A stretch of 64,000 bases of DNA from Ignavibacteria bacterium (GTDB lineage: Bacteria > Bacteroidota > Ignavibacteria > Ignavibacteriales > SURF-24): positions 1 to 64,000 of the forward strand of contig JAAXKQ010000022.1 of NCBI GenBank assembly GCA_025612245.1. The letters are read 5' to 3'. Of this stretch, positions 1 through 64,000 are shown piece by piece. How positions within the stretch are numbered: the stretch's first letter is position 1; every line of letters starts with the position of its first letter. The notes under the pieces were generated by a model. It ran no database searches and had not been told where the DNA came from. It worked only from the letters and a program-made list of their open reading frames with translations. The translations under genes and the position numbers were made by a program.

Positions 1-311
1 TTGTGTAATGGATATTTAAGATAATTCTCGGTTGTTTTGATGGGATGGTTTTTATATGTGTGGGGGGATTTGGTCACCCCGGGCTAAAGACATGGCACCC
101 CTTAAAAGGGGCTTGGGAATTTCTTTATGTGAGGTGTTCTGCATTTACATTCTTTCATGAATTTACGGCTGCAGGTGATGAACATGTGCCAAATTGTGTG
201 TACACCGTAGAGCTGAAGGTTTTGGGGCGGACTTGAATTAAAAGGCCGGAATATTACAAAAAAGGCAGTCTGCTTATGCAGGCTGCCTTATAAATAACTT
301 CTATTCTTGTT
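1..311. other. Gene-free left edge with a REP-like fragment
   Basis: I see no convincing gene here. A 63-codon plus-strand frame at 45-236 has no ribosome binding site and no recognisable domain. Positions 74-86 (TCACCCCGGGCTA) match, on the opposite strand, the core of the REP-like element at 20789-20837. A small hairpin (CCCCTT, loop AA, AAGGGG) follows at 98-111. The terminator of the leftmost gene lies at 262-289. Confidence 0.5.
262..289 (-). terminator. Rho-independent terminator of the 5'-nucleotidase gene
   Basis: Twelve-base arms (AAGGCAGTCTGC and GCAGGCTGCCTT, one G-U pair) around a four-base loop are followed on the minus strand by a run of six T. It lies 22 bases past the stop codon of the minus-strand 5'-nucleotidase gene. 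Confidence 0.85.
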
Positions 312-2108
312 TTAATCTGAATGCCTGCTGTTGTAAAGCAGCTTAAAGTCTTTTTCTTTTCCTTTCTGGTACCATTCCTCAGGAATGACCTTCCAGTTTC
401 CGAAGGCCGCGGGTTTAACGGTTTTTTCTTTTTCAATCCACTTCATGAGGTAGAACCTGAGGTCCTTTTCGGTGGAATTTATAATTCTTTTAGAAAGCTC
501 GTCTTTTGGAATTTTTGCGCCTTCTACCAGGTGACCTCCCCCGCCATTACCCCTGTAGGAATTAACCGCTGCCTTATAGGTCTTATTCATGTCAAATGGG
601 CTTCCGTCGGCCATTGAGATAATGTTAACCCTCTGCCCTTCGGGTTTTGAGACGTCGACGGTATAGATAATGCCAGCCGCGCAGTCGAAGTTGTAGTAAG
701 GGGCTTTCAGCTCATAGATATTATCTCTTGCGTTTTTAGCCGGCTTCCCGTTTTCATCCAGCTTAAAGTTAATCAGGTGGTCGCTGCTGTCTTTCATCTG
801 GTTAAACCAGAGGGAGTATGAATGTTCAAGAAAACCCTTAATTTCCTTCCCGGTCAGTTCCATCGTATAAAGCAGGTTTTCGAACTTGTAGAGTTTGAAC
901 ATGTCGCGTACGTATACATCACCTTTGTCAATTTTTGTATCAAACGACAAAGGGGCTGCAAAGGATACGTCTGCCTTTGTTAAGTCGAGCTGAATGGAAT
1001 GTATAAGGTCCATGAAAGGGGAATCGCCGAACATGGACTCTCTTGTTGAAATCGTTTCTGTAAAATTACCGATCGGTTTAGCCACGTAGTCCTTTACCTC
1101 CTGCATTGCAGGGGTAAACTTCTGCATAAATTCCTCGTCGGGTTTGTAGTTCCTGATTTCAATTATCTCCCCCTTTGCGGATTCTTTTTTCCATGAGTGC
1201 GAGGGTTTATCGTAGTTCAAGACCAGATCGGCGGTGGCAACAGTGCGCGCGTCGTTATTGGGTCCTAACAAAAGTATGCCTTTTCCCTCCGGGTTTTGGA
1301 TGCTTTTATTCCAGATTTTATGGTCGTGACCGGTAAATATGACGTCAAAACCCGCTACCCTTTCGGCTACGAGCTCTGAGGCGTTCTCATTTTTGGGCAT
1401 GTCGGCCGTCTGGTTATTATAGTTGTATTCGACGCCTGAGTGGAAGAGTCCCACAATGAGGTCTGGCTTTTCCTTTTCCTTAATTATCTTAACCCATTTG
1501 GCTGCGGTCTGAATCATGTCTTCAAACTCCATTCCCGCCCAGATTTTTTCAGGAAGCCAGTTCGGGATGGCGGGTGTAATTAAGCCCAGTACGGCAATCT
1601 TTACGCCGTTTCTTTCGATAATGGCATAAGGCTTAAAGTAAGGCTGTCCGGTTTTTTTATCCACCGCATTGGCGGCCATCCAGGGAAAATTGAATTCCCT
1701 GTTTACCCTGTCGTAAACAGGGTGCCCGGTTTCAATGTCGTGGTTGCCTACGGATGCGGCGTCATATTGCATGAAGTTCATGGCCTGTGAAAGTATGTGC
1801 GGCAGGCTGGTTTTTTCGAAGTTATAGTAATAAACGACGGGCTGTCCCTGGAGTATGTCGCCATTATCCAGGAGCACGACCTGCTGGTCCTTATTATTCC
1901 TTTCCTGTCTAACATAAGAACAGACCTGTGCAAGTGAAGTGCCTGAAGGTTTGTTATTGCGGAAGTCGAAAGGAAAGATGGCGCCATGGACGTCGCTGGT
2001 TTCAATTATTTTCAGTTTTACGGTCTGTGCAACCGAAAGCGTGGAAATAAGTATGTTTAAGATAAAAAGAACGCTGAGGAACGTTTTACCTGGGATATAT
2101 TTTTTCAT
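312..2108 (-). CDS. Secreted 5'-nucleotidase / cyclic-nucleotide phosphodiesterase (UshA/CpdB family)
   Basis: The 598-residue protein begins with a signal peptide (about residues 1-27, ending SVAQ), so it should be periplasmic or surface exposed. The N-terminal calcineurin-like metallophosphatase domain shows the full metal-ligand set: SDVHG (38-42), DNGD (81-84), GNHD (121-124), FHSG (222-225) and GHDHK (260-264). From about residue 335 a 5'-nucleotidase C-terminal substrate domain follows. Length and order match the UshA/CpdB family, which hydrolyses nucleoside monophosphates or 2',3'-cyclic nucleotides to scavenge phosphate and nucleosides. I cannot separate UshA from CpdB specificity by eye. 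It is a single gene with its own terminator downstream. Confidence 0.9.
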   Translation of the reverse strand: MKKYIPGKTFLSVLFILNILISTLSVAQTVKLKIIETSDVHGAIFPFDFRNNKPSGTSLAQVCSYVRQERNNKDQQVVLLDNGDILQGQPVVYYYNFEKTSLPHILSQAMNFMQYDAASVGNHDIETGHPVYDRVNREFNFPWMAANAVDKKTGQPYFKPYAIIERNGVKIAVLGLITPAIPNWLPEKIWAGMEFEDMIQTAAKWVKIIKEKEKPDLIVGLFHSGVEYNYNNQTADMPKNENASELVAERVAGFDVIFTGHDHKIWNKSIQNPEGKGILLLGPNNDARTVATADLVLNYDKPSHSWKKESAKGEIIEIRNYKPDEEFMQKFTPAMQEVKDYVAKPIGNFTETISTRESMFGDSPFMDLIHSIQLDLTKADVSFAAPLSFDTKIDKGDVYVRDMFKLYKFENLLYTMELTGKEIKGFLEHSYSLWFNQMKDSSDHLINFKLDENGKPAKNARDNIYELKAPYYNFDCAAGIIYTVDVSKPEGQRVNIISMADGSPFDMNKTYKAAVNSYRGNGGGGHLVEGAKIPKDELSKRIINSTEKDLRFYLMKWIEKEKTVKPAAFGNWKVIPEEWYQKGKEKDFKLLYNSRHSD

Positions 2109-2161
2109 AAAGTATCCGGTTTGATCCTGAAATTAAATAATAGAATGACTAAAAATTCGTC

Positions 2162-2731
2162 TTAACCGATAATGATCTCATCAAGTGATCTTTTGGGTAC
2201 GTGATGCGTGCCCTGAGGGTCGCGCCAGTAGTAGATATCCCCTGAAGGAGGCAGTTCCTCGAGCACCACGGTTTCCCTCGGTCTGCCTAAGGCAATTACA
2301 AGAAGCACTTCCAGTTCAGCCGGTATCCTTAAGATTTCGCGCAGCTTTGGTTTCTGTGCCGATGCGATAATGCAGCCCCCGAGGCCCTTTTCCGTAGCGC
2401 CAAGGAGTATGCTCTGTGAAGCAATGCCCTGGTCACTTCCGAAAGTCTTGCTGATGGATGTATCCCCCAGCATAATAATGTAAGCCGAAGGCCTTTCCCC
2501 TTCTGTAGGACCGGGCCAGTCCTTCAGGTATCCGGCCCAGGCAAGGCACTGGAAAATTTCAGCGTTCAGTTCCGCCACATTTGAAACGATATATTTAAGC
2601 GGCTGCAGGTTTTTTGCTGAACCTGAAAGCCTGGCAAGGTCAATGAGTTCAAGCAGTGTCTGCCTGTTTATCTGTTCGTCCTGAAAGAATCTCCTGTAAC
2701 TGCGGTTTTTAACTATTAAGTCTTTAAGCAC
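2162..2731 (-). CDS. Nitroreductase family protein (FMN-dependent)
   Basis: The 189-residue protein has the nitroreductase start pattern, an Arg-Ser-x-Arg-Arg segment near residues 10-14 (NRSYRRF), which in the family contacts FMN phosphate. A Gly-rich stretch near residue 115 (GLGGCIIAS) and an IALGRPRE motif near residue 146 complete the pattern. The family reduces nitro compounds, quinones or flavins with NAD(P)H as a homodimer; the physiological substrate is unknown. Translation starts at a GTG that overlaps the TAG of the upstream gene by one base (TAGTG), with GGAG five bases before it, so the two are translationally coupled. Confidence 0.88.
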   Translation of the reverse strand: MLKDLIVKNRSYRRFFQDEQINRQTLLELIDLARLSGSAKNLQPLKYIVSNVAELNAEIFQCLAWAGYLKDWPGPTEGERPSAYIIMLGDTSISKTFGSDQGIASQSILLGATEKGLGGCIIASAQKPKLREILRIPAELEVLLVIALGRPRETVVLEELPPSGDIYYWRDPQGTHHVPKRSLDEIIIG

Positions 2732-3102
2732 TATTTCTCCGTTGATTTAGTTATGTCTTTTTCTTTTGAAGCTCCTGCCCTGCGCTCGATGATCTCGAGC
2801 ATGGTTTTTGCAAGCTCTTCGGGAATAATTTCTGTATAAAGGAAGCGGCTTCCGACGCAACCCAGTGCGCCAAGCGTGCAGGCAAAGGGCAGGAGGTACT
2901 TCAGGCTGAATTCGGCCCAGAAGTAAACTACGGGTGCCCAGCCGATAAAAATTGCAAGCGTATTAAGTAAGATTGTTCTAATGGCAATTCTGCCCGCCCT
3001 GGAACCGTACGTAATTCTGTAATAGGGAAAATTTATAAATACAAAAAGTACCATGAGGGCAACCGTAAAGGCTACGCAGATTAAGTATGTTTTTACATCC
3101 AT
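2731..3102 (-). CDS. Small hypothetical inner-membrane protein
   Basis: This 123-residue protein has about three hydrophobic segments (near residues 5-25, 44-64 and 68-88) and a charged cytosolic-looking tail rich in Lys and Glu. I do not recognise a family. An AAGGGG ribosome binding site sits six bases before the ATG. It lies between a Nudix hydrolase (12-base gap) and a nitroreductase (one-base overlap), so it is part of that three-gene operon. Tight coupling is the only hint of function. Confidence 0.75.
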   Translation of the reverse strand: MDVKTYLICVAFTVALMVLFVFINFPYYRITYGSRAGRIAIRTILLNTLAIFIGWAPVVYFWAEFSLKYLLPFACTLGALGCVGSRFLYTEIIPEELAKTMLEIIERRAGASKEKDITKSTEK

Positions 3103-3114
3103 AAAATTCCCCTT

Positions 3115-3669
3115 TTATTCTTTGCTGCCGGAAAGGAGCTTATCCGCCTTAAGAATGATCAGGCAGCTGGGATTGTGCGTGATGCTCCCGTCCATTACCA
3201 TATTAACGGCGTCCTGAAGACTCAGCTTAATGGTTTCCATTACCTCGGTGCCTTCAGGCCTGGCTGGAAAAAATTTCAGTTCCGTTGCAATAAACATGCT
3301 CAAAGGGCATTTGATAATTGAGGTGTCGAGGTCCGTCTGACCCAATTCTATCCATTTGGACGCTTCAATCCCGAGCTCCTCCTTCAGCTCTCTTTTTGCT
3401 GCATTCAGTTCGGGTTCGTTTCCCTCAATTGATCCGCAGGCACTTTCAATGCTGAAGCCGCCAAGAGCGTAGCGGAACTGTTTTGTCAGGTAAACGTTAT
3501 TTTCGCCGTCAACGGGGAGTATGCAAACCCCGCGTTCCATTTTGACGGTTGCATATCTGCCCTGGCTCCCGTCGGGTTTTATAACCTCGTCCTCATTTAC
3601 CTCAATGAAATGATTTTTATAAATGAGCTTTGTATCCCCGATTTCCCAGGGGCCGTTCTTTCTTTCCAT
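3115..3669 (-). CDS. Nudix hydrolase, ADP-ribose pyrophosphatase-like
   Basis: A complete Nudix box (G-x5-E-x7-REL-x-EE-x-G-I) occupies residues 79-101, with Glu97 and Glu98 as the expected metal ligands. Length (184 residues) and the preceding beta-rich domain resemble the ADP-sugar pyrophosphatases (NudF/ADPRase type), which split ADP-ribose into AMP and ribose 5-phosphate; other nucleoside diphosphate derivatives are possible. The ATG has AAAGGAA six bases upstream. It heads an operon with the small membrane protein and the nitroreductase. Confidence 0.88.
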   Translation of the reverse strand: MERKNGPWEIGDTKLIYKNHFIEVNEDEVIKPDGSQGRYATVKMERGVCILPVDGENNVYLTKQFRYALGGFSIESACGSIEGNEPELNAAKRELKEELGIEASKWIELGQTDLDTSIIKCPLSMFIATELKFFPARPEGTEVMETIKLSLQDAVNMVMDGSITHNPSCLIILKADKLLSGSKE

Positions 3670-3740
3670 AATACATTCCTTTCCTCTTCATAGCCATAAA
3701 AACAAAACCCAAAAGGCAACATTAAAACTCTTTTGTAATT

Positions 3741-4871
3741 CTAGATCTTCCAGTAAATTTTTCTTTTATTGCACCACAGGAGCACCACCCATATAAGTGC
3801 AGTCCAGATGAGGCCGAATAACATACCGTCCCAGCCGCTATGGTTGCTGAAGAAAGGCTTAAAGCCTAAAGCGGTTGTAAAGACTCTTACAATCGGCTGC
3901 AGGAAATAGCCTAAAAGAGCGTTGGAGCCGAAGACCATAAAAGGCCATGCCCACTTCTGGATTTTCCAGAAGTCCATTACAAGATAAAATATAAGAAAAG
4001 TAAATGAGGCAACTCCGGAGGTAAAAACTGCATATGAAGGTGAAACGTTCGGCTTATTCATTGCAAAAAGCGGCCAGTGGTAAATATGGAGCAGGTAACC
4101 TGCCGTGCAGAGCACCGTACCCATAATGAGCGCCTGAGTAATTATTTTTCTGGGTTCGCGCGTAAGAACTGCTTCGCCCAGGAAAGTGCCGATTACAGTA
4201 ATCAGACCGTAGGATATTGAAGCCCAAGGGGTGCAGTGCACGGTCAAAGGGCGCAGAGGGTCGCCGGCAAGGTTAGTAATTGTTAAAAACGGCTTCGAGG
4301 GATCTCCGAGCTGAAGCCACCAGGGAAAAATAATTGACATAAACTGGTGAAATGTTCCAATTAATATTACCAGAACCCAGCGCCATCCGGGCTTAAGGAG
4401 CATGAGCGAGGCCCCCATGAAATAAGCAATTCCTATTGCCTGAAGTATGCCCCACCAGTAAGAGAGGTTAAGAATTAAAGATATATAAAGAATACCCAGA
4501 GCAATAAGAAGCAGCGTTCTTGTTCCAACGTGTTTCCAGAATTCGCCTCCGCGTTTACGCATGCTTAAGGGGAGCACCATGCCAACAATAAAAACAAAGA
4601 AAGGAGCAACGAGATCCGTGAAAGTAAGTCCTACGCCGGTAACATTTCCTATTCCGTCACCCGCGTGATGGAACTGTGAGACCGGGGTGCTTCCAAACCA
4701 GGAGCCCATAAAAGGCAGATTTGTATAGCCTGCCACCTGAATTACAAATATCATTGATAAAACCGTAAAGCCCCTGAATGCGTCAATTGAAGCTATGCGG
4801 GCTTTCTTTACCGGGACTTCCACTCTATTTTCCTGAATTTCTGCTGCCGGGGCAGTTTCTAATGTGCTCAA
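3741..4871 (-). CDS. DUF5009 / HGSNAT-like membrane acyltransferase
   Basis: This polytopic membrane protein (376 residues from the chosen start) shows roughly ten hydrophobic segments and the family opening IDAFRGFTVLSM. That opening marks the DUF5009 group related to heparan-alpha-glucosaminide N-acetyltransferase, which moves an acetyl group across the membrane onto an amino sugar. A His-His pair (FHHAGDG) lies in the loop after the first segment; a histidine carries the acetyl in the human enzyme, but I only infer that role here. I prefer the TTG at 4871, preceded by GAAGGAAA, over an in-frame ATG 22 codons upstream with no such site. The acceptor sugar is unknown. Confidence 0.8.
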   Translation of the reverse strand: MSTLETAPAAEIQENRVEVPVKKARIASIDAFRGFTVLSMIFVIQVAGYTNLPFMGSWFGSTPVSQFHHAGDGIGNVTGVGLTFTDLVAPFFVFIVGMVLPLSMRKRGGEFWKHVGTRTLLLIALGILYISLILNLSYWWGILQAIGIAYFMGASLMLLKPGWRWVLVILIGTFHQFMSIIFPWWLQLGDPSKPFLTITNLAGDPLRPLTVHCTPWASISYGLITVIGTFLGEAVLTREPRKIITQALIMGTVLCTAGYLLHIYHWPLFAMNKPNVSPSYAVFTSGVASFTFLIFYLVMDFWKIQKWAWPFMVFGSNALLGYFLQPIVRVFTTALGFKPFFSNHSGWDGMLFGLIWTALIWVVLLWCNKRKIYWKI

Positions 4872-5067
4872 TGTATTTTCCTTCTTTTTATTATTCCTCT
4901 TTTCAGTTAAAGCAGGACAAGAAGAGCTGCTTTGCAATATGGCAAATCTAAATAATTATGGGAATAAGTAAAACACTAAAGAAAAAAAATAGGCACCCGT
5001 AAAAAGCTTATACTTGGGTTGAGTAGAGTGAACGTGCCCTTTTTGCCCGCCTGCGGCTCGCACCGTG

Positions 5068-5475
5068 CTATTTTCTGACCTCGGGCTTTATCTTTATTTC
5101 GCCGGCATGCCTGAAATAAAGCGTCACTTCGGCTGAGGAGCCTTTTCTAAGATTCTGTTTGAGGTTGATAAACATTACGTGATGGCCCCCGGGCTGGAAC
5201 TTAAAGGTGGAATTTGCCTTAATTTCCACGGCCTTAGCCGGACGCATACCCATCATGTCGCCCTGCATGTAAGTCTCGTGCACTTCCACCCTTTCGGCCA
5301 GTCCGGACTTTGCATCGTATAATGTATCTGCCTGGCTGGAGTTGTTTTTAACTTCGAAATAAAGGGCTGTATTCATATCCTTTGCACCGGGCCTCATCCA
5401 GGCATTTTTGATCTCTATGACGCCGGCCTGCTGCTGCAAGGGTAAAATCATCATAAGCATAACTAATATAAACAC
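5068..5475 (-). CDS. Periplasmic copper chaperone PCu(A)C
   Basis: The 135-residue protein carries the exact copper-binding pattern H-x10-M-x21-H-x-M at His66, Met77, His99 and Met101. PCu(A)C proteins hold Cu(I) in the periplasm and help load the CuA centre of cytochrome c oxidase together with SCO proteins, and an SCO1 homologue is the next gene upstream. A short hydrophobic N-terminus (about residues 1-13) could be the signal sequence. The start is a GTG with AGGAGG nine bases before it. Confidence 0.9.
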   Translation of the reverse strand: MFILVMLMMILPLQQQAGVIEIKNAWMRPGAKDMNTALYFEVKNNSSQADTLYDAKSGLAERVEVHETYMQGDMMGMRPAKAVEIKANSTFKFQPGGHHVMFINLKQNLRKGSSAEVTLYFRHAGEIKIKPEVRK

Positions 5476-5537
5476 CTCTCGCGTCCTCCTCTATTGTGGA
5501 AAGTTATTTTTCGGAACCATTAAATTTGAATTATCGG

Positions 5538-6152
5538 CTAATTCTCCAGGGCTTTTATATCTTTAATTACATCCGCCGGGTTGAGGCTGCTTCCCTTGTA
5601 CTCCTGTCTTACCCGGCCCTCCTTGTCCATGAGTGTTATCCTGTCCGTATGGACAAAAAAGTATGAGGGTTCTCCTGACGAGGAATAAGTGGTGTCGCCT
5701 GCAATGGCAACGTAATGGAGCTGTTTTTTCAAAGAGTCAATCTCACCCTGCCTGCCGGTAAGGAATATCCAGTTCTTCGTGTCAATTTCCCTTACTTCGG
5801 CATACTCTTTCAGGACTGAAGGTTTATCCCTCAGAGGGTCGAAGCTGATGGATACAAAGGAGACCCCCGGGAGGCCTTCTTTTTTTGCTTCCTCCTGAAT
5901 GCGTTCCATGTTATTTGTTATAAGGGGGCATATGTCGGGACAGTGAGTAAAGATAAGTCCCACAACAACAACGTGCCCCTTCAAGTCCCTGGGAAAGGTA
6001 AAAAAGCTGCTGTCCTGTGTCACAAGGCCGTAGCTTATACCTGAAAGGTCGTCTTTTACGGGCAGTTTCTCTTTGCAACCGGCCAGTAAGAGAGCAAGTA
6101 TAAAAAGAAAGAAAGACAGGTTATGGAATTTTTTCATTTTTGTTTGATTCAT
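5538..6152 (-). CDS. SCO1/SenC family lipoprotein, cytochrome oxidase copper assembly
   Basis: A lipoprotein signal ends in LLAGC, with Cys26 as the lipidated residue. The thioredoxin-like domain then shows the SCO copper site CPDIC (Cys71 and Cys75) and a distal His168 in the expected place. SCO proteins deliver or reduce copper for the CuA site of cytochrome oxidase on the periplasmic face. It sits between PCu(A)C and PPK2. Its ATG overlaps the PPK2 stop by one base (TAATG), so it is translated with PPK2. An aerobic or microaerobic respiratory chain is implied, although no oxidase gene is in the window. Confidence 0.92.
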   Translation of the reverse strand: MNQTKMKKFHNLSFFLFILALLLAGCKEKLPVKDDLSGISYGLVTQDSSFFTFPRDLKGHVVVVGLIFTHCPDICPLITNNMERIQEEAKKEGLPGVSFVSISFDPLRDKPSVLKEYAEVREIDTKNWIFLTGRQGEIDSLKKQLHYVAIAGDTTYSSSGEPSYFFVHTDRITLMDKEGRVRQEYKGSSLNPADVIKDIKALEN

Positions 6153-7012
6153 TATTCTTTTGACAACTTGTCCTTAAGCCCGTTTAGTTCATCTAACTGT
6201 TTTCCTTTTACCTTGGGGAAGGATATATCCATGGACGTCATGGTCTGCACGATCACTTCGGAAACTGTAAGGTGAGCAAACCATTTCCTATCTCCTGGAA
6301 TGACGTACCACGGTGCATTTTCAGTACTGGTGGCGGAAATTGCCTCCTCGTAGCACTTCTGGTAATCGTTCCAGTACTGTCTTTCGGCAATATCTTCCCC
6401 GGTAATCTTCCAGTTTTTTGCCGGGCTTTCGATTCTTTTAAGGAATCTTTTCTTCTGCTCATCCCTGGAAATATGGAGGAAGAATTTCACGATATATGTC
6501 CCGGTTTCATAAAGGTAGCGCTCAAAGTCATTAATCTGCCTGTAGCGCATTTCCCAGATTTTGTCATTGAGCACCCAGTCGGGCAATCTTTCCTGCTTTA
6601 CCAGGTCGTGCACCTTTACGATTAAGACCTCTTCGTAGTGAGAGCGGTTAAAGATGCCTATTCTTCCTTTTTCGGGGAGGGCTTTGCTGATTCTCCAGAG
6701 AAAGCCGTGGTCCATCTCCTCTTTTGAGGGCTGCTTGAAGCTGAAGACCTGTGTGCCCTGCGGGTTAAGGCCCGACATTACGTGCTTTATGGCAGAGTCC
6801 TTGCCGCCGCCGTCCATGGCCTGAAAAACCAGGAGGAGCGAGTACTTATCCTGCGCATAAAGTTTAGCCTGCAGGTCATCCATCCTGAGTATGTTATCTG
6901 CAAGCTTACTTTCGGCCTCTAACTTTGACTTAAAGCCGCCCGTAAAATTTGTCTTGTGATCCTTCAGCTTGAGTGGAGCTTCAGGCTTAATGAGAAACTG
7001 TGAAATGTCCAT
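6152..7012 (-). CDS. PPK2 family polyphosphate kinase
   Basis: The 286-residue protein has the PPK2 Walker A variant MDGGGKDS (66-73) and the FNRSHYEEVL segment (121-130), both diagnostic of PPK2. PPK2 enzymes transfer phosphate between polyphosphate and nucleoside mono- or diphosphates, usually favouring nucleotide synthesis from polyphosphate. By eye the single-domain size and sequence look closest to the class that phosphorylates AMP and ADP, but this is uncertain. It is the first gene of an operon with the SCO1 homologue, which it overlaps by one base. Confidence 0.92.
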   Translation of the reverse strand: MDISQFLIKPEAPLKLKDHKTNFTGGFKSKLEAESKLADNILRMDDLQAKLYAQDKYSLLLVFQAMDGGGKDSAIKHVMSGLNPQGTQVFSFKQPSKEEMDHGFLWRISKALPEKGRIGIFNRSHYEEVLIVKVHDLVKQERLPDWVLNDKIWEMRYRQINDFERYLYETGTYIVKFFLHISRDEQKKRFLKRIESPAKNWKITGEDIAERQYWNDYQKCYEEAISATSTENAPWYVIPGDRKWFAHLTVSEVIVQTMTSMDISFPKVKGKQLDELNGLKDKLSKE

Positions 7013-7070
7013 ATTTACCGCAAATTTAGTTTATTTTCAGCTATTTAGAGATTTAGTTCCTCTTTTCCTT

Positions 7071-8561
7071 TCAGTCCTTCAATTCATCAATCCAGAAGTT
7101 GCGGACCCTGGGGATATAGGCCGTTTCAATAGAGCCAATGACGTCATCTACGTACCTCCGGTTTCTCATGCCGACCAGTGTGCTTGTAACGCCGGGCAGA
7201 GAGTTAATCATCAGGATTGCCTTCTGTGAAAGGGAAAGCCCGTCTGTACCTCCGTTCAAGTAAGGCTCAATCATTTTATGTACCTTGAGGTTCCGGTTAT
7301 TTGATTCCTTTGCAAAAACGCTTTCCATGGAATCAAGCACTATGTTTACGGTAGTGGCGTAATAGTTCAGCTTTGAGATTACGTCTTCTTCCTCGTCGTA
7401 GTGCTTATAGATCTCGTTTATGGCGTAATTTGCCCTGGGAATAAAGAACTGTTTTTTAATTTCAATAAACTGATTTGCGCTTTCAAATTTCTCGAATGTG
7501 TTCTGCAGGACAGTTGCCAGAGACATGGACTCGAGTATTGCCTGCTTATCCTTTGCCTCAATTGTAAGGTCGGTTACGTATGAATTCTTAATGGTTTCTT
7601 CCTGCTTTTTCATATCCCCGATCATGCGGTTGATCTCAGGGATTGTCCTGTCCTCTTTAATGGTAAAGTCAGCAAGGCGCACGATTTTATTTTCCTTAAT
7701 TGCATTAAGCGGGCGGTTTACGAGCACTCCGAGGTCTTTTTCAGAAGCAAGTTCAAGAAAAGTCTTCTTCCCCTTCATCTGGTTAAAGTTTCCGATGCCC
7801 CCCTTTTCCAGGAGGTTTAAGGGAAGCTGAACGACGGAGAAGTGGTTCTCCGGGCCAAGCTCAGATGCCGCCTTGAGGACTTCCTCGAGCGAAGTGAAGC
7901 TCCTTTTGTCTGCCTCCTCGCCGAATGTATTGGAGGAAATTCCGTAGTGGAGGATTCTTCCTTTCTGCACCTCCTCTTCGAGGTACTCGAAAGCCTGCCT
8001 GATTCTCCTATAATATTCCTCCCTTAATTTCTGTATCTCCCGCGTTCCGGTATACATCAGGAAGTACTCCGGGTTATGCAGGAGGTAGACGTCTATGTAC
8101 TGCAGCTTCAATCTTTCCAGTGAAGAGGTAATCTGTCCGGAAAGGAATTCCGGGTGAATGCAGTGCCACAGGTCGGGTGCGCACCTGACAACTTCCGGGT
8201 AGGGTTTACCCAGGCGCTCTTTTTCCTTTGCCAGTTCCTGGTTTTCTCCCTGTATATATCCTCCCTTGGAGACAATTACAACTTCATCCCTTTCGAGTCC
8301 CTCATTTTCAATAAGTCCGTTTATAACGTTACCGACTAGGATTTCGCTTCCTCCGTCTGAATAGTTAGATGAGGTATCAATCAGGTTAATTCCATTTTTA
8401 ACGGCATAGCTGAGTGTCTTAGCGTGTTCCTGTATCCTGTAGTCGACCCTGTATGTACCGAAGCCGCAGATGGAAACCTGGTAGCCCGTTTTGCCGAGTC
8501 TTTTATATTTTATATTTGAATACTTTTCTGAAAACTTATAAGTTTTTTCTAATGTCGACAT
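7071..8561 (-). CDS. Aldo/keto reductase with long C-terminal extension
   Basis: The first ~330 residues form an aldo/keto reductase barrel with the catalytic set Asp62, Tyr67, Lys99 and His162 (in LIDTSSNYSD, VSKGGY and LLHNPE). At 496 residues it is much longer than usual for the family (about 320). The extra sequence looks helical and charged; a family-like GVTSTLVGMR segment, which normally closes the barrel near the NADP site, appears only about 30 residues from the end. So the extra residues are an insertion inside the barrel sequence rather than a simple tail. The ATG at 8561 has AGAGGG upstream; a longer reading to 8633 lacks support. Substrate unknown. Confidence 0.85.
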   Translation of the reverse strand: MSTLEKTYKFSEKYSNIKYKRLGKTGYQVSICGFGTYRVDYRIQEHAKTLSYAVKNGINLIDTSSNYSDGGSEILVGNVINGLIENEGLERDEVVIVSKGGYIQGENQELAKEKERLGKPYPEVVRCAPDLWHCIHPEFLSGQITSSLERLKLQYIDVYLLHNPEYFLMYTGTREIQKLREEYYRRIRQAFEYLEEEVQKGRILHYGISSNTFGEEADKRSFTSLEEVLKAASELGPENHFSVVQLPLNLLEKGGIGNFNQMKGKKTFLELASEKDLGVLVNRPLNAIKENKIVRLADFTIKEDRTIPEINRMIGDMKKQEETIKNSYVTDLTIEAKDKQAILESMSLATVLQNTFEKFESANQFIEIKKQFFIPRANYAINEIYKHYDEEEDVISKLNYYATTVNIVLDSMESVFAKESNNRNLKVHKMIEPYLNGGTDGLSLSQKAILMINSLPGVTSTLVGMRNRRYVDDVIGSIETAYIPRVRNFWIDELKD

Positions 8562-8742
8562 AAATAACCCTCTTTGTTTCCGGATAAAACATAAAGAAGC
8601 CTCCGGAAAGCTGTTTGAAAAAAATAAGTCCAAGGCTTTATAATTTAAAGATTAAATAAAAAAAACTGGAAATCCAAAAATGTGCAATTTTGAGTCCCCT
8701 TTTTTGTACGCAATATCGCTTTTTTTTCATCCTGAATCTTTT

Positions 8743-8750
8743 TATATTTG
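8743..8750 (+). promoter_or_regulatory. Candidate Bacteroidota-type -7 element
   Basis: TATATTTG matches the TAnnTTTG element of Bacteroidota primary-sigma promoters and lies 26 bases before the ATG of the 54-codon gene. I do not see a clear TTG-type -33 element upstream, only a T-rich stretch, so this is a suggestion. Confidence 0.35.
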
Positions 8751-8776
8751 TGGGAATAAATTCAATGGAGTAAAAG

Positions 8777-8941
8777 ATGGCTAAACAACAAACCTTTGGC
8801 GACAAGGCGAAAAACAAGACTAAGTCCACCGGAGTTAATGTTAAAGTTATTAAGGCATTCAAGTCCGATGAAGGCAGCACAAAATTCCAGGAAAAGTTTG
8901 TCCGTCTTGATGACGTCAGCAAAGTAACTGATATAAAGTAA
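8777..8941 (+). CDS. Small basic protein (54 residues), DUF4295/bL38-like?
   Basis: This short plus-strand gene has GGAG six bases before its ATG, a candidate promoter at 8743-8750 and a strong terminator 22 bases after its stop, so it looks like a complete monocistronic gene. The product begins MAKQQTFGDKAKNK, is lysine rich, and contains VKVIKAFKSDEG followed by FQEKFVRLDDV. That layout (basic start, KVIK strand, turn, F-x-E strand, acidic end) recalls DUF4295, a roughly 50-residue Bacteroidota protein reported as a ribosomal component; this is an inference from memory of the family. It is likely highly expressed. Confidence 0.75.
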   Translation: MAKQQTFGDKAKNKTKSTGVNVKVIKAFKSDEGSTKFQEKFVRLDDVSKVTDIK

Positions 8942-8962
8942 TTATTGAATAGACTTACTTTG

Positions 8963-8987
8963 AAAGCGGTTTAGCACCGCTTTTTTT
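8963..8987 (+). terminator. Rho-independent terminator of the 54-residue gene
   Basis: Stem arms AAAGCGGT and ACCGCTTT enclose the loop TTAGC and run into a series of T. It starts 22 bases after the stop codon of the small plus-strand gene. Confidence 0.85.
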
Positions 8988-9000
8988 ATGCATAAAATTA

Positions 9001-9034
9001 AAGCCGCATTTAAGACGAGTCTTAAATGCGGCTT
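9001..9034 (-). terminator. Strong hairpin terminator of the Nfu gene
   Basis: Perfect 16-base arms (AAGCCGCATTTAAGAC and its complement) flank a two-base centre. On the minus strand a T-rich tract follows. It lies 23 bases past the Nfu stop and back to back with the plus-strand terminator of the small gene, so the two converging units are insulated. Confidence 0.85.
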
Positions 9035-9056
9035 CTTAAAAGCAAACTATTATCCT

Positions 9057-9602
9057 TTAGCCTGGTATAACCTCAATTGCCGGGTTAATTTCGCGCTTAA
9101 GCAGGTTTTCGATGGCGTTAAGTGTTCCGCTAATTGCACTCGGGCAGCTTCCGCACGCGCCCTGGTAACGGATGCGCAGCATATAGCCGTCAATTCCAAG
9201 CACCTGAAGTCCGCCGCCGTCGCCGGCTAAAGCCGGGCGCACCCTCTGATCGAGGAAAGCATTAATTTTCATTAAAAGCTCGTTTTCCTCTTCTTTTCCC
9301 AGAGCTGCAGGTACCTCTTCTTTTGGAAGCAGTGACTTGTCGAAGCCCTGAACGAATTTAATGAAAGGCATCTGTATTTTACCCCAGTCAACCGAGGGAT
9401 TTTTTTCAACAGTGACGAATTTATCCATATAAAAAACAGATTCAACCCCTTCGATCTCAAAAATGCCCTTTGCCAGGGGATCCGACTGGGCTTCTTCTTT
9501 ATTCTTAAAGTGTCTTGTTTCTCTCTTAAGCAGTTTTTCGCTTAGAATGAATTTCAGAGCCTGGGGATTTGGTGTTAAATCCACATCCTGAACTCTTAGC
9601 AT
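9057..9602 (-). CDS. Nfu-type iron-sulfur cluster carrier (NifU C-terminal domain)
   Basis: The 181-residue protein has an N-terminal Nfu_N-like domain (TPNPQALKFIL near 10-20) and a C-terminal NifU-like domain with RPALAGDGGG (122-131) and the cluster-binding CGSC (Cys150, Cys153). Nfu proteins bind a [4Fe-4S] cluster at a dimer interface and pass it to client enzymes. A strong GGAGG site precedes the ATG. It is monocistronic with a strong terminator. Confidence 0.92.
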   Translation of the reverse strand: MLRVQDVDLTPNPQALKFILSEKLLKRETRHFKNKEEAQSDPLAKGIFEIEGVESVFYMDKFVTVEKNPSVDWGKIQMPFIKFVQGFDKSLLPKEEVPAALGKEEENELLMKINAFLDQRVRPALAGDGGGLQVLGIDGYMLRIRYQGACGSCPSAISGTLNAIENLLKREINPAIEVIPG

Positions 9603-9733
9603 GTTTCCTCCAATTATTCTATTTTAGGCAAAACCTGGTTTTGCAGTTCAAAGTTCAAAAGTTAACACTATTTTATCAAAAATTTGACGCTAAATCAATG
9701 GGAAAAGACAACTTACCCGTAGAGTTGTGTAAT

Positions 9734-10426
9734 TTAAGGGCGCCTGGAGAACCTTCTGTTATTGACAATAAGCACAAATTCCCCCTTGAGGGATTTTTTC
9801 TCTGCCACTTCGAGTACCTGCTGGACGGTTCCGCGGTAGAACTTTTCATCTTTCATTGTAAGGTTATATGCTAGTGCCACCCTGAGTCCCGGCCCGAAAG
9901 CTTTCTGCACGTCACCGAGCAGCGATTTTAAGCGGTAAGGGGTATCCATGATGACAATCACGTCGTTAATTCCTTTCAGCCTGAGCAGTTCGGAGCGTCT
10001 TTCGTCTTTTTTAGGTGAAAGCCAGCCGTAGAAATAGAATTTTTCAAAGTCGAAGCCTGAGGCTGTAAGTGCCGGAAGGAGTGAATTTGCCCCGGGAACG
10101 GGTACGACGTCAATTTTCTGGCTAATGCAAAGGTCAACTAAAAGATGTCCCGGGTCCGAAAAAAGAGGCGTCCCGCAGTCGGAAATTAAAGCCGCCGACT
10201 CTCCCTGAACGATTCTAAGGAGAATATCGTTAGCGGAGTCATCCTCATTGTGCTCGTTGAGCGAGAGGAGTTCTTTTTCAATTTTATATTCAGAAAGGAG
10301 CCTGCGGGCCTCCTTGAACTCCTCGCAGATGATGAAGTCGACTTTTTTGAGTATGTTCAATGCCCGGAGCGTAATGTCGTCGTAGTTGCCGATTGGGGTG
10401 GAAACGAGGTAAAGTTTGTTATCCAT
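9734..10426 (-). CDS. rsmI: RsmI-like tetrapyrrole-methylase family SAM methyltransferase
   Basis: STPIGNYDDITLRAL near residues 9-23, SDCGTPLFSDPG near 83-94 and VPVPGANSLLPAL near 112-124 are the hallmark segments of RsmI, which 2'-O-methylates C1402 of 16S rRNA in the decoding centre. At 230 residues it lacks the C-terminal extension of the ~286-residue E. coli enzyme. The usual AEDTR segment after the first helix is replaced by CEEFKEARRL, so it may be a divergent RsmI paralogue. It could be co-transcribed with the 86-residue gene upstream. Confidence 0.8.
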   Translation of the reverse strand: MDNKLYLVSTPIGNYDDITLRALNILKKVDFIICEEFKEARRLLSEYKIEKELLSLNEHNEDDSANDILLRIVQGESAALISDCGTPLFSDPGHLLVDLCISQKIDVVPVPGANSLLPALTASGFDFEKFYFYGWLSPKKDERRSELLRLKGINDVIVIMDTPYRLKSLLGDVQKAFGPGLRVALAYNLTMKDEKFYRGTVQQVLEVAEKKSLKGEFVLIVNNRRFSRRP

Positions 10427-10457
10427 AAAGTTAAATTATTTTCTTCTGCTTTTTTTC

Positions 10458-10718
10458 TTAAGTGGAGCGCTTTTTATATGGAGGCACAAAGCCCCTGTAG
10501 GTGTCGAACTTCGGTATATAATGGACGATGTTCATTTTTTCATCTCTGAGCGCTCCGCCGCTTGGATAGAGGTAGAAGTAGGAAATGGTATCTGTCTTTT
10601 TCTCTGCGGGGCGTCCTTTTTCTGTATAGAATCTGACTTTGTAGTAGCCGAGCTCATAGGCTCCGGAATCAATCTGCTTAAGCAGGTTTTCTTCAGAATA
10701 AATAAAAATGTCGTCCAT
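10458..10718 (-). CDS. Hypothetical 86-residue protein
   Basis: The protein is soluble, rich in Tyr and Lys, and ends in a basic PPYKKRST tail. No family is recognised and no signal or membrane segment is visible. No clear ribosome binding site precedes the ATG. It is 31 bases upstream of the RsmI-like gene on the same strand and probably co-transcribed. Confidence 0.6.
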   Translation of the reverse strand: MDDIFIYSEENLLKQIDSGAYELGYYKVRFYTEKGRPAEKKTDTISYFYLYPSGGALRDEKMNIVHYIPKFDTYRGFVPPYKKRST

Positions 10719-10757
10719 TAAGATAAGTTAAGTAAAGTTCTAAGGTATAAGTTACAG

Positions 10758-10788
10758 GGCATAAAGGAACTCTCGGATCCTTTATGCC
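10758..10788. terminator. Hairpin downstream of proS
   Basis: Eleven-base perfect arms (GGCATAAAGGA and complement) with a nine-base loop lie just past the proS stop. No T run follows on either strand, so it may be a weak terminator or an mRNA-stabilising 3' hairpin. Confidence 0.5.
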
Positions 10789-10799
10789 TCTGTATTAGA

Positions 10800-12485
10800 T
10801 TAAATTAATTCTTTCAATTTATCATAAAGTCTGTCAATTTCAATTGTAAACCTTTCCCCTGACTTTCTGATCTTTACTTCAACCTTATTTTCCTTCAGGT
10901 TCTTGTCGCCTACAATTATTTGGACGGGGAGTCCGAGCAGGTCTGCGTCGTTAAACTTAAAGCCTGCCTGTGCATCCACCCTGTCGTCGAAGAGCACCTG
11001 GTAGCCCATAGCCTTAAGGTCGTCATAGATTTTGTTTGAAGCTTCTATGACCTCCGGCTTTTTCATGTTAAGTCCCATGAGGTGCAGCTGGTATGGTGCC
11101 AGTGTTTTATCCCAGATAATGCCTTTTTCGTCGTTATGCTGTTCAATATAGCAGGCAATAACTCTTTCGACTCCAATGCCGTAGCTGCCCATGATGATGG
11201 GGTTAACCTTGCCGTTTTCATCCAGGAATGTGGCACCCAGGGCCTCAGAATACCTCGTACCGAGCTTAAATATGTGTCCGAGTTCAATTGCCTTAAAGAC
11301 GTCCAGCTTCGAGCCGCATCTTGTGCAGGTTTCTTCGGCCTGGACAGTCCTTAAATCAAAGTACTCCAGGTTTGGAACGTCTCTTTTAAGGTCAATTCCG
11401 CCCAGGTGGCAGTCATTTTTATTAGCCCCGCTATAAAGGTTATTGGCGTCTTTTAAGCGTAGGTCCGCAATAATTCTTCCCTTGAAGCCAATAGGTCCTA
11501 TTGATCCGGCGTCAGCTCCCGTAATTTCCTTTAGCTCGTCCGGGTGTCCTGGTCTAAGTGCTCCCGGGAGCACGGAGGCGAGTTTTGTCTCATTAACTTC
11601 GTCGTTTCCGAGCATAAGGACCAGTACGGGCTTATCGTTATGAATATAAACCCTGGATTTTGCGCACTGTGTTTCATTAATATTGAGGAAGCGGCAGAGT
11701 TCATCAATGGATTTTACGTTTGGTGTTGAGATTTCCTTTAATTCCAGGGAATTTTCGTTTCTTGGGGCTCCCTCAACAACCGAAGTTGCAACCTCCACGT
11801 TAGCAGCGTAGCCGCACTTTTCGCAGTGAGCCACGGTATCCTCGCCTGCCTCGGACTTGACCATGAACTCCTCGGAGCGGTTACCTCCCATAGCTCCGCT
11901 GGAAGCGCCAACGATAAAGTACTTAAGGTCGCAGCGTTTGAATATATTTCTGTAAGCCTGGTCGTGCAGTGCGTAGGATTTATCCAGGTTTTCCCATGAA
12001 GTATCAAAAGAATAAGCATCTTTCATTAAAAACTGGCGTCCGCGTATGACACCGCTCTTGGGGCGCGGTTCATTTCTGAACTTTGTCTGAATCTGATACC
12101 AGATCTGAGGCATATCCTTATAGGATTTGACGACTCCCTTGGCGTGATACGTCATAATTTCCTCGTGAGTCGGGGCCAGGACGTAGTCCCTGTTCTTAAT
12201 ATGGAACATCGTGTCGCCGAAGGCCTCAACGCGGTTTGTCTCCTCCCAGATTTCCTTTGGGTTTAATGCCGGGAGGTGGAATTCCTGTCCGCCGATAGCG
12301 TCCATTTCCTCGCGGATTATTTCCACTACTTTTTTCACCACGGTGTAACCCAGCGGGAGGAATGAATAAATTCCTGCTGAAAGCATGCGCACCATTCCGG
12401 TGCGGAGCATGAGTACATGGCTCGGAATTATTGCGTCAGCCGGAACCTCTTTCAAGGTTGGTATAAATGCTTTGCTTAACTTCAT
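10800..12485 (-). CDS. proS: Prolyl-tRNA synthetase, bacterial type
   Basis: The 561-residue protein is a class II synthetase that charges tRNA-Pro. Visible are PLGYTVVKKV (motif 1 region), the motif 2 block FRNEPRPKSGVIRGRQF near residues 137-153, and motif 3 GSYGIGVERVIA near 437-448. A ~180-residue insertion (editing domain type) lies between motifs 2 and 3, as in bacterial-type ProS of about 570 residues. A C-terminal anticodon-binding domain with DDRVDAQAGFKF follows. It appears monocistronic. Confidence 0.97.
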   Translation of the reverse strand: MKLSKAFIPTLKEVPADAIIPSHVLMLRTGMVRMLSAGIYSFLPLGYTVVKKVVEIIREEMDAIGGQEFHLPALNPKEIWEETNRVEAFGDTMFHIKNRDYVLAPTHEEIMTYHAKGVVKSYKDMPQIWYQIQTKFRNEPRPKSGVIRGRQFLMKDAYSFDTSWENLDKSYALHDQAYRNIFKRCDLKYFIVGASSGAMGGNRSEEFMVKSEAGEDTVAHCEKCGYAANVEVATSVVEGAPRNENSLELKEISTPNVKSIDELCRFLNINETQCAKSRVYIHNDKPVLVLMLGNDEVNETKLASVLPGALRPGHPDELKEITGADAGSIGPIGFKGRIIADLRLKDANNLYSGANKNDCHLGGIDLKRDVPNLEYFDLRTVQAEETCTRCGSKLDVFKAIELGHIFKLGTRYSEALGATFLDENGKVNPIIMGSYGIGVERVIACYIEQHNDEKGIIWDKTLAPYQLHLMGLNMKKPEVIEASNKIYDDLKAMGYQVLFDDRVDAQAGFKFNDADLLGLPVQIIVGDKNLKENKVEVKIRKSGERFTIEIDRLYDKLKELI

Positions 12486-12621
12486 AGCTCTGTAAATTGT
12501 TTATTTTAATGATAAGTCTGTTTAGTATAATAAGCAAAGATAAGGAATTGAAGGGGCTAAATCAAAAAATAGTAGGAATTTGGGGGCGAATTAAGACGCG
12601 ACGGATAAAAGCCTGATAAAA

Positions 12622-12660
12622 AATTGATAGCTGTTGCGCACACAACAACAGCTGTCAATT
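12622..12660 (-). terminator. Rho-independent terminator of the U32 gene
   Basis: Near-perfect arms of about 18 bases (containing AGCTGTTG and CAACAGCT) with a loop of a few bases are followed by six T on the minus strand. It sits 27 bases past the U32 stop. Confidence 0.85.
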
Positions 12661-12687
12661 ATATTTGTAAAATGCCCCCCTCTGCGC

Positions 12688-13893
12688 CTACTTTGCCGGG
12701 ACAACCTTATAGACCATGTCCTTCGGGCGTATAGTTTCGCTGCACTTGAATGTGACCTCGTCGCCTTTTAGAGCCTCTGTTACAGGGACCTCGTTATTAA
12801 CCATGCCGGGGAGCTTAAGTTCAACAACTCCCGTAGTCTCTCCTATTACAAGGAGTTCCTCGCCTACTGTAACTTTTCCCGTTTCAAGCTTAACGTGCGC
12901 GATGCCGGATTTTTTGTAATAGTTAATGACCTTCCCTATGTACTCTTTTTTTGTTGCAGCGATGCTGCCGTATATGTTTGCATACTCTTCCGAGCTTGGC
13001 ACGCCGAAATAAAACCCGGAGGAAAACCCGCGGTTATAGACTTTCCCAAGCTCTTGGAGCATCTCTTTTTTAATTTCATCCGTAAGAGCGCCCTCAAAGT
13101 AAAGGTCGATTGCCTTCCTGTAAATGGAAACCGTTTTGGAGACGTATTCGGGACTTCTTTTACGTCCTTCGATCTTAAAGGAATCTATTCCGGCCTCAAT
13201 GAGCTTATCAATATATTCAATGGAACAGAGGTCCTTGGGTGAAAGTACGTAATCCTCACCCAGAAGCATGGATTTATTTATCTGATTGTCGGTAATTTCA
13301 TACTGTCTGCGGCAGGGCTGGATGCATTCGCCCCTGTTGGCGCTTTTGCCGAAGAGGTGGTGGCTCATAAAGCACCTTCCGCTTACTGCGATGCACATTG
13401 CTCCGTGAATGAAAGCTTCAATTTCAAGATCTGTTTTTGCCCTTACTTTCTGGATTTCCTCCAGGGAGCACTCGCGTGCAAGCACAACCCTGCGTGCTCC
13501 CAATGCCTTGAACATATTTGCAGAGGCGGAGTTTGAAATTGATGCCTGAGTGGATACGCAGAAGGGCATTCCGTGCTCCCGGCATTTTGCGGCAACGGCA
13601 AAATCCCAGCAGATTATCATATCCACGCCGGACTCTTTTGCTTTGGGGATGATTTCATCCAGCGCCGGGATTTCCTCTTCAAAGATGATGGTATTGAGCG
13701 TTAAGTAGGTTTTTACATTGTGCTCTTTGCAGAAAGATACAATTTCAGGCAAGCCTTCGAGCGTAAAATTCTTTGCCTTGGCCCTCATGTTCAGCTTTTC
13801 AATGCCGAAATAAACCGCATCAGCTCCGCTTTTTACGGCTGCAGTAAGCATGGTCCAGTCGCCTGCCGGAGCCATTAGTTCGGGTTTCTTCAT
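12688..13893 (-). CDS. Peptidase U32 family protein (RNA hydroxylase-like)
   Basis: The 401-residue protein has an N-terminal TIM-barrel opening (PELMAPAGDW, SGADAVYFG) and the U32 signature around FIHGAMCIAVSGRCFMS. Cys167, Cys174, Cys190 and Cys194 look like an Fe-S cluster site. The family was named for collagenase-like proteases, but well-studied members (RlhA, TrhP/YegQ, UbiU/UbiV) hydroxylate RNA or quinone precursors. Size and the C-terminal beta domain fit the TrhP-like tRNA-hydroxylation branch best, though the assignment within U32 is uncertain. Its terminator lies directly downstream. Confidence 0.88.
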   Translation of the reverse strand: MKKPELMAPAGDWTMLTAAVKSGADAVYFGIEKLNMRAKAKNFTLEGLPEIVSFCKEHNVKTYLTLNTIIFEEEIPALDEIIPKAKESGVDMIICWDFAVAAKCREHGMPFCVSTQASISNSASANMFKALGARRVVLARECSLEEIQKVRAKTDLEIEAFIHGAMCIAVSGRCFMSHHLFGKSANRGECIQPCRRQYEITDNQINKSMLLGEDYVLSPKDLCSIEYIDKLIEAGIDSFKIEGRKRSPEYVSKTVSIYRKAIDLYFEGALTDEIKKEMLQELGKVYNRGFSSGFYFGVPSSEEYANIYGSIAATKKEYIGKVINYYKKSGIAHVKLETGKVTVGEELLVIGETTGVVELKLPGMVNNEVPVTEALKGDEVTFKCSETIRPKDMVYKVVPAK

Positions 13894-14021
13894 TTATAAC
13901 CGCTTTCTCTCTTTAGAAATAATTAGTGATTGGTGACGGATACAAACATAAGACGATTTGGAGAAAATTAACAGTCAGTAATTTTTAAATAGAAAAGAAA
14001 CCGGGCGGTATTAGGAAAGTA

Positions 14022-14049
14022 AAGGCCGGGGCTGTGGTGCCCCGGCCTT
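14022..14049 (-). terminator. GC-rich hairpin terminator of the GHL10 gene
   Basis: Eleven-base perfect arms (AAGGCCGGGGC and complement) with a six-base loop lie 16 bases beyond the minus-strand stop, followed by a weak T tract (TTTACTTT). Confidence 0.75.
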
Positions 14050-14064
14050 AAGAATGAAGGAAAA

Positions 14065-15561
14065 CTATTTGCTCAATCTGAGCGTTGTAGTGCTTTTTTC
14101 ACTTTCATTGAAAAGACGGTCAAGCGCCGTAACTATATAGGTATATTTAGAGCCATCGGCGGGCTTAATTTTGTCTTTGTAAGTTGTTTTCTTTGCCGAG
14201 ATTACTTCAAGGAGAAACCGTGGGTCATCCAGATTTATTTCATCTTTATCGGAGAACCTGTAGATTGCGTAGTAGCTTGCACTCTCGCCGTCACTTGCGG
14301 CCACAGGGGCTGTCCATTCGAGTGTAACTCCTGTAGTGTCCCCTTTTACCGAGAGGTTCTGAGGAGCAAGCGGTGGCACGGTTTCCTTCCAGGGCATTAT
14401 AGGAGGGAAAGCGGGGTACTTGTAGTAATTGTTCTTAAGTGAATCCATAAAGCCCGAGAAGTTTTCAGTAATGGATTTGGAGCTGAAGAATACCTCGCCC
14501 TGCACGTTCTCAGTTGCGCGGTTTAGCTTTATCTGGTCCTCAAGCTCGGTTTTCTTTCCCTTATACCTATGTGAAGCCATCTGGCTTGAATACTGCCCGA
14601 TATAGAGGTGTACATCCTTTGAAACAGAAGCCCACCATGGAAGGAGCTTTGCATAGCCGGCCTTTGCGTGGTCCATTTCCCAGTAAAGCTGCGGGTTTAC
14701 ATAGTCCACGCTCTTGTTTTTGATCCATGTAAGGGGATCGCAGTAAAGGATGTGATAGGATTCAAATGCGTTTGTTCCGGCATACTTATTTTCAACGATG
14801 CCGAAGGGGCTGATGCCGAACTTTACCTTTGGCTTAACGACCTTAATGGTGTCGTAGATTTTTGCCATGAGGTCGTTAATGTTGTTTCTTCTCCAGTCGT
14901 CGATATTGGTAAAAGAGCCGTGATACCTGGCAAAGGTAACGGAGTCCTCATTTGAGACCTTAGGTCCGTATGGGTAGAAGTAGTCGTCGAAATGGATTCC
15001 GTCGACGTCATAGCGTCTGAGGACATCGGAGACGACGCTGAGCACGTAATTTTTGACTTCGGGAAGGCCCGGATCGAGCATCGTATAGTCCTTAAACGTC
15101 AGCAGCCATTCCGGGTGAAGCTGTGAGACGTGGTTTGCGGCGGCTTTGTATTCCCCGACGGTTTTAACCGCCCTGTAAGGGTTGAACCAGGCGTGGAGCT
15201 CCATGCCGCGGATGTGAGCCTCGGAGATGGCAAACTGCAAAGGATCAAAAAACGGCTCGGGTGCCTTGCCCTGTGCGCCTGTAAGCCAGTATGACCAGGG
15301 TTCAATTGAAGACTGGTACAAGGCATCGCACTCGGTTCTAATCTGGAATATAACGGCGTTAACGCCGGCAGCTTTAAGCTTATCCATAATGGAAACCAGT
15401 TCTGAGATCTGTTCGCCGGGGGTGGCGTTCTTATTTGACGGCCAGTCAATGTTTGCAACAGTAGCCACCCAGGCTCCGCGGAATTCCCTTTTAGGCGGGA
15501 GTGTCTGTGCGAAAACTCCCGAAGAGAATAAAACCAGAAGAAAAAGAATCAGTTTTTTCAT
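14065..15561 (-). CDS. Secreted family 10-like glycosylhydrolase (GHL10/DUF187) with Fn3 domain
   Basis: A signal peptide (residues 1-19, ending VFAQ) precedes a TIM-barrel domain that opens with KREFRGAWVATVANIDWPS and contains AVIFQIRTECDALY and HAWFNPYRA, all typical of the GHL10/DUF187 family. VDGIHFDDYFYPYG near residue 190 carries the probable acidic active-site residues. From about residue 395 (PPLAPQNLSVKGD) a fibronectin type III domain follows. Related proteins act on glycan strands, in some cases peptidoglycan, at the cell surface; the substrate here is unknown. Confidence 0.88.
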   Translation of the reverse strand: MKKLILFLLVLFSSGVFAQTLPPKREFRGAWVATVANIDWPSNKNATPGEQISELVSIMDKLKAAGVNAVIFQIRTECDALYQSSIEPWSYWLTGAQGKAPEPFFDPLQFAISEAHIRGMELHAWFNPYRAVKTVGEYKAAANHVSQLHPEWLLTFKDYTMLDPGLPEVKNYVLSVVSDVLRRYDVDGIHFDDYFYPYGPKVSNEDSVTFARYHGSFTNIDDWRRNNINDLMAKIYDTIKVVKPKVKFGISPFGIVENKYAGTNAFESYHILYCDPLTWIKNKSVDYVNPQLYWEMDHAKAGYAKLLPWWASVSKDVHLYIGQYSSQMASHRYKGKKTELEDQIKLNRATENVQGEVFFSSKSITENFSGFMDSLKNNYYKYPAFPPIMPWKETVPPLAPQNLSVKGDTTGVTLEWTAPVAASDGESASYYAIYRFSDKDEINLDDPRFLLEVISAKKTTYKDKIKPADGSKYTYIVTALDRLFNESEKSTTTLRLSK

Positions 15562-15746
15562 GTTAAGATCATTTCCTGATGATTAATAAAAATGACGATT
15601 AATAAAAAGTGACAGGATGCGTTTTTGCAAAGCTACTTTTACAAATAGCTTTTGCAAAGGTAAGTACTTTGGAAGAAAAAGTCACAAGGCTTTTTTGACA
15701 AAAAAATATGTTATATTTCATAACAACAGCATCAAGGGGGTTAAAA

Positions 15747-16052
15747 ATGAAAATCCTGGCTCTGGAGGCTGAAAGCCCCGGAATTGAAAAAGGCCGGTTC
15801 AAACCATTCCTTAAAGAAGAAGCCCTGAAGATATGGGAATTATACCAGAATGGCACATTGCGTGAACTTTATTTCAGTGCTGAGGCGGATTCTGCTATAC
15901 TAATTCTGGAATGCAGCAGCATTCAGGAAGCCGAAAGTGTGCTTTCAGTGCTTCCCCTGGTTAGAGAAAACCTGATCAGCTTTCAGCTCATAGCCTTAAA
16001 ACCATACCCGGGTTTCAAAAGACTGTTTGAGGAAGAGGCTTTCAAAGCGTGA
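15747..16052 (+). CDS. Small dimeric alpha/beta-barrel protein (muconolactone isomerase/YciI-like)
   Basis: The 101-residue protein begins MKILALEAE and ends with an LIALKPYPGF strand; it shows the beta-alpha-beta pattern of ferredoxin-like dimeric barrels. No catalytic motif is obvious. AAGGGGG lies six bases before the chosen ATG; a reading 13 codons longer (from 15708) has no such site. It is the first plus-strand gene after the housekeeping block, transcribed away from the GHL10 gene, 85 bases before the export operon, and may be co-transcribed with it. Confidence 0.7.
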   Translation: MKILALEAESPGIEKGRFKPFLKEEALKIWELYQNGTLRELYFSAEADSAILILECSSIQEAESVLSVLPLVRENLISFQLIALKPYPGFKRLFEEEAFKA

Positions 16053-16137
16053 TAATTGAATATATATTCTCCTTTCACTAAATTAAATTTCAACAGGCAC
16101 CCGGGCTATTCTCTCACATAAAAATTCAGGTAAATTA

Positions 16138-17196
16138 ATGAAAAGAAAGTATATCGTCATTATTTCCCTCGTATTCATTATTACCGTTTACATAGTATAT
16201 AAGGCTTTCTTCAACCATGAAAAGGTTCAGACCGTTGCGGTTACAAGGGGCAATCTCATCACACTAATTTATGCAACAGGAACCGTAACGGCCGATTCCG
16301 TTGCAACCCTACGCTCTGAAGCCGGAGGAATAGTAAAATACATAATCGGCAAGGAAGGGATGTTTGTCAAAAAAGGCGCCGTTTTGCTGCGTACGGACAG
16401 AAGCGACCAGGAGCTGAGGCTAAAGGATGCCGAGAACCAGATTAAAAGTGCGGAGCTTGACCTTGAGGCCCGCGAAAGGGACCTTAAGAGAAAGGAGAGT
16501 CTCTACAAGACAAACAGCATTACAAAAAAAGACTACGAGGATGCAAAACAAAGCTTCGACCTGGCGAAGGTGAGCCTCAGCCAGAAGAAACTTTCTTTGG
16601 ATATAGCCAGGCAGAACCTTACAAAAACCGAAGTTACGGCGCCTTTCCCGGGCGTACTGGTGAACGTCCGTGTAAACCTTGGCGACAACCTTACGCCGAA
16701 CGCCGAATGTTTTGAAATACTTTCTCCGGGTTCCATAGTTGTTCAGGGCGAAGTTGACGAGCAGGATCTGGGTAAAATAAACTACGGCTTGCCGGCTCTT
16801 GTGGCTTTTGACGCCTACCCGAATGAAAAATATGAAGGAGTTCTTGAGAGGATCGTGCCCAGAACGGATGAGGCTACAAAAACATCCAGGGTGTATATAA
16901 AGCTTAAACAGTCCCCGGAAAAACTTAATCTCGGCATGACTGCTACAATTAACATCAAGGCTGACGAAAAACAAAACGCCCTTCTTCTTCCCAGAACGGC
17001 GATACTTGAGGAGAACAGGAACCGTTACGTCTTTAAGGTTGAAAATGAACGCCTGAAGAAAATTCGGCTCAATACGGCAAGCATGGACGGGGGGAGGTTT
17101 GCAGACGTCTCGGAAAGCGGCCTTTCTGAAGGGGTCAGGATTGTGGACCAGCCCAAGAACAGCTATAGCGACAATATGAAAGTTGACGTAAATTAA
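16138..17196 (+). CDS. HlyD/MacA-type periplasmic adaptor subunit
   Basis: An N-terminal membrane anchor (residues 4-24) is followed by a biotinyl-lipoyl-like half near TVTADSVATLRSEAGGIV, a coiled-coil hairpin (about 90-160, rich in Lys, Glu and Leu), the second lipoyl half (TEVTAPFPGVLVNVRV) and beta-barrel and membrane-proximal domains. This is the usual order of MacA-type adaptors that link an inner-membrane transporter to an outer-membrane channel. It abuts the first permease with no gap. No TolC-type gene is nearby. Confidence 0.9.
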   Translation: MKRKYIVIISLVFIITVYIVYKAFFNHEKVQTVAVTRGNLITLIYATGTVTADSVATLRSEAGGIVKYIIGKEGMFVKKGAVLLRTDRSDQELRLKDAENQIKSAELDLEARERDLKRKESLYKTNSITKKDYEDAKQSFDLAKVSLSQKKLSLDIARQNLTKTEVTAPFPGVLVNVRVNLGDNLTPNAECFEILSPGSIVVQGEVDEQDLGKINYGLPALVAFDAYPNEKYEGVLERIVPRTDEATKTSRVYIKLKQSPEKLNLGMTATINIKADEKQNALLLPRTAILEENRNRYVFKVENERLKKIRLNTASMDGGRFADVSESGLSEGVRIVDQPKNSYSDNMKVDVN

Positions 17197-18501
17197 ATGG
17201 ACTTAAGTCACAAAATGATCTCACGCCTTAAATCAGCCTCACGGCTCCGTTTTGTGCTTTCTGTTGCCTTAAGGTACCTCGAGGCAAAGAAAAAGCAGAC
17301 TGTGCTGGTTGTTACCGGCGTGGCAACGGGCGCCATGGTAATGATCATTACCTTTGCGCTTACCCGGGGGATAATAAGCGACATTCAAAGTAAGATCATA
17401 GAAATTTCCCCTCTTGTTACGATTAAAGGTGAGAAGCTCCAGGGAAAAGAACACCTCCTCTTAAAATCCTCCCCGGCGGGCAGTGATGAGTTTTTTATAG
17501 CCAGCAGAATAATTCCCGATGAAAAAAAAGAGATCAAGTCTTTCCGCCAGGTGATTTCAATTACCGAAGCAATACCGGAAATTGACGCTGTTTCACCTTT
17601 TGTTGAAACGCGCGGGGTCTTAAGGGAACGGACGCTTACCAGGACAGCCATAATAAAAGGTATTATACCTGAAAGGGAGCGCGGAATTGCAAGCCTTGAA
17701 AGAAATGTGAAAACAGGAAGCCTGAGTGAGCTTAACTACACGAAAAACGGAATCATACTGGGTTCAGGAATGGCAAAGAAGCTTAAGGCCGGGTACCACG
17801 ACCTCATTCAGCTTGCGGGGGAAAATGGCGAAATTTACAACCTCAGGATAACCGGAATCTTTAACAGCGGCTTCAGCGCAACCGACGACAACTTCGCCTA
17901 CGTAAACCTGAGGCTCGCACAGACGATTAACGGCTTTAGCGACAACGTTGTCTCGGGCATAGGAATACACACCAGGTCCCTTTCCGCCGTAAATGATGTT
18001 GCCCATAGAGTGGAAAGGCTAACCGGTTATAAGGCGGAGACGTGGGAGGAAGCCAATTTGAACCTGCTTACTCTTTTTAAGCGCAACAACAACATAACGC
18101 TTTTCCTGGTAATCTTCGTCTTTCTCGTCGCTGGCTTCGGAATTGCAAACGTGCTGATTACGATTGTACTGCAGAAACAGAAAGACATTGCTATAATGAA
18201 GTCTATGGGCGTTGAACGCACGACGATAAAGCTGATATTCCTTTCAGAAGGGGTGATGTTCGGAGTAACCGGCGCAATAATAGGAATGACAGCCGGACAC
18301 TTCCTTACAAACTTTATTGCCTCCCTTCCCATCTCCTACGGGGAAAGCGCAGTCGTAAGGGGCGAGCACATTGCCATGGTGGAAAGCGTTTCTTCATACG
18401 TAATTGTTGCCCTGTTCTCAGTTGTTGTAAGCGCGCTTTCGAGCTACATTCCCTCCAGGCGCGCAGCTAACCTTGAGCCGGTGGAAATTTTGAGGGCATG
18501 A
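17197..18501 (+). CDS. ABC transporter permease, FtsX/LolC-MacB family (first)
   Basis: The 434-residue protein has one N-terminal membrane helix (about 32-56), a large periplasmic MacB-PCD-like domain, and three C-terminal helices with VAGFGIANVLITIVLQKQKDI leading into a KSMG motif. This four-helix FtsX topology is shared by MacB, LolC and LolE. Its ATG follows the adaptor stop directly. It differs from the second permease downstream, so the pair probably forms a heterodimer with the LolD-like ATPase. Confidence 0.9.
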   Translation: MDLSHKMISRLKSASRLRFVLSVALRYLEAKKKQTVLVVTGVATGAMVMIITFALTRGIISDIQSKIIEISPLVTIKGEKLQGKEHLLLKSSPAGSDEFFIASRIIPDEKKEIKSFRQVISITEAIPEIDAVSPFVETRGVLRERTLTRTAIIKGIIPERERGIASLERNVKTGSLSELNYTKNGIILGSGMAKKLKAGYHDLIQLAGENGEIYNLRITGIFNSGFSATDDNFAYVNLRLAQTINGFSDNVVSGIGIHTRSLSAVNDVAHRVERLTGYKAETWEEANLNLLTLFKRNNNITLFLVIFVFLVAGFGIANVLITIVLQKQKDIAIMKSMGVERTTIKLIFLSEGVMFGVTGAIIGMTAGHFLTNFIASLPISYGESAVVRGEHIAMVESVSSYVIVALFSVVVSALSSYIPSRRAANLEPVEILRA

Positions 18502-18508
18502 AGGAAAA

Positions 18509-18585
18509 GGAAAAATTAAAAAGGAAAAAGTAAAAATTAAAAAGGAAGAAGTAAAAAGGAAGAAGTAAAAAGGAAGAAGAAAAAG
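18509..18585 (+). repeat. Heptamer tandem array in operon spacer
   Basis: Eleven consecutive 7-base units of the forms GGAAAAA, GTAAAAA, TTAAAAA and GGAAGAA fill the 89-base gap between the two permease genes, up to the ribosome binding site of the second. The array is entirely A/G plus single T on the sense strand. Confidence 0.85.
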
Positions 18586-18590
18586 GGATT

Positions 18591-19859
18591 TTGAGAAACA
18601 ATTATCAGATATTGAATATTGCGCTCAGGCAGCTGACATCAAGGAAGCGGCAGACACTGCTTACCATTTCAGGCATTGGTGTGGGCGTTATGGTGCTTAT
18701 CTCGGCTGTCTCCTTAATGGACGGACTTCTTAGCAGCTTTATTGATAAGATTGTAAATATAGCGCCACACGTCGTGGTCTCGGGCGAAAGGATGTATTCG
18801 CTTGTAAGCGATACGCTTTTTGAGGCAGAGAAAGGAACGGCGGTAAACCTGATCAAAAATGTCGAGCGCCAGGATGAAGAGATGATAAAAAACTTTAAGC
18901 GCGTTGAAACATTGATTAAGTCCGATCCTCAGGTCAGCGTTACATCTCCGGTGGTTAATGTGACTGTAATTGCAAAGTTCGGCACAATTTCACAGCCCCT
19001 TGAGATATTCGGGATTGATCCGGACAGGCAGGATGAGATAGTTAAATTCAGCTCCAATATGATTTCCGGTAGGTTCTCTGAGCTTGAAAAAACGCCCGAC
19101 GGGCTCATGCTTGGTACCACGGCTGCAAAAGATTTCGGTCTCAGGCTTGGCGACAAGCTTCAGTTTGTTTCGAATCTGGGAAAGACTTTCCAGGTAAAGG
19201 TAGTCGGAATTTATTCAACCGGCATAAACGACATTGATAATAACGCTTATGTAAACTTAAGGGTGGCTCAGAATATTGCAGGCTACCGTCCCGACGAAGT
19301 AAGTCAGATATATCTGAGAGTAAACGACTTGAAGCAGGATTACGCGGTAGCGCGCACAATTGAAAAAGAGACAAATTACAAATCAAAGACGTGGGAGGAA
19401 ATCTCTTCAAGCGTAATAGCGCTTTACAAAATGATTTCAATGATGGTTTATTTCCTGGTCTTTTTTGTAATACTCGTCGCCGGCTTCGGCGTAGCAAATG
19501 TTCTCATTACAAACGTGCTGGAAAAGTACAGGGATATAGCAATACTGAAATCCATAGGCTATAAGAAAAAAGAAATTACAGTAATTTATATACTCCAGGG
19601 AACGCTCGTTGCTTTAATAGGTGCTGCCATAGGGTGTCTTTTAGGGTACGTTTTAATAATCATAATGAGTTCCATACAGATTACCCCGTCGGAGTCGAAC
19701 ACCTCCATGCGAAGCGATCGCCTCCAGATGGGAAAAAGTCCCTGGTACTTTGTTCTCGCATCACTGTTTGCGCTTGTTGTAAGCCTTGTTGCATCCATCG
19801 GTCCGGCCCGTGGAGCCGCCAGGGTAAATCCCGTGGAAATCCTGAGAGGAGAAAGATAG
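18591..19859 (+). CDS. ABC transporter permease, FtsX/LolC-MacB family (second)
   Basis: The 422-residue protein has the same plan as its upstream neighbour: an N-terminal helix (about 23-47), a periplasmic domain and three C-terminal helices with VAGFGVANVLITNVLEKYRDI and KSIG. Sequence similarity to the first permease is moderate, so they are old paralogues. Translation starts at TTG with AAAGGG directly upstream, at the end of the heptamer array. With the first permease and the ATPase it resembles LolCDE, while the HlyD adaptor points to MacAB-like export. Confidence 0.9.
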   Translation: MRNNYQILNIALRQLTSRKRQTLLTISGIGVGVMVLISAVSLMDGLLSSFIDKIVNIAPHVVVSGERMYSLVSDTLFEAEKGTAVNLIKNVERQDEEMIKNFKRVETLIKSDPQVSVTSPVVNVTVIAKFGTISQPLEIFGIDPDRQDEIVKFSSNMISGRFSELEKTPDGLMLGTTAAKDFGLRLGDKLQFVSNLGKTFQVKVVGIYSTGINDIDNNAYVNLRVAQNIAGYRPDEVSQIYLRVNDLKQDYAVARTIEKETNYKSKTWEEISSSVIALYKMISMMVYFLVFFVILVAGFGVANVLITNVLEKYRDIAILKSIGYKKKEITVIYILQGTLVALIGAAIGCLLGYVLIIIMSSIQITPSESNTSMRSDRLQMGKSPWYFVLASLFALVVSLVASIGPARGAARVNPVEILRGER

Positions 19860-19906
19860 GTATTTCTGAATTTATAATTAAAAATGTAGGAATGGGATTA
19901 AATTAA

Positions 19907-20611
19907 ATGCCAGAAGCAATAATCCGTTTTGAGCACGTCTCAAGAACGCTAATTTCAAAGTCGAACGGGGTTGAAGTGGATACAACCATTCTTCCCGACC
20001 TGTCCTTTGAGATTGAAAGAGGTGAATTTACGGCCATTACCGGTCCCAGCGGGTCGGGTAAAACCACGATGCTTTACCTAATGGGAGGCTTGGACAAGCC
20101 CACAACGGGGAAAGTGTTTCTGGAGGATCTTGAGATATCTTCAATGAATGAGGATGAGCTTTCCGAGGTAAGAAACGCAAAGCTGGGTTTTGTCTATCAG
20201 TTCCATTTTCTCCTTCCCGAATTCTCATCTCTTGAAAACGTAATGATGCCCATGGTTGCGCGCGGCAGGTATTCAGCCCAGCAGGCAAGGAAAAAAGCAA
20301 CTGAGCTATTGAGTGACGTGGGGCTTTCGGATAAGCTCAACAGCCGACCCAACCAGCTTTCGGGGGGCCAGCAGCAGAGGGTTGCAATTGCTCGAGCCCT
20401 TGCAAATGATCCATTGGTGCTTCTGACAGACGAGCCGACGGGAAACCTCGATTCCAAAAATTCGGCCATGGTATTTGACCTTTTTAAGGAATTAAATGAA
20501 AAGCATAAGCAGACAATTGTAGTAGTGACGCACGATGAGGCCTTTGCCTCGAAGACGCAAAGGATAATTCACATTTTGGATGGAAAAGTTCATTCTGACA
20601 CACGCATGTAA
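19907..20611 (+). CDS. ABC transporter ATP-binding protein, LolD/MacB type
   Basis: Walker A GPSGSGKT (46-53), signature LSGGQ (151-155), Walker B VLLTDEP (171-177) and the switch His209 are all intact. The Q-loop segment [16 protein letters not shown] strongly resembles LolD. It powers the two upstream permeases and is the last gene of the operon. The substrate (lipoprotein, lipid, peptide or drug) cannot be told from sequence. Confidence 0.93.
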
Positions 20612-20788
20612 GAGTGGAGGAGGAATTTTAGTTCTAAGTTTTGAGTTTTAAGTGGGGAAAGAGGTTCGAGGTTAAGGAAAAGGTAAAGGAAGAGGGAGAA
20701 AGGTTTAGGTTAAGAAAGAAATATCCATGAAGGCTGGGAGATTGGAATTGTGCAATGAATAAGCCCGCACAGCGCGGGCGAGATCTTT

Positions 20789-20837
20789 GTAGCCCGGGGT
20801 GAGGAAGCCCCCGGATGGGGGCGACTGAACCCCTGGG
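20789..20837 (+). repeat. REP-like nested hairpin with GTAG head
   Basis: A GTAG tetranucleotide precedes an outer arm CCCGGGGT, pairing with ACCCCTGGG, and an inner perfect hairpin GCCCCC-GGAT-GGGGGC (20807-20822). A GTAG/GGAG head followed by a hairpin is the form of REP elements mobilised by RAYT (IS200-like) transposases. A 13-base piece recurs at 74-86. No transposase is in the window. Confidence 0.5.
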
Positions 20838-21039
20838 AAAAGGATTTTCCCACAATACACAAAGCTCCGGTCAGGAGCGGCACAGAAGAATTATGAATGG
20901 AAGCAATGTGAGCGGGTGTAAATGTGTTGGGATTTCTACCGCTTTAGTGGTAGCATATTTGTAGGGTTGCATGTTCTTTGTATTTTCCTGATTGTGGTGA
21001 ATATTGTACGTGACGGATATCCAACTTTGGGGCCGCGAA

Positions 21040-21070
21040 TATTTAAGCCCTGGCAATCAGGGCTTAAATA
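21040..21070 (-). terminator. Perfect hairpin downstream of the secreted GH3 gene
   Basis: Thirteen-base perfect arms (TATTTAAGCCCTG and complement) with a five-base loop lie 46 bases past the minus-strand stop. No strong T run follows, so termination efficiency is uncertain. Confidence 0.65.
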
Positions 21071-21116
21071 GAATAGCTTTAAGGTCGTACAAGTTCAGTA
21101 GAGTTTCAGCTTTAAA

Positions 21117-23636
21117 TTAAAGTGTAAATGAACCCTTAAGCCTTATGTCTTCCGAAGAGGAGCCGATAAGAACCTCAAACTTCCCTGGTTCAGCTACCCA
21201 ATCCTTCAATTTCGGGTCGAAGAAAGACATGGCTTTTTTATCAATGGTAATCGTAACAAGCTTTTTCCCGCCCGGTTTAAGATAAACTTTCTTAAAGCCT
21301 TTCAACTCTTTTACCGGCCGGTCGATTGAGGATTCAACGTCTCTTAAGTATAGCTGTGCAACTTCGCTTCCCGCAGTTTTCCCGGTATTCTGAATGCTGA
21401 AGCTTACCTCAACTTTGCCGTCCCTGGATACAGGTGAGATTTTCATATCGCTGTAACTGAAGTCTGTGTACGAAAGTCCAAATCCGAACGGGAAAAGTGG
21501 TTTAATGTTATTTTTCTCAAAGTGGCGGTAGCCAACATAAATTCCGTCTGAATAGTAAGTAATACTGTCCTGTGCTTTATAAGTCGCGTGGGCTGAACAG
21601 TCCTCCCACCTGTAGGGGAATGTAACGGGAAGTTTTCCCGAGGGGTTATATTTACCTGTCAGCACGTCCACTATGGCATCCGACATCCGCTCGCCGCCAA
21701 ACCAGGTTTCAAGAACACCCGGAACGTCATTAAGCCATGAATCCATCACAACAGAGCTTCCGGTGGTAAGTATGACAACGACATTTTTATTTACTTTTGA
21801 TACCGCCTGAATAAGAGTGTCCTGTCCTTCAGGAAGTAAAAGGTTTTCCCTGTCGTAGCCTTCACTTTCAATGTTATAGTTTGTACCGGCAAAGATGAGC
21901 GCAAGGTCGGAATTTTTGGCGGCATTAACGGCTTCACTTAGGAGCTTTTCACCGGGGAGCCTCCAGCCCAGGCGTGCAATTGCACCGCCGCCTTTTTCAT
22001 AATACTCCATGCGTATCTTATAGAATTTCCCCGCCTCAAGCCTGGCCTTTGCATAATGCGAGACAACTGCGTGATCGGTCCAGTCGTCAATCAGCATCTT
22101 GTCATCCAGGTAAAACCTGGCGCCGTCATCGGTAGCAACTTCGAAAACATATTCACCCGTCCTGGCGACCTTAACGTAGCCGGTCCACCTGATGGAAAAG
22201 TTATCTTTTGGGAAGTCTTCCTTTGGACCGCTGTCGCCAAAGTCAAAGAATATTTCCTTGTCAACTCTTGTAAAGGCGGGTGTGCCTGACAATTCCATGT
22301 TGCTGAAAAATTCCGCCTTAAGGCCGTGCTCTTTCTCCGACTTACCGGTAAAGAGGTAGGCAGAAGGAATCGGGTTTGTATCGCCCGGAATTTCAGCGCC
22401 TTTTGCATAGTTGATTTTCACCTTTTTGCCGAGGATTTTCTCCAGTGCCTGGAGCGGACTAAGAGAAGTAAGCGGTGTTACCATTGAGCTTCCGCCTCCG
22501 CCCGTTCTTAAAGATCCGGCGTTAGGGCCAATGACGGCAATGGACTTAATTTTATTTAGATTTAGAGGAAGAATGTTATTGTTGTTTTTAAGGAGCACAA
22601 TTCCGGCTCTTTCAGCTTCATAGGCAGCCTTTCGGTTCTCCTTTGTTCCGAGGAGGTTTTTATTTATGCTGCCGGGATTTTCAAAAAGTCCCAGCTTGAA
22701 TATTACTCTCAAGATTCTTGTAACCTTGTCGTCAATTGCGGATTCCTTTACGGTGCCATTTTTAACTGCTTCCAGAAGGGAATTGGTGTTAAGGTATTCC
22801 CCGGTAGGCATTTCAAGGTCAAGTCCTCCGTTAGCAGCGGGAAGAGTGGAGTGCACGGCGCCCCAGTCGCTCATAAGGAGCCAGTTAAAGCCCCACTGTT
22901 TTTTCAGCATATCCAGGAGCAGATAATCGTTTTCGCTGGCATAGTGCCCGTTTAGCTTATTATATGAGCACATAACAGCCCACACGTCCGCATCCTGAAC
23001 GGCAGCCTTAAACGCAGGAAGATAAATTTCGTTAAGTGCTCTTTCGTCAACCTTTACGTCCACAAACATGCGCTGGTATTCCTGGTTATTGCATGCAAAG
23101 TGTTTTACGGTTGCAGCAACGTTTTCCTTCTGTACGCCTTTAATATAAGGGATGGTAATGCTGGAAGTCAGAAACGGATCTTCGCCGAAGCTTTCAAAGT
23201 TACGTCCTCCCTGTGGGATGCGGGCGATGTTAACGCAGGGGCCTAAGATTACGTGGCGCCCTTTGGACTTTACTTCACGAGCGATTGCGCTTCCAATTCT
23301 TTCAATTAGTTCCGGCTCCCAGGTGGAAGCCAGTGCAATGCCGGAAGGGAATGCGGTCGATTTTTCCCACCTTACGCCAAGCGGCCCGTCAGTCATCTTA
23401 AGTTCGGGGATCCCAAGCCTTTCAACTGGCTTTGTTGCGAATCCGGTTCCGCCGAGCATCTGGAGCTTTTCTTCGAGCGTCATTCTTGCAAGCAGGTCGC
23501 TCACCCTCTGGTCAATCGGAAGTCTGGGGTCCTTATAAGGCTCTTTTTTTTGCGGCACTTTGCTTCCCGTAAATATTACCAAAGAAAATGCTAATAAAGG
23601 TAATATTTTAATTCCTCTGAAAAATTGAAGTTCCAT
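21117..23636 (-). CDS. Secreted GH3 beta-glucosidase with PA14 domain
   Basis: The 839-residue protein starts with a hydrophobic signal sequence (about 1-25). The GH3 catalytic domain shows KHFACNNQE (about 178-186) and the nucleophile loop LLMSDWGA, with the Asp at about residue 257. A PA14 domain is inserted in the second GH3 domain (about 425-570, with LKAEFF, YVFEVATDDGARFYLDD), as in sugar-binding GH3 enzymes such as BglX-like KmBglI. A GFGLSYTDF segment and an Fn3-like C-terminus close it. It should remove beta-linked glucose or xylose from oligosaccharides outside the cytoplasm. GAGGTGAAA precedes the chosen ATG; an upstream ATG eight codons earlier is less likely. Confidence 0.92.
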   Translation of the reverse strand: MELQFFRGIKILPLLAFSLVIFTGSKVPQKKEPYKDPRLPIDQRVSDLLARMTLEEKLQMLGGTGFATKPVERLGIPELKMTDGPLGVRWEKSTAFPSGIALASTWEPELIERIGSAIAREVKSKGRHVILGPCVNIARIPQGGRNFESFGEDPFLTSSITIPYIKGVQKENVAATVKHFACNNQEYQRMFVDVKVDERALNEIYLPAFKAAVQDADVWAVMCSYNKLNGHYASENDYLLLDMLKKQWGFNWLLMSDWGAVHSTLPAANGGLDLEMPTGEYLNTNSLLEAVKNGTVKESAIDDKVTRILRVIFKLGLFENPGSINKNLLGTKENRKAAYEAERAGIVLLKNNNNILPLNLNKIKSIAVIGPNAGSLRTGGGGSSMVTPLTSLSPLQALEKILGKKVKINYAKGAEIPGDTNPIPSAYLFTGKSEKEHGLKAEFFSNMELSGTPAFTRVDKEIFFDFGDSGPKEDFPKDNFSIRWTGYVKVARTGEYVFEVATDDGARFYLDDKMLIDDWTDHAVVSHYAKARLEAGKFYKIRMEYYEKGGGAIARLGWRLPGEKLLSEAVNAAKNSDLALIFAGTNYNIESEGYDRENLLLPEGQDTLIQAVSKVNKNVVVILTTGSSVVMDSWLNDVPGVLETWFGGERMSDAIVDVLTGKYNPSGKLPVTFPYRWEDCSAHATYKAQDSITYYSDGIYVGYRHFEKNNIKPLFPFGFGLSYTDFSYSDMKISPVSRDGKVEVSFSIQNTGKTAGSEVAQLYLRDVESSIDRPVKELKGFKKVYLKPGGKKLVTITIDKKAMSFFDPKLKDWVAEPGKFEVLIGSSSEDIRLKGSFTL

Positions 23637-23699
23637 TTTCACCTCATAATTGTTGTACATCCGATGGTATTTCTGGAACCGGGCTTTTCGCGGTATGTG

Positions 23700-25613
23700 T
23701 TATCTTGCACTGTACAGCAGAACCGATGCTGCAAACTCAGCGTTGCACCAGGATAAAGGTGAAGCCGGGCTGCAGTCCGACTGGTCCAGGTAAATTCTTT
23801 CAGGCATAAGTCCGTATATGTTTGAGTTATTAATCATCCAGTCGATATGTATTTTTGCGAGCTTTTTATCGCCATAGAGCATCTGGTACTGTGCCGAAGC
23901 CGGAGTTGTAAAGAAGAACAGGTCGCCGCCATAGCCTGCCAGGCCCTTGTCCGGTGCTTCAAAGTACTGAACGCCTCCATTGGCCTTTACATTGTTTTTC
24001 TGCATGAACTCATTTGTTTTTTTTAGCATTTCATTGTCTGGAAAACCCCAGAGAGCCCCAAAGTTAAGCGAGGTGTCCCAAAGATATAACGTATCCTTTG
24101 ATGGTGACGTTATGCTTACGTTACCTTCTGCCTTTCTGCCGAAGTATCTTACGTCTGCGAGTATTTCCCTTTTTTTATCGAATGTTTTAACGAGTGAAGT
24201 GGAGATGAGATCCGACGCCTTTTTGTAGGCTTCTTCTCTGTCCTTATCGCCCAAAGCCCCGGCAATACGGGAGGCTGTCAAAAGCGCGCTCGAAGAGGTC
24301 ATGTTTGTAGATGGCAGGTAACCGGTCCACTCCACGATGCCGCCTTCATAAAGAAGTCCGCTTTTATCGATGTGACCAAGAAGAAAATCGGCCATTTCGT
24401 ATATAAAATCTTTTTCTGCAAGCCACTGGTTTGTAAGATTGTGGTAATCATCAAGGAGTTTTATCATGTATCCGTTTGCATCCCACTCCGGTTCGTCGTA
24501 ACGCGCTCCGCTTCCGGCATCGACTGCTTTAGCGTAAGCGTCGTATCTGGCAAAGAATTCCCCTTTTGATTTTTGGGGAATGGAAGGATCAGTCCAGAAC
24601 TTAATTACGCCTGCAGCCTCTTCATAGTGGCCCGTAAGAAGGAAAACCCTTGCTGCCATCATTGCATCCCTGGGGTAAAGCTGTGGCATGTTGTTGGTGA
24701 CGAACTGGCCTGTAATGTCTGCCGGAATCATGCCGTTCAGGTTAGCCGACTTTACGGCATATAAATTCCTTTTGTAGTATTCGAGATATTTCCGGTTTTC
24801 ATCCGTCGTAGCTTTGAACTCCGGCATTTTGCCCTTTTCAAGCCACTTTGTCCAGTAGTCAGAAGCTGACTTGCTTAGGTCGGTTTCCTCTTTGAGGGAT
24901 TTGATTTTCCCGAGGGCATCCTGGATGTTATCTGCCGCCGTAATGATTACTTCCAGCAGCTCTTTATTCTTAACCTTTCCGTAAATCGAGATCGTGGAGT
25001 CGCTTGTTTCCAGTATGTGCTTTGAAAATTTTGGTGCAACGGCTATGACGGTTCCGTTGGACCATGAGGCAAGTGCCGTATTGCCCTGCTTTCTCAGCGA
25101 TACGAGGCTTGTCTTGCGGTCGGTTATGATGGTTTTTCTCAGGAGCATTTCGAACTTCTGCGCCACTGAAAGTTTTGCGCCTTTAACTTCCAAAGACAGA
25201 ATAACTGCGTCTTTCGGGTGGACGAAGCACCTTACGCTTGCAAGGCTGCCGCTTTTAACTGCCGTACGGGTTATGGTGGTAAAGAAATTTTCCATTCCTA
25301 TGGTTTTGTTGTCCTTTCTCTGAAGGAAGCTTCCCACGGGTACCTCATCGATGAGGCTGAAGGAGGTAGTGGCTATGTAATCGGCCGTATAGTTTTTATA
25401 GTAGAAGTGCTGAATGCCTTTAAGTTTTGAGATGGCCGTAATTCTCTCGTCGTCGGAATAGACGGCGCATATGTTTCCGTTACCCAGTATGGCGCTGCCT
25501 TTCCATGGGCGTTCTGAAGTCTTAAGTGTATCCGTTCCGGCGTTTAATGATGGTGGCATACAAATAAATAAAAAATTTACGAGAACAAATAAAAATGCAG
25601 AGCTCTTTTTCAT
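23700..25613 (-). CDS. Secreted GH15-like (alpha/alpha)6 glycoside hydrolase
   Basis: The 637-residue protein has a signal peptide ending around SLNAG (residues 1-26), an N-terminal beta-sandwich region and, from about 260, a helical barrel with MPQLYPRDAMMAARVFLLTG, EWDANGYMIKLL, GGIVEWTGYLPST and a final PLSWCNAEFAASV. These correspond to the glucoamylase-type toroid, and the last motif holds the expected catalytic base Glu. GH15 enzymes release glucose from alpha-glucans or trehalose. Similarity is remote, so another (alpha/alpha)6 family is possible. GGGGGAA supports the ATG at 25613 over an upstream TTG. It lies 63 bases before the GH3 gene, likely one operon. Confidence 0.72.
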   Translation of the reverse strand: MKKSSAFLFVLVNFLFICMPPSLNAGTDTLKTSERPWKGSAILGNGNICAVYSDDERITAISKLKGIQHFYYKNYTADYIATTSFSLIDEVPVGSFLQRKDNKTIGMENFFTTITRTAVKSGSLASVRCFVHPKDAVILSLEVKGAKLSVAQKFEMLLRKTIITDRKTSLVSLRKQGNTALASWSNGTVIAVAPKFSKHILETSDSTISIYGKVKNKELLEVIITAADNIQDALGKIKSLKEETDLSKSASDYWTKWLEKGKMPEFKATTDENRKYLEYYKRNLYAVKSANLNGMIPADITGQFVTNNMPQLYPRDAMMAARVFLLTGHYEEAAGVIKFWTDPSIPQKSKGEFFARYDAYAKAVDAGSGARYDEPEWDANGYMIKLLDDYHNLTNQWLAEKDFIYEMADFLLGHIDKSGLLYEGGIVEWTGYLPSTNMTSSSALLTASRIAGALGDKDREEAYKKASDLISTSLVKTFDKKREILADVRYFGRKAEGNVSITSPSKDTLYLWDTSLNFGALWGFPDNEMLKKTNEFMQKNNVKANGGVQYFEAPDKGLAGYGGDLFFFTTPASAQYQMLYGDKKLAKIHIDWMINNSNIYGLMPERIYLDQSDCSPASPLSWCNAEFAASVLLYSAR

Positions 25614-25675
25614 CTGGTATAATTCCCCCAAAAGAAAAGTTTAAGTGTAAAGAATGATTAAGCGTTAAAAAAAAG

Positions 25676-25700
25676 AAAGGCCCGTAAAAATATGGCCTTC
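25676..25700 (-). terminator. Rho-independent terminator of the esterase gene
   Basis: Arms AAGGCC and GGCCTT (with flanking G and C) enclose an 11-base loop and are followed on the minus strand by TTTCTTTTTTTT. It begins ten bases after the esterase stop. Confidence 0.85.
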
Positions 25701-25709
25701 CATTGTCTT

Positions 25710-26453
25710 TTAATGATTATTGGTCTGTTTTAACATCCATTCATAAAGTTTGGGATTGTTGTAGGTCTCGGTCCAGGAATCGTGCCCTGCATCGGGATAA
25801 ACGGTAAACTGTACATTACCGCCACACTTTTTTAGGGCATCTACGAGCTCCTCAGTTTTTGAAAAAGGCACCGAGCGGTCCTTCTTTCCGTGGAATGTCC
25901 AGATGGGCAGGCTTTTCAGGTTGCAGACCGTGGAGACGTTTCCCCAGCCGCATATAGGTGCAATTGCCGCAAACCTGTCGGGGAAAGTCTCGGCCATTTT
26001 CCACGTGGCGTAGCCGCCCATACTGAGTCCCGTAACATAGAGCCTTGCGGGGTCGACCTCATATTTATCCTGGATTTCGATTATCAGGGCGTCAAGCGTT
26101 GCAATGGACCACATCTGGTCCTCAGGGCACTGGGGAGAGACGAGTATAAAAGGGAATTCCTTCCCCTGTTCAACAAGCTTGGGAGGCCCGTGTCTTTTTA
26201 CAATATTGATGTCGGAGCCTCTTTCTCCTGCCCCGTGCAGGAAGAGTACCAGTGGCCACTTTTTGTCGTCTTTGCCATAGTCCTGCGGCAGGTAAAGAAG
26301 GTAGTCCGTCGATACCCGGGTTTTAACTACTTTGGTAAAATGTTTAATCTGCTGGTGAGAAGCTTTCATATCAGTCTCCTCCTTTGCAGCCGAGCAGCCA
26401 TAAAAGAAGTTCATGCCGGTTAATAATAACCCTGCAACAATTATTTTCTTCAT
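25710..26453 (-). CDS. Alpha/beta-hydrolase esterase, probable lipoprotein (CE1/PHB-depolymerase-like)
   Basis: A signal sequence ends at Cys20 (FFYGC), a plausible but non-canonical lipobox. The hydrolase domain shows the oxyanion segment FLHGAGERGSD, nucleophile GLSMGG (Ser144), Asp192 (HGKKDRSVPF) and His224 (DAGHDSW). Small secreted hydrolases of this type are feruloyl or acetyl esterases that strip side groups from plant polysaccharides, which suits the surrounding glycoside hydrolases. Substrate is inferred only. It has its own terminator and stands between the two GH3 genes. Confidence 0.85.
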   Translation of the reverse strand: MKKIIVAGLLLTGMNFFYGCSAAKEETDMKASHQQIKHFTKVVKTRVSTDYLLYLPQDYGKDDKKWPLVLFLHGAGERGSDINIVKRHGPPKLVEQGKEFPFILVSPQCPEDQMWSIATLDALIIEIQDKYEVDPARLYVTGLSMGGYATWKMAETFPDRFAAIAPICGWGNVSTVCNLKSLPIWTFHGKKDRSVPFSKTEELVDALKKCGGNVQFTVYPDAGHDSWTETYNNPKLYEWMLKQTNNH

Positions 26454-26709
26454 TAGGGTTCATCCTTAAAAGCCTGTAATTATATGTCATAAAATAGTGC
26501 TCCCCTGAAAAGTTTTCAATCATTTGTCCTTTCCTTTTTGCGCAAATTTCCCTCACAACAAGTAATATCCGCAATATTGCAGAATTAAATTATGGAAAAA
26601 TTTGGCGGTAAAACCCTGCCCAATTCAGAAAAAGCACCGGAAAAATATCTTCATTAGTTTTAATTAAATACACTGCCCCCGTAAAAACTTACGGAGAAAG
26701 GCACTCCTT

Positions 26710-28428
26710 TTAGTAACTCAACCCGAAGCCGTATTCAAAAAGAGGCCTGGCGCTGCTTCCGGCATTAACCGGAATATCCTCCATTTTCCCGGGCCATGAA
26801 TGCGAGAGTTTTCCCTTAAAGTTATAATCCCCGAATAAGACGTCTGTAATGCCTTCAGCCTGTGTCCCGGGCAGCCAGGCTGCAACAAAGGCGTCAGTCC
26901 TATGGATGATGTCTTCAATGATCATGGGCCGGCCTGAAAAAAGTATTGTAACGACGGGAAGGCCGGCATCCTTAAGTCTGGAAACAACCCTGACGTCCTC
27001 ATCGGAAATCCTGAGGTCCGTGCGGTCACCCATGCCTTCGGCGTAGGGTTTTTCCCCGATTACGGCAATTGCAAAGTCGGCCCCGGGGTCTATATTGTCG
27101 TCTTTTAAGATAGTTACTTTTGTATTGGGTGAGACGGCATTTTTAACCGCCTGCAGGATTGTTGTACCATCTGTAGTTTTGCCGCTTTCCCCCTGCCAGC
27201 TTACGCTCCAGCCGCCGCACTGGTTTCCGAGGTCATCGGCGCTTTTGCCGGCGAGGATTATGTGTCTGGCATTTTTTTTCAAGGGAAGCATTTTATTCTC
27301 GTTTTTAAGGAGGACAACCGATTCCCTGACGCATTCGCGCGCAATTTCCCTGTGTTCTTTGCAGCCGAACATTGAAATTAGCGACCTGTCGGCATATGGT
27401 TTTTCAAAGAGGTGCATCTCAAGTTTTACTCTCAGTATCCGCCTTACGGCATCATCAATTCTCGACATGGGAATGACCTTTTCGCTAACGAGCTCTTTCA
27501 TTACGGAAATAAATTCTTTCCAGCTATTTGGTACCATTGCCATGTCAACTCCGGCGTTAATGGCCGTTGCAACCTGCTTCTTAAAGTCGCCTTCAAGCTG
27601 CTGAATGGCATCCCAGTCGGAAACGAGGAATCCCTTAAAGTTCAATTCATTTTTCAGTACGTCAGTAAGGAGGTATTTATGCGAGTGCATTTTCTGCCCG
27701 TCCCAGCTGCTGAAAGACACCATAATGGAGCCGACGCCGGCCTTTATGGCTGAAACGTATCCCGGCAGGTGAATTTCCCTTAATGTAGCCTCGTCAATTT
27801 CCGTATTGCCCTGGTCGAGTCCGTTTGTAGTTCCGCCGTCTCCAATAAAATGTTTTGCGCACGCAAGAACGTAAGGATAAGTGGTGTAGCCATTTCCCTG
27901 GTAGCCTTTTACGGCGGCCTGTGCCATCAATGAAGTAAGCTCGGCAGTTTCGCCGAAGCCCTCGTAAGTGCGCCCCCATCTTTCATCCTGCGGCACCGCA
28001 ATGCAGGGAGCGAAGGTCCAGTTAAGTCCCGTTGAAGCCACCTCTTCGGCGGTAGCCCGTGCAGCTTTTTCAACCAGCATCGGGTTACGTGAACAGCCAA
28101 GTCCGATATTATGTGGAAAAAGTACGGCTCCTTTGACGTTATTGTGCCCGTGAACGGCGTCAATTCCGTAAATCATGGGTATTTTAAGGCGGGTTTTCAT
28201 GGCAGAGGACTGGAAGCCATTAAACATTTCAGCCCATCCGGAGGGTGAGCTGTCCCAGGGCACCGAACCGCCTCCGCTGAGTATGGAGCCGATAAAGAAT
28301 TCCTCGACTTCCGCGGGCTTTATGGCGGCACGTTCGGCCTGCGTCATCTGCCCAAGCTTCTCCTGCAGTGTCATTTCCTTTAGAAGGCTTTCAACTTTCT
28401 GCTCAATTGCTGCATTTTCCGTTTGCAT
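26710..28428 (-). CDS. Cytosolic GH3 beta-glucosidase-type hydrolase
   Basis: The 572-residue protein has no signal peptide, unlike the GH3 at 21-24 kb. KHFIGDGGT (192-200) and the nucleophile loop FLVSDWDAI (Asp271) are intact. WGRTYEGFGE and VHGHNNVKGAVLFPHNIGL are typical of the ExoP / beta-1,3-1,4-exoglucosidase branch. The C-terminus stops at YGFGLSY, the natural end of the second GH3 domain. It would hydrolyse imported beta-gluco-oligosaccharides, next to a sugar kinase and symporter. A hairpin around 26675-26700 may terminate it. Confidence 0.92.
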   Translation of the reverse strand: MQTENAAIEQKVESLLKEMTLQEKLGQMTQAERAAIKPAEVEEFFIGSILSGGGSVPWDSSPSGWAEMFNGFQSSAMKTRLKIPMIYGIDAVHGHNNVKGAVLFPHNIGLGCSRNPMLVEKAARATAEEVASTGLNWTFAPCIAVPQDERWGRTYEGFGETAELTSLMAQAAVKGYQGNGYTTYPYVLACAKHFIGDGGTTNGLDQGNTEIDEATLREIHLPGYVSAIKAGVGSIMVSFSSWDGQKMHSHKYLLTDVLKNELNFKGFLVSDWDAIQQLEGDFKKQVATAINAGVDMAMVPNSWKEFISVMKELVSEKVIPMSRIDDAVRRILRVKLEMHLFEKPYADRSLISMFGCKEHREIARECVRESVVLLKNENKMLPLKKNARHIILAGKSADDLGNQCGGWSVSWQGESGKTTDGTTILQAVKNAVSPNTKVTILKDDNIDPGADFAIAVIGEKPYAEGMGDRTDLRISDEDVRVVSRLKDAGLPVVTILFSGRPMIIEDIIHRTDAFVAAWLPGTQAEGITDVLFGDYNFKGKLSHSWPGKMEDIPVNAGSSARPLFEYGFGLSY

Positions 28429-28653
28429 AAGGTTTTCTGCTCATTCTGTTTTGAATTTGAAAAATACCGGTAAGATCGACGGACAAAAAGAAAGTAAAAG
28501 AAACCCGTATAATAGTTCAAATTTACATGAAAGGAAATACTTAACTTGTGAAAAATCCTTATGGAGAAACTTAAAATAAAGATGTGCGGCATAAGAAATT
28601 GCGGGCAGTAGACGCTATCAGGCAAAAGTGGCTGGTTTTTAGCGATAAAAAAA

Positions 28654-28673
28654 GAGGGCTCTTTTAAGCCCTC
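28654..28673 (-). terminator. Rho-independent terminator of the ROK kinase gene
   Basis: Arms GAGGGCT and AGCCCTC with a six-base loop are followed on the minus strand by seven T. It lies 25 bases past the kinase stop. Confidence 0.9.
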
Positions 28674-28698
28674 CTCCGTGTAGAAAAACATTGGCTGT

Positions 28699-29664
28699 TT
28701 ACTTTTTCTTCAGCTCATTCCATATTAAAGCGCTTGCGCCCAGAATTGCCGTATTGCCCATTGTGAGGCCTGAAGGCAGAAGCTTTACCTTATTCTTAAA
28801 TATATTAAGCATATATTTTTCCATATAGCGCTGTACGGGTTCAAAAATCAAGCTGCCCGAAGCTGCAAGGCCTCCGAAGAGAATTATAGCCTCGGGACTT
28901 GTATGCGCCACCGCGTCGCAGAGCTTTATGCCGAGTACTTTTCCCGTAAAGTCAAAGGCTTCGAGTGCGAGCCTGTCCCCTTTTTTTGCCGCCTCAAAGA
29001 TCATCTTAGCCGTCAGGCTGTCAAAGCAGACACCTCTAAGCTCACTTTGAAGCGTCGTGTTGCAGATTAGTTCATATACAGTCCTGCATATTCCGCTGGC
29101 AGAGGCATAAGTCTCAAGGCAGCCCTTTCTTCCGCATCCGCACTGACGGCCTTCGGGATCATATATTGTGTGTCCTATTTCGCCGGCAAAGCCGTCGTGC
29201 CCGTAGACGAGGCTCCCGTTTACAACGATGCCGCTGCCAAGGCCTGTGCCGAGCGTAATTACGATAAAGTCCTTCATTCCCCTTGCGGCACCGAACTGCA
29301 TTTCTCCTATTGCCGCGGCGTTGGCGTCATTTGTAATGGCAGCCGGGAGATTGTAGTATTTTCTTACAAGTTCCAGTACATTTACGGTTCCCCACCTGAG
29401 GTTCGGGGGCTGTTCGACGGTCCCTTTGTAATAGTTGGCATTGGGAGCCCCAATGCCGATGCCTATGAAATTACATTTTCCCGAGATGCCGGAGTACAAT
29501 TCATCTACTGCCTGGTTTAGGCGTTCAAAGAGCCTTGGGGCTTCTTCGTGAGCATGCGTGGCAATTGAGGATTCGGCCAGGCAGTTGCCATGGCTATCCA
29601 CAAAACCGAATGCAGTATTCGTCCCGCCAATGTCCACGCCCAGAGTTACGTCAGTTTTTGCCAT
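28699..29664 (-). CDS. ROK family sugar kinase (glucokinase-like)
   Basis: The 321-residue protein has the ATP-binding opening GVDIGGTNTAFG, catalytic Asp113 in TNDANAAA, GEIGH (161-165) and the ROK zinc motif CxCGxxGC (Cys175, Cys177, Cys182). These features favour a sugar kinase rather than a repressor, since no helix-turn-helix is present. Glucose is the best guess for substrate, given the glucosidases around it. Its start is six bases after the FucP-like symporter stop, so uptake and phosphorylation are coupled. Confidence 0.92.
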   Translation of the reverse strand: MAKTDVTLGVDIGGTNTAFGFVDSHGNCLAESSIATHAHEEAPRLFERLNQAVDELYSGISGKCNFIGIGIGAPNANYYKGTVEQPPNLRWGTVNVLELVRKYYNLPAAITNDANAAAIGEMQFGAARGMKDFIVITLGTGLGSGIVVNGSLVYGHDGFAGEIGHTIYDPEGRQCGCGRKGCLETYASASGICRTVYELICNTTLQSELRGVCFDSLTAKMIFEAAKKGDRLALEAFDFTGKVLGIKLCDAVAHTSPEAIILFGGLAASGSLIFEPVQRYMEKYMLNIFKNKVKLLPSGLTMGNTAILGASALIWNELKKK

Positions 29665-29670
29665 ATCTTT

Positions 29671-31005
29671 TTAAGCCTTTGAAGTTTTAATGTGAGTCGG
29701 GATGTGCCCTTTTAAGCCATAGTAAGCTATGAACAGGTAGCAGACTGCGGGCAGGAAGAATGCGTGGTGAATGCCTATGTTGTCTGCAAAGAAGCCCTGC
29801 AGAAGAGGAAGCAGTGCACCGCCGACGATTGCCATGCAGAGGATTCCAGAACCCTGTCCGGTGTGTTTGCCGAGGCCATCGATTGCAAGCGTAAAAATTG
29901 TAGGGAACATGATTGAATTAAAAAGTCCTATTAAAAGAATTGACCACATTGCAACGTGTCCTGAAGTAAACATTGAGACTAAGACCAGTGCCGAGGCAAC
30001 GAAGGCATTAAAGGCGAGCACCGCGCCGGGCTTAACCTTTCTGGTTATTGCGGAACCTGCAAAACGGCCCAGCATGGCGCCGCCCCAGTAAAATGAAACA
30101 AACTTCCCGGCCTCCGCCTCCGGAAGTCCTGCAATAAATGGCTGTCCGAGATAACTGACCAGGAAGCTTCCGATGGAGACTTCAGCGCCGACGTAAACAA
30201 AAATTCCTATTGCGCCTAAGACCAGGTGTCTGAAGCCCCACGCGCTTTCATGGTGTATGGCAATGTTTTCATTGCTGCCGCCTCCGGCCTCTGAAGCCGA
30301 AGCAGCCTCAATTACAGGAAGTTTAAACATTGCAAAGATGCCTGCAATGATGAACAGGGCTGCTGCAAGGCCGAGATAAGGTACCTGAACGGCACCGGCT
30401 TCGGCTGCCTGGTAGACAGAGAGTTCGCCAGGACTAAGCTTGTTTATATCAGCGGCGCTTTTTACTGCAACAGAAAGAATTAAAAGGGAGCCGAAGTAAG
30501 GCGCAATTGTAGTACCAAGGGAGTTAAATGCCTGTGTCAGGTTCAGGCGGCTTGATGCGGTCTCGGGTTTTCCCAGTATTGCCACATAAGGGTTAGCTGC
30601 TACCTGGAGGAGTGTTATTCCCGCGGCCAGTATAAAAAGGGCCAGAAGGAACATCGGGTAAGAGCGCAGGCCGGCAGCAGGATAAAACAGCAGGCAGCCT
30701 ATACCCGCCGTAACAAGGCCTATGATGATTCCTTTCTTATATCCAATTTTCTCGACAAGAATTCCCGATGGGAGTGAAACTATGAAATATGCTCCGAAGA
30801 AGCAGAACTGTATGAGCATAGCCTGTGTATAGTTAAGGGAAAATACCGCCTTAAGGTGGGGAATGATGATGTCGTTAAGACAGGTCAGAAATCCCCACAT
30901 GAAGAACAATGAAGTCAATACGGTCAGAGCCGGTGTGTAATTAACCTGGGACTGGGGCACAGTTTTTATTTTTTTAACGTCAACCTGTGGACTTGAAACA
31001 GCCAT
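29671..31005 (-). CDS. Sugar:proton symporter, FucP/GluP-type MFS
   Basis: The 444-residue protein has about 12 membrane segments and the FucP-family features [19 protein letters not shown] near residues 34-52 and [13 protein letters not shown] near 133-145. FucP relatives import fucose, glucose, galactose or N-acetylglucosamine with protons. The tight link to a ROK kinase suggests a free hexose such as glucose. It starts the two-gene unit; a palindrome ACCATGGT lies about 30 bases upstream of the start codon. Confidence 0.92.
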
Positions 31006-31315
31006 AATAATCTCCCTTTATTAAAGATTGTAACCATGGTATAATTTACTTATGCAAATTTATATTACTTCCGGATTAAAAGCTTTCTTTTTCTTAAGTA
31101 CCCAAATTTCCCTTTGGGATGCCTCCAAAGCTGGGGAAAGTGTGCTTCCCGGGGGGGGAAGAAACGTGCTTTGGCGGGAAATACCAGGTCTTAGATGTAT
31201 TAAGTTCAAGATATGAAAAGAGAGTTGTTTTAGGAAACAGCGCCTTCAAGGCGGTTGCTTTTTACCCTGCTCTCTTCAAAGGAGATTTCTGAAGGAATGA
31301 GGAATAAAGGATCAG
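31006..31315. other. 310-base gene-free spacer with several hairpins
   Basis: This holds the promoter region of the symporter gene and the end of the dehydrogenase transcript. I see the palindrome ACCATGGT at 31033-31040, a CCCAAA/TTTGGG hairpin near 31101-31118, a G8 run flanked by CTTCCC and GGGGAAG near 31147-31162, distant inverted arms CCAAAGC and GCTTTGG, and CGCCTTCAAGGCG at 31241-31253, possibly the dehydrogenase terminator. No gene is supported. Confidence 0.6.
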
Positions 31316-32446
31316 CTAAAATTCATTCCACACAATTACCGCCTTTATTTCATCCGGGGAGTGCTTCCCCAGCAGGCTTTCAAAATTCGTGTATTTAACC
31401 TTATGCGTTATCAGCTGGCTCATAGCATCCGGCCATTTGAGGTTAGCCTCTGTGAGGTCGTCAATTGCCATCCTGTAGTGGCGGATAGAGGCATTGACGC
31501 TGCCCAGAACTACCTGGTTCATTAAAACCATGCGGCGCATCATTTCGCTTCCAAGAATAGAGACCGGGCGCTCCCCGCCCGGAATTCCTGTTAGGACGTA
31601 TATGCCGTTAATAGCAAGAACATTTATGAGTTCAAATTCCAGCTTTGCAATTCCCGTTGCTTCGACAATAATATCCATTGGATGATATTTTTCGTCAATT
31701 TTTGCGGTCTCCAGCTTTCGTCCGTCAATATACTTTCCCCCAAGTTCTTTAAGGAGTGAAGGCCTGTGTGAGTTTTCATCTACGATGTCGAGCCCGTAGA
31801 CCTCAGCGCCGCGGAGTAGAAGGATTGCACTGGCTAAAAGCCCAATGGGTCCAAGACCCGCGACAAGAGCAAATCTGTCTTTAAGCCATCCGTTTGAGGA
31901 GAAATCCGCTTCAGGGAGGCGGGCTGCCTGAAGGTTTAAGGACTCGTCAATTGCCTTTTCCACCACAGACATCGGTTCAGTAAGGACTCCAATGTGCCTG
32001 ATTTCATCCGGCACATTGACAATAAATTCCTCCTCGTCCACTACAAATTCCGCCTGGTAGCCGTCGCGTCCTTTGATACCCCGTTCGGTATATTCGCCCG
32101 TATAGCACATGTCGCTTCTCATGTGGCCGCAGGGGTAGCACTTTCCGCAGGGCCTTCTTACCATAAAAAGCGCGTAGTCCCCTTCTTTGACCGATGCTAC
32201 GGAAGTCCCGGTTTCCACCACGCGGCCCAGCATCTCATGCCCTATTACAAGCTTTTCATGCCCACTTGCAGCCTCTGCCCTGCCACCCGAGACCTCCTCG
32301 CGGTCCGTTCCGCAGATGCCGACATTAAGGACCTGGAGCTTTACCTGATTGGGGTTTGTAATTTTGGGTTCCGGGAGCTCAATTATTTCCGGGTTTCCTT
32401 TTCCCGGCGTTATTGCAATTGCTTTCATATTATTATGTTCAGTCAT
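31316..32446 (-). CDS. Glucose 1-dehydrogenase-like zinc dehydrogenase
   Basis: The 376-residue medium-chain dehydrogenase has catalytic-zinc residues Cys45 (NVGICGTDRE) and His70-Glu71 (IGHEM), four structural-zinc cysteines (100, 103, 106, 114), a Rossmann GLGPIG motif and the C-terminal arrangement of the archaeal-type glucose dehydrogenases that oxidise glucose to gluconolactone. The ATG at 32446 overlaps the end of the GH15 gene by eight bases; a second in-frame ATG six codons on is also possible. Together they suggest glucose release followed by direct oxidation. Confidence 0.87.
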   Translation of the reverse strand: MTEHNNMKAIAITPGKGNPEIIELPEPKITNPNQVKLQVLNVGICGTDREEVSGGRAEAASGHEKLVIGHEMLGRVVETGTSVASVKEGDYALFMVRRPCGKCYPCGHMRSDMCYTGEYTERGIKGRDGYQAEFVVDEEEFIVNVPDEIRHIGVLTEPMSVVEKAIDESLNLQAARLPEADFSSNGWLKDRFALVAGLGPIGLLASAILLLRGAEVYGLDIVDENSHRPSLLKELGGKYIDGRKLETAKIDEKYHPMDIIVEATGIAKLEFELINVLAINGIYVLTGIPGGERPVSILGSEMMRRMVLMNQVVLGSVNASIRHYRMAIDDLTEANLKWPDAMSQLITHKVKYTNFESLLGKHSPDEIKAVIVWNEF

Positions 32447-34265
32447 AGTTTGGGTTTTGTTTATTTCTCTGGTCGTTGAGCTGGCTGTTCAGGTTGATTG
32501 CGGCGCTTATAAGTCCCAGGTGCGTAAAGGCCTGCGGGAAATTTCCCAGGTGTTCGGCCTGGAAGCCCAGCTGTTCGGCATAAAGCCCGAGATGGTTCGC
32601 GTAGCCGATCATCTTTTCAAAATAGAGTCTTGCTTTCTGCAGCTGTCCTGCGCGCGAGAGGCATTCAATGTACCAGAAGGTGCACATTGAGAATGTGCCT
32701 TCGCCGCTTTTAAGCCCGTCGGCTGCGGCTTCTTTATGCCTGTAGCGGAAGACGAGTGAATCCGAGACCAGTTCTTTTTCAATTTCCTTCAGCGTGGAAA
32801 GCCACATCGGGTCCTTGGAGCTGATAAACCTCATAAGCGGCATCAGCAATGCCGCGGCGTCTACCGTATCGGCGCCTTTGTACTGCACGAAGGCTTTTAA
32901 TTTGTCGTTCCAGAAGTCGTTAAATATGCTATTAAAGATTTTATTTCTTTCTTCGACCCATCTTCCGGGTAAGGGGAAGGAGCGCATATTGGCGAGTTTT
33001 ATGGCGCGGTCCAGTGCAACCCAGCACATGAGCCTGGAGTAGAGGAAGTGTCTTTTGCCTCCTCTTACCTCCCAGATCCCCTCGTCTTCTTTCTGCCAGT
33101 TATCCAATAGCCAGTTGATCTGGTTTACGAGATCATTCCAGAAGCTGTAGGAGATCGGTTCGCCGTATTTATTATAAAGGTAAACTGCATCCATGAGTTC
33201 CCCGTAAATATCGAGCTGAACCTGTTTATAGGCGTTGTTGCCAATCCTGACGGGAGAAGATTTCTTATATCCTTCCATATTTTGCAGTACCATTTCCTCC
33301 GGCGTATTTTCCCCCGAAATTGTATGCATGAGTCCCAGGTACCCGGCGTTACCGATATCCTGGCATTCCTTTTCGACCCATTTCATGAAGGCTCCGGCTT
33401 CCTTAGTGTAACCGAGGTTGATCATGGTATATATGGTAAATGAGGCATCTCTGATCCAGGTGTAGCGATAATCCCAGTTTCTTTCCCCTCCGATAAATTC
33501 AGGAAGGCTGAAAGTTGGTGAAGCCACAAGCGAGCCGTATCTGCAGGAAGTCATGAGCTTGAGGACGAGTGTAGAGCGGTTGACGATTTCCTGCCAGCGT
33601 CCCGTGTACTTGGATTCTGCGATCCAGTCTTTCCAGTAGTTCATTGTTTCATAGAGGTTTTCCGTAATGAACTGTTTGATGTCGTCAATTTCTATGGTGC
33701 TTTTCCTTACGAACTGCAGTATAAAGTCCGCTGTTTCGCCCGTTTTAAGCCTGAATTCGGCAAAGCCGTCGCCGTTTCTGACCTTCAGATTTACGGTGCT
33801 CAAAAGCCTGAGGGCTGTTTTGTCTTCCCCCTGGCTTCGGAAGTAGACAACGTTATTGCTGATTTCAGTTGAATGGCCTGAACGTGCGTAGTTAAACCTG
33901 GGGCTGCAGTTCATGGTAAAAGTCAGTTCACCGCGCACGGCGGTGACCCTTCTGATGAGTATGTGTCCTTTTAGGAGTTCTTCAACGGGCATGAAGTCTG
34001 TTATCTCTCCGACGCCATCGAAAGAAAGGAAGCGTGTAAGGAGCACATTTGTATCCGGGATGTAGAGCTGTTTATTTTTAACGTTATCCAGCTTTGGGCT
34101 TATGCAGAAGCTGCCGCCATTGCTGAAGTCAAGCATGGCTGCAAAGACGCTGGGGGAATCAAAATTGGGGAAACACATAAAGTCAATTGAGCCGTTGAGT
34201 CCCACCAGTGCCACTGTATTTAAGTCACCAATAATGCCATAGTTTTCAATCGGCTGATAATTCAT
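32439..34265 (-). CDS. GH15 family glycoside hydrolase (glucoamylase/trehalase type)
   Basis: The 608-residue protein opens IENYGIIGDLNTVALVGLNGSIDFMCFPNFDSPSVFA in short, the standard start of bacterial GH15 enzymes, includes WDYRYTWIRDASFT, and ends with AEQLGFQAEHLGNFPQAFTH, containing the second catalytic-region residues. No signal peptide, so it is cytosolic. Members release glucose from maltodextrin, isomalto-oligosaccharides or trehalose. It overlaps the glucose dehydrogenase gene and follows the GT2-like gene by 32 bases; one operon. Confidence 0.93.
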   Translation of the reverse strand: MNYQPIENYGIIGDLNTVALVGLNGSIDFMCFPNFDSPSVFAAMLDFSNGGSFCISPKLDNVKNKQLYIPDTNVLLTRFLSFDGVGEITDFMPVEELLKGHILIRRVTAVRGELTFTMNCSPRFNYARSGHSTEISNNVVYFRSQGEDKTALRLLSTVNLKVRNGDGFAEFRLKTGETADFILQFVRKSTIEIDDIKQFITENLYETMNYWKDWIAESKYTGRWQEIVNRSTLVLKLMTSCRYGSLVASPTFSLPEFIGGERNWDYRYTWIRDASFTIYTMINLGYTKEAGAFMKWVEKECQDIGNAGYLGLMHTISGENTPEEMVLQNMEGYKKSSPVRIGNNAYKQVQLDIYGELMDAVYLYNKYGEPISYSFWNDLVNQINWLLDNWQKEDEGIWEVRGGKRHFLYSRLMCWVALDRAIKLANMRSFPLPGRWVEERNKIFNSIFNDFWNDKLKAFVQYKGADTVDAAALLMPLMRFISSKDPMWLSTLKEIEKELVSDSLVFRYRHKEAAADGLKSGEGTFSMCTFWYIECLSRAGQLQKARLYFEKMIGYANHLGLYAEQLGFQAEHLGNFPQAFTHLGLISAAINLNSQLNDQRNKQNPNYD

Positions 34266-34297
34266 AACTGTACGATCCTTATAGAAGCTCTGGACGC

Positions 34298-35326
34298 TTA
34301 ATTTTTCTGAGTTTTCCGGTTACCTTCCAGGAGTTTAACCGTATTTAGCCCCTTTATGTAATAGTGCCGGCTTTTCTTTCTGCCTGAAGGCGCAAGCAAT
34401 GGGTGTTTTCCGGGGTTAAGCATCCAGAACAAGGTTTTGTAATAGCAGAGCATTCTTTCAAAGAGCCATGCCGGGGCTGCGAGTGAGAGCCTGACGGGAA
34501 AGAATCTGTTTCCTCCTCTGAAGCGCCCGAGAAAGGCTATTGTAATAAAGCTGAGTAGAATTGCCGAGGTGTAGAAGATGAGTGCCTCTGCTCCCAGGAA
34601 TAGCCAAAGCGCAACACCCAGAGGGAACATGAGAAGAAAGGTCACGGGCTGAATTCCGAAGCTGAAAGTCCTGTATGTTTCCCTGAAGCACTTGCCGCAC
34701 CAGTCGCTGAATGTGGATGAGTTTTTTTGAATAAGAAAGTCGAGTGCAAAGCAGACCTTAGCCCTGTGGAAGATGAACTCGCGGGTCAGGTCTTCAGAAG
34801 AGTCAAAACTCCTGTCCTTGCGGTTGCAGAACTTTTTGAACGAAGTGCACAGAAAGCCGAAAGTTTCCGGTGAATCTCCGCCCGGGAGCACGGTGCGGTT
34901 GATGAGTATTCCGGCAGATTCAATCTGGTTCCACCAGTGGAGCGGGTAGAGGTAGTTCTGAGGGCGCACGAGTTCGAAGTGTTCCAGGAGTTCGCACATC
35001 CGCAGTATGTCTTCGGGGCTGTACCTGACGCTCTCCGAGGCAGCAATAACCTTCTGGCATGCAGCCTGAAAGACGCCCGTATAGATGCTGTTAATAAAAG
35101 GGTTCCAGGAAAGATACCTGGAGTCGACCTTAACGTGCCTGCAGAGGCTGAACCAGGCGCCCTCGTGTGCGGCATAGACATCCAGAGGCGAGGCGTCTAC
35201 AACTACGACGTCGCAACCGGTGGAATTAAGCAGGGCCAGGTAGCCGGAGATTTCCTTTACATCGGCCTCCGAAAGGCCTGTCCGCTGAATGATGAAGAGA
35301 TAAGTGCAATGCTTTTTCTTCGACAT
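34298..35326 (-). CDS. GT2-like membrane glycosyltransferase, active site apparently degenerate
   Basis: The N-terminal half has the GT-A nucleotide-binding pattern (VVVVDASP near residues 37-44) and the stretch VRYSPEDILRMCELLEHF, then ELVRPQNYLYPLHWWNQ. In related family 2 transferases that stretch is preceded by an Asp-rich ADDDVRY metal motif; here it reads ASESVRY. An SEDLTREFIF segment sits where an ED-type motif is expected. Two hydrophobic helices (about 225-268) and a basic tail follow, so it is a membrane protein. The missing DxD suggests loss of catalysis or a changed mechanism. It is first in the operon with GH15 and glucose dehydrogenase. Confidence 0.65.
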   Translation of the reverse strand: MSKKKHCTYLFIIQRTGLSEADVKEISGYLALLNSTGCDVVVVDASPLDVYAAHEGAWFSLCRHVKVDSRYLSWNPFINSIYTGVFQAACQKVIAASESVRYSPEDILRMCELLEHFELVRPQNYLYPLHWWNQIESAGILINRTVLPGGDSPETFGFLCTSFKKFCNRKDRSFDSSEDLTREFIFHRAKVCFALDFLIQKNSSTFSDWCGKCFRETYRTFSFGIQPVTFLLMFPLGVALWLFLGAEALIFYTSAILLSFITIAFLGRFRGGNRFFPVRLSLAAPAWLFERMLCYYKTLFWMLNPGKHPLLAPSGRKKSRHYYIKGLNTVKLLEGNRKTQKN

Positions 35327-35538
35327 TTGGAAAACCCGCCTGAATCCATTGTGGTATATTAATTATTAAATAGGTGCCTATAAATATATTATAGTAAAAA
35401 CCGCTATTTCGGCAAGTCATACCAGAATGCAGCGCGAAAAAAAATTAAGCCGAAGAAAATACCTCTGAATAAATATTAATGAATTGTAATTAACCGGGAT
35501 TTTTAAAAATATAGATTGAGAAAACTTTTGAGGTTAAT

Positions 35539-35733
35539 ATGAGTACGGTAAACATTGGGCAAGATACAGTGCTGCAGGAGGAAGTCTTTCAGGTGCCGAA
35601 CCCGCCCGAGCCCGGTCCAAATCCGCAGCCGCAGCCGGAGCCCCCGGCGCCGGAGACAGTACCTGATCCTTCGCCGTATCCGGAGCCTGAACCGGGGCAC
35701 GGTCCGGAGCCGAATCCGCAGCCGCAGGGCTGA
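35539..35733 (+). CDS. Proline/glutamate-rich 64-residue mini-protein
   Basis: GAGG lies six bases before the ATG. The product starts MSTVNIGQDTVLQEEVFQV and then becomes a low-complexity tract of Pro, Glu, Gln, Asn and Gly with PEP and NPQPQ repeats to the end. There is no signal peptide or cysteine. GC content is much higher than in the flanks because of Pro and Glu codons. Arg-rich minus-strand frames over the same bases are shadows. It may be a short structural or linker peptide; function unknown. It is transcribed divergently from the GT2-like gene, upstream of the LacI operators. Confidence 0.6.
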   Translation: MSTVNIGQDTVLQEEVFQVPNPPEPGPNPQPQPEPPAPETVPDPSPYPEPEPGHGPEPNPQPQG

Positions 35734-35812
35734 AAAAAGGGCAAAAATCAGGCAACATGGAGCTTAATGGCACTTTCAGGGAGAATTCCACGGATATTTC
35801 TGAAAAAAGCAC

Positions 35813-35841
35813 TTGACATTTTCAGGGAATCAGATTAGTTT
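35813..35841 (+). promoter_or_regulatory. Candidate sigma70-type promoter overlapping operator 1
   Basis: A consensus TTGACA at 35813-35818 is followed after 17 bases by TAGTTT as a weak -10. A start site about seven bases on would fall at the left edge of the palindromic operator, where bound repressor would block transcription. No alternative gene lies between here and the LacI gene. Confidence 0.4.
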
Positions 35842-35848
35842 GATTTCA

Positions 35849-35874
35849 GGATTGCACAAACGTTTGTGCAATCC
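35849..35874. promoter_or_regulatory. LacI-family operator 1, perfect 26-base palindrome
   Basis: The half-site GGATTGCACAAAC is followed directly by its exact complement, with the central CG typical of LacI-family operators. It lies 325 bases upstream of the LacI-family gene and shares its 20-base core with operator 2. Confidence 0.85.
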
Positions 35875-36080
35875 TGAGGATTTTTGAATCGTTCTTCAAA
35901 TATGTGCTGAAAAAGACGGAATTCCTGAGGGCAGTTAGATAAAGGTTTTTTAAATCATTGTAAGGTTAAAATTCCTTGTTTTTCCCGAATTTCGGGCTTT
36001 TTTGCGCATTTTCACTTCTATTTATTTTATTATTAAGATTTTATTGCTGAACAGTTGCTGAGGGCCGGACTAAATTAAAG

Positions 36081-36100
36081 TTGCACAAACGTTTGTGCAA
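36081..36100. promoter_or_regulatory. LacI-family operator 2, perfect 20-base palindrome
   Basis: TTGCACAAAC followed by its exact complement, identical to the core of operator 1. Centre-to-centre distance is 229 bases. It ends 98 bases before the regulator start codon, so autoregulation and looping between the two sites are plausible. Confidence 0.85.
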
Positions 36101-36198
36101 AATTGTCTTTTAGAGTGACTTTTTAGGAAAATCCGGTAAGTTTTACCGGAAGTATTAATTAAATCAAGAATTATAAAATAATTTCCGAGCTGCCTATA

Positions 36199-37215
36199 AT
36201 GCTTGTTACATTGAACGACATCGCAGAAAAATCCGGAGTATCCGTTACTACGGTCTCACGCGTGCTTAACAACAAGCACGAAAAATACCGCATCAGTCTG
36301 GAGACCAAGAAAAATGTGCTCAAGGCAGCCAAGGACCTCAATTACCGCCCGAATGAACTTGCACGCGGGCTCAGGCTTAAAAAAACCCATACCGTAGGAC
36401 TAGTAGTACCAGATATCTCAAATCCCTTCTTCGCACACATCACACACACGATCCAGTCTTATATGTACCAGTCGGGCTACAGTCTTATAATATGTGTTAC
36501 AAATGAAAACATTGAAACCGAGATCAGGCAGATAGACCTTCTCAGGAGTAAGGGCGTTGACGGCTACATCATCATGCCCGTGGGCCAGGAGTCGGGCCAT
36601 CTGCAGGAGATCTTAAACTCTAACAAACCTCTCGTACTGCTGGACCGCTGCATAGAGGATATGAATGCCAATGCAGTGGTTGTGGACAATTATGCCGGAG
36701 CCTATAAGGCTACAGAGCACCTCGTTCAAAATGGCCACAGGCGCATTGCAATTGTGCAGGGCCTGTTAAATACTTATACAAACAATGCGCGGCTCAATGG
36801 TTATAAAGATGCCCTGAAAGACCACGGAATTGCCGTACATGAGCGCTACGTTGTAGGCAACGATTTCAGGAAGGAAAACGGATATATAGAGACAAAACTG
36901 CTCCTTAACCTTGGGGATCCTCCGACTGCAATATTTACCACGAGTGATCTGATTACACTGGGAGCAATGCAGGCAATATTCGAAGAAAAGTGCACAATTC
37001 CGGAGGACATTTCAATTGTCGCCTTTGATGACGTGGACTTTGCGCCTTACCTGGTCGCACCCCTGACGGTTGTCAGGCAGCCTAAAGAACTCATGGGTGA
37101 AGTAGCTGTAAAACTCCTTATAGAGGAGATGAGGGCAAAAGGCAAAAAAGACAAGAAAAGAATTGTACTGATGCCGGAACTGGTGATCAGAAAATCGGTA
37201 CGCAACATTCTTTGA
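36199..37215 (+). CDS. LacI family transcriptional regulator
   Basis: The 338-residue protein starts with a LacI helix-turn-helix (VTLNDIAEKSGVSVTTVSRVLNN, residues 3-25, in two pieces LNDIAEKSGV and TVSRVLNN) and a hinge containing LARGLRLKK. The C-terminal periplasmic-binding-protein-like effector domain (from about 60, VGLVVPDISNPFFA) binds a sugar or sugar phosphate. Two palindromes upstream are the likely binding sites. It probably represses itself and the ABC importer operon that follows on the same strand; a terminator separates the two units. Confidence 0.94.
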   Translation: MLVTLNDIAEKSGVSVTTVSRVLNNKHEKYRISLETKKNVLKAAKDLNYRPNELARGLRLKKTHTVGLVVPDISNPFFAHITHTIQSYMYQSGYSLIICVTNENIETEIRQIDLLRSKGVDGYIIMPVGQESGHLQEILNSNKPLVLLDRCIEDMNANAVVVDNYAGAYKATEHLVQNGHRRIAIVQGLLNTYTNNARLNGYKDALKDHGIAVHERYVVGNDFRKENGYIETKLLLNLGDPPTAIFTTSDLITLGAMQAIFEEKCTIPEDISIVAFDDVDFAPYLVAPLTVVRQPKELMGEVAVKLLIEEMRAKGKKDKKRIVLMPELVIRKSVRNIL

Positions 37216-37403
37216 ACGCTTTTGGGTTAAATGTGCAAACTTAAGCTTTGGGGTAAAATAGTTTTTCTAGTTGTTCCTGAGTAGTATCCGCATATACTGG
37301 CAATACTGGCTGTTCCATTCATTACTTCCGTGCAAGATGGGAGTAAGGTGCAGGAACTGTGCATAAAGCAACACTGAAATTGTTCTAACATCCTGAAAAT
37401 CTT

Positions 37404-37427
37404 CCGGCAGGCTCTTTTGCCGGTTTT
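37404..37427 (+). terminator. Terminator of the LacI gene
   Basis: Arms CCGGCA and TGCCGG with an eight-base loop are followed by TTTT. It lies about 190 bases after the LacI stop and 70 bases before the sugar-binding protein gene, so the importer operon probably has its own promoter in between or is reached by read-through. Confidence 0.65.
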
Positions 37428-37497
37428 AGATATAGATTCTCTCTGTAGAAGTTTATTATTCCGGTACAGTAAATTAAAACAGAAAAGGGGTTAGGCC

Positions 37498-38820
37498 TTG
37501 AAAGCAGTATTAAAAATGGTTGCTCTTGTAGCAATCGCATCCGTATTATTCTTCAGCTGTGGAAACAAACAGCAGCAGTCCGGCGGCAAGGTTGTTGTAA
37601 TTTTCTGGCACAGCTTTGTTTCCTCAACCGTACCAGCCTTAAACGAACTGATTGCCCGCTTCGAAAAAGAACATCCCAACATTGAAATCAAAGCACAGTA
37701 CGTGCCTACCGGCGACGCACTTATTCAGAAGCTCGTTACGGCAATACAGAGTAAAAGCGCTCCGGATATTTCGTGGATCCATTCGGATTTCATGGAGGAC
37801 CTGGTAAAGGCCGACGCCATCTACAAGATCCAGGATTTCAGCGAGGGTAAAAACGGCATCTCCAAAGAAGATATGGCCGACATCTATCCCGCTCTTCTGC
37901 AGTATGCATCCTGGCGCGGTACACTCTACAGCATGCCAATGGAGGCTACCAACCTGGCACTCCTTTACAACAAAGATATGTTCCGGAAGGCAGGCCTCGA
38001 TCCCAACCATCCTCCCAAGGACTGGAATGAGCTGCACGAATATGCAAAGAAACTCACGCTTGACAATAACGGCGACGGGAAGTACGAACAGGTTGGAATG
38101 TTTCTTCCCATTTATCCTGCCGCGGGACCTTTAAGTGCCTGGATGGTATGGCAGTTTCTTCCCTACCTCTGGCAGGCAGGAGGAGACGTCATTACGGACG
38201 AGCAGACGAGGGTGCTTTATAACGGTGCACCCGGGATTGAAGCCCTCAGGCTCTGGCAGAATATATATAACGAATTAAACCTTTCCACATTTACCTCCGA
38301 CTACGACGTTGCATTTGCTTCAAGGCACCTGGCCATGGCAATGGACGGCCCATGGAACCTTCCGCGGTACAATGAAATCCTTAAGAACCTTAACTGGGCA
38401 TTTGCCCCCCTGCCCGCAGGACCAAACAAACAGGCAACAATCGTTGGCGGCGAGTACCTGGCCATATTCAAGCAGAGCCAGCATCCGGATGCCGCCTGGG
38501 AGTTTGTAAAGTGGATGACAAAGCCTGAGGTCCAGGCCTTCTGGTCCATGCGATCCGGCTACCTGCCAATCAGGCATGCGGTCAGGAATGTTCCGGAGTT
38601 CCAGGAATACCTGAAGAAAAACCCGAACTTCAAGGTCTTCGTTGACCAGATGGAAGTGGGCCTGGCAGAAAAGCCGATTGATTACGGGGGGCTTCAGATT
38701 ACGCGCCACATTGCAGAGGCAATTGAAAAGGCTACGGTAGGAAAGATGGACGTAAAAAGGGCCCTCGACGAGTCGGCCGCCAAATCGGATAAACTGCTGA
38801 GCTCGTATTCGAAAAAGTAG
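37498..38820 (+). CDS. ABC sugar importer, substrate-binding lipoprotein
   Basis: The 440-residue protein has a lipoprotein signal ending at Cys21 (VLFFSC) and a family 1 extracellular solute-binding fold: VVVIFWHSFVSS, ALIQKLVTAIQSKSAPDI and a WEFVKWMTKPEVQAFW segment near the C-terminus. This UgpB/MalE type binds oligosaccharides or glycosides in the periplasm. The start is TTG with AAAAGGGG seven bases upstream. Two permease genes follow, but no ATPase, which must be encoded elsewhere. Confidence 0.94.
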   Translation: MKAVLKMVALVAIASVLFFSCGNKQQQSGGKVVVIFWHSFVSSTVPALNELIARFEKEHPNIEIKAQYVPTGDALIQKLVTAIQSKSAPDISWIHSDFMEDLVKADAIYKIQDFSEGKNGISKEDMADIYPALLQYASWRGTLYSMPMEATNLALLYNKDMFRKAGLDPNHPPKDWNELHEYAKKLTLDNNGDGKYEQVGMFLPIYPAAGPLSAWMVWQFLPYLWQAGGDVITDEQTRVLYNGAPGIEALRLWQNIYNELNLSTFTSDYDVAFASRHLAMAMDGPWNLPRYNEILKNLNWAFAPLPAGPNKQATIVGGEYLAIFKQSQHPDAAWEFVKWMTKPEVQAFWSMRSGYLPIRHAVRNVPEFQEYLKKNPNFKVFVDQMEVGLAEKPIDYGGLQITRHIAEAIEKATVGKMDVKRALDESAAKSDKLLSSYSKK

Positions 38821-38837
38821 GAAAAAGAGTTAGAATT

Positions 38838-38872
38838 AAAAAGTAAAAAGTAAAAAGTAAAAAGTAAAAAGT
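38838..38872 (+). repeat. Five perfect AAAAAGT heptamers
   Basis: Five exact tandem copies of AAAAAGT lie in the 91-base gap between the binding-protein gene and the first permease gene, on the sense strand. It is the purest of the three heptamer arrays in the window. Confidence 0.95.
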
Positions 38873-38911
38873 AAGAGCAGAATAAGTTGGGGCAGAAAGA
38901 GAATACACAGT

Positions 38912-39889
38912 ATGAATGAAACAGAAACTGTAGCAAAGAAAGATTTATCGCAAAAGGCCGGGCTTTCAGGTAAAGAGAAAGATCAGGCTAAAGTAAAAAA
39001 AACGGGCAAAGGCACTTACAAAAAAGGTGACGGCCTGAGCGCCCTGCTGTTCTTGTCGCCGACGCTCGTGGTGTTTACTACTTTTATATTGTTCCCTGTC
39101 ATTTTTTCTTTTTACCTGAGCTTCCAGAGGTGGAATATGTTCAGCAGCCAGACCACCTTCGTGGGCTTTGAGAACTATATACGCATGTTCCAGAGCGAGG
39201 AGTTCTGGCAGGTGCTGAAAAATACAGCAATCTACACATTCGGCACCATTCCGCTTAACATGGGATTTTCGCTCATGGTTGCCTATGCGCTGAATAAAAA
39301 AATAATAGGCAAGAAGTTCCTTCGCACCGCATTTTTCGCTCCCGTCATTATTTCCCCCGTTGCAGCGGCGGTTATATGGAGGTGGCTCTATGACCCGAAC
39401 TTTGGGCTGATAAATTATTTTATCGGGCTTTTCGGAATAGGCGCCATTAACTGGCTTAATGACCCTACGGCTGCAATGTTCGCACTCATTATCATGGGAG
39501 TCTGGAAAACCTTCGGCTACAACATGGTGCTCTTTTCAGCCGGGCTGCAGGGCATACCTGAAACTTATTACGAAGCCGCGATGATCGACGGGGCGGGAAG
39601 GTGGACGCGCTTCTGGCGAATTACAATTCCGCTACTGAGTCCAACGACCTTCTTCATCATGGTCATGTCCATGATCGGCTCTTTCCAGGTCTTTGACATT
39701 GTTTACGTGCTTACTTCGGGAGGCCCTCTTGGCTCTACAAAAGTTCTCGTCTTCTACGTTTATGAACATGCATTTAAGTTTTTTGAAATGGGCTACGCAT
39801 CGGCAGTGGCTTATGTGCTCTTTGCAATACTGTTCGTTTTTACGATGCTTCAAATGAAATACATGAAATCAAAAGTTTTAGGAAACTAA
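38912..39889 (+). CDS. ABC sugar importer permease, MalF/UgpA type
   Basis: The 325-residue protein has a charged ~40-residue Lys-rich N-terminus, six membrane segments from about 45, and the EAA loop YYEAAMIDGAGRWTRFWRI (two parts: EAAMIDGAG and ITIPLL) that contacts the ATPase. It pairs with the next permease. The long basic N-terminus is unusual for MalF-type proteins of this size; no better start is visible. Confidence 0.94.
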   Translation: MNETETVAKKDLSQKAGLSGKEKDQAKVKKTGKGTYKKGDGLSALLFLSPTLVVFTTFILFPVIFSFYLSFQRWNMFSSQTTFVGFENYIRMFQSEEFWQVLKNTAIYTFGTIPLNMGFSLMVAYALNKKIIGKKFLRTAFFAPVIISPVAAAVIWRWLYDPNFGLINYFIGLFGIGAINWLNDPTAAMFALIIMGVWKTFGYNMVLFSAGLQGIPETYYEAAMIDGAGRWTRFWRITIPLLSPTTFFIMVMSMIGSFQVFDIVYVLTSGGPLGSTKVLVFYVYEHAFKFFEMGYASAVAYVLFAILFVFTMLQMKYMKSKVLGN

Positions 39890-39893
39890 TTAT

Positions 39894-40739
39894 ATGTCCG
39901 GCAAAGGATTAAATAAAACCATAAAGATATCCAAAGGTATAATATTCCATTTGGTTATTTATGCCCTGGCGCTGGCCACGCTGGCACCTTTTATATGGAT
40001 GGTGTTGACCTCGCTTAAGGACATGAACGAAATTTACGTCTATCCGCCCAGGTGGCTTCCTGAGAAATTCCGTTTTGAAAATTACAAGAACGCCTTTGAG
40101 GCTGCTCCCTTCGGGCGGTACTATCTTAACAGCATCATTGTATCCCTGTCGGTTACACTTGGACAGCTGATCACATGTTCGATGGCGGCATTTGCCTTTG
40201 CAAGGCTTCGCTTCAGGGGAAGTAATATTCTTTTTTATATCTTCCTGGGCACGATGATGATCCCTTACAATGTGACTATGATACCAAGCTTTATGATGCT
40301 CTACTGGCTCGGATGGATTGATTCCTTTAAGGCACTGATTGTTCCGGGGCTTGCAAGCGCATTCGGGACGTTTCTACTCAGGCAGTTCTTTATGACGATT
40401 CCGAAAGAACTGGAAGAGGCCGCCTACATAGATGGTGCAAGCCGGTTCAGCGTACTGATGAGGATAATTATACCGCTTTCAAAGCCAGCGCTGGCAACGC
40501 TCGCAATTTTTACCTTTATGGGAGCATTTAACGACTTCATCTGGTCCCTGATCGTTCTGAACTCAGAGGAGATGCGGACCGTACAGCTGGGTCTTGCAAT
40601 ATTCAGGGACAGGTATCTTACGCAGTGGGATCTTTTAATGGCGGGATCTGTAACTGCTGTGCTGCCGATTCTGCTGGTTTTCTTTTTCGCACAGAAATAT
40701 TTTATAAAAGGTATTACGCTAAGTGGACTCAAAGAGTAG
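39894..40739 (+). CDS. ABC sugar importer permease, MalG/UgpE type
   Basis: The 281-residue protein has six membrane segments and the EAA loop EEAAYIDGASRFSVLMRI followed by IPLSKPAL. It begins four bases after the first permease stop. With the binding protein it forms the importer; the ATP-binding subunit is missing from the window, as is common for family 1 sugar importers that share an MsmX/UgpC-type ATPase. Confidence 0.94.
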   Translation: MSGKGLNKTIKISKGIIFHLVIYALALATLAPFIWMVLTSLKDMNEIYVYPPRWLPEKFRFENYKNAFEAAPFGRYYLNSIIVSLSVTLGQLITCSMAAFAFARLRFRGSNILFYIFLGTMMIPYNVTMIPSFMMLYWLGWIDSFKALIVPGLASAFGTFLLRQFFMTIPKELEEAAYIDGASRFSVLMRIIIPLSKPALATLAIFTFMGAFNDFIWSLIVLNSEEMRTVQLGLAIFRDRYLTQWDLLMAGSVTAVLPILLVFFFAQKYFIKGITLSGLKE

Positions 40740-40746
40740 AGGCCAA

Positions 40747-42102
40747 ATGGGCCTGAAAGAACTGATAATTATTTTATGCCTTGTTCTCCCCTGCCTGCCT
40801 TTAAGGGCACAGACGGCAGACATACCCCAGGCGGGCAAAGGCAGCCTGCAGTTTTACGTAGATCATGCGGGCTTCAAGGGAGCTGCCGGAAAGACATTTG
40901 AGGAATTCTACCTCATGGTGCTGGCAGACCAGATAAAGTACGTGACAAATAAAGACGGGCGGTCATCGGGCATAATAAAGCTTACATTCCGCATGAGAGA
41001 TGAGGAAGGAAAAACAGTTGCAGACAAAAACTGGACAACCGAGGCCCTGAGGCCCCAGGATACTGCCGGCATGAGGACAAAGGTTATATACGACCAGTGG
41101 CAGAGCGGGGATTTGAAGCCCGGTGTTTATACGGCAGAAGTAAAAGTTGAAGATCAGAACAGTTCCAACTCATCCTCGGCTTCATTTATGCTTTCTGTCC
41201 CTTTATACCAGGAAGGCAGTTTATCCGGCAGCCAGATAGAGTTCGTTTCGGGGATCGAAAGGGCGGGCGAAAACAGGACATTCCAGAAAGGAAACAGTTC
41301 CGTAATTCCTAGTCCTTCGAGGCGTTTTGGGATACTGAGTCCTGTACTGTATCTCTATTACGAGCTTTATAACGTTCTTCCGGCCGGGACTGACAGCATG
41401 ATTGTAACATACAGTATCAAGTCGCCTGAGGGCAGAACTGTAAAGACATATCCTCCTATGAAGGTCAAAAAAACTGCCGGAACCACGGCAGTCATGCACG
41501 GGGTCAGTGTCTCGGCAATTCCTTCGGGCATCTATGAATTTGTCGCTACGGTATCCGACCCGGCTGAAAAAAAGGAGCTAAGCCTTACCAGGAATTTTGA
41601 AGTAATACAGATGGACTATGCACGCAAAAAGTCCATAATAACGGAAGAAGATGCCGAGATAGCCGGGCGGATTTTGAAGTACATAGCCACGCCCGCTCAA
41701 TACAAGATCTATCAGGGACTTAACCTGACCGGAAAGGCAGAGTTTCTCATTCAGTACTGGAAACGGCTGGACCCGACGCCGGAGACGGATACGAACGAGC
41801 TGTTAAAGAAAATCCAGCAGAGGTATAACTACGCAAATCAGAACTTCAGCTGGGGAAAGCAGGAAGGCTGGGCTTCAGACAGGGGGAGAATACTGATAAA
41901 GTACGGATTTCCCGATGACATTGAAAGGCACGTCTATGAAAGCGACACGGTGCCTTATGAGATATGGATTTACAACCAGGAAAAATCTTACATCTTTGTT
42001 TTTGCTGATGAGCGTTCAGACGGCCATTACAGGCTTCTTCATTCCTCAAGGGAGGATGAGGTGCATAATGAAAACTGGATGGAGCAGCTAAGAAAAATGT
42101 AG
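40747..42102 (+). CDS. GWxTD domain protein, exported
   Basis: A signal peptide (residues 1-22, ending PLRAQ) precedes a beta-rich region and a C-terminal GWxTD domain, seen as QEGWASDRGRILIKYGFPDD near residues 377-396. GWxTD proteins are widespread in FCB-group bacteria and of unknown function; the domain is usually periplasmic or secreted. I chose the ATG at 40747 with AGAGG before it, seven bases after the permease stop; a GTG 24 bases earlier would overlap that gene. Location in a sugar-import operon is the main clue. Confidence 0.85.
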   Translation: MGLKELIIILCLVLPCLPLRAQTADIPQAGKGSLQFYVDHAGFKGAAGKTFEEFYLMVLADQIKYVTNKDGRSSGIIKLTFRMRDEEGKTVADKNWTTEALRPQDTAGMRTKVIYDQWQSGDLKPGVYTAEVKVEDQNSSNSSSASFMLSVPLYQEGSLSGSQIEFVSGIERAGENRTFQKGNSSVIPSPSRRFGILSPVLYLYYELYNVLPAGTDSMIVTYSIKSPEGRTVKTYPPMKVKKTAGTTAVMHGVSVSAIPSGIYEFVATVSDPAEKKELSLTRNFEVIQMDYARKKSIITEEDAEIAGRILKYIATPAQYKIYQGLNLTGKAEFLIQYWKRLDPTPETDTNELLKKIQQRYNYANQNFSWGKQEGWASDRGRILIKYGFPDDIERHVYESDTVPYEIWIYNQEKSYIFVFADERSDGHYRLLHSSREDEVHNENWMEQLRKM

Positions 42103-42137
42103 TACTGTTTTGAAAGTTCTTAAAAAGGGCGATCGTT

Positions 42138-43094
42138 ATGAAGAAAAATATTTTGTTCGGCTTAATTTTTTCTACCGGCTTAATTCTTGCCGGGATCTTC
42201 AGCGCGTGCAATAAAGAAGACGGAGCACTTGCTCCGTATATAGGAAGTCCCCAGCTCTCGGGTATATCCGTCGAGAAGCTTTCTTTCCGGCCGCACATTG
42301 AATGGCTTGGCGGGTATGTATCTGTGCTGGGAATAAACCGTGGGAGCAAGGCGGCTCTGGACTCAACGCTGGTCTGGCTCGTTTATTCTCCCGGCAACAG
42401 TCTTCATTACCCCATTCAGTTCGGAATGCTTCCCTCGGGGGCACAGGATCTGACGGCACAATATGGCGGAGTAAAGCCGGACAGCCTGAGTGAGGATGTT
42501 CAATACACCTACTGGCTGATGAAAGAAGACGCCTGGAAGCAGGTTACGGCTGCCGCAAATAAAAACATTCTTGTCGATTCTTCGCTTGCCGCTTCTTCTG
42601 TAATCATAAGCGGTGATTCCGTAAGGGTTACTCCGATGAGCCTGGTCAGGTCGACCGAGAACATGGATGCATTTGTAAACATCAGTTCGGTTGAAACGCG
42701 CGGAAACCTGGCAGATATAACCGTCATACAGCCTACAAAGAATAATTATCCCCTCATCCGCTGGAAGATAAAGCAGGCCGGAGTAACGGATTCCACGATT
42801 TCCGCAATCGGAATAACCGAAGGCAACCAGTACAATCCGGCAGGAATACGCTGGGAAGTATGGTCGGTAGATTCTTCGACGGGTAAAAAAGTTTATGGCA
42901 AAAACGACGTCATTGCCTCTCCGCTTCTACTGGGACCAAAAATTCCCGGGACGCAGACTTTTGTGGAATTTCCCGCGGAGGGACTCAAGAGAAACATAGA
43001 CTACTATATCTGGATAGCCAACAAGGGCTGGGACCAGCAGGGCAGGACGAGGTTTACGTCCTACTATGCTTATGCAATAGTTCATACCAAATAA
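42138..43094 (+). CDS. Hypothetical lipoprotein of the sugar-use operon
   Basis: A lipoprotein signal ends at Cys25 (GIFSAC). The remaining ~293 residues look beta-rich, with Fn3- or Ig-like strand patterns (VQYTYWLMKED and NIDYYIWIANKGWDQ), and no catalytic motif is recognised. It lies between the GWxTD gene and a FadL/PorV-like barrel gene, on the same strand with short gaps, so it may be a surface or periplasmic partner of these. Confidence 0.75.
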   Translation: MKKNILFGLIFSTGLILAGIFSACNKEDGALAPYIGSPQLSGISVEKLSFRPHIEWLGGYVSVLGINRGSKAALDSTLVWLVYSPGNSLHYPIQFGMLPSGAQDLTAQYGGVKPDSLSEDVQYTYWLMKEDAWKQVTAAANKNILVDSSLAASSVIISGDSVRVTPMSLVRSTENMDAFVNISSVETRGNLADITVIQPTKNNYPLIRWKIKQAGVTDSTISAIGITEGNQYNPAGIRWEVWSVDSSTGKKVYGKNDVIASPLLLGPKIPGTQTFVEFPAEGLKRNIDYYIWIANKGWDQQGRTRFTSYYAYAIVHTK

Positions 43095-43122
43095 CAGAAA
43101 TTTCAAATTGGAGAATATGGGC

Positions 43123-44403
43123 ATGATGTTCAGAAAGTATTTAATAGCTGCGGCATTATTTGTTGCAATGCCCGGTTGGCTCTGGGCTGGCGGCACCGGC
43201 CTTTATCCTTTGTTCAGCGCCCGTACAATTGGACTGAACGGGCTTTATTTTGCCGGGTACGACGGCGTGAATTCGCTTAATCCTGCCGCACTCGGCAATC
43301 TGACGGGAATGGGGCTGACGATTTCCGGAGCCGACATATTGGACCAGCAGGAATTCAAAGGTGATAAAGAAGGGCTCTTCAAGGCTTACAGGAATGACAA
43401 CATCAGTCTTTCGGCCGGATTCTTCTGGAACATTCAGCCTGGCTTTAGCGCAGCCCTCACTTACCAGCCCTATATAAACTATGAAGTCGACTGGCCTTTT
43501 ACAATTTTCAGGATGCAGGATTCAAACGCCGTAATACTTGCCTTCGACATGACAAACCGCATCAAGGCCAGTGCAATCAGCCCGTCCGTAGCATACAGTC
43601 TTGGCAGTCTGACCCTAGGCTTAAGTGCGAATGTCTATTATGTGCAGCAGTTTAGCGCCTTCCCGCTTCAGAACGACAGGGGAAGAGGCGATGCAGCCTA
43701 TCAGTTTGAATATGACCAGAATGCCTGGACTTACGGGTTCACCTTAGGTGTAATGGCGGACATGACGGAGGATCTGCGCATCGGTGCTACTCTCAAAAGC
43801 GGTTTTAAGGCCAAGCTCAAGGGCACGGCAAAAAGCATCATGTTTGCAGACCTTGATTCAACTGCCTATCAGACCGATGTCTCCTCTGAGTACTCCGCAC
43901 CGTGGGTGGCTGGTCTAGGCGTGGTCTACAGGCTTAAGGAGAACATGTTCTTAAATGCAGACGTTTCATACAGTCTTTGGGGCAGCATAAAAAAGACGAT
44001 GGATTTTACGCTGGATAACCCCGTCTGGCAGAGTGGGCTGAGCGGTTCCGACTCTTTGGTTGGCATTAATCCTTCGAGCATAAACCTTAACTACAGAAAT
44101 ACGATCAGTGCAGGACTTGGTTTTGAGTACTCGGATGGTGAAGGCATGGCATACAGGTTCGGCTACAGGTTTTCTCAAAGTCCAAACTCAAATGCAACAT
44201 ACAGCATGTTGTTCCCTGGGGTGGATCAGCACTGGTTTTCATTTGGCATAGGCTATACCGGGGAAGGCTACACGGTTGACGCCTCGCTGGCATATTCTTT
44301 AGGTGTGAGTAAAAACATCAGTTCCGGCAGTTTGCCGGCGCTCGAAGGCAAATACAGCTCGAGCGGTATTGTTCCGGCAGTAAGCATACACTTTGTCCTC
44401 TAG
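43123..44403 (+). CDS. Outer-membrane beta-barrel protein, FadL/PorV-like
   Basis: A signal peptide (about 1-24, ending GWLWAGG) leads into a sequence of alternating amphipathic strands, with the SLNPAALGNL motif near the N-terminus that recurs in FadL, OmpP1 and PorV/PorQ barrels. The protein ends in aromatic/hydrophobic strand residues (VSIHFVL), as expected of a barrel. GGAG lies nine bases before the chosen ATG; an ATG six bases earlier and a TTG at 43108 are alternatives. It could be a glycoside channel or a T9SS-related barrel for the exported protein encoded next. Confidence 0.75.
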   Translation: MMFRKYLIAAALFVAMPGWLWAGGTGLYPLFSARTIGLNGLYFAGYDGVNSLNPAALGNLTGMGLTISGADILDQQEFKGDKEGLFKAYRNDNISLSAGFFWNIQPGFSAALTYQPYINYEVDWPFTIFRMQDSNAVILAFDMTNRIKASAISPSVAYSLGSLTLGLSANVYYVQQFSAFPLQNDRGRGDAAYQFEYDQNAWTYGFTLGVMADMTEDLRIGATLKSGFKAKLKGTAKSIMFADLDSTAYQTDVSSEYSAPWVAGLGVVYRLKENMFLNADVSYSLWGSIKKTMDFTLDNPVWQSGLSGSDSLVGINPSSINLNYRNTISAGLGFEYSDGEGMAYRFGYRFSQSPNSNATYSMLFPGVDQHWFSFGIGYTGEGYTVDASLAYSLGVSKNISSGSLPALEGKYSSSGIVPAVSIHFVL

Positions 44404-44563
44404 TTTTCCTGGGGGAGAGTTCAATAGGCAAATAGAAAGAGAGACAATGCTCAGGTTTTCCACGAATGATTTTGTCCGGTGTGAAAAAAATAAATAAACG
44501 GTTAAAAGCAAAACAATTTGTTCTTTAACCAGCAGTAACACAAAATAAAATCAGGAGGCTTAT

Positions 44564-46552
44564 ATGAGAAAGTTGAGTGTACCGTTTCTTGCACTTTTAC
44601 TTTTGTCGTTTATGTCTATGAGCTATGCGCAGACTGAGTATACGCGCAAGCAGGTGGATGTACCGAAAGTAACGGGAAAAATTACCATTGACGGTAAGAT
44701 GAATGAAGCTGATTGGTCGAAGGCGGCGCAGGCAAACATTCTTACTGCAAACGGGTCGGAAGGGTTCTTCAACAAGTACTATGACTTCGGTGAAGCATTA
44801 ACCGAGCCCGACTACAAGGAAATCTACGGCCGCATGCTCTGGGATAAGGATACACTGTATCTTTTCTATCACGTTCAGGAAGTAGTCAATGATTCCATGG
44901 TTCTTTACTTCGGAAAGAAGTTCGAGGCGGACCAGGTTTTGGTAGGCCTGTCAAACCGCCAGGGAATAGACACGCTTCAGAAGCCGTGGGACTACAACGG
45001 CTCACCTTTTACGGCTCCTGACGGACCTTATCTTTATTTTGTCCTAGGGAAAAATGTAACGCTCAATGGCGGAGATTCGACTGACGTTCCGGAGGCTTAC
45101 AGAAGAGACTCCACGATAAAAAAGGAGATATTTGACGCCTCAAAATATGCACGCTGGGCTGCAACAATCGATACCCTTACAGGCATCTATGAAATTGAAA
45201 TGGCTATCTATAGTCCGGGAATAAACGCCCAGTCGAAAATCGGCTTTAATTTAGGCGGCAGCAACGGTCAGAGAAAGCTCGATTTCTATGAAGGCGACCG
45301 TACGTATGAATATTACGCCTGGCAGCCTAATGTGCCGAATGATCCGTACAAAGACCCGATTGGAGAAGGAAAAGATCCTGGATATTATAACCTGGTTATT
45401 TCCAAGCACTGGGCAATTCTCAACTTCCTGCCCGGAGCCTCAGATACACTGGTAAAGAAAGTCGTAAATGTTCCTCCTGTACAGGAAGGAGCTCTAAAGA
45501 TCGACGGTAAGATGAATGAAGCCGAATGGAACGCAGCGGCACAGGCAAACATTCTTACTGCAAACGGTTCGGAAGGGTTCTTTAACAAGTATTATGACTT
45601 TGGGGAGGCTTTGACTGAGCCCGACTACAAGGAAATCTACGGCCGCATGCTCTGGAGCAAGGATACTTTATATTTATTCTATCACCTCCAGGAAGTAGTC
45701 AATGATTCCATGGTCCTTTACTTCGGAAAGAAGTTCGAGGCAGACCAGGTATTAATCGGCTTATCCGACCGCCAGGGAATTGACACTCTTCAGATGCCGT
45801 GGGACTATAACGGCTCGCCTTTCAGCGCCCCTGACGGACCTTATATCTACTTTGCTCTCGGGAAAAATGTAACGCTCAATGGCGGAGATTCGACGGACGT
45901 TCCGGATCAGTTCGTGAAAAATTCGGTTATGAAGAAAATATTCAATGCAGCGGATTATGCGCGCTGGGCCGCAAATATCGATACCGTAGCCGGTACGTAT
46001 GACCTGGAAATGGCAATTTATAATCCGAACATCGCCGCAAACACAAACATTGGTTTCAACCTTGGCGGCAGCAACGGTCAGAGAAAGCTCGATTTCTATG
46101 AAGGCGACCGTACCTATGAATATTACGCCTGGCAGCCGAACGTAGCGAATGATCCGTACAAGGACCCGGTTGGAGAAGGAAAAGATCCTGGATATTATAA
46201 CCTGGTTATTTCCAAGTACTGGCCGGTATTGAACTTCGTTACACAGCCGCTTGACGTCAGGAAAGAAGCTTCGAAGTTTTCGCCGTCAAGATTTGGCCTG
46301 GAGCAGAACTACCCGAACCCGTTTAACCCGTCAACTACAATACGCTTTGAAGTTCCACAGGTAAGCAAAGTGACCATAAAGATCTATAACGTTGTAGGAC
46401 AGGTAGTTACCACGCTTGTAAACGGGCAGGTAATGTCGGCCGGAAGGTATGAAGTAAGCTGGGATGCAAGCCGCCTGGCAAGTGGTGTTTACTTCTACAA
46501 TCTTGAAGCGGGCAATGTTCATTTGACAAAGAAGATGATGCTGCTCAAGTAG
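44564..46552 (+). CDS. T9SS-exported protein with two duplicated CBM9-like domains
   Basis: The signal peptide (1-22, ending SYAQ) is followed by two tandem copies of a ~245-residue domain (about 42-288 and 313-558). Each opens with IDGKMNEA and contains LYLFYHxQEVVND and GFNLGGSNGQRKLDF, the pattern of CBM9-type/DOMON-like carbohydrate-binding modules. A type A T9SS sorting domain follows from about 574 (LEQNYPNPFNPST, then GVYFYNLEAG and KKMMLLK). So it is secreted and anchored or released by T9SS. AGGAGG precedes the ATG. Sugar binding is inferred from the fold. Confidence 0.85.
   Translation: MRKLSVPFLALLLLSFMSMSYAQTEYTRKQVDVPKVTGKITIDGKMNEADWSKAAQANILTANGSEGFFNKYYDFGEALTEPDYKEIYGRMLWDKDTLYLFYHVQEVVNDSMVLYFGKKFEADQVLVGLSNRQGIDTLQKPWDYNGSPFTAPDGPYLYFVLGKNVTLNGGDSTDVPEAYRRDSTIKKEIFDASKYARWAATIDTLTGIYEIEMAIYSPGINAQSKIGFNLGGSNGQRKLDFYEGDRTYEYYAWQPNVPNDPYKDPIGEGKDPGYYNLVISKHWAILNFLPGASDTLVKKVVNVPPVQEGALKIDGKMNEAEWNAAAQANILTANGSEGFFNKYYDFGEALTEPDYKEIYGRMLWSKDTLYLFYHLQEVVNDSMVLYFGKKFEADQVLIGLSDRQGIDTLQMPWDYNGSPFSAPDGPYIYFALGKNVTLNGGDSTDVPDQFVKNSVMKKIFNAADYARWAANIDTVAGTYDLEMAIYNPNIAANTNIGFNLGGSNGQRKLDFYEGDRTYEYYAWQPNVANDPYKDPVGEGKDPGYYNLVISKYWPVLNFVTQPLDVRKEASKFSPSRFGLEQNYPNPFNPSTTIRFEVPQVSKVTIKIYNVVGQVVTTLVNGQVMSAGRYEVSWDASRLASGVYFYNLEAGNVHLTKKMMLLK
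44687..46235 (+). repeat. In-frame tandem duplication, 813-base period
   Basis: Positions 44687-45425 repeat as 45500-46235. The offset is 813 bases at the start and 810 near the end, one codon having been lost (EAYRRDST versus DQFVKNS). Long stretches are nearly identical at DNA level, for example around GGCGGCAGCAACGGTCAGAG and across the last ~60 bases, indicating a recent duplication or ongoing gene conversion. Confidence 0.95.
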
Positions 46553-46580
46553 TTTTAAGTCTTGCATGTATTAAAGCTGC

Positions 46581-46606
46581 AGGCCTGCCTGAAATACGGC
46601 AGGCCT
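46581..46606 (+). terminator. Hairpin between the T9SS protein and dehydrogenase genes
   Basis: Nine-base perfect arms (AGGCCTGCC and complement) with an eight-base loop lie 28 bases after the stop. There is no T run, so it may be a weak terminator or processing hairpin. Confidence 0.5.
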
Positions 46607-46649
46607 CTGCGGTAGTTAAATTTCAGAAATTTGAATTATGGAGATTAAA

Positions 46650-47603
46650 ATGCGGTCAGCTATTCTTTACGGAGCACATGATTTCAGGATTGATGAGCTC
46701 CCTACGCCGGAGATAAGAGAAGATGAATGCCTGGTAAAAGTTAAGGCCTGCGGCGTCTGCCATTCGGAACTTCACCAGTGGGACAAAAGAATTAAGGATC
46801 TCGACTATCCACGCCACATTGGTCACGAGGTGTCGGGTGAAGTGTTGAAAGTCGGGAAAAACGTAAAGGATTTCAAGCCGGGTGACCGGGTGGCCGTATG
46901 GGCTGATGGTAAAGGATACGCCGAGGAGCTCGCCGCAAAGGCTGAAAGGCTTTGCCTGATTGCCCCTGAGATCCCCTACGAGCTGGCATTGTCCGAGCCT
47001 ATAATGTGTACGACAAACGGCGTAATGAAGGCCAACGTGCAGCTCAACGATACGGTAGCTCTTGTAGGGACGGGATTCATGGGGCTCATTCTAATGCAGG
47101 AGATTAAGTTAAGAGGGGTTAAGCAGCTAATTGCAATTGATGTGCGTCAAGAGATGCTGGACCTGGCAGGAAAACTTGGTGCAGACGTGGTAATCAATCC
47201 TTTGAAAGAAGATCCGGTAAAAGCCGTCAGAAAGCTGACGGGTGACAAAGGTGTTGACATCGGTTTTGAGGTAGGCGGCGTTCAGGCAACCTTTGAACTT
47301 GCGCCCGAACTCATCCGCATGGAAGGAAAGCTGGTAATTTTCGGCTATCATCCGGGACCCAGGCAGATCAAGGACCTTGGGTACTGGAACTGGATGGCCT
47401 TTGACATAATAAATGCACATTTCAGAGACATGAATACAATTCTCAGAGGTGCCCGCATAGGCATGGCGCTCTTAAATGACGGGAAGATCAACATGGAGCC
47501 TCTGATTACGCATAGATATAAGCTCGAGGAAATTGAAACTGCATTTTCAGCCGCAAAAGAAAAGCCTAAGGGCTTTGTGAAATCGGTTATTATGATGGAA
47601 TGA
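46650..47603 (+). CDS. Zinc-type alcohol/polyol dehydrogenase lacking the structural-zinc lobe
   Basis: The 317-residue medium-chain dehydrogenase has Cys37 (CGVCHSE) and His59-Glu60 (HIGHE) for catalytic zinc and a GTGFMG Rossmann motif near 140. The four-cysteine structural-zinc loop is absent: only about seven residues link GDRVAVW to GYAEEL. Polyol or sugar-alcohol oxidation is plausible. GGAG is six bases before the chosen ATG; another ATG four codons upstream has no site. It stands between the T9SS protein and the TonB receptor. Confidence 0.85.
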   Translation: MRSAILYGAHDFRIDELPTPEIREDECLVKVKACGVCHSELHQWDKRIKDLDYPRHIGHEVSGEVLKVGKNVKDFKPGDRVAVWADGKGYAEELAAKAERLCLIAPEIPYELALSEPIMCTTNGVMKANVQLNDTVALVGTGFMGLILMQEIKLRGVKQLIAIDVRQEMLDLAGKLGADVVINPLKEDPVKAVRKLTGDKGVDIGFEVGGVQATFELAPELIRMEGKLVIFGYHPGPRQIKDLGYWNWMAFDIINAHFRDMNTILRGARIGMALLNDGKINMEPLITHRYKLEEIETAFSAAKEKPKGFVKSVIMME

Positions 47604-47695
47604 TTAAGAAGTTATTCTTGCACCTCCGCATGAGCTAAGGAGAGAAAACAATGCGGAGAGAAGAGAAGTTTTAAGTTAAAAATAGAGAGAAACTT

Positions 47696-50566
47696 ATGTC
47701 TCGAGTTAAAATTCAGACAGGATTATTTTGGGCAGCAGTAATAGCTGTCTTACTGCCATTATATTTAAGTAATGGCGTATATGCCCAGACCGGGGGTAAA
47801 ATTTCCGGAAAGGTAATCGATGCCGGTACCAGGGAGCCTCTGCCGGGAGTTACAATCCGCGTTGAGGGATCAAAACAGGGTGCTGTAACCGACGTGGAGG
47901 GGGACTATTTCATCTTAAACGTCACTCCGGGTACGGTAAGCCTTCAGGCCTCTATGGTAGGCTACCAGGGAATTGTAAAGACGAACGTCAATATCAGTGC
48001 AAACCACACCACTAATGTCGATTTTAGTCTTGAGGCTACGGTGGTCTCCGTCGGGCAGGACGTTGTGGTTACGGCAGAAAGGCCACTGGTTGAAAAGGAT
48101 CAGACTTCAACCAGGCACTTTGTTGAAGCTACGGACATAGCCGCAAGGCCGACCACACAGCTGACTGAAATTCTGACTACACTGCCTGGCATAGACATGA
48201 GTAACGGGCAGGTTGTAGTGCGCCGCGGCTCACTGGACCAGGTTTCGTTTTTAATTGACGGCATAAGGGCCCGCAACCCGCTTGACTTCCAGCCCTATAC
48301 AAATATCAATATTACCTCCATCCAGGAGCTGGAAATCATTACAGGCGGCTTCAACGCAGAATATGGTGAAGCTCAGTCGGGCGTATTTAACATTATTACA
48401 AAGGAAGGCGGGAACACCTATTCCGGCACCAGCGAATTCCGCTGGACACCGCCGGGGCTTCATCACTGGGGAACGGCTTTCTATGATTATTCTACTACCC
48501 GCTACTGGGAGAACACCCACGCAAGGCACCTGCAGTGGTGGATCGACCATCCGGATCAGTGGGTTGACCCCAACGGCATCCCGGGAAATGACCCCAGAAG
48601 CAGCTGGACCCCCGAACAGGCATACCAGGATTATATGCAGACGCATCAGCCCCTGACCGACTACACTAACGAGAGCACTTATCAGGAAGAGCTCTCCTTC
48701 GGAGGCCCGGTACCGTTTGTGAAAGACCTGTTTTTCTTTGCCTCCGGCAAATACCGCACGGCACCTCCCATTACGGGAAACAGCATCAGGAGGATGGGCA
48801 AGTGGTTCGACGGCACGGCAAAACTGACTTATCGCCTGAATGACGCAATTAAACTCATGTTCTCGGGCTTCTACGGCCTGCAGAACTCAAACCAGGGAAT
48901 GGAATATATGGATGCCGACTGGGTAAGCGGTTACGGGCTGCAGAACAAATATGCCTACTACGACTTCCCTGGTTATCCTGAAAACAGGACTGACGGACAG
49001 ACACTGCAGATGACGCACGTGCTTGGCGTAAGCACGTTTTACCACATACAGTTAAGCAGGGTTCACAGATACCGCAGCCAGGGCACTTTCCCGAACGATC
49101 CCAACGGATGGGACCTGGGTGTTGCGGCCTATGACCGCCTGAGGGCATTAGATGAGTTCGGAAACCCGCTTATTGAAGCATCCAGCAACCTGATTGGCCT
49201 TCATACTACGGGCTATTACTACAGAGGACGCGACAACAACACGGACATGTCCTTATCGGGTGACCTTACGAGCCAGCTTAACAAGGCCTGGCAGGTAAAG
49301 ACGGGCGGTGACTTTACTTATTACACGCTCAAGCGCTTTCAGGAATCCAAGGCCTGGAATGCAATTGAAGATGCTACGTATCACCCGTACGAAGGAAACA
49401 TTTACGTACAGAACAAGCTCGAGTTCGGTGGCCTTATTATGAACCTTGGCCTGAGATTTGATTTCTATAACGCCAACGATAAGATATACCTGGATCCTTT
49501 TGATCCTTTCGACCTCATAGCCTCGGCAAAGGAAGGACGCGCACCTAATCCGAAAACGGCTCATACAAAAACCTACGGGCAGCTTTCGCCAAGAATCGGT
49601 ATTTCTCACCCGATCTCTGAAAAAACGGTGCTCCATTTCTCATACGGGCACTTCTTCCAGAGAGCCAGCTTTGGCGATTACGGCGAAGGCACCGACGTAA
49701 CTGGCATATTAAATACCTATCTTGATTACAGGACAGGAACGCCGGTTCCGTATAACCTTGGGAACAGGGACCTGAAGCCGAGAAAAACGGTCGCCTACGA
49801 GCTCGGTATTGAACACAACTTCGGCGGCCTGGTAGCCGATGCAACGGCTTTCTACAAGGACATTACAAAAACCATACGTACCATAACCGTTTACACAAGA
49901 GACAAGGCGCATTACCTCACCTCGGGTAACGGGGATTACGGAGATGCCAAGGGAATTGAAATCTCAATTAACAAGCCCTTGACCGGCTACTGGGGCGGAT
50001 ACCTTAATTATTCATGGAGCACGGGAATAAACGGCTATTCGGGTGACCCGACTATCATTACCCCGCCCGGAATGAGATTGCCGGTCACACAGACCAACTA
50101 CGTAGGAGACCAGATAGTATATGATCCATCAAGGCTTAAATTCGGTTTTACGGTTGCAACGCCTAAAGACCTGGGCTGGCTTGCCGGCATATTCTCCGAC
50201 CTGCAGATTTCGCTCGACTACCAGGTCTATTATCCCAATTCCAACATTCCCGATGACGTATTTCCCGAGGCAGGAAAGCAGTACATACGCACTGCCAACA
50301 GGAATGCCGACATACGTATAAGAAAAGAGATTGATTTCAAGATACTGCGTCCGGCCTTGTTCCTTGAATTAAGGAATGCTTTCAACGACCAGTGGGTTAA
50401 CTTAAGTGCCGTTAAACAGGCCTCACCCGAGGACAGATCCCGGTTTATCAACTCGGGGCTGACCGTATTTCCTGAAAAGAACATTAACGGCACCCCGTTC
50501 CCGGACGTAATTGCCTACTCCAATCTGCCGCGTCAGGTTGTTTTGGGTCTGGCAATAAGTTTTTAG
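47696..50566 (+). CDS. TonB-dependent outer-membrane receptor with CarboxypepD_reg-like domain
   Basis: A signal peptide (1-30, ending VYAQ) is followed by a carboxypeptidase-regulatory-like domain (about 34-115, GKISGKVIDAGTREPLPGV), a plug domain (about 135-240 with DIAARPTTQLTEILTTLPGI and EYGEAQSGVFNIITKEGG) and a 22-strand-type barrel to the C-terminus (VLGLAISF). It imports a large ligand, presumably an oligosaccharide, using TonB energy. No SusD homologue follows. The next two genes encode a T9SS-type secreted protein and a PorV-like barrel, which may take SusD's place. Confidence 0.93.
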   Translation: MSRVKIQTGLFWAAVIAVLLPLYLSNGVYAQTGGKISGKVIDAGTREPLPGVTIRVEGSKQGAVTDVEGDYFILNVTPGTVSLQASMVGYQGIVKTNVNISANHTTNVDFSLEATVVSVGQDVVVTAERPLVEKDQTSTRHFVEATDIAARPTTQLTEILTTLPGIDMSNGQVVVRRGSLDQVSFLIDGIRARNPLDFQPYTNINITSIQELEIITGGFNAEYGEAQSGVFNIITKEGGNTYSGTSEFRWTPPGLHHWGTAFYDYSTTRYWENTHARHLQWWIDHPDQWVDPNGIPGNDPRSSWTPEQAYQDYMQTHQPLTDYTNESTYQEELSFGGPVPFVKDLFFFASGKYRTAPPITGNSIRRMGKWFDGTAKLTYRLNDAIKLMFSGFYGLQNSNQGMEYMDADWVSGYGLQNKYAYYDFPGYPENRTDGQTLQMTHVLGVSTFYHIQLSRVHRYRSQGTFPNDPNGWDLGVAAYDRLRALDEFGNPLIEASSNLIGLHTTGYYYRGRDNNTDMSLSGDLTSQLNKAWQVKTGGDFTYYTLKRFQESKAWNAIEDATYHPYEGNIYVQNKLEFGGLIMNLGLRFDFYNANDKIYLDPFDPFDLIASAKEGRAPNPKTAHTKTYGQLSPRIGISHPISEKTVLHFSYGHFFQRASFGDYGEGTDVTGILNTYLDYRTGTPVPYNLGNRDLKPRKTVAYELGIEHNFGGLVADATAFYKDITKTIRTITVYTRDKAHYLTSGNGDYGDAKGIEISINKPLTGYWGGYLNYSWSTGINGYSGDPTIITPPGMRLPVTQTNYVGDQIVYDPSRLKFGFTVATPKDLGWLAGIFSDLQISLDYQVYYPNSNIPDDVFPEAGKQYIRTANRNADIRIRKEIDFKILRPALFLELRNAFNDQWVNLSAVKQASPEDRSRFINSGLTVFPEKNINGTPFPDVIAYSNLPRQVVLGLAISF

Positions 50567-50594
50567 AATAACAATTTAATCGCGAGTTGCAAAA

Positions 50595-52793
50595 ATGAAA
50601 TTCTTTAGAATTAAACTTTATCTCCCCGTGCTGCTTCTGCTTGCAGCGGTTTTCTCAAACCCTGTTTTTGCACAGCAGAACTCGGCAACACACACGCGCG
50701 GAAAGTTATGGGAGACTTTATATAACTGGGGGTTTATTGGCGACCCGGGTGCCTGGGATTATACGGAAACAACGGGTATCGGTTTTTATCCCGGTTTCCC
50801 GGGCTTTACATACCCGAACAATGAGGAACTGGCCAACGGTTTTATAACCGACGCAAATTTTCACAATTTCCGCAGCGGTCCCTGGATCATCGTTAAGGAC
50901 GTCCAGGTTCCGGTAGCCCCGAACTTCGACCCTGAGCAGAAGGATTTTGCAATGTATCACGCCTCACTGGCTACAGGTGATAACGGTGTTTTGAATACTA
51001 TTCCCCCCTTTAGCGTAAAGGAGAATTTTGTCGGCTCGGCCGATTTCAATCCCCTTCTGCCCGAGGAAATGAATACAATTACATTTAACACTTCGACCGG
51101 AATTACGGTAACGCAGCGCTCTATGGCATGGAGCTATCCCGGATACCACGATTTCATCATTTATGATTATACTTTCAAGAACACGGGACAGATGGTTGTA
51201 TCCTCTGTGAATAAGACCTTCAATATTCCACAGACGCTCAAGGAAGTATGGTTTGTTTTCCACAGCGGAATTAACGTTTCTACCAAGGGAATGCTTAACT
51301 TCCACTACAACAGCAACTTTCTTGCCTCAGCTGCTCCGGCAGGAGGCTTCGGCTGGCACCCCGGAAACGGCTACTTTAATTATTATAGCGTGGAAGACGA
51401 AGCTCCCAACGACGGCAAAGGACTTCTTTACTACAGCCGCCACTATAACGGCGGCAGGGAGCCCGCCCCGTGGGATAAATACGGATTAAAAACCAACTGG
51501 CAGGACCAGTTAAAGGTGAAAAAAGAATGGGCTCCGGAATTGCAGGACCCCTCGGCATTCGGTTTTGAGTTCCTTTACCGCACTCCCCCGCAGGGTGCTG
51601 CAAGTCAGGACCCCTTTGACGCAGATCCTTCGTTCTTCAATATCTATAGCGACGAGGGGGACAAGTTTGCGGGCAAAACCGTCGACTTTGAATCCTTCGG
51701 CCTGAACACGTTCAGTCTTAAAGAGCTTTATGACTTTGCACGCCACGATAAAAGGCCCGCCAACAAAGGAAACCTTTACTGCTGGTATACCAGCTCTTTC
51801 GGCCCTTACACGCTAGCCGTAGGCGACTCGGTCAGGATTATTTTAGCTGAAGTTGCCGGGGTAATGGACTTAAAGCAGGTGCAGATGGGAGATCCGAATC
51901 ACTGGTTTCCCGACAGTACAATTGCCGCAATCAGAAGGAACGCCGCGGCTGCAAGAAACGCGGTCAGATGGGGCATGGGTGCCACGGTCCAGGGAATTAA
52001 CATTGCAGCAGACGTTCCCGATGCTCCACCTGCTCCAAACTGTTCGGCTGCCAATGCGTCAAAGGGTTCCGACACGGCAATAGTTGCAATTCAGTGGGAT
52101 AAACTGGCTGAAACAACACAGATCAACGACGCCTCGGGCCAGGTCTTCTATGACGGCTCGACGGATCTTGGCGGATACAGGATATTCAGGAGCAACGATA
52201 AAAGAGGCATATGGGACCTTGTTGCCGACATACCAAGGGCACAGATGCAGGATTACTGGAGAGCGGACCTGAATAAATATGAGTACCTGGACAAGAACCT
52301 CCAGTTCGGATTTGAGTTCTACTACTATGTTCAGGCCTACAACAGCAAGCCCAGGTCATGGACTTCGGCAAACGGGACAAAGGTTAACACGCTGCCCGAA
52401 TTAAAGAGCGATGACTATAACCGCACGCCTCTGGTTAGCGCAAAGCCGGGGCCGGTGGATGTAAGTGCCGGATGGGACGTTTTTGCAGCGCCTAACCCGT
52501 ATATTGAAGGCGACCCTGATCACAGCTTTGGTGCCCCGACGCCGATGAAAATTGAATTCAGAAACCTGCCTGAAAAAGCAACAATTAAAATCTTCAGCCT
52601 TTCGGGCGACCTGATCAAGACCATACATCACGGCCCGGATGAAAACGGTAACCTTTCGGGAAGTGCCAGCTGGGAACAGCGCTCTGAATCAGGGCTGCTC
52701 GTTGCACCCGGCTTGTATATTTACGTTGTCCAGTCAGAAGCCGCGGGATCTGCCGGGAGTAAATTTACCGGCAAGTTGATGATTATACGCTAA
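50595..52793 (+). CDS. Large secreted protein with T9SS-like C-terminus
   Basis: The 732-residue protein has a signal peptide (1-26, ending VFAQ), a long aromatic-rich region of no recognised family with many Trp and Tyr (for example GFGWHPGNGYFNYY), an Fn3-like region (about 530-605) and a C-terminal ~100-residue domain beginning VFAAPNPYIEGDP, with ATIKIFSLSGDLIKTI and a final GKLMIIR. That end is a T9SS sorting-domain variant common in Ignavibacteria. It lies 28 bases after the TonB receptor gene and 48 before the PorV-like gene, so it is probably a surface partner for ligand capture. Confidence 0.82.
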   Translation: MKFFRIKLYLPVLLLLAAVFSNPVFAQQNSATHTRGKLWETLYNWGFIGDPGAWDYTETTGIGFYPGFPGFTYPNNEELANGFITDANFHNFRSGPWIIVKDVQVPVAPNFDPEQKDFAMYHASLATGDNGVLNTIPPFSVKENFVGSADFNPLLPEEMNTITFNTSTGITVTQRSMAWSYPGYHDFIIYDYTFKNTGQMVVSSVNKTFNIPQTLKEVWFVFHSGINVSTKGMLNFHYNSNFLASAAPAGGFGWHPGNGYFNYYSVEDEAPNDGKGLLYYSRHYNGGREPAPWDKYGLKTNWQDQLKVKKEWAPELQDPSAFGFEFLYRTPPQGAASQDPFDADPSFFNIYSDEGDKFAGKTVDFESFGLNTFSLKELYDFARHDKRPANKGNLYCWYTSSFGPYTLAVGDSVRIILAEVAGVMDLKQVQMGDPNHWFPDSTIAAIRRNAAAARNAVRWGMGATVQGINIAADVPDAPPAPNCSAANASKGSDTAIVAIQWDKLAETTQINDASGQVFYDGSTDLGGYRIFRSNDKRGIWDLVADIPRAQMQDYWRADLNKYEYLDKNLQFGFEFYYYVQAYNSKPRSWTSANGTKVNTLPELKSDDYNRTPLVSAKPGPVDVSAGWDVFAAPNPYIEGDPDHSFGAPTPMKIEFRNLPEKATIKIFSLSGDLIKTIHHGPDENGNLSGSASWEQRSESGLLVAPGLYIYVVQSEAAGSAGSKFTGKLMIIR

Positions 52794-52841
52794 ACAAATA
52801 TCCGGGCAACGGCCGGGTATAAAGTAACTGGAGGAAGAAAA

Positions 52842-53825
52842 TTGAAAAAGCTAATAACAATAACAATTGCGCTGCTGCTGGGAATTTCCGGCCTCATTCC
52901 GGCGCAGTTTAATAAAGCCGGACGCACGACTTTTCAGTTCCTTAAGATAGGCGTAGGCGGGCGTGCTGCTGCTTTGGGCGAAGCAGTCATTGCAAATACA
53001 CAGGATATCAACTCCGTGTACTGGAATCCTGCGGGACTTACCGGCATAGAGAACCTGGAGGCGGGAGTAAACTATACAAAATGGATTGCAGACCTGAGCG
53101 TTACCTCCGGGGCCATTGGCTATAACTTCGGGCCTGCCGTGATTGCCTTTAACTACATGGGATTGAACTATGGCAACATACAGGAGGCCCTTACTACCAG
53201 CTCTTCGGGCAGGGTGGATACAAGGACGGGCTCCACATTTACAGGAAGCGATCTGGCGCTCGGCGTTACGCTTGCAAGGCGTTTTACGGATCAGCTCTCA
53301 ATTGGCGTTAACGTGAAGTACCTGCGTGAGAACCTATTTACCTACTCCACGTCGCTTTGGGCTGCGGATGTTGGAACTTACTACGACACTCAGTGGAAAG
53401 GCGTACGCATTGCAATGACGGCGCAGAACTTCTCGAAGCAGGCACGCTGGATGTTTACAAAAGAGGAAACGCAGCAGTCTTATGAGCTTCCGCTCGTCTT
53501 CCGCATCGGGACCTCAATTGACCTCCTGGGCGGAGAAAACCTCTTTCTGGGCGGAGACGGCGCGGTGAACCGTTTTACTCTGAACGTCGACGCAATTCAT
53601 ACGAACGATTATGCCGAAAGGCTTCACATAGGCGGAGAGTACGTCTTTATGAATATGCTTTCCTTAAGGGCCGGTTATAGGATGAACTACGAGGAAGGCA
53701 ACCTGGCCCTCGGTGCAGGCTTTAAGACGGAACTCTCGGGCATTAAGATGGAATTTGATTACGCATACGTTAAATACGATTTCCTGGAATCACCGCACAG
53801 ATTCTCACTGATTTTTGCATTTTAA
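52842..53825 (+). CDS. PorV/PorQ family outer-membrane barrel
   Basis: The 327-residue protein has a signal peptide (1-21, ending IPAQ) and the PorV/PorQ opening FLKIGVGGRAAALGEA with SVYWNPAGLTG, then barrel strands to the C-terminal FSLIFAF. PorV shuttles T9SS cargo by binding sorting domains at the outer membrane. Because the previous gene encodes such a cargo, this paralogue could be its dedicated shuttle or anchor. Translation starts at TTG with GGAGG before it. Confidence 0.9.
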   Translation: MKKLITITIALLLGISGLIPAQFNKAGRTTFQFLKIGVGGRAAALGEAVIANTQDINSVYWNPAGLTGIENLEAGVNYTKWIADLSVTSGAIGYNFGPAVIAFNYMGLNYGNIQEALTTSSSGRVDTRTGSTFTGSDLALGVTLARRFTDQLSIGVNVKYLRENLFTYSTSLWAADVGTYYDTQWKGVRIAMTAQNFSKQARWMFTKEETQQSYELPLVFRIGTSIDLLGGENLFLGGDGAVNRFTLNVDAIHTNDYAERLHIGGEYVFMNMLSLRAGYRMNYEEGNLALGAGFKTELSGIKMEFDYAYVKYDFLESPHRFSLIFAF

Positions 53826-53854
53826 GAAGTTAATATAGAGAGGAAGAAACCGAT

Positions 53855-56800
53855 ATGGCATTTTCACAAAAACTGATTACCGGAGAAAAACTTACACCTG
53901 AGAGTTTCAAGAACCCTCCCAAAGAAATGGGCATACTCCCCTTCTGGTTCTGGAACGGCGAGATGGATGAAAAGGAAATGGAATGGCAGATGAAAGAGTA
54001 TCACGACAAGGGAATTCCGGGACTTTTCATCCACGGGCGTTTTGGCGAAGAAATAGGCTACCTGTCGCAGCTGTGGTTTGAAAGAGTAAAGTTTGCCGTA
54101 AATAAGGCCAAGGAAATCGGCCTCGACATCTGGGTCTACGATGAGATGAACTGGCCGAGCGGCACGGCTGAACGTCAGGTAATTAAAAAGTACCCGCACC
54201 TGTCGCAAAAATATCTTGAGCTTGTAGCCCTTAACGTGGATGGCCCATTGTTTACATTCCTCGAGGCAACAGATTCGAGATACGTCAACACAGGGGATTC
54301 CCGCCCGATTGCCGCCTTTGCATGTTCGGCAGATGAATACAAGAATGGGATCAAAGAGCTAATAGACCTTACTCCCAACCTGTCCTTCAACAAGGTCATT
54401 CCATGGGAAGCTCCCGCGGGAAAGTGGAAACTCCTTTATTTCCTGGAAAAGGAAGTGCCATACTATATTGATGCGCTCAACCCTGAATCCACGAACAGGT
54501 TCATTGAGCTTACGCACGAAAGATACAAGGCTTCCGTTGGAAATGACTTCGGGACAATTGTGCCGGGTTTTTATACCGATGAACCCGCAATGCACTACTA
54601 CCAGGTAGGCGTGGATAACTACGTGGTCCCCTGGTCGAGCCAGATGTTTAAGATATTCAGGCAGAGGCGCGGCTACGACCTGAAGCCTTATCTGCCTGCC
54701 CTTTACGTCAATATGGGAGAGATTACGTCCAAAATCCGCTATGACTTCTGGCGAACATTAAGCGAGCAGTATACGGATTCCTACTACAAGAGGCTTCGGC
54801 AGTGGTGCGATGAGAACGGCCTCATATTCACGGGCCACGTCCTTTTCGAGGAATGGCTGAGGCTGCAGGCAAGGTGCGAAGGCAACATATTCAAGCACTT
54901 AAAGCAGATGCACATTACGGGCGTAGATCACCTTTATCCCAAGATCGGAACCGAAAGAGAGCCCGATCAGCACGTGGCGCTGAAGCTTGCCAGTTCGGCT
55001 GCCCACCACTACGGAAGCACGAGGCTGCTTTGCGAATCGATGGGCGGGGCATACTGGGACTGTACGCTCGAACGCATGAAGTGGATTGCAAACTGGGAAT
55101 ACGTTCTGGGTGTAAACCTATTCAACAATCATGGATACCATTATTCAATTGAAGGCGAAAGAAAGCGCGACTGGCCGCCCTCGCAGTTCTATCATCATAC
55201 ATGGTGGAACAATTACAGTGAGTTCACGACTTACATGTCGCGCCTTGGGCACCTTCTTTCGGGCGGAAGGCACGTTGCAAAGGTGCTCGTACTGTACCCT
55301 CTTAACAGCATCTGGACAAACTACACCCCGCAGAAAAGGAACAACGTGAGCAAGACAATTGAAGACAACTTCAATTTCCTTACGGATTCACTCTTAAGGC
55401 TTCACTGCGATTATGACTATGTGGATGAAGACGTGCTCATTTCCTCAAAGTTAAACAGGGATGTAATTAAAATTGCAGAAGAGGAATATTCGCTTCTTAT
55501 ACTTCCTCCTCTGACGCACATAAAAAAAGAGACTTTCGAAGTCATAAAGAAATTTGTTGAAAACGGCGGCCGTGTGATTGCCGATACCATCCTGCCAGTA
55601 GAGTTCCTTGAGGCTGAAACGGACGGCGCCGCAAAAGAGGTAAGCGGGATTTTCGGGGTCAACCCGGAGGATTTGCTGGAGCAGTTTAAGAACGGCTCGC
55701 AGTTCAAGGGGCTCAAATCCAAAAAGAACGTCCATCTCTTTGGGGCAAAAGGAAGAACAAAAGCCGAAAGGCGCGAAGAACTCGGAAAACTGATAAATAA
55801 ACTGATTGAGCCCGACGTGATAATTGATAATGAAGACGTCTTCTACCTGCACCGCATTAAAGACGGCTACGACATTTATTTTATCGTCAATACGGGACAA
55901 AAAGAAATTGGAAGGGTTGAAGTGTCATTTGAAAAAGCAGGAAGCCCTGAACTCTGGGACCCCGATTCAGGTGAGGTTAAGCCCCTGTTTGTCTACCAGA
56001 TAAAAAACGGAAGGACAGTAGTAAGCCTGGACTTTGCGGCAAGCCAGTCGCACGCGGTTATAATAAAAAACGGGCAGAAAAAGGTTTTTATCAGTGAGAC
56101 CAACCTTGTAGTGGAAAATTTCGACGGCAGGAATGCTACGGGGTACCCCATAGATGACTCAAAAGAAATCTTCCTCAAGGCTGAAACGGCAGGGGGAATA
56201 AAAAAGTTCAGGCAGGCTCAAAAGAGGCATTACGCTCCTGTAAGGCTCGGCCGAACGTTTAAGTTTGATATAGAAGAAGACAACGTCCTTTTAATCGGAA
56301 GCTGGAAGATGAAGGTGGAAGAACAGGAAGCGGGAACTGACTATTCGCAGGCCTCATTTGACGACACGGAATGGCTCAGCGTGACAAACGGTGCCTGGGA
56401 GATGCAGCTTCCGCAGGAAAGGGACGTTGAAAGCTACCCGGTAAGCCTGTGGTACCGTACTAGCTTTGAAATCGAAAAGATGACGGAAGGAGGTGCCTTA
56501 AAGCTCCTGATTGACGGCTTTAGCGGCAAAGAACACACCCTTTATATAAACGGCACGGAGATAAAAGACAAGGGTACAAGAAGCTACCTCGATGCCGAAA
56601 TCAAACAGGTTAATATCAGCAATTTTGTGCACGAAGGCACTAACACGGTTGCCGTGAGGCTCATAGCACAAAGAAGGACAGACGGAATCCTGGACCTGTT
56701 AAAGATAACCGGGAAGTTCGCCCTAGCAAAGGCTGAGAAAGGCTATAAGATCGTAAGCAAGCCGGATAAGATTAAAGTCGGCGACTGGACAAAGCAGGGC

Positions 56801-57118
56801 TTTCCGTTCTTCTCGGGAACGGCCACCTATGAAACTGAGTTTGTGGTGCCGGAAGACTACACAAACGGCAAATTCTTCCTTGAGGTCAACCCGGGTGAGG
56901 ACGTCCTGGAAGTCATACTAAATGACAATGCAGGCAAGGTTGTGCCATGGCATCCATACAGGCTTGAGGTTACCGGGATGCTTCGAAGCGGGAAAAACAC
57001 TCTAAAGCTCAGGGTGACAAATACGCTGATAAATGTGCTTGAGGCAGTCCAGAAAAAGTCGGGAATATTTTCTGAACCTGAAATTACCTTTAAGCCCCTT
57101 TATGTCGTTACAATATAA
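53855..57118 (+). CDS. GH106-like glycosyl hydrolase (alpha-L-rhamnosidase type)
   Basis: The 1087-residue protein lacks a signal peptide. Its barrel opens with LPFWFWNGEMDEKEMEWQMKE (two parts), GLFIHGRFGEE and VYDEMNWPSGTAE; later GFYTDEPAMHYY, CEGNIFKHL and CESMGGAYWDCTLERMKW, a pattern I associate with GH106 alpha-L-rhamnosidases and close relatives. C-terminal jelly-roll domains of GH2 sugar-binding type follow (LWYRTSFEIEK near 865 and TYETEFVVPED near 990). A cytosolic rhamnosidase would act on imported oligosaccharides. Exact catalytic Glu residues and substrate are not certain. Confidence 0.82.
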   Translation: MAFSQKLITGEKLTPESFKNPPKEMGILPFWFWNGEMDEKEMEWQMKEYHDKGIPGLFIHGRFGEEIGYLSQLWFERVKFAVNKAKEIGLDIWVYDEMNWPSGTAERQVIKKYPHLSQKYLELVALNVDGPLFTFLEATDSRYVNTGDSRPIAAFACSADEYKNGIKELIDLTPNLSFNKVIPWEAPAGKWKLLYFLEKEVPYYIDALNPESTNRFIELTHERYKASVGNDFGTIVPGFYTDEPAMHYYQVGVDNYVVPWSSQMFKIFRQRRGYDLKPYLPALYVNMGEITSKIRYDFWRTLSEQYTDSYYKRLRQWCDENGLIFTGHVLFEEWLRLQARCEGNIFKHLKQMHITGVDHLYPKIGTEREPDQHVALKLASSAAHHYGSTRLLCESMGGAYWDCTLERMKWIANWEYVLGVNLFNNHGYHYSIEGERKRDWPPSQFYHHTWWNNYSEFTTYMSRLGHLLSGGRHVAKVLVLYPLNSIWTNYTPQKRNNVSKTIEDNFNFLTDSLLRLHCDYDYVDEDVLISSKLNRDVIKIAEEEYSLLILPPLTHIKKETFEVIKKFVENGGRVIADTILPVEFLEAETDGAAKEVSGIFGVNPEDLLEQFKNGSQFKGLKSKKNVHLFGAKGRTKAERREELGKLINKLIEPDVIIDNEDVFYLHRIKDGYDIYFIVNTGQKEIGRVEVSFEKAGSPELWDPDSGEVKPLFVYQIKNGRTVVSLDFAASQSHAVIIKNGQKKVFISETNLVVENFDGRNATGYPIDDSKEIFLKAETAGGIKKFRQAQKRHYAPVRLGRTFKFDIEEDNVLLIGSWKMKVEEQEAGTDYSQASFDDTEWLSVTNGAWEMQLPQERDVESYPVSLWYRTSFEIEKMTEGGALKLLIDGFSGKEHTLYINGTEIKDKGTRSYLDAEIKQVNISNFVHEGTNTVAVRLIAQRRTDGILDLLKITGKFALAKAEKGYKIVSKPDKIKVGDWTKQGFPFFSGTATYETEFVVPEDYTNGKFFLEVNPGEDVLEVILNDNAGKVVPWHPYRLEVTGMLRSGKNTLKLRVTNTLINVLEAVQKKSGIFSEPEITFKPLYVVTI

Positions 57119-57142
57119 TTCACAGCAGTCGAGGAAAATTCA

Positions 57143-58063
57143 ATGAATACGAGCGGAGTACTTGTTGTAGGCAGTGCCAATATGGATATGGTAGTAGTTT
57201 GTGAAGAATTTCCCAAGCCAGGCGAGACGATTCTTGGCCGTCAGTTCGGTATGTTTGCCGGAGGCAAGGGAGCCAACCAGGCTGTCTGCAGCGCAAAGCT
57301 AGGGGGAGATACTTTCTTTGTCGGAAAAATGGGCAACGATATCTTCAGGGAGAAACTGTCGCAGAATATGAAAAGTGACGGCGTCAGGCTGGACTATCTT
57401 TTAATTGACAACGCCGAGCCGACCGGCATAGCCCTCATTACGGTTAATGGCTACGGGCAGAATGAAATTGTGGTCGTATCCGGAAGCAACATGAAGCTCA
57501 CGCCCGAGGACATAAATTCACATGAGAAGGCTTTTCTTGAAGCCGGTGTGGTAATTACGCAGCTTGAGATACCGCTTAAAACAGTAATGGAGACGGCGCG
57601 CATTTCAAAAAAGCACGGGGCCGTCTTTATTCTTAATCCAGCTCCGGCAACTAGGCTTCCCGATGAACTCTTAAGGCTTACGGATTACATTACTCCAAAC
57701 GAGATTGAGCTTGAAATGCTTTCAGGCATTCCTGTTTCGGATGCCGGATCTGCTACAACTGCGGCTAAAAGGCTTATAGACAAGGGAGTAAAGAACGTAG
57801 TTGTGACTTTAGGCTCAAAAGGTGCGCTTCTAGTAAACAGGGACCGGAGTGAAATTTTTACGGCAAGAGAAGTTGACGTAGTCGACAGCACTGCTGCAGG
57901 GGACGCTTTTAACGGGGCACTGGCCTTTGCCATTTCCGAGGGAAAGACTATAGACGAGGCAATCAGGTTTGCCAACATCGTAGCCTCTTACTCCGTTACA
58001 AAGCTTGGGGCACAGACTTCCATGCCTACGATGGATGAAATCAAAGCGGTAAAAATGTTATAA
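57143..58063 (+). CDS. rbsK: Ribokinase
   Basis: The 306-residue PfkB-family kinase shows VGSANMDMV (10-18), GGKGANQA (40-47), NPAPA (165-169), TLGSKGALL (222-230) and DSTAAGDAFNG with catalytic Asp254. The pattern matches RbsK, which phosphorylates D-ribose at O5. GAGGAAAA precedes the ATG. It is followed 17 bases on by rbsD, but no ribose transporter gene is near; ribose may come from a glycoside hydrolysed by the neighbouring enzymes. Confidence 0.9.
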   Translation: MNTSGVLVVGSANMDMVVVCEEFPKPGETILGRQFGMFAGGKGANQAVCSAKLGGDTFFVGKMGNDIFREKLSQNMKSDGVRLDYLLIDNAEPTGIALITVNGYGQNEIVVVSGSNMKLTPEDINSHEKAFLEAGVVITQLEIPLKTVMETARISKKHGAVFILNPAPATRLPDELLRLTDYITPNEIELEMLSGIPVSDAGSATTAAKRLIDKGVKNVVVTLGSKGALLVNRDRSEIFTAREVDVVDSTAAGDAFNGALAFAISEGKTIDEAIRFANIVASYSVTKLGAQTSMPTMDEIKAVKML

Positions 58064-58080
58064 AAATTAGGGGAATAAAT

Positions 58081-58488
58081 ATGAAGAAAAACGGAATATT
58101 AAATTCAGAGCTCTCCCGCGTGGTTGCCGCAATGGGACACACGGATAAACTTGTCATCTGCGACAGCGGTCTTCCGATACCAAGGGATGCCGAGCTCATA
58201 GACCTCGCCTTAAGTACCAACCTGCCGGGTTTTATTGACACGCTTAAAGTCATCTTAGAAGAGCTGCAGATCGAAGAGGCCATCGTGGCCGAAGAGATGC
58301 TTGACGTAAGCTGCGGTGTCTTTGATGAGGTAATGACGCTTCTGCCAGAGGTGAAAATACAGAAGGTTTCCCACGAGGAATTTAAGAATATTACGAGGAA
58401 CCCCGAGGGAAATATCGCCTTTGTGCGCACGGGCGAAGCCACTCCTTATGCAAATATAATACTGGTCTCCGGCGTAACATTTAACTGA
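58081..58488 (+). CDS. rbsD: D-ribose pyranase
   Basis: The 135-residue protein starts MKKNGILNSELSRVVAAMGH, with His20 in the catalytic position, followed by ICDSGLPIP, and ends with TGEATPYANIILVSGV. RbsD interconverts pyranose and furanose forms of ribose so that RbsK receives the right form. Length and motifs are standard. AGGGGAATAAAT before the ATG is a good binding site. The RbsK-RbsD pair in one operon supports real ribose or ribose-like sugar use. Confidence 0.94.
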   Translation: MKKNGILNSELSRVVAAMGHTDKLVICDSGLPIPRDAELIDLALSTNLPGFIDTLKVILEELQIEEAIVAEEMLDVSCGVFDEVMTLLPEVKIQKVSHEEFKNITRNPEGNIAFVRTGEATPYANIILVSGVTFN

Positions 58489-58524
58489 AGAATCCAAAAT
58501 AATTTCAATTAACCGGGAAACTCA

Positions 58525-59517
58525 ATGCAGTACAGGAAATTTGGAAACCTTGGATGGGAAGTCTCCGAAATTGGCTTCGGGGGCTGGGCAATTGGAGGTG
58601 ACATGTGGGGAAGGCAGGATGACAGGGAGTCCATAAAAGCCCTCCATTCGGCGCTGGATAAAGGGATCAACTTTATCGATACGGCACAGGGATACGGCAA
58701 GGGCCATAGTGAACAGCTTATAGGCAAGGTGCTCAAAGAACGCTCAGAGGAGATTTATGTTGCAACAAAAGTCCCGCCTGTTCCGGATACCCCGTGGCCG
58801 CCGCCTGAAGATTTTGACGTGAATAAATCCTTTCCTGCCGAATACATCATCAGGCAGTGTGAAGGATCGTTAAAAAGGCTGCAGAGGGACTATATTGACG
58901 TCTACCAGTTTCACACGTGGGCTACAGCATTCAACCTCAGGGATGAATGGTTCTCTGCAATTATGAAGCTTAAGAGTGAAGGCAAAATCCGTGCTGCGGG
59001 TGTTTCGGTGCACGACACAACGCCCGACAGCGTAATAGGAGCCCTGGCGCTGGGAAAAATTGACGAAGTGCAGGTTATATTCAACATCTTTGAGCAGTAC
59101 CCGAAGTGGAACCTCTTCCCTGTCTGCCAGAAGCTGGCAGTTGCAGTTGTCGTCCGCGTGCCGCTGGACGAGGGGGCGCTGACGGGCAAGTATACGCCTG
59201 AGACGAAATTTGCCGAAGGCGACGTAAGGAACCACTATTTCAGGGGCAACAATCTTCTTTCTGTAATAAAGAAAACCGGGGAGATAAATGGCGTTAAGGA
59301 AAAGCGCCATCCCGGTATGAACATGGCGCGTTATGCGCTTAAGTACTGCCTGAGCCATCCGGCAGTCTCCACCGTCATACCCGGCATCAGGAGCGAGCAG
59401 CAGGCAGAAATGAATGCCTCTGTAAGTGACGGCATACTATTAAAAGAAGAGGAATTAAGGGAGTTAAATCAGTTTGCCTGGCGCAAGGATTTCTGGAAAG
59501 AAGAGGTCAGCTTATAG
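58525..59517 (+). CDS. Aldo/keto reductase
   Basis: The 330-residue protein has the catalytic tetrad Asp52 (FIDTAQGYG), Tyr57, Lys82 (VATKVPP) and His130 (VYQFHTW), plus the closing segment VIPGIRSEQQAEMN that binds NADP. Length is normal for the family. It probably reduces or oxidises a sugar or sugar-derived aldehyde of this locus; it follows rbsD by 36 bases. Substrate unknown. Confidence 0.92.
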   Translation: MQYRKFGNLGWEVSEIGFGGWAIGGDMWGRQDDRESIKALHSALDKGINFIDTAQGYGKGHSEQLIGKVLKERSEEIYVATKVPPVPDTPWPPPEDFDVNKSFPAEYIIRQCEGSLKRLQRDYIDVYQFHTWATAFNLRDEWFSAIMKLKSEGKIRAAGVSVHDTTPDSVIGALALGKIDEVQVIFNIFEQYPKWNLFPVCQKLAVAVVVRVPLDEGALTGKYTPETKFAEGDVRNHYFRGNNLLSVIKKTGEINGVKEKRHPGMNMARYALKYCLSHPAVSTVIPGIRSEQQAEMNASVSDGILLKEEELRELNQFAWRKDFWKEEVSL

Positions 59518-59667
59518 AAAGCCTGAATCCTGGCCGGACAAAAGAATGACCGCACGGGAGAACTTTTGAAAGTCCTTTAGCCGCTCTGTAGAAAAGAGCC
59601 TGAAAATATTTTTATTCAGCGGCATAAATCACGCATGAAACATTTTAATATTAACTGTGGAGAGAAA

Positions 59668-61113
59668 ATGTTCAGAAGACCGATACTAACCGCACTGCTA
59701 CTTATTGTTTTTACCTTTAGCGGATACCCCCAAGGTAAAAGGACCATATACGACCAGCTCCTCAAAGTCCAGGACGGTACGGCGTACTACCACGTCCCGG
59801 TAGGATTGTGCGAGGACTATCCGGAAGAAACCACCACAATGAAACTGATCCGTGATGACATGGAATTCCTCAAAAAGTCGGGTGTAAACCTGCTCAGGAT
59901 TTCATTCGGATGGGATGCAATAGAAGAAGAAAAGGGAAAATTTAACTGGCTTTTCTGGGATGACTTTGTAAAGATGGCTGTGGATGAATACGGCATAACC
60001 CTGGTCCCTTATGTATGCTACATGCCGAAGTGGAATTCAACCGGCGCGCAGGATACAATGTTTTTCTGGAACTACCCGCCGAAAGATTACGAGGAATTCG
60101 GGGTTTTTATGAAAGAGCTTGTAAACCGCTACAAGTCCTGGATAAAATCCTGGGAACTGTGGAATGAGCCGGATATTTCTATCTACTGGCAGGGGACGCC
60201 GGAGCAGTTTGCAAGAATGGTTAAAATCGGCTCCAAAGCAGTGCGCCAGGCAGACCCAAAGGCAATTATTGTGCTGGGCGGGCTTGCAGTAAGACCTGAA
60301 TTCTTCCGACAGCTTTTCAGGGACTACGGCATTAGTCCTTACGTAGACGTGGTAAATATGCATAACTACTACGAAACCTGGAGCAATAATCCAATTGAAA
60401 GGCTGCCTGACTACGTAAATGAAATATCCGAAATTGTAATGCGCTATGGGAACAAACAGTCGCTCTGGATGGCCGAGGTCGGCTACAGCACCTGGCGCAT
60501 GAAGCCGAACAAGGTTTCCAACGACTACAACCCGTATTACGACTACGAGCATACGGCGCGCTACCAGGCAATTGAGCTCTTCAAGACCCTGGCACTTGCG
60601 CTCAGCTCCGGCAAGCTTGCCGCCATATGCTGGTACGAGGTAAAGGACCTGCCGCCAACGGAAAACGTCATTGGCGACAACAATAACCGTAACCTTGGCG
60701 TGGCTTATTACGACCATTCGCCTAAGCCGGCAACAAAGGCCCTGTCGTTTTTTAACACACTCTTCTCGGAGAAGAATAAGCCTTTGGACCGGGCGGTGGA
60801 AGTAAGAAAAAGTGTGGGCTCCGAAAGCTACGTAACAACCTTCCAGGATGAGGACGGGGACGTTACGGTTGTGGGCTGGCTTAAGACAAATCTGCCCGGA
60901 GAGCGCAGGGATACGACCGGAATGGCAAAGGATACGAGGGAGGAAAAGATTGACCTTACAATTCCCTTAAGCCTTAGCGGAGAAGCGACGCTCTACACGG
61001 AAACCGGAGAGCCCCGGAAGTACACAAACCTGCAGAGGAAAGACGGAGCGCTAGTGCTGAACGGCGTTACGCTTAAGGGGGGAGAAATATTCATTCTGAA
61101 AATTAAGAAGTAA
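59668..61113 (+). CDS. Secreted clan GH-A glycoside hydrolase (GH39/GH5-like)
   Basis: A signal peptide (1-22, ending GYPQG) leads to a TIM barrel with acid/base Glu167 in SWELWNEPD and nucleophile Glu270 in WMAEVGYST, the GH-A hallmark at strands 4 and 7. Spacing resembles GH39 beta-xylosidases, though similarity is partial. A small beta-domain closes the protein. GGAGAG supports the ATG at 59668 rather than one 11 codons upstream. The heptamer array starts within the last three codons, so the stop codon belongs to a repeat unit. Confidence 0.85.
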   Translation: MFRRPILTALLLIVFTFSGYPQGKRTIYDQLLKVQDGTAYYHVPVGLCEDYPEETTTMKLIRDDMEFLKKSGVNLLRISFGWDAIEEEKGKFNWLFWDDFVKMAVDEYGITLVPYVCYMPKWNSTGAQDTMFFWNYPPKDYEEFGVFMKELVNRYKSWIKSWELWNEPDISIYWQGTPEQFARMVKIGSKAVRQADPKAIIVLGGLAVRPEFFRQLFRDYGISPYVDVVNMHNYYETWSNNPIERLPDYVNEISEIVMRYGNKQSLWMAEVGYSTWRMKPNKVSNDYNPYYDYEHTARYQAIELFKTLALALSSGKLAAICWYEVKDLPPTENVIGDNNNRNLGVAYYDHSPKPATKALSFFNTLFSEKNKPLDRAVEVRKSVGSESYVTTFQDEDGDVTVVGWLKTNLPGERRDTTGMAKDTREEKIDLTIPLSLSGEATLYTETGEPRKYTNLQRKDGALVLNGVTLKGGEIFILKIKK

Positions 61114-61180
61114 GAAGTAAAAAATTAAAAAGTAAAAAGTAAAAATTAAAAAGTAAAAAGTAAGAAGTAAGAAGTAAGAA
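61105..61180 (+). repeat. Heptamer tandem array spanning a stop codon and spacer
   Basis: Ten or so 7-base units (AAGAAGT, AAAAAGT, AAAAATT, with one 1-base slip near 61126) run from the last codons of the GH-A gene through the 72-base gap to within six bases of the next ATG. Confidence 0.9.
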
Positions 61181-61185
61181 ACAGC

Positions 61186-61656
61186 ATGAAAATCAATACG
61201 GAACATATAACGAAAGAGAATTTCCAGAAGTTTGGAAAAGTTGTAACATATCCCGAAGGAGAGCCGACTTCACAGGCCGGGGATTATAAATTCTGGTCCG
61301 ACATTGCAAGCTACTACATAGACGGCGAGACCGAAATTGGTATTTGTACCGTATTCAGGCAGCCAAAGCGTGAAATTACCGGAATGGAAAGGCATGTGGA
61401 TACCCCAGAGATACTGATTCCAATCGATGCTCCTTTCATATTGCCGCTTCTGCTTGAAGGCAACCCGGAGGAAGAGGCAGAATCCTTCCTTGTTAATGCA
61501 GGTGAGGCTGTTGTAATAAACAAAGGCGTCTGGCATGGAGCCTGCCTTCCGTTTAAAGTGGATAAATCCTCATACTTTGTCATCTTCAGAAGAAGGACGC
61601 CGTATGAAGATGTGGAGAAAAAAGACGTCGGGACAATTGAAATAACTGAGGAATAA
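61186..61656 (+). CDS. Ureidoglycolate lyase-like cupin protein
   Basis: The 156-residue protein has RHVDTPEILIPID near residues 69-81 and the cupin segment VVINKGVWHGACLPF near 108-122, resembling the AllA fold. AllA releases urea from ureidoglycolate in purine breakdown, but the sugar context makes a related role on a sugar acid or as a cupin isomerase more likely. No other purine-degradation gene is nearby. AAGAAGTAAG from the heptamer array is the only upstream binding site. Confidence 0.75.
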   Translation: MKINTEHITKENFQKFGKVVTYPEGEPTSQAGDYKFWSDIASYYIDGETEIGICTVFRQPKREITGMERHVDTPEILIPIDAPFILPLLLEGNPEEEAESFLVNAGEAVVINKGVWHGACLPFKVDKSSYFVIFRRRTPYEDVEKKDVGTIEITEE

Positions 61657-61675
61657 TAAATTAAAGCGGACGAAT

Positions 61676-63382
61676 TTGCTTACAATATCGAACAATACAT
61701 TACAGATAAGCCTTGAAGAAAACCCCTTTTTAATCCGTGAGGTCTTAAACATTAAGACAGGGCAGGTCTTTTCCACGTCTGGAAGCCAGGCCGTCATAGT
61801 GCGCATTCCCGGGCACGTCTCGGAGCCCGCAATACTGGATAAGCTTGAAGAAGCTGAAGTCCTGAATACGGGCATAAGTTTCAGTCTCATGGACGAGACC
61901 CGAAGCTACAAGGCCCGTCTCAGGCTTACACCAAAAGACGAGGGCATCAGTTTCCACCTTAAGGCTTCAGGACCGGTGCCCATCTGGATTACGGAGTGGA
62001 AGATCTCAGGGCTGGACTTTGAGAACGTAATCATTCCTGCTCTTGGCGGGCAGATGCTGAAGCGGCAGATGACGCCCGATACCACGCTCAGCTACAAGTA
62101 TCCATTCTGGTGGAATGCTCAGTTTGTAATTGGAGAAGGCAAAAACGGAGGCATCTGGATTTATACCAGGGACAGGGAGCCAAGGTTCAAGCTTCTTCGC
62201 GTCGGCAGGGCGGAAAAATCTTTCAGTCTTACGCTGGGCTTTGAGGCCGATGCTCCCATTGAAAGTAATAGCATTGAAGCTGAATGGTTTATGGAAGGCT
62301 ACAAAGGAAGCTGGAAGCGTCCGGTTGAGCGTCACAGGAAATGGCTTGAAGGTGAATTTGGGCTCGTCAATATACAGCATAACCCTTACTTCCCTGCCTG
62401 GGCAGAAGAGATCAACTTTATACTGGAAATCTGGGGAATGAGGAAGGATACAAATGAGCCTCATCATACATTTGAAGAAATGAAAGAGCGCCTGAAGGAG
62501 TTCAGCCTGCTGCATCCTCCCCGTGAAACGCTGTTTTATATTCCGGGCTTTGCCGAGCATGGGATTGACTCAAATGCTCCCGACTACAATCCAAGCCGCT
62601 TTCTGGGAGGAGAGGAAAAGTTTAAGGAGCTTGTGGACCTTGCCCATGAAATGGGCTACCGCGTCATGATACACACCAATGCGCTGGCAATGACTTTTAC
62701 TCACCCGCTCTATAAAGGATTTAAAAAGTTTCAGGTAGTTGATGCCTTTAAGCGGCTTCAGGGCTGGGCTATGGATATAGACGGCGACTGGCTGAGCGAG
62801 GAGTACTTTGCCTACATGAATCCCGGCTTTAAGGAGTGGGGGGATCTTATGGTTCAAGTGTTAGGAGATCTGATAAAAAGATACAGCCTGGATGGAGTAT
62901 TTCTGGATCAGACGCTTCTGGCATTTAACGTGAGCGAGGGGCCGAACTTTTTGCTTGGAATGAAAAGCCACATTGAGCGACTTAAAAGTGCTTTCCCCGA
63001 GGTTCTCTTTTCGGGCGAAGGAATTCATGAGCAGGTACTGCAGGCACTTCCGATGGCACAAATCCACGGCATAGACAGCCTTATAGATGTGCACGGTATG
63101 GAAGGGCGAAAGCGCTGGAAAAAGGTGCACCCGGTTTCATCTTACCTTTTCGGAAGCTACACCAGGCTTACGGCTCACCTGCTTACAAAGTATCCCGGGC
63201 ACTTGGCCTTTAAGCTTCAGGAAACCTCTTACGGGAAGCTGGGCGTTATACCCGCATTGTGCCTGTATAAAAAAAGCCAGAAAGTAGATACGCCGGAAGT
63301 AAGAAAGATGATCGAAAGAGCGGATTTGCTGAAGGAAAAGTTTTCAGGGCTCAAGTCTCTTAAGCCGGAATCTAAAAAATGA
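61676..63382 (+). CDS. Hypothetical TIM-barrel protein, DUF6259/GH-like
   Basis: The 568-residue protein has an N-terminal beta-sandwich (about 1-215, IWITEWKISGLDFENVI) and a barrel with HTNALAMTFTHPLY, DGVFLDQTLLAF (Asp near residue 415) and VLFSGEGIHEQVL (Glu near 445), where hydrolases of the GH31/36/GHL type keep their acids. There is no signal peptide. I associate this layout with DUF6259 proteins of unknown substrate. The start is TTG, 19 bases after the cupin gene; the ribosome site is weak. It may be a cytosolic glycosidase. Confidence 0.7.
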   Translation: MLTISNNTLQISLEENPFLIREVLNIKTGQVFSTSGSQAVIVRIPGHVSEPAILDKLEEAEVLNTGISFSLMDETRSYKARLRLTPKDEGISFHLKASGPVPIWITEWKISGLDFENVIIPALGGQMLKRQMTPDTTLSYKYPFWWNAQFVIGEGKNGGIWIYTRDREPRFKLLRVGRAEKSFSLTLGFEADAPIESNSIEAEWFMEGYKGSWKRPVERHRKWLEGEFGLVNIQHNPYFPAWAEEINFILEIWGMRKDTNEPHHTFEEMKERLKEFSLLHPPRETLFYIPGFAEHGIDSNAPDYNPSRFLGGEEKFKELVDLAHEMGYRVMIHTNALAMTFTHPLYKGFKKFQVVDAFKRLQGWAMDIDGDWLSEEYFAYMNPGFKEWGDLMVQVLGDLIKRYSLDGVFLDQTLLAFNVSEGPNFLLGMKSHIERLKSAFPEVLFSGEGIHEQVLQALPMAQIHGIDSLIDVHGMEGRKRWKKVHPVSSYLFGSYTRLTAHLLTKYPGHLAFKLQETSYGKLGVIPALCLYKKSQKVDTPEVRKMIERADLLKEKFSGLKSLKPESKK

Positions 63383-63408
63383 TTGAATCTTAAAGTAAGG
63401 ATAAACTG

Positions 63409-64000
63409 ATGGGAAAACTTAAAACAGCAGTAATCGGGACGGGGTTTATTGGTCCGGCACACATCGAAGCCTTAAAGAGGATAGGCAACGTTGAAGTCCA
63501 TGGCGTTACCTCGCTGGACGTGAATGCGGCAAAGGCGCTCGCCGAACGATATTCAATTCCCAGGGTATATGAAAAGTGGCAGGATGCGGTCTGCGACAAG
63601 GAAATAGACGTCATACATAACTGCACGCCAAATAATCTGCACTTTGAGATTAATAAGGCTGCGCTGAAGGAAGGCAAGCACGTCATATCCGAAAAGCCCC
63701 TTACGCTTACCTCCACAGAGTCGCAAGAGCTCCTTAATCTTGCAGAAGAAAAAGGGCTCGTTAATGCTGTAAACTTCAACTACAGGTTTTACCCGCTGAT
63801 GCAGCACGCAAAAAGGATGGCTGAAAAAGGGGAGCTCGGTGATATTTATCTCGTGCACGGGCATTACCTGCAGGACTGGCTTTACTATGAGACGGATTAT
63901 AACTGGCGCCTTGAGCCCGGTATTTCCGGAGAGTCGCGCGCTGTTGCAGACATCGGTTCGCACTGGTGCGACCTTGTGCAGTTTATTACGGGAAGCAGGA
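63409..64000 (+). CDS. Gfo/Idh/MocA family oxidoreductase, cut by window end
   Basis: An open frame runs from the ATG (AAGG ten bases before) to the window edge, giving 197 codons. [11 protein letters not shown] (8-18) is the NAD(P) motif and VISEKPLTL near 96-104 is the EKP signature of the family. The C-terminal half is outside. Such enzymes oxidise or epimerise sugars or inositols and fit the catabolic run. It may be one of several in the operon beyond the edge. Confidence 0.93.

Follow-up and report, generated by a model that had tools for sequence, protein, structure and literature searches.

We identified a three-gene cassette in an Ignavibacteria bacterium that encodes a TonB-dependent receptor, a large secreted protein (here called MID) and an outer-membrane barrel of the PorV/PorQ family. 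The sequence evidence establishes that the three form a unit in inheritance and duplication. We favour, with some reservation, the reading that they make one complex for TonB-dependent glycan uptake, where MID, exported by T9SS and not lipidated, plays SusD's role and a PorQ-like barrel anchors it; the complex, substrate, binding and uptake are all inferred. The cassette described here lies in a stretch of 64,000 nucleotides, hereafter the window (contig JAAXKQ010000022.1, positions 1 to 64,000; Table 1).

Table 1. Features of the window, with the evidence for each.
Feature	Position	Strand	Evidence
LacI-family regulator, head of the co-directional cluster	36199..37215	+	PF00356
Sugar-type ABC importer: solute-binding protein and two permeases	37498..40739	+	PF01547; PF00528 twice
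Ordinary T9SS type A cargo, internal duplication, tail KKMMLLK	44564..46552	+	PF18962 47.1 bits, TIGR04183 43.9 bits
TonB-dependent receptor of the cassette, 956 aa	47696..50566	+	CarboxypepD_reg domain, plug and barrel (PF13715, PF07715, PF00593) above Pfam cut-off; TIGR04056 69.9 of 368.25 bits
MID, secreted 732-aa partner, proposed surface glycan-binding SusD analogue	50595..52793	+	ORF, signal-peptide-like start, no lipobox, cassette conservation
Predicted beta-supersandwich domain, MID residues about 25-475	50667..52019	+	AlphaFold2 model; like N-terminal domain of GH94/GH116/GH15-type enzymes without catalytic barrel
Fibronectin type III domain, MID residues about 480-600	52032..52394	+	Family profile against PDB: Fn3-like protein 3mpc, E 9.5e-07
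T9SS C-terminal domain of PorZ/PorU type, MID residues about 628-732	52476..52790	+	NCBIfam best matches, loop and tail motifs, paralogue fold
PorV/PorQ-family outer-membrane barrel, 327 aa, TTG start, proposed dedicated MID anchor	52842..53825	+	NF033709 189.8 bits (cut-off 90), tree
GH106-type (alpha-L-rhamnosidase-like) glycosidase	53855..57118	+	PF17132 147.9 bits; no evident signal peptide (by eye)
PfkB-family sugar kinase	57143..58063	+	PF00294
RbsD/FucU-family sugar mutarotase	58081..58488	+	PF05025

The three genes lie on the same strand, with gaps of 28 bp between receptor and MID and 48 bp between MID and barrel. A preliminary description of the window had proposed a tightly spaced receptor, 732-residue secreted protein and PorV/PorQ barrel, and open reading frames and domain models bear this out. 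The genome holds 11 paralogous copies of the cassette. A same-strand PorV-family gene occurs within 8 kb downstream of 12 of its 39 TonB-plug matches (0.55 expected), and MID sits between the two in 11 of these 12 pairs. In 20 other receptor regions of the genome, no PorV-family gene and no full MID adjoins the receptor. Scans of positions 46000-54500 gave no evidence of boundaries, with 8 promoter-like signals (8.9 in shuffles) and 15 terminator-like signals, only somewhat above the 10.2 in shuffles.

The exact gene order recurs in 76 of 80 regions around MID matches in 25 related genomes (60/60 first-chosen and 16/20 lower-ranked regions), and two more have the barrel first. The first 60 regions comprise 36 top-ranked rows and 24 others, mostly the first long-type row per genome; one region among them (L131) was chosen via its PorV match. 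The 20 lower-ranked regions are the next-ranked rows, minus two starting at a contig end, and rows further down were left out. Of 79 named loci, drawn from several phyla, 69 carry the full cassette. At named loci with room on the contig, the receptor is found upstream in 74 of 75 cases and the barrel downstream in 73 of 78; the barrel is missing from four incomplete loci that keep receptor and MID, and at one further locus MID stands by itself. MID was detected in 61 of the 148 genomes sampled from the phylum, as well as in named records from several other phyla; counts per genome are capped, as five candidates were scored per genome, and the profile was of the long type. The absence of a conserved neighbourhood in relatives, which would have refuted the original proposal, was thus looked for and did not occur, and the claim of an architecture of Ignavibacteria holds in part: the cassette is present there and not confined there. 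A contig end truncates the receptor in L094 and L124, the receptor of L131 is spread over two frames, and one additional ORF separates MID from the barrel in L113 and L120.

Across the 11 copies of this genome the three families diverged together (r 0.95, 0.90 and 0.94; 0/20000 permutations each). Mantel tests inside the long-A and short subgroups, which have few members, were mostly unremarkable (3 to 31 of 24 or 120 permutations reached as high a value). In divergence, the strongest partial correlation is between the receptor and the N-terminal part of MID (0.75 in short and 0.59 in long cassettes), a pairing favoured by the less noisy distances in long proteins. Private matching of the MID C-terminal domain (CTD) with its barrel is not shown, because their partial correlation is only 0.33 for the short cassettes and 0.10 for the long ones.

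The cassette receptor is not a member of the SusC model. Its score against the SusC/RagA model TIGR04056 is far under the cut-off (Table 1), and the other 10 cassette receptors of the genome reach at most 85.5 bits, three having no match at E 1e-15; the genome's true SusC scores 577.9 bits. The window MID matches no SusD model, and a lipobox within the first 40 residues was found in 0 of 71 MIDs. In the genome, PF07980 has a single match, which lies next to its own SusC on contig C36 and outside the window, and PF14322 has no match. These were the two SusD models searched; the SusD-like Pfam models PF12741 and PF12771 fall outside the scope.

SusD was found in 5 of 26 order-level genomes. All 27 SusD-rich genomes (≥8 matches) among the 148 are MID-negative; even so, MID does not strictly exclude SusD, as both occur together in 35 of 148 genomes. 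Within one family (f24), 13 MID-positive genomes have 0-5 SusD and 5 MID-negative genomes have 6-14, a comparison spotted after the fact, and f24 genomes with neither would be missing from the lists. The lineage is SusD-poor rather than strictly SusD-less. In the literature, a susCDE operon is described in Melioribacter roseus (PMC3534657), and PMC10576277 reports few susCD genes in the carbohydrate gene clusters of Ignavibacteriales and none in Ca. Kapabacteria. The suggestion of a SusD-less module holds for the window, in a genome with one SusC-SusD pair on contig C36. A SusD encoded elsewhere and co-regulated with the receptor would have counted against it; judged by location, this did not occur, as the only SusD found adjoins its own SusC on a different contig.

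The AlphaFold2 model of the window MID is of middling confidence (mean pLDDT 68.6; 198 of 732 residues below pLDDT 50) and aligns with 5nz8 at a VIA-align Z of 16.4 (rmsd 4.0, 276 aligned). Two MID subfamilies were modelled separately, and both match supersandwich domains of carbohydrate enzymes (Z 16.4 and 20.3), with FnIII and a T9SS C-terminal domain predicted in both as well; a third (L051, L052) lies outside this evidence. The catalytic (alpha/alpha)6 barrel of supersandwich enzymes is missing from both models. The likeness is in fold only: the window MID has no match at E 0.1 to PF06165, the GH94 supersandwich model, and matches none of the Pfam glycosidase families. This common fold, which is itself a model prediction, shows no function on its own, and in known enzymes the domain adjoins the catalytic barrel. 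SusD structures are absent from the listed fold matches of both models, which excludes nothing, since each comparison covered at most 50 Foldseek candidates. A PDB search with a single MID sequence gave chance matches only, PHROGs gave no match, and a peptide-pattern search of the genome contigs found no close relatives of the window MID, single-sequence patterns being too specific; unlike these patterns, the family alignment recovered MID relatives.

Taken alone, the C-terminus of the window MID is below curated cut-offs (FlgD_ig, 17.6 of 27; Por_Secre_tail, TIGR04183, 16.4 of 23), and neither PF18962 nor the type B models (CHU_C, TIGR04131) are listed for it at E 0.1. Its T9SS nature, proposed earlier as a T9SS-like C-terminus, is nevertheless supported, because the CTD fold of a paralogue matches PorZ and the domain is conserved through the family. 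By fold, the solved CTD nearest to that of this paralogue (L049) is PorZ 684-776 (Z 11.6, 28% identity across 92 residues). The best NCBIfam matches of the window CTD are PorU and PorZ C-termini, and these are the only T9SS proteins found by the MID family profiles, weakly (E 0.0058, 0.15 and 0.69). The CTD fold and extended beta5-beta6 loop of PorU/PorZ are present in MID, with a W-12-GxY loop and a K-L-x-I-I-R tail. A long loop as in the genome's own PorU occurs in 70 of 71 MID CTDs versus 8 of 47 ordinary cargo CTDs; the cargo set was picked partly by its tail, which makes the tail contrast partly circular. By HMM score, the genome's PorU CTD is closer to ordinary cargo than to MID CTDs (39.9 vs 37.0 and 42.4 vs 34.0 bits). 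The MID CTD is of the uncleaved PorU/PorZ type by fold and loop; the cleavage state itself is inferred, and cleavage is reported not to be determined by the extra hairpin of PorU/PorZ (PMC11285876). MID-like proteins without an adjoining barrel (L253, L256 and the SusCD-linked L060) have ordinary cargo tails.

The window MID falls outside two known classes. It is not a T9SS type A cargo, as TIGR04183 is below cut-off, PF18962 gives no match at E 0.1 and the ordinary cargo tail is lacking, nor is it PorZ, as it scores 19.9 bits against NF052228 (cut-off 260; C-terminal stretch only) and the models are supersandwiches, not two beta-propellers.

The window barrel exceeds the cut-offs of both the PorV/PorQ family model (Table 1) and Pfam PorV. 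Equivalog cut-offs reject it as simply PorQ (NF033711, 106.0 of 220 bits; the genome's true PorQ, L048, 255.4) or PorV (NF033710, 80.4 of 250 bits; true PorV, L058, 252.1). The genome encodes a T9SS, with SprA (815.9 bits), PorU, PorV, PorQ and a separate true PorZ (C3, 384.7 bits). PorZ binds glycan, its CTD is uncleaved, and PorQ is needed to hold it (PMC8545088, PMC5562754). The barrel had been proposed as a dedicated PorV shuttle; we correct this, inferring that a permanent anchor of PorZ-PorQ type is more probable than a shuttle.

Cassette neighbours include many glycosidases, sugar kinases and sugar transporters in Pfam when compared with control neighbours; the controls come from this genome and the main set from relatives, and the summaries cover only the first 25 of 54, 45 and 63 families. 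An ordinary T9SS tail is found on 38 of 161 neighbours (23/101 and 15/60). Some cassettes of this genome (e.g., L047, L051 and L052) lack an obvious sugar gene within their operon. The original idea that T9SS delivers a substitute for SusD gains support, because a carbohydrate-enzyme fold is predicted, the neighbours are sugar-catabolic and SusD is scarce in the order; binding, complex and uptake remain inferences.

Several known systems resemble the cassette. As in SusC-SusD (and RagA-RagB) of glycan and peptide uptake in Bacteroidia, a CarboxypepD_reg TonB receptor adjoins the gene of a surface partner, with many paralogues and sugar-catabolic neighbours; unlike there, the partner is a non-SusD, non-lipoprotein, T9SS-exported protein with a PorV/PorQ-family barrel, and the receptor falls far below the SusC cut-off. 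With PorZ-PorQ (and PorU-PorV) of the T9SS attachment complex it shares a surface protein of glycan-binding type, an uncleaved-type CTD and an adjoining PorV-family barrel, but it differs in the predicted supersandwich and FnIII ectodomain, in the TonB receptor as partner and in the many copies per genome alongside true PorU, PorV, PorQ and PorZ. In Flavobacterium, proteins with a type B CTD (PMC12618676, PMC9143113) are likewise kept on the surface by their own barrel encoded directly downstream, there a shuttle or anchor like PorP/SprF. The cassette differs in having a PorV/PorQ-family barrel and a PorZ/PorU-like CTD; for type A CTDs, a single shared PorV is reported. Finally, MID shares its predicted beta-supersandwich with GH94, GH116 and GH15-type enzymes (cellodextrin phosphorylase, glucodextranase, dextran dextrinase), whereas it lacks the catalytic barrel and a GH94 supersandwich sequence match and is exported to the surface.

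In the proposed mechanism, MID would be exported by Sec and then by the genome's T9SS. Its CTD would be retained and would dock on the neighbouring PorQ-like barrel, in the way that PorQ carries PorZ in Porphyromonas gingivalis, placing the supersandwich domain beside or above the receptor. That domain may capture oligosaccharides and pass them to the receptor for TonB-driven import, after which the cluster's own ABC or symporter systems and its glycosidases would take over the sugar; in the window these would be the sugar-type ABC importer, GH106-type enzyme, PfkB kinase and RbsD mutarotase. MID would thus perform SusD's function with a protein anchor instead of a lipid anchor. We lean towards a system that works like SusCD yet is not SusCD, a functional inference made without binding, complex or growth data.

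Alternatively, MID could be a surface enzyme or adhesin on a dedicated barrel, with the receptor merely importing products or other nutrients and no lid-like complex. The predicted fold is one of carbohydrate-active enzymes, co-expression of enzymes with receptors is frequent in glycan systems, and a receptor-MID complex is not demonstrated. However, both models lack the (alpha/alpha)6 catalytic barrel, no Pfam glycosidase matches, and the top partial correlation joins receptor and MID N-terminal part, albeit in a pair favoured by protein length; we consider this reading unlikely. Less probable still is that MID and barrel are an extra PorZ-PorQ pair, an attachment unit for next-door T9SS cargo, with the receptor only co-regulated. 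The PorZ/PorU-like CTD, the PorQ-like barrel and the neighbours with ordinary T9SS tails speak for it; against it, the receptor is the most constant neighbour while cargo genes are not constant, the predicted ectodomain lacks PorZ's two propellers, and up to 11 units stand alongside a single complete T9SS that has a PorZ and a PorQ of its own.

Least likely of all, the barrel could be a FadL-like transporter of small or hydrophobic products, unbound to MID. PorV-family proteins belong to the FadL/OMPP1 superfamily, and the window barrel has a sub-threshold PF03349 match (25.7 of 29.7 bits). Yet its best scores are to the PorV/PorQ family, it directly follows a T9SS-exported protein in nearly all loci, and it is missing beside MID-like proteins with cargo-type tails.

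We found no description of the cassette in the literature searched. Returning to the glycan-uptake reading, the cassette looks, on the balance of the inferred function, like an unrecognised route for importing complex carbohydrates in a wide bacterial group. In a bolder reading, which could as easily prove wrong as right, it is a second, independently evolved class of outer-membrane glycan importer whose capture protein is not homologous to SusD, the main import architecture of Ignavibacteria, spread through related phyla, with the T9SS converted from secretion system to assembly line of an uptake machine. The scarcity of susCD (PMC10576277) leaves the glycan uptake of polysaccharide degraders in these lineages open, and the cassette is a concrete candidate answer and a countable genetic marker, as susCD is for PUL finders. 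If our reading is true, PorV-family barrels would serve as private anchors for PorZ-like surface proteins, tying the T9SS to nutrient uptake, and polysaccharide utilisation loci would become predictable in lineages where SusCD-based tools find none.

The preliminary description, made from sequence alone, proposed a SusD-less module in which a TonB-dependent receptor is followed by a secreted protein (here MID), a SusD substitute delivered by the type IX secretion system (T9SS), and by a PorV shuttle. The three-gene module held: the genes are present and co-directional, with intergenic gaps of 28 and 48 bp (table below). The genome comprises 4.84 Mb in 44 contigs, the window being on C42, and the cassette lies within a long plus-strand gene run from 36199 to past 63000. 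On the 5' side are a LacI regulator, a sugar-type solute-binding protein, two permeases and a GWxTD protein, then, nearer the cassette, a FadL-like barrel, an ordinary T9SS cargo and a zinc dehydrogenase. On the 3' side are a GH106-type glycosidase, a PfkB kinase, an RbsD-type mutarotase and an aldo/keto reductase, after which a protein with weak GH5/GH42 matches ends the listed run. The FadL-superfamily barrel weakly matches the BamG model (31.1 of 250 bits) and is preceded by a 318-aa lipoprotein-like gene. The T9SS cargo, one operon-length upstream of the receptor, consists of two near-identical halves of ~270 residues each.

Positions of the cassette genes and of features mentioned in the text (L-numbers, fetched genomic regions; C-numbers, contigs of the same genome)
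Feature	Sequence	Position	Strand	Length
TonB-dependent receptor	window	47696-50566	+	956 aa
MID, secreted protein	window	50595-52793	+	732 aa
PorV/PorQ-family barrel	window	52842-53825	+	327 aa
FadL-superfamily barrel	window	43108-44403		
T9SS cargo	window	44564-46552		
Twelfth locus (receptor, barrel and upstream T9SS-tailed proteins)	L044 (C14:92000-111999)	5959-15878		
SusD-SusC pair with divergently transcribed MID-like protein (681 aa)	L060 (C36:1-12000)	551-7395		
TIG-domain protein	L053	8279-9592		~430 aa
PpiC-type prolyl isomerase	L049	11017-12627		
PorZ	C3	65372-67627		

The window MID has 13 weaker matches in its own genome besides the strong matches of its paralogues, and 17 PorV-family members pass the cut-off. 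Reading the surroundings revealed 11 loci that keep the order receptor-MID-barrel on a single strand, with gaps of 6-64 and 10-121 bp. Their MIDs are of a short type of about 700 aa (window, L050, L053, L055), a long type A (L043, L045, L046, L047, L049) and a long type B (L051, L052); hhalign matched the short profile to the long A profile over 449 columns with probability 100 and E 2e-45. Both type B proteins carry an extra EQQILDRF beyond the usual tail of the C-terminal domain (CTD). At a twelfth locus, L044, receptor and barrel are adjacent and two T9SS-tailed proteins, one of them MID-like, are encoded upstream, with a 526-aa gene between.

The three families diverge together: over the 11 loci, the correlations between their pairwise distances are 0.95, 0.90 and 0.94, values reached in none of 20,000 permutations. 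Within single MID subgroups the test is weakly powered, and the signal seldom stands out. Partial correlations of divergence are highest between the receptor and MID's N-terminal part (0.75, 0.59) and weak for the CTD and the barrel (0.33, 0.10). For 12 of the 39 plug matches in this genome, the 8 kb downstream hold a same-strand PorV-family gene (0.55 expected). Neither a PorV-family gene nor MID was found in 20 further regions with 21 other receptors, a control that left out five plug genes; the one apparent exception (L240) is a cut edge ORF on the opposite strand with an ordinary T9SS tail, matching only the CTD part of MID.

The preliminary description had called for conservation of the neighbourhood in relatives, which is present. 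All 26 order-level genomes, including this one, have MID-profile matches (3-30 each) and PorV-family members (7-32 each). Among 80 regions around MID hits from 25 relatives (60 first and 20 lower-ranked rows, the latter for a fairer denominator), 76 have receptor, MID and barrel in order. In L254 and L255 the set is complete but rearranged, with the barrel gene first and a MID tail YQKCIIIR; the remaining two (L253, L256) encode a MID-like protein with an ordinary cargo tail and neither receptor nor barrel. A family search of named genomes reached Ignavibacteria, Neomarinimicrobiota, candidate division KSB1, Caldithrix and relatives, Stahlbacteria and WOR-3, Kryptonia, Rhodothermales and Gemmatimonadetes, among others. 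The best 79 loci comprise 69 complete cassettes, 5 cut by contig ends, 4 without a barrel and 1 MID alone. Where the contig leaves room, the receptor is upstream of MID in 74/75 and the barrel downstream in 73/78, many gaps being -4, the pattern of translationally coupled genes. The four barrel-less loci retain the receptor (L168, L217, L223, L229) and L162 has neither; these five are natural test cases for barrel sharing. Six cassettes (L165, L170, L192, L193, L209, L215) come from records assigned to Caldisericaceae, Stahlbacteria, WOR-3 and Gemmatimonadetes; they might reflect a wider spread or transfer, or else mislabelled metagenome bins.

Many of the genes around the cassettes are sugar-related. 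Counting listed families only, the 161 operon-like neighbours of 60 relatives' cassettes include ordinary T9SS tails (38), GHL10 (10), GH106 (5), PfkB (5), RbsD (4), solute-binding proteins (4), ABC permeases (4), LacI (2), sodium symporters (2), GH9 (2) and GH16 (2), as well as GH94, GH18, GH3 and CBM48, CBM20, CBM9 and malectin domains. With GH106 at 5/101 and RbsD at 4/101 of relatives' neighbours, other genera retain the window's gene set. Other cassettes of this genome adjoin a GH94 enzyme (L045), a symporter and GHL10 (L050) and a solute-binding protein (L049). Among 44 neighbours of its other receptors, the sugar-related entries in the family list are limited to one GH18, one ROK and one phosphomutase; these neighbours carry DUF4876, DUF6850 and DUF4249 instead. 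TIG-domain proteins account for 15 of a 101-neighbour subset and PpiC chaperones (Rotamase_2) for 9 of a 60-neighbour subset. The TIG-domain protein (L053 and many relatives; tail PYYGR), often found after the barrel, could be an accessory surface glycan-binding protein, and the PpiC-type isomerase after the barrel of several long-type cassettes (L049 and relatives) could be a private periplasmic chaperone.

A signal-like hydrophobic stretch is near the start of 68 of 71 MIDs, and none of the 71 has a lipobox. The window MID was modelled from a 40-row alignment (mean pLDDT 68.6, pTM 0.70). Residues ~25-475 are predicted to form the beta-supersandwich of GH94, GH116 and GH15-type N-terminal domains (best comparison 5nz8: Z 16.4, rmsd 4.0, 276 aligned), without the catalytic helical barrel that these enzymes carry. 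A separately aligned long-type MID (L049, mean pLDDT 79.1) gave the same fold, closest to dextran dextrinase 9ju0 (Z 20.3, rmsd 3.1, 262 aligned) and glucodextranase 1ug9 (Z 19.8). An FnIII domain follows (3mpc, E 9.5e-07), and the final 100 residues form a T9SS CTD.

This CTD is nearest to the PorU and PorZ C-termini in NCBIfam, below all cut-offs, and PorZ and PorU, both with retained CTDs (PMC11285876), are the only T9SS proteins returned, weakly, by MID profiles against the PDB. The predicted L049 CTD superposes on PorZ 684-776 (Z 11.6, 2.4 A, 92 residues, 28% identity). Twelve residues separate the conserved W and GxY in 70/71 MID CTDs and in this genome's PorU, versus 8/47 ordinary cargo CTDs. 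In a two-fold split, HMMs told apart 71/71 MID and 47/47 cargo CTDs; the cargo set was chosen partly by tail, and PorU itself lands on the cargo side.

The window barrel scores 106.0 with the PorQ model and 80.4 with PorV, below both equivalog cut-offs, and separate PorU, PorV, PorQ, SprA and PorZ are encoded in the genome. The true PorZ scores 384.7 bits; propeller repeats give dozens of further matches to its model in this genome. In a tree of 33 barrels, whose deep branches are long, 27 cassette barrels form a group separate from core PorV and PorQ; the L044 barrel and one other family member fall among them. Type B CTD proteins have dedicated PorP/SprF barrels and type A CTDs are said to share one PorV (PMC12618676; PMC9143113), so a private PorV-family barrel per protein is an arrangement unreported in the literature searched.

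A SusD encoded elsewhere and co-regulated with the window receptor would tell against a SusD-less module; the sole PF07980 match in this genome is on C36, adjoining a true SusC (577.9 bits). Beside that pair, L060 has a divergently transcribed gene for a MID-like protein, which matches the MID profile in its N-terminal part and has a CTD of ordinary cargo type (SKKLALMK). PF07980 has 1-2 matches in 5/26 order-level genomes and PF14322 has matches in 2/26. The carbohydrate gene clusters of Ignavibacteriales are reported to contain few susCD genes, and Ca. Kapabacteria none (PMC10576277); one susCDE operon is described in Melioribacter roseus (PMC3534657). Among 148 phylum genomes, 61 have long-type MID, 81 SusD, 35 both and 41 neither. 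All 27 SusD-rich genomes (>=8 matches) lack MID (Fisher p 1e-7, ignoring relatedness), and no MID-positive genome exceeds 7 SusD matches. Within family f24, SusD counts are 0-5 in the 13 MID-positive genomes and 6-14 in the 5 MID-negative ones. On these counts, MID and SusD trade off but are not mutually exclusive.

Two known systems offer alternative placements. The proposed cassette would work like SusCD, and its anchoring would resemble PorZ-PorQ; in Porphyromonas gingivalis, PorZ needs PorQ for membrane retention, PorU is held by PorV (PMC5562754), and PorZ binds glycan (PMC8545088). The tested defining features of both are unmet, and the cassette is therefore filed under neither. Our preferred reading, which we hold with moderate confidence, is that MID is a glycan-capture partner of the receptor. 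T9SS would export it, its CTD would be retained and docked on the adjacent barrel, keeping MID on the surface, and MID would bind glycan and hand it to the receptor. The conservation and co-divergence of the cassette, its gene context and, by prediction only, its domain anatomy rest on the sequence data; CTD retention, docking, binding and hand-over are all inferred. No prior description was found in the open literature searched, subscription papers and preprints being outside its scope. We propose that the cassette is a new form of TonB-dependent glycan uptake, in which MID may capture glycan and pass it to the receptor.
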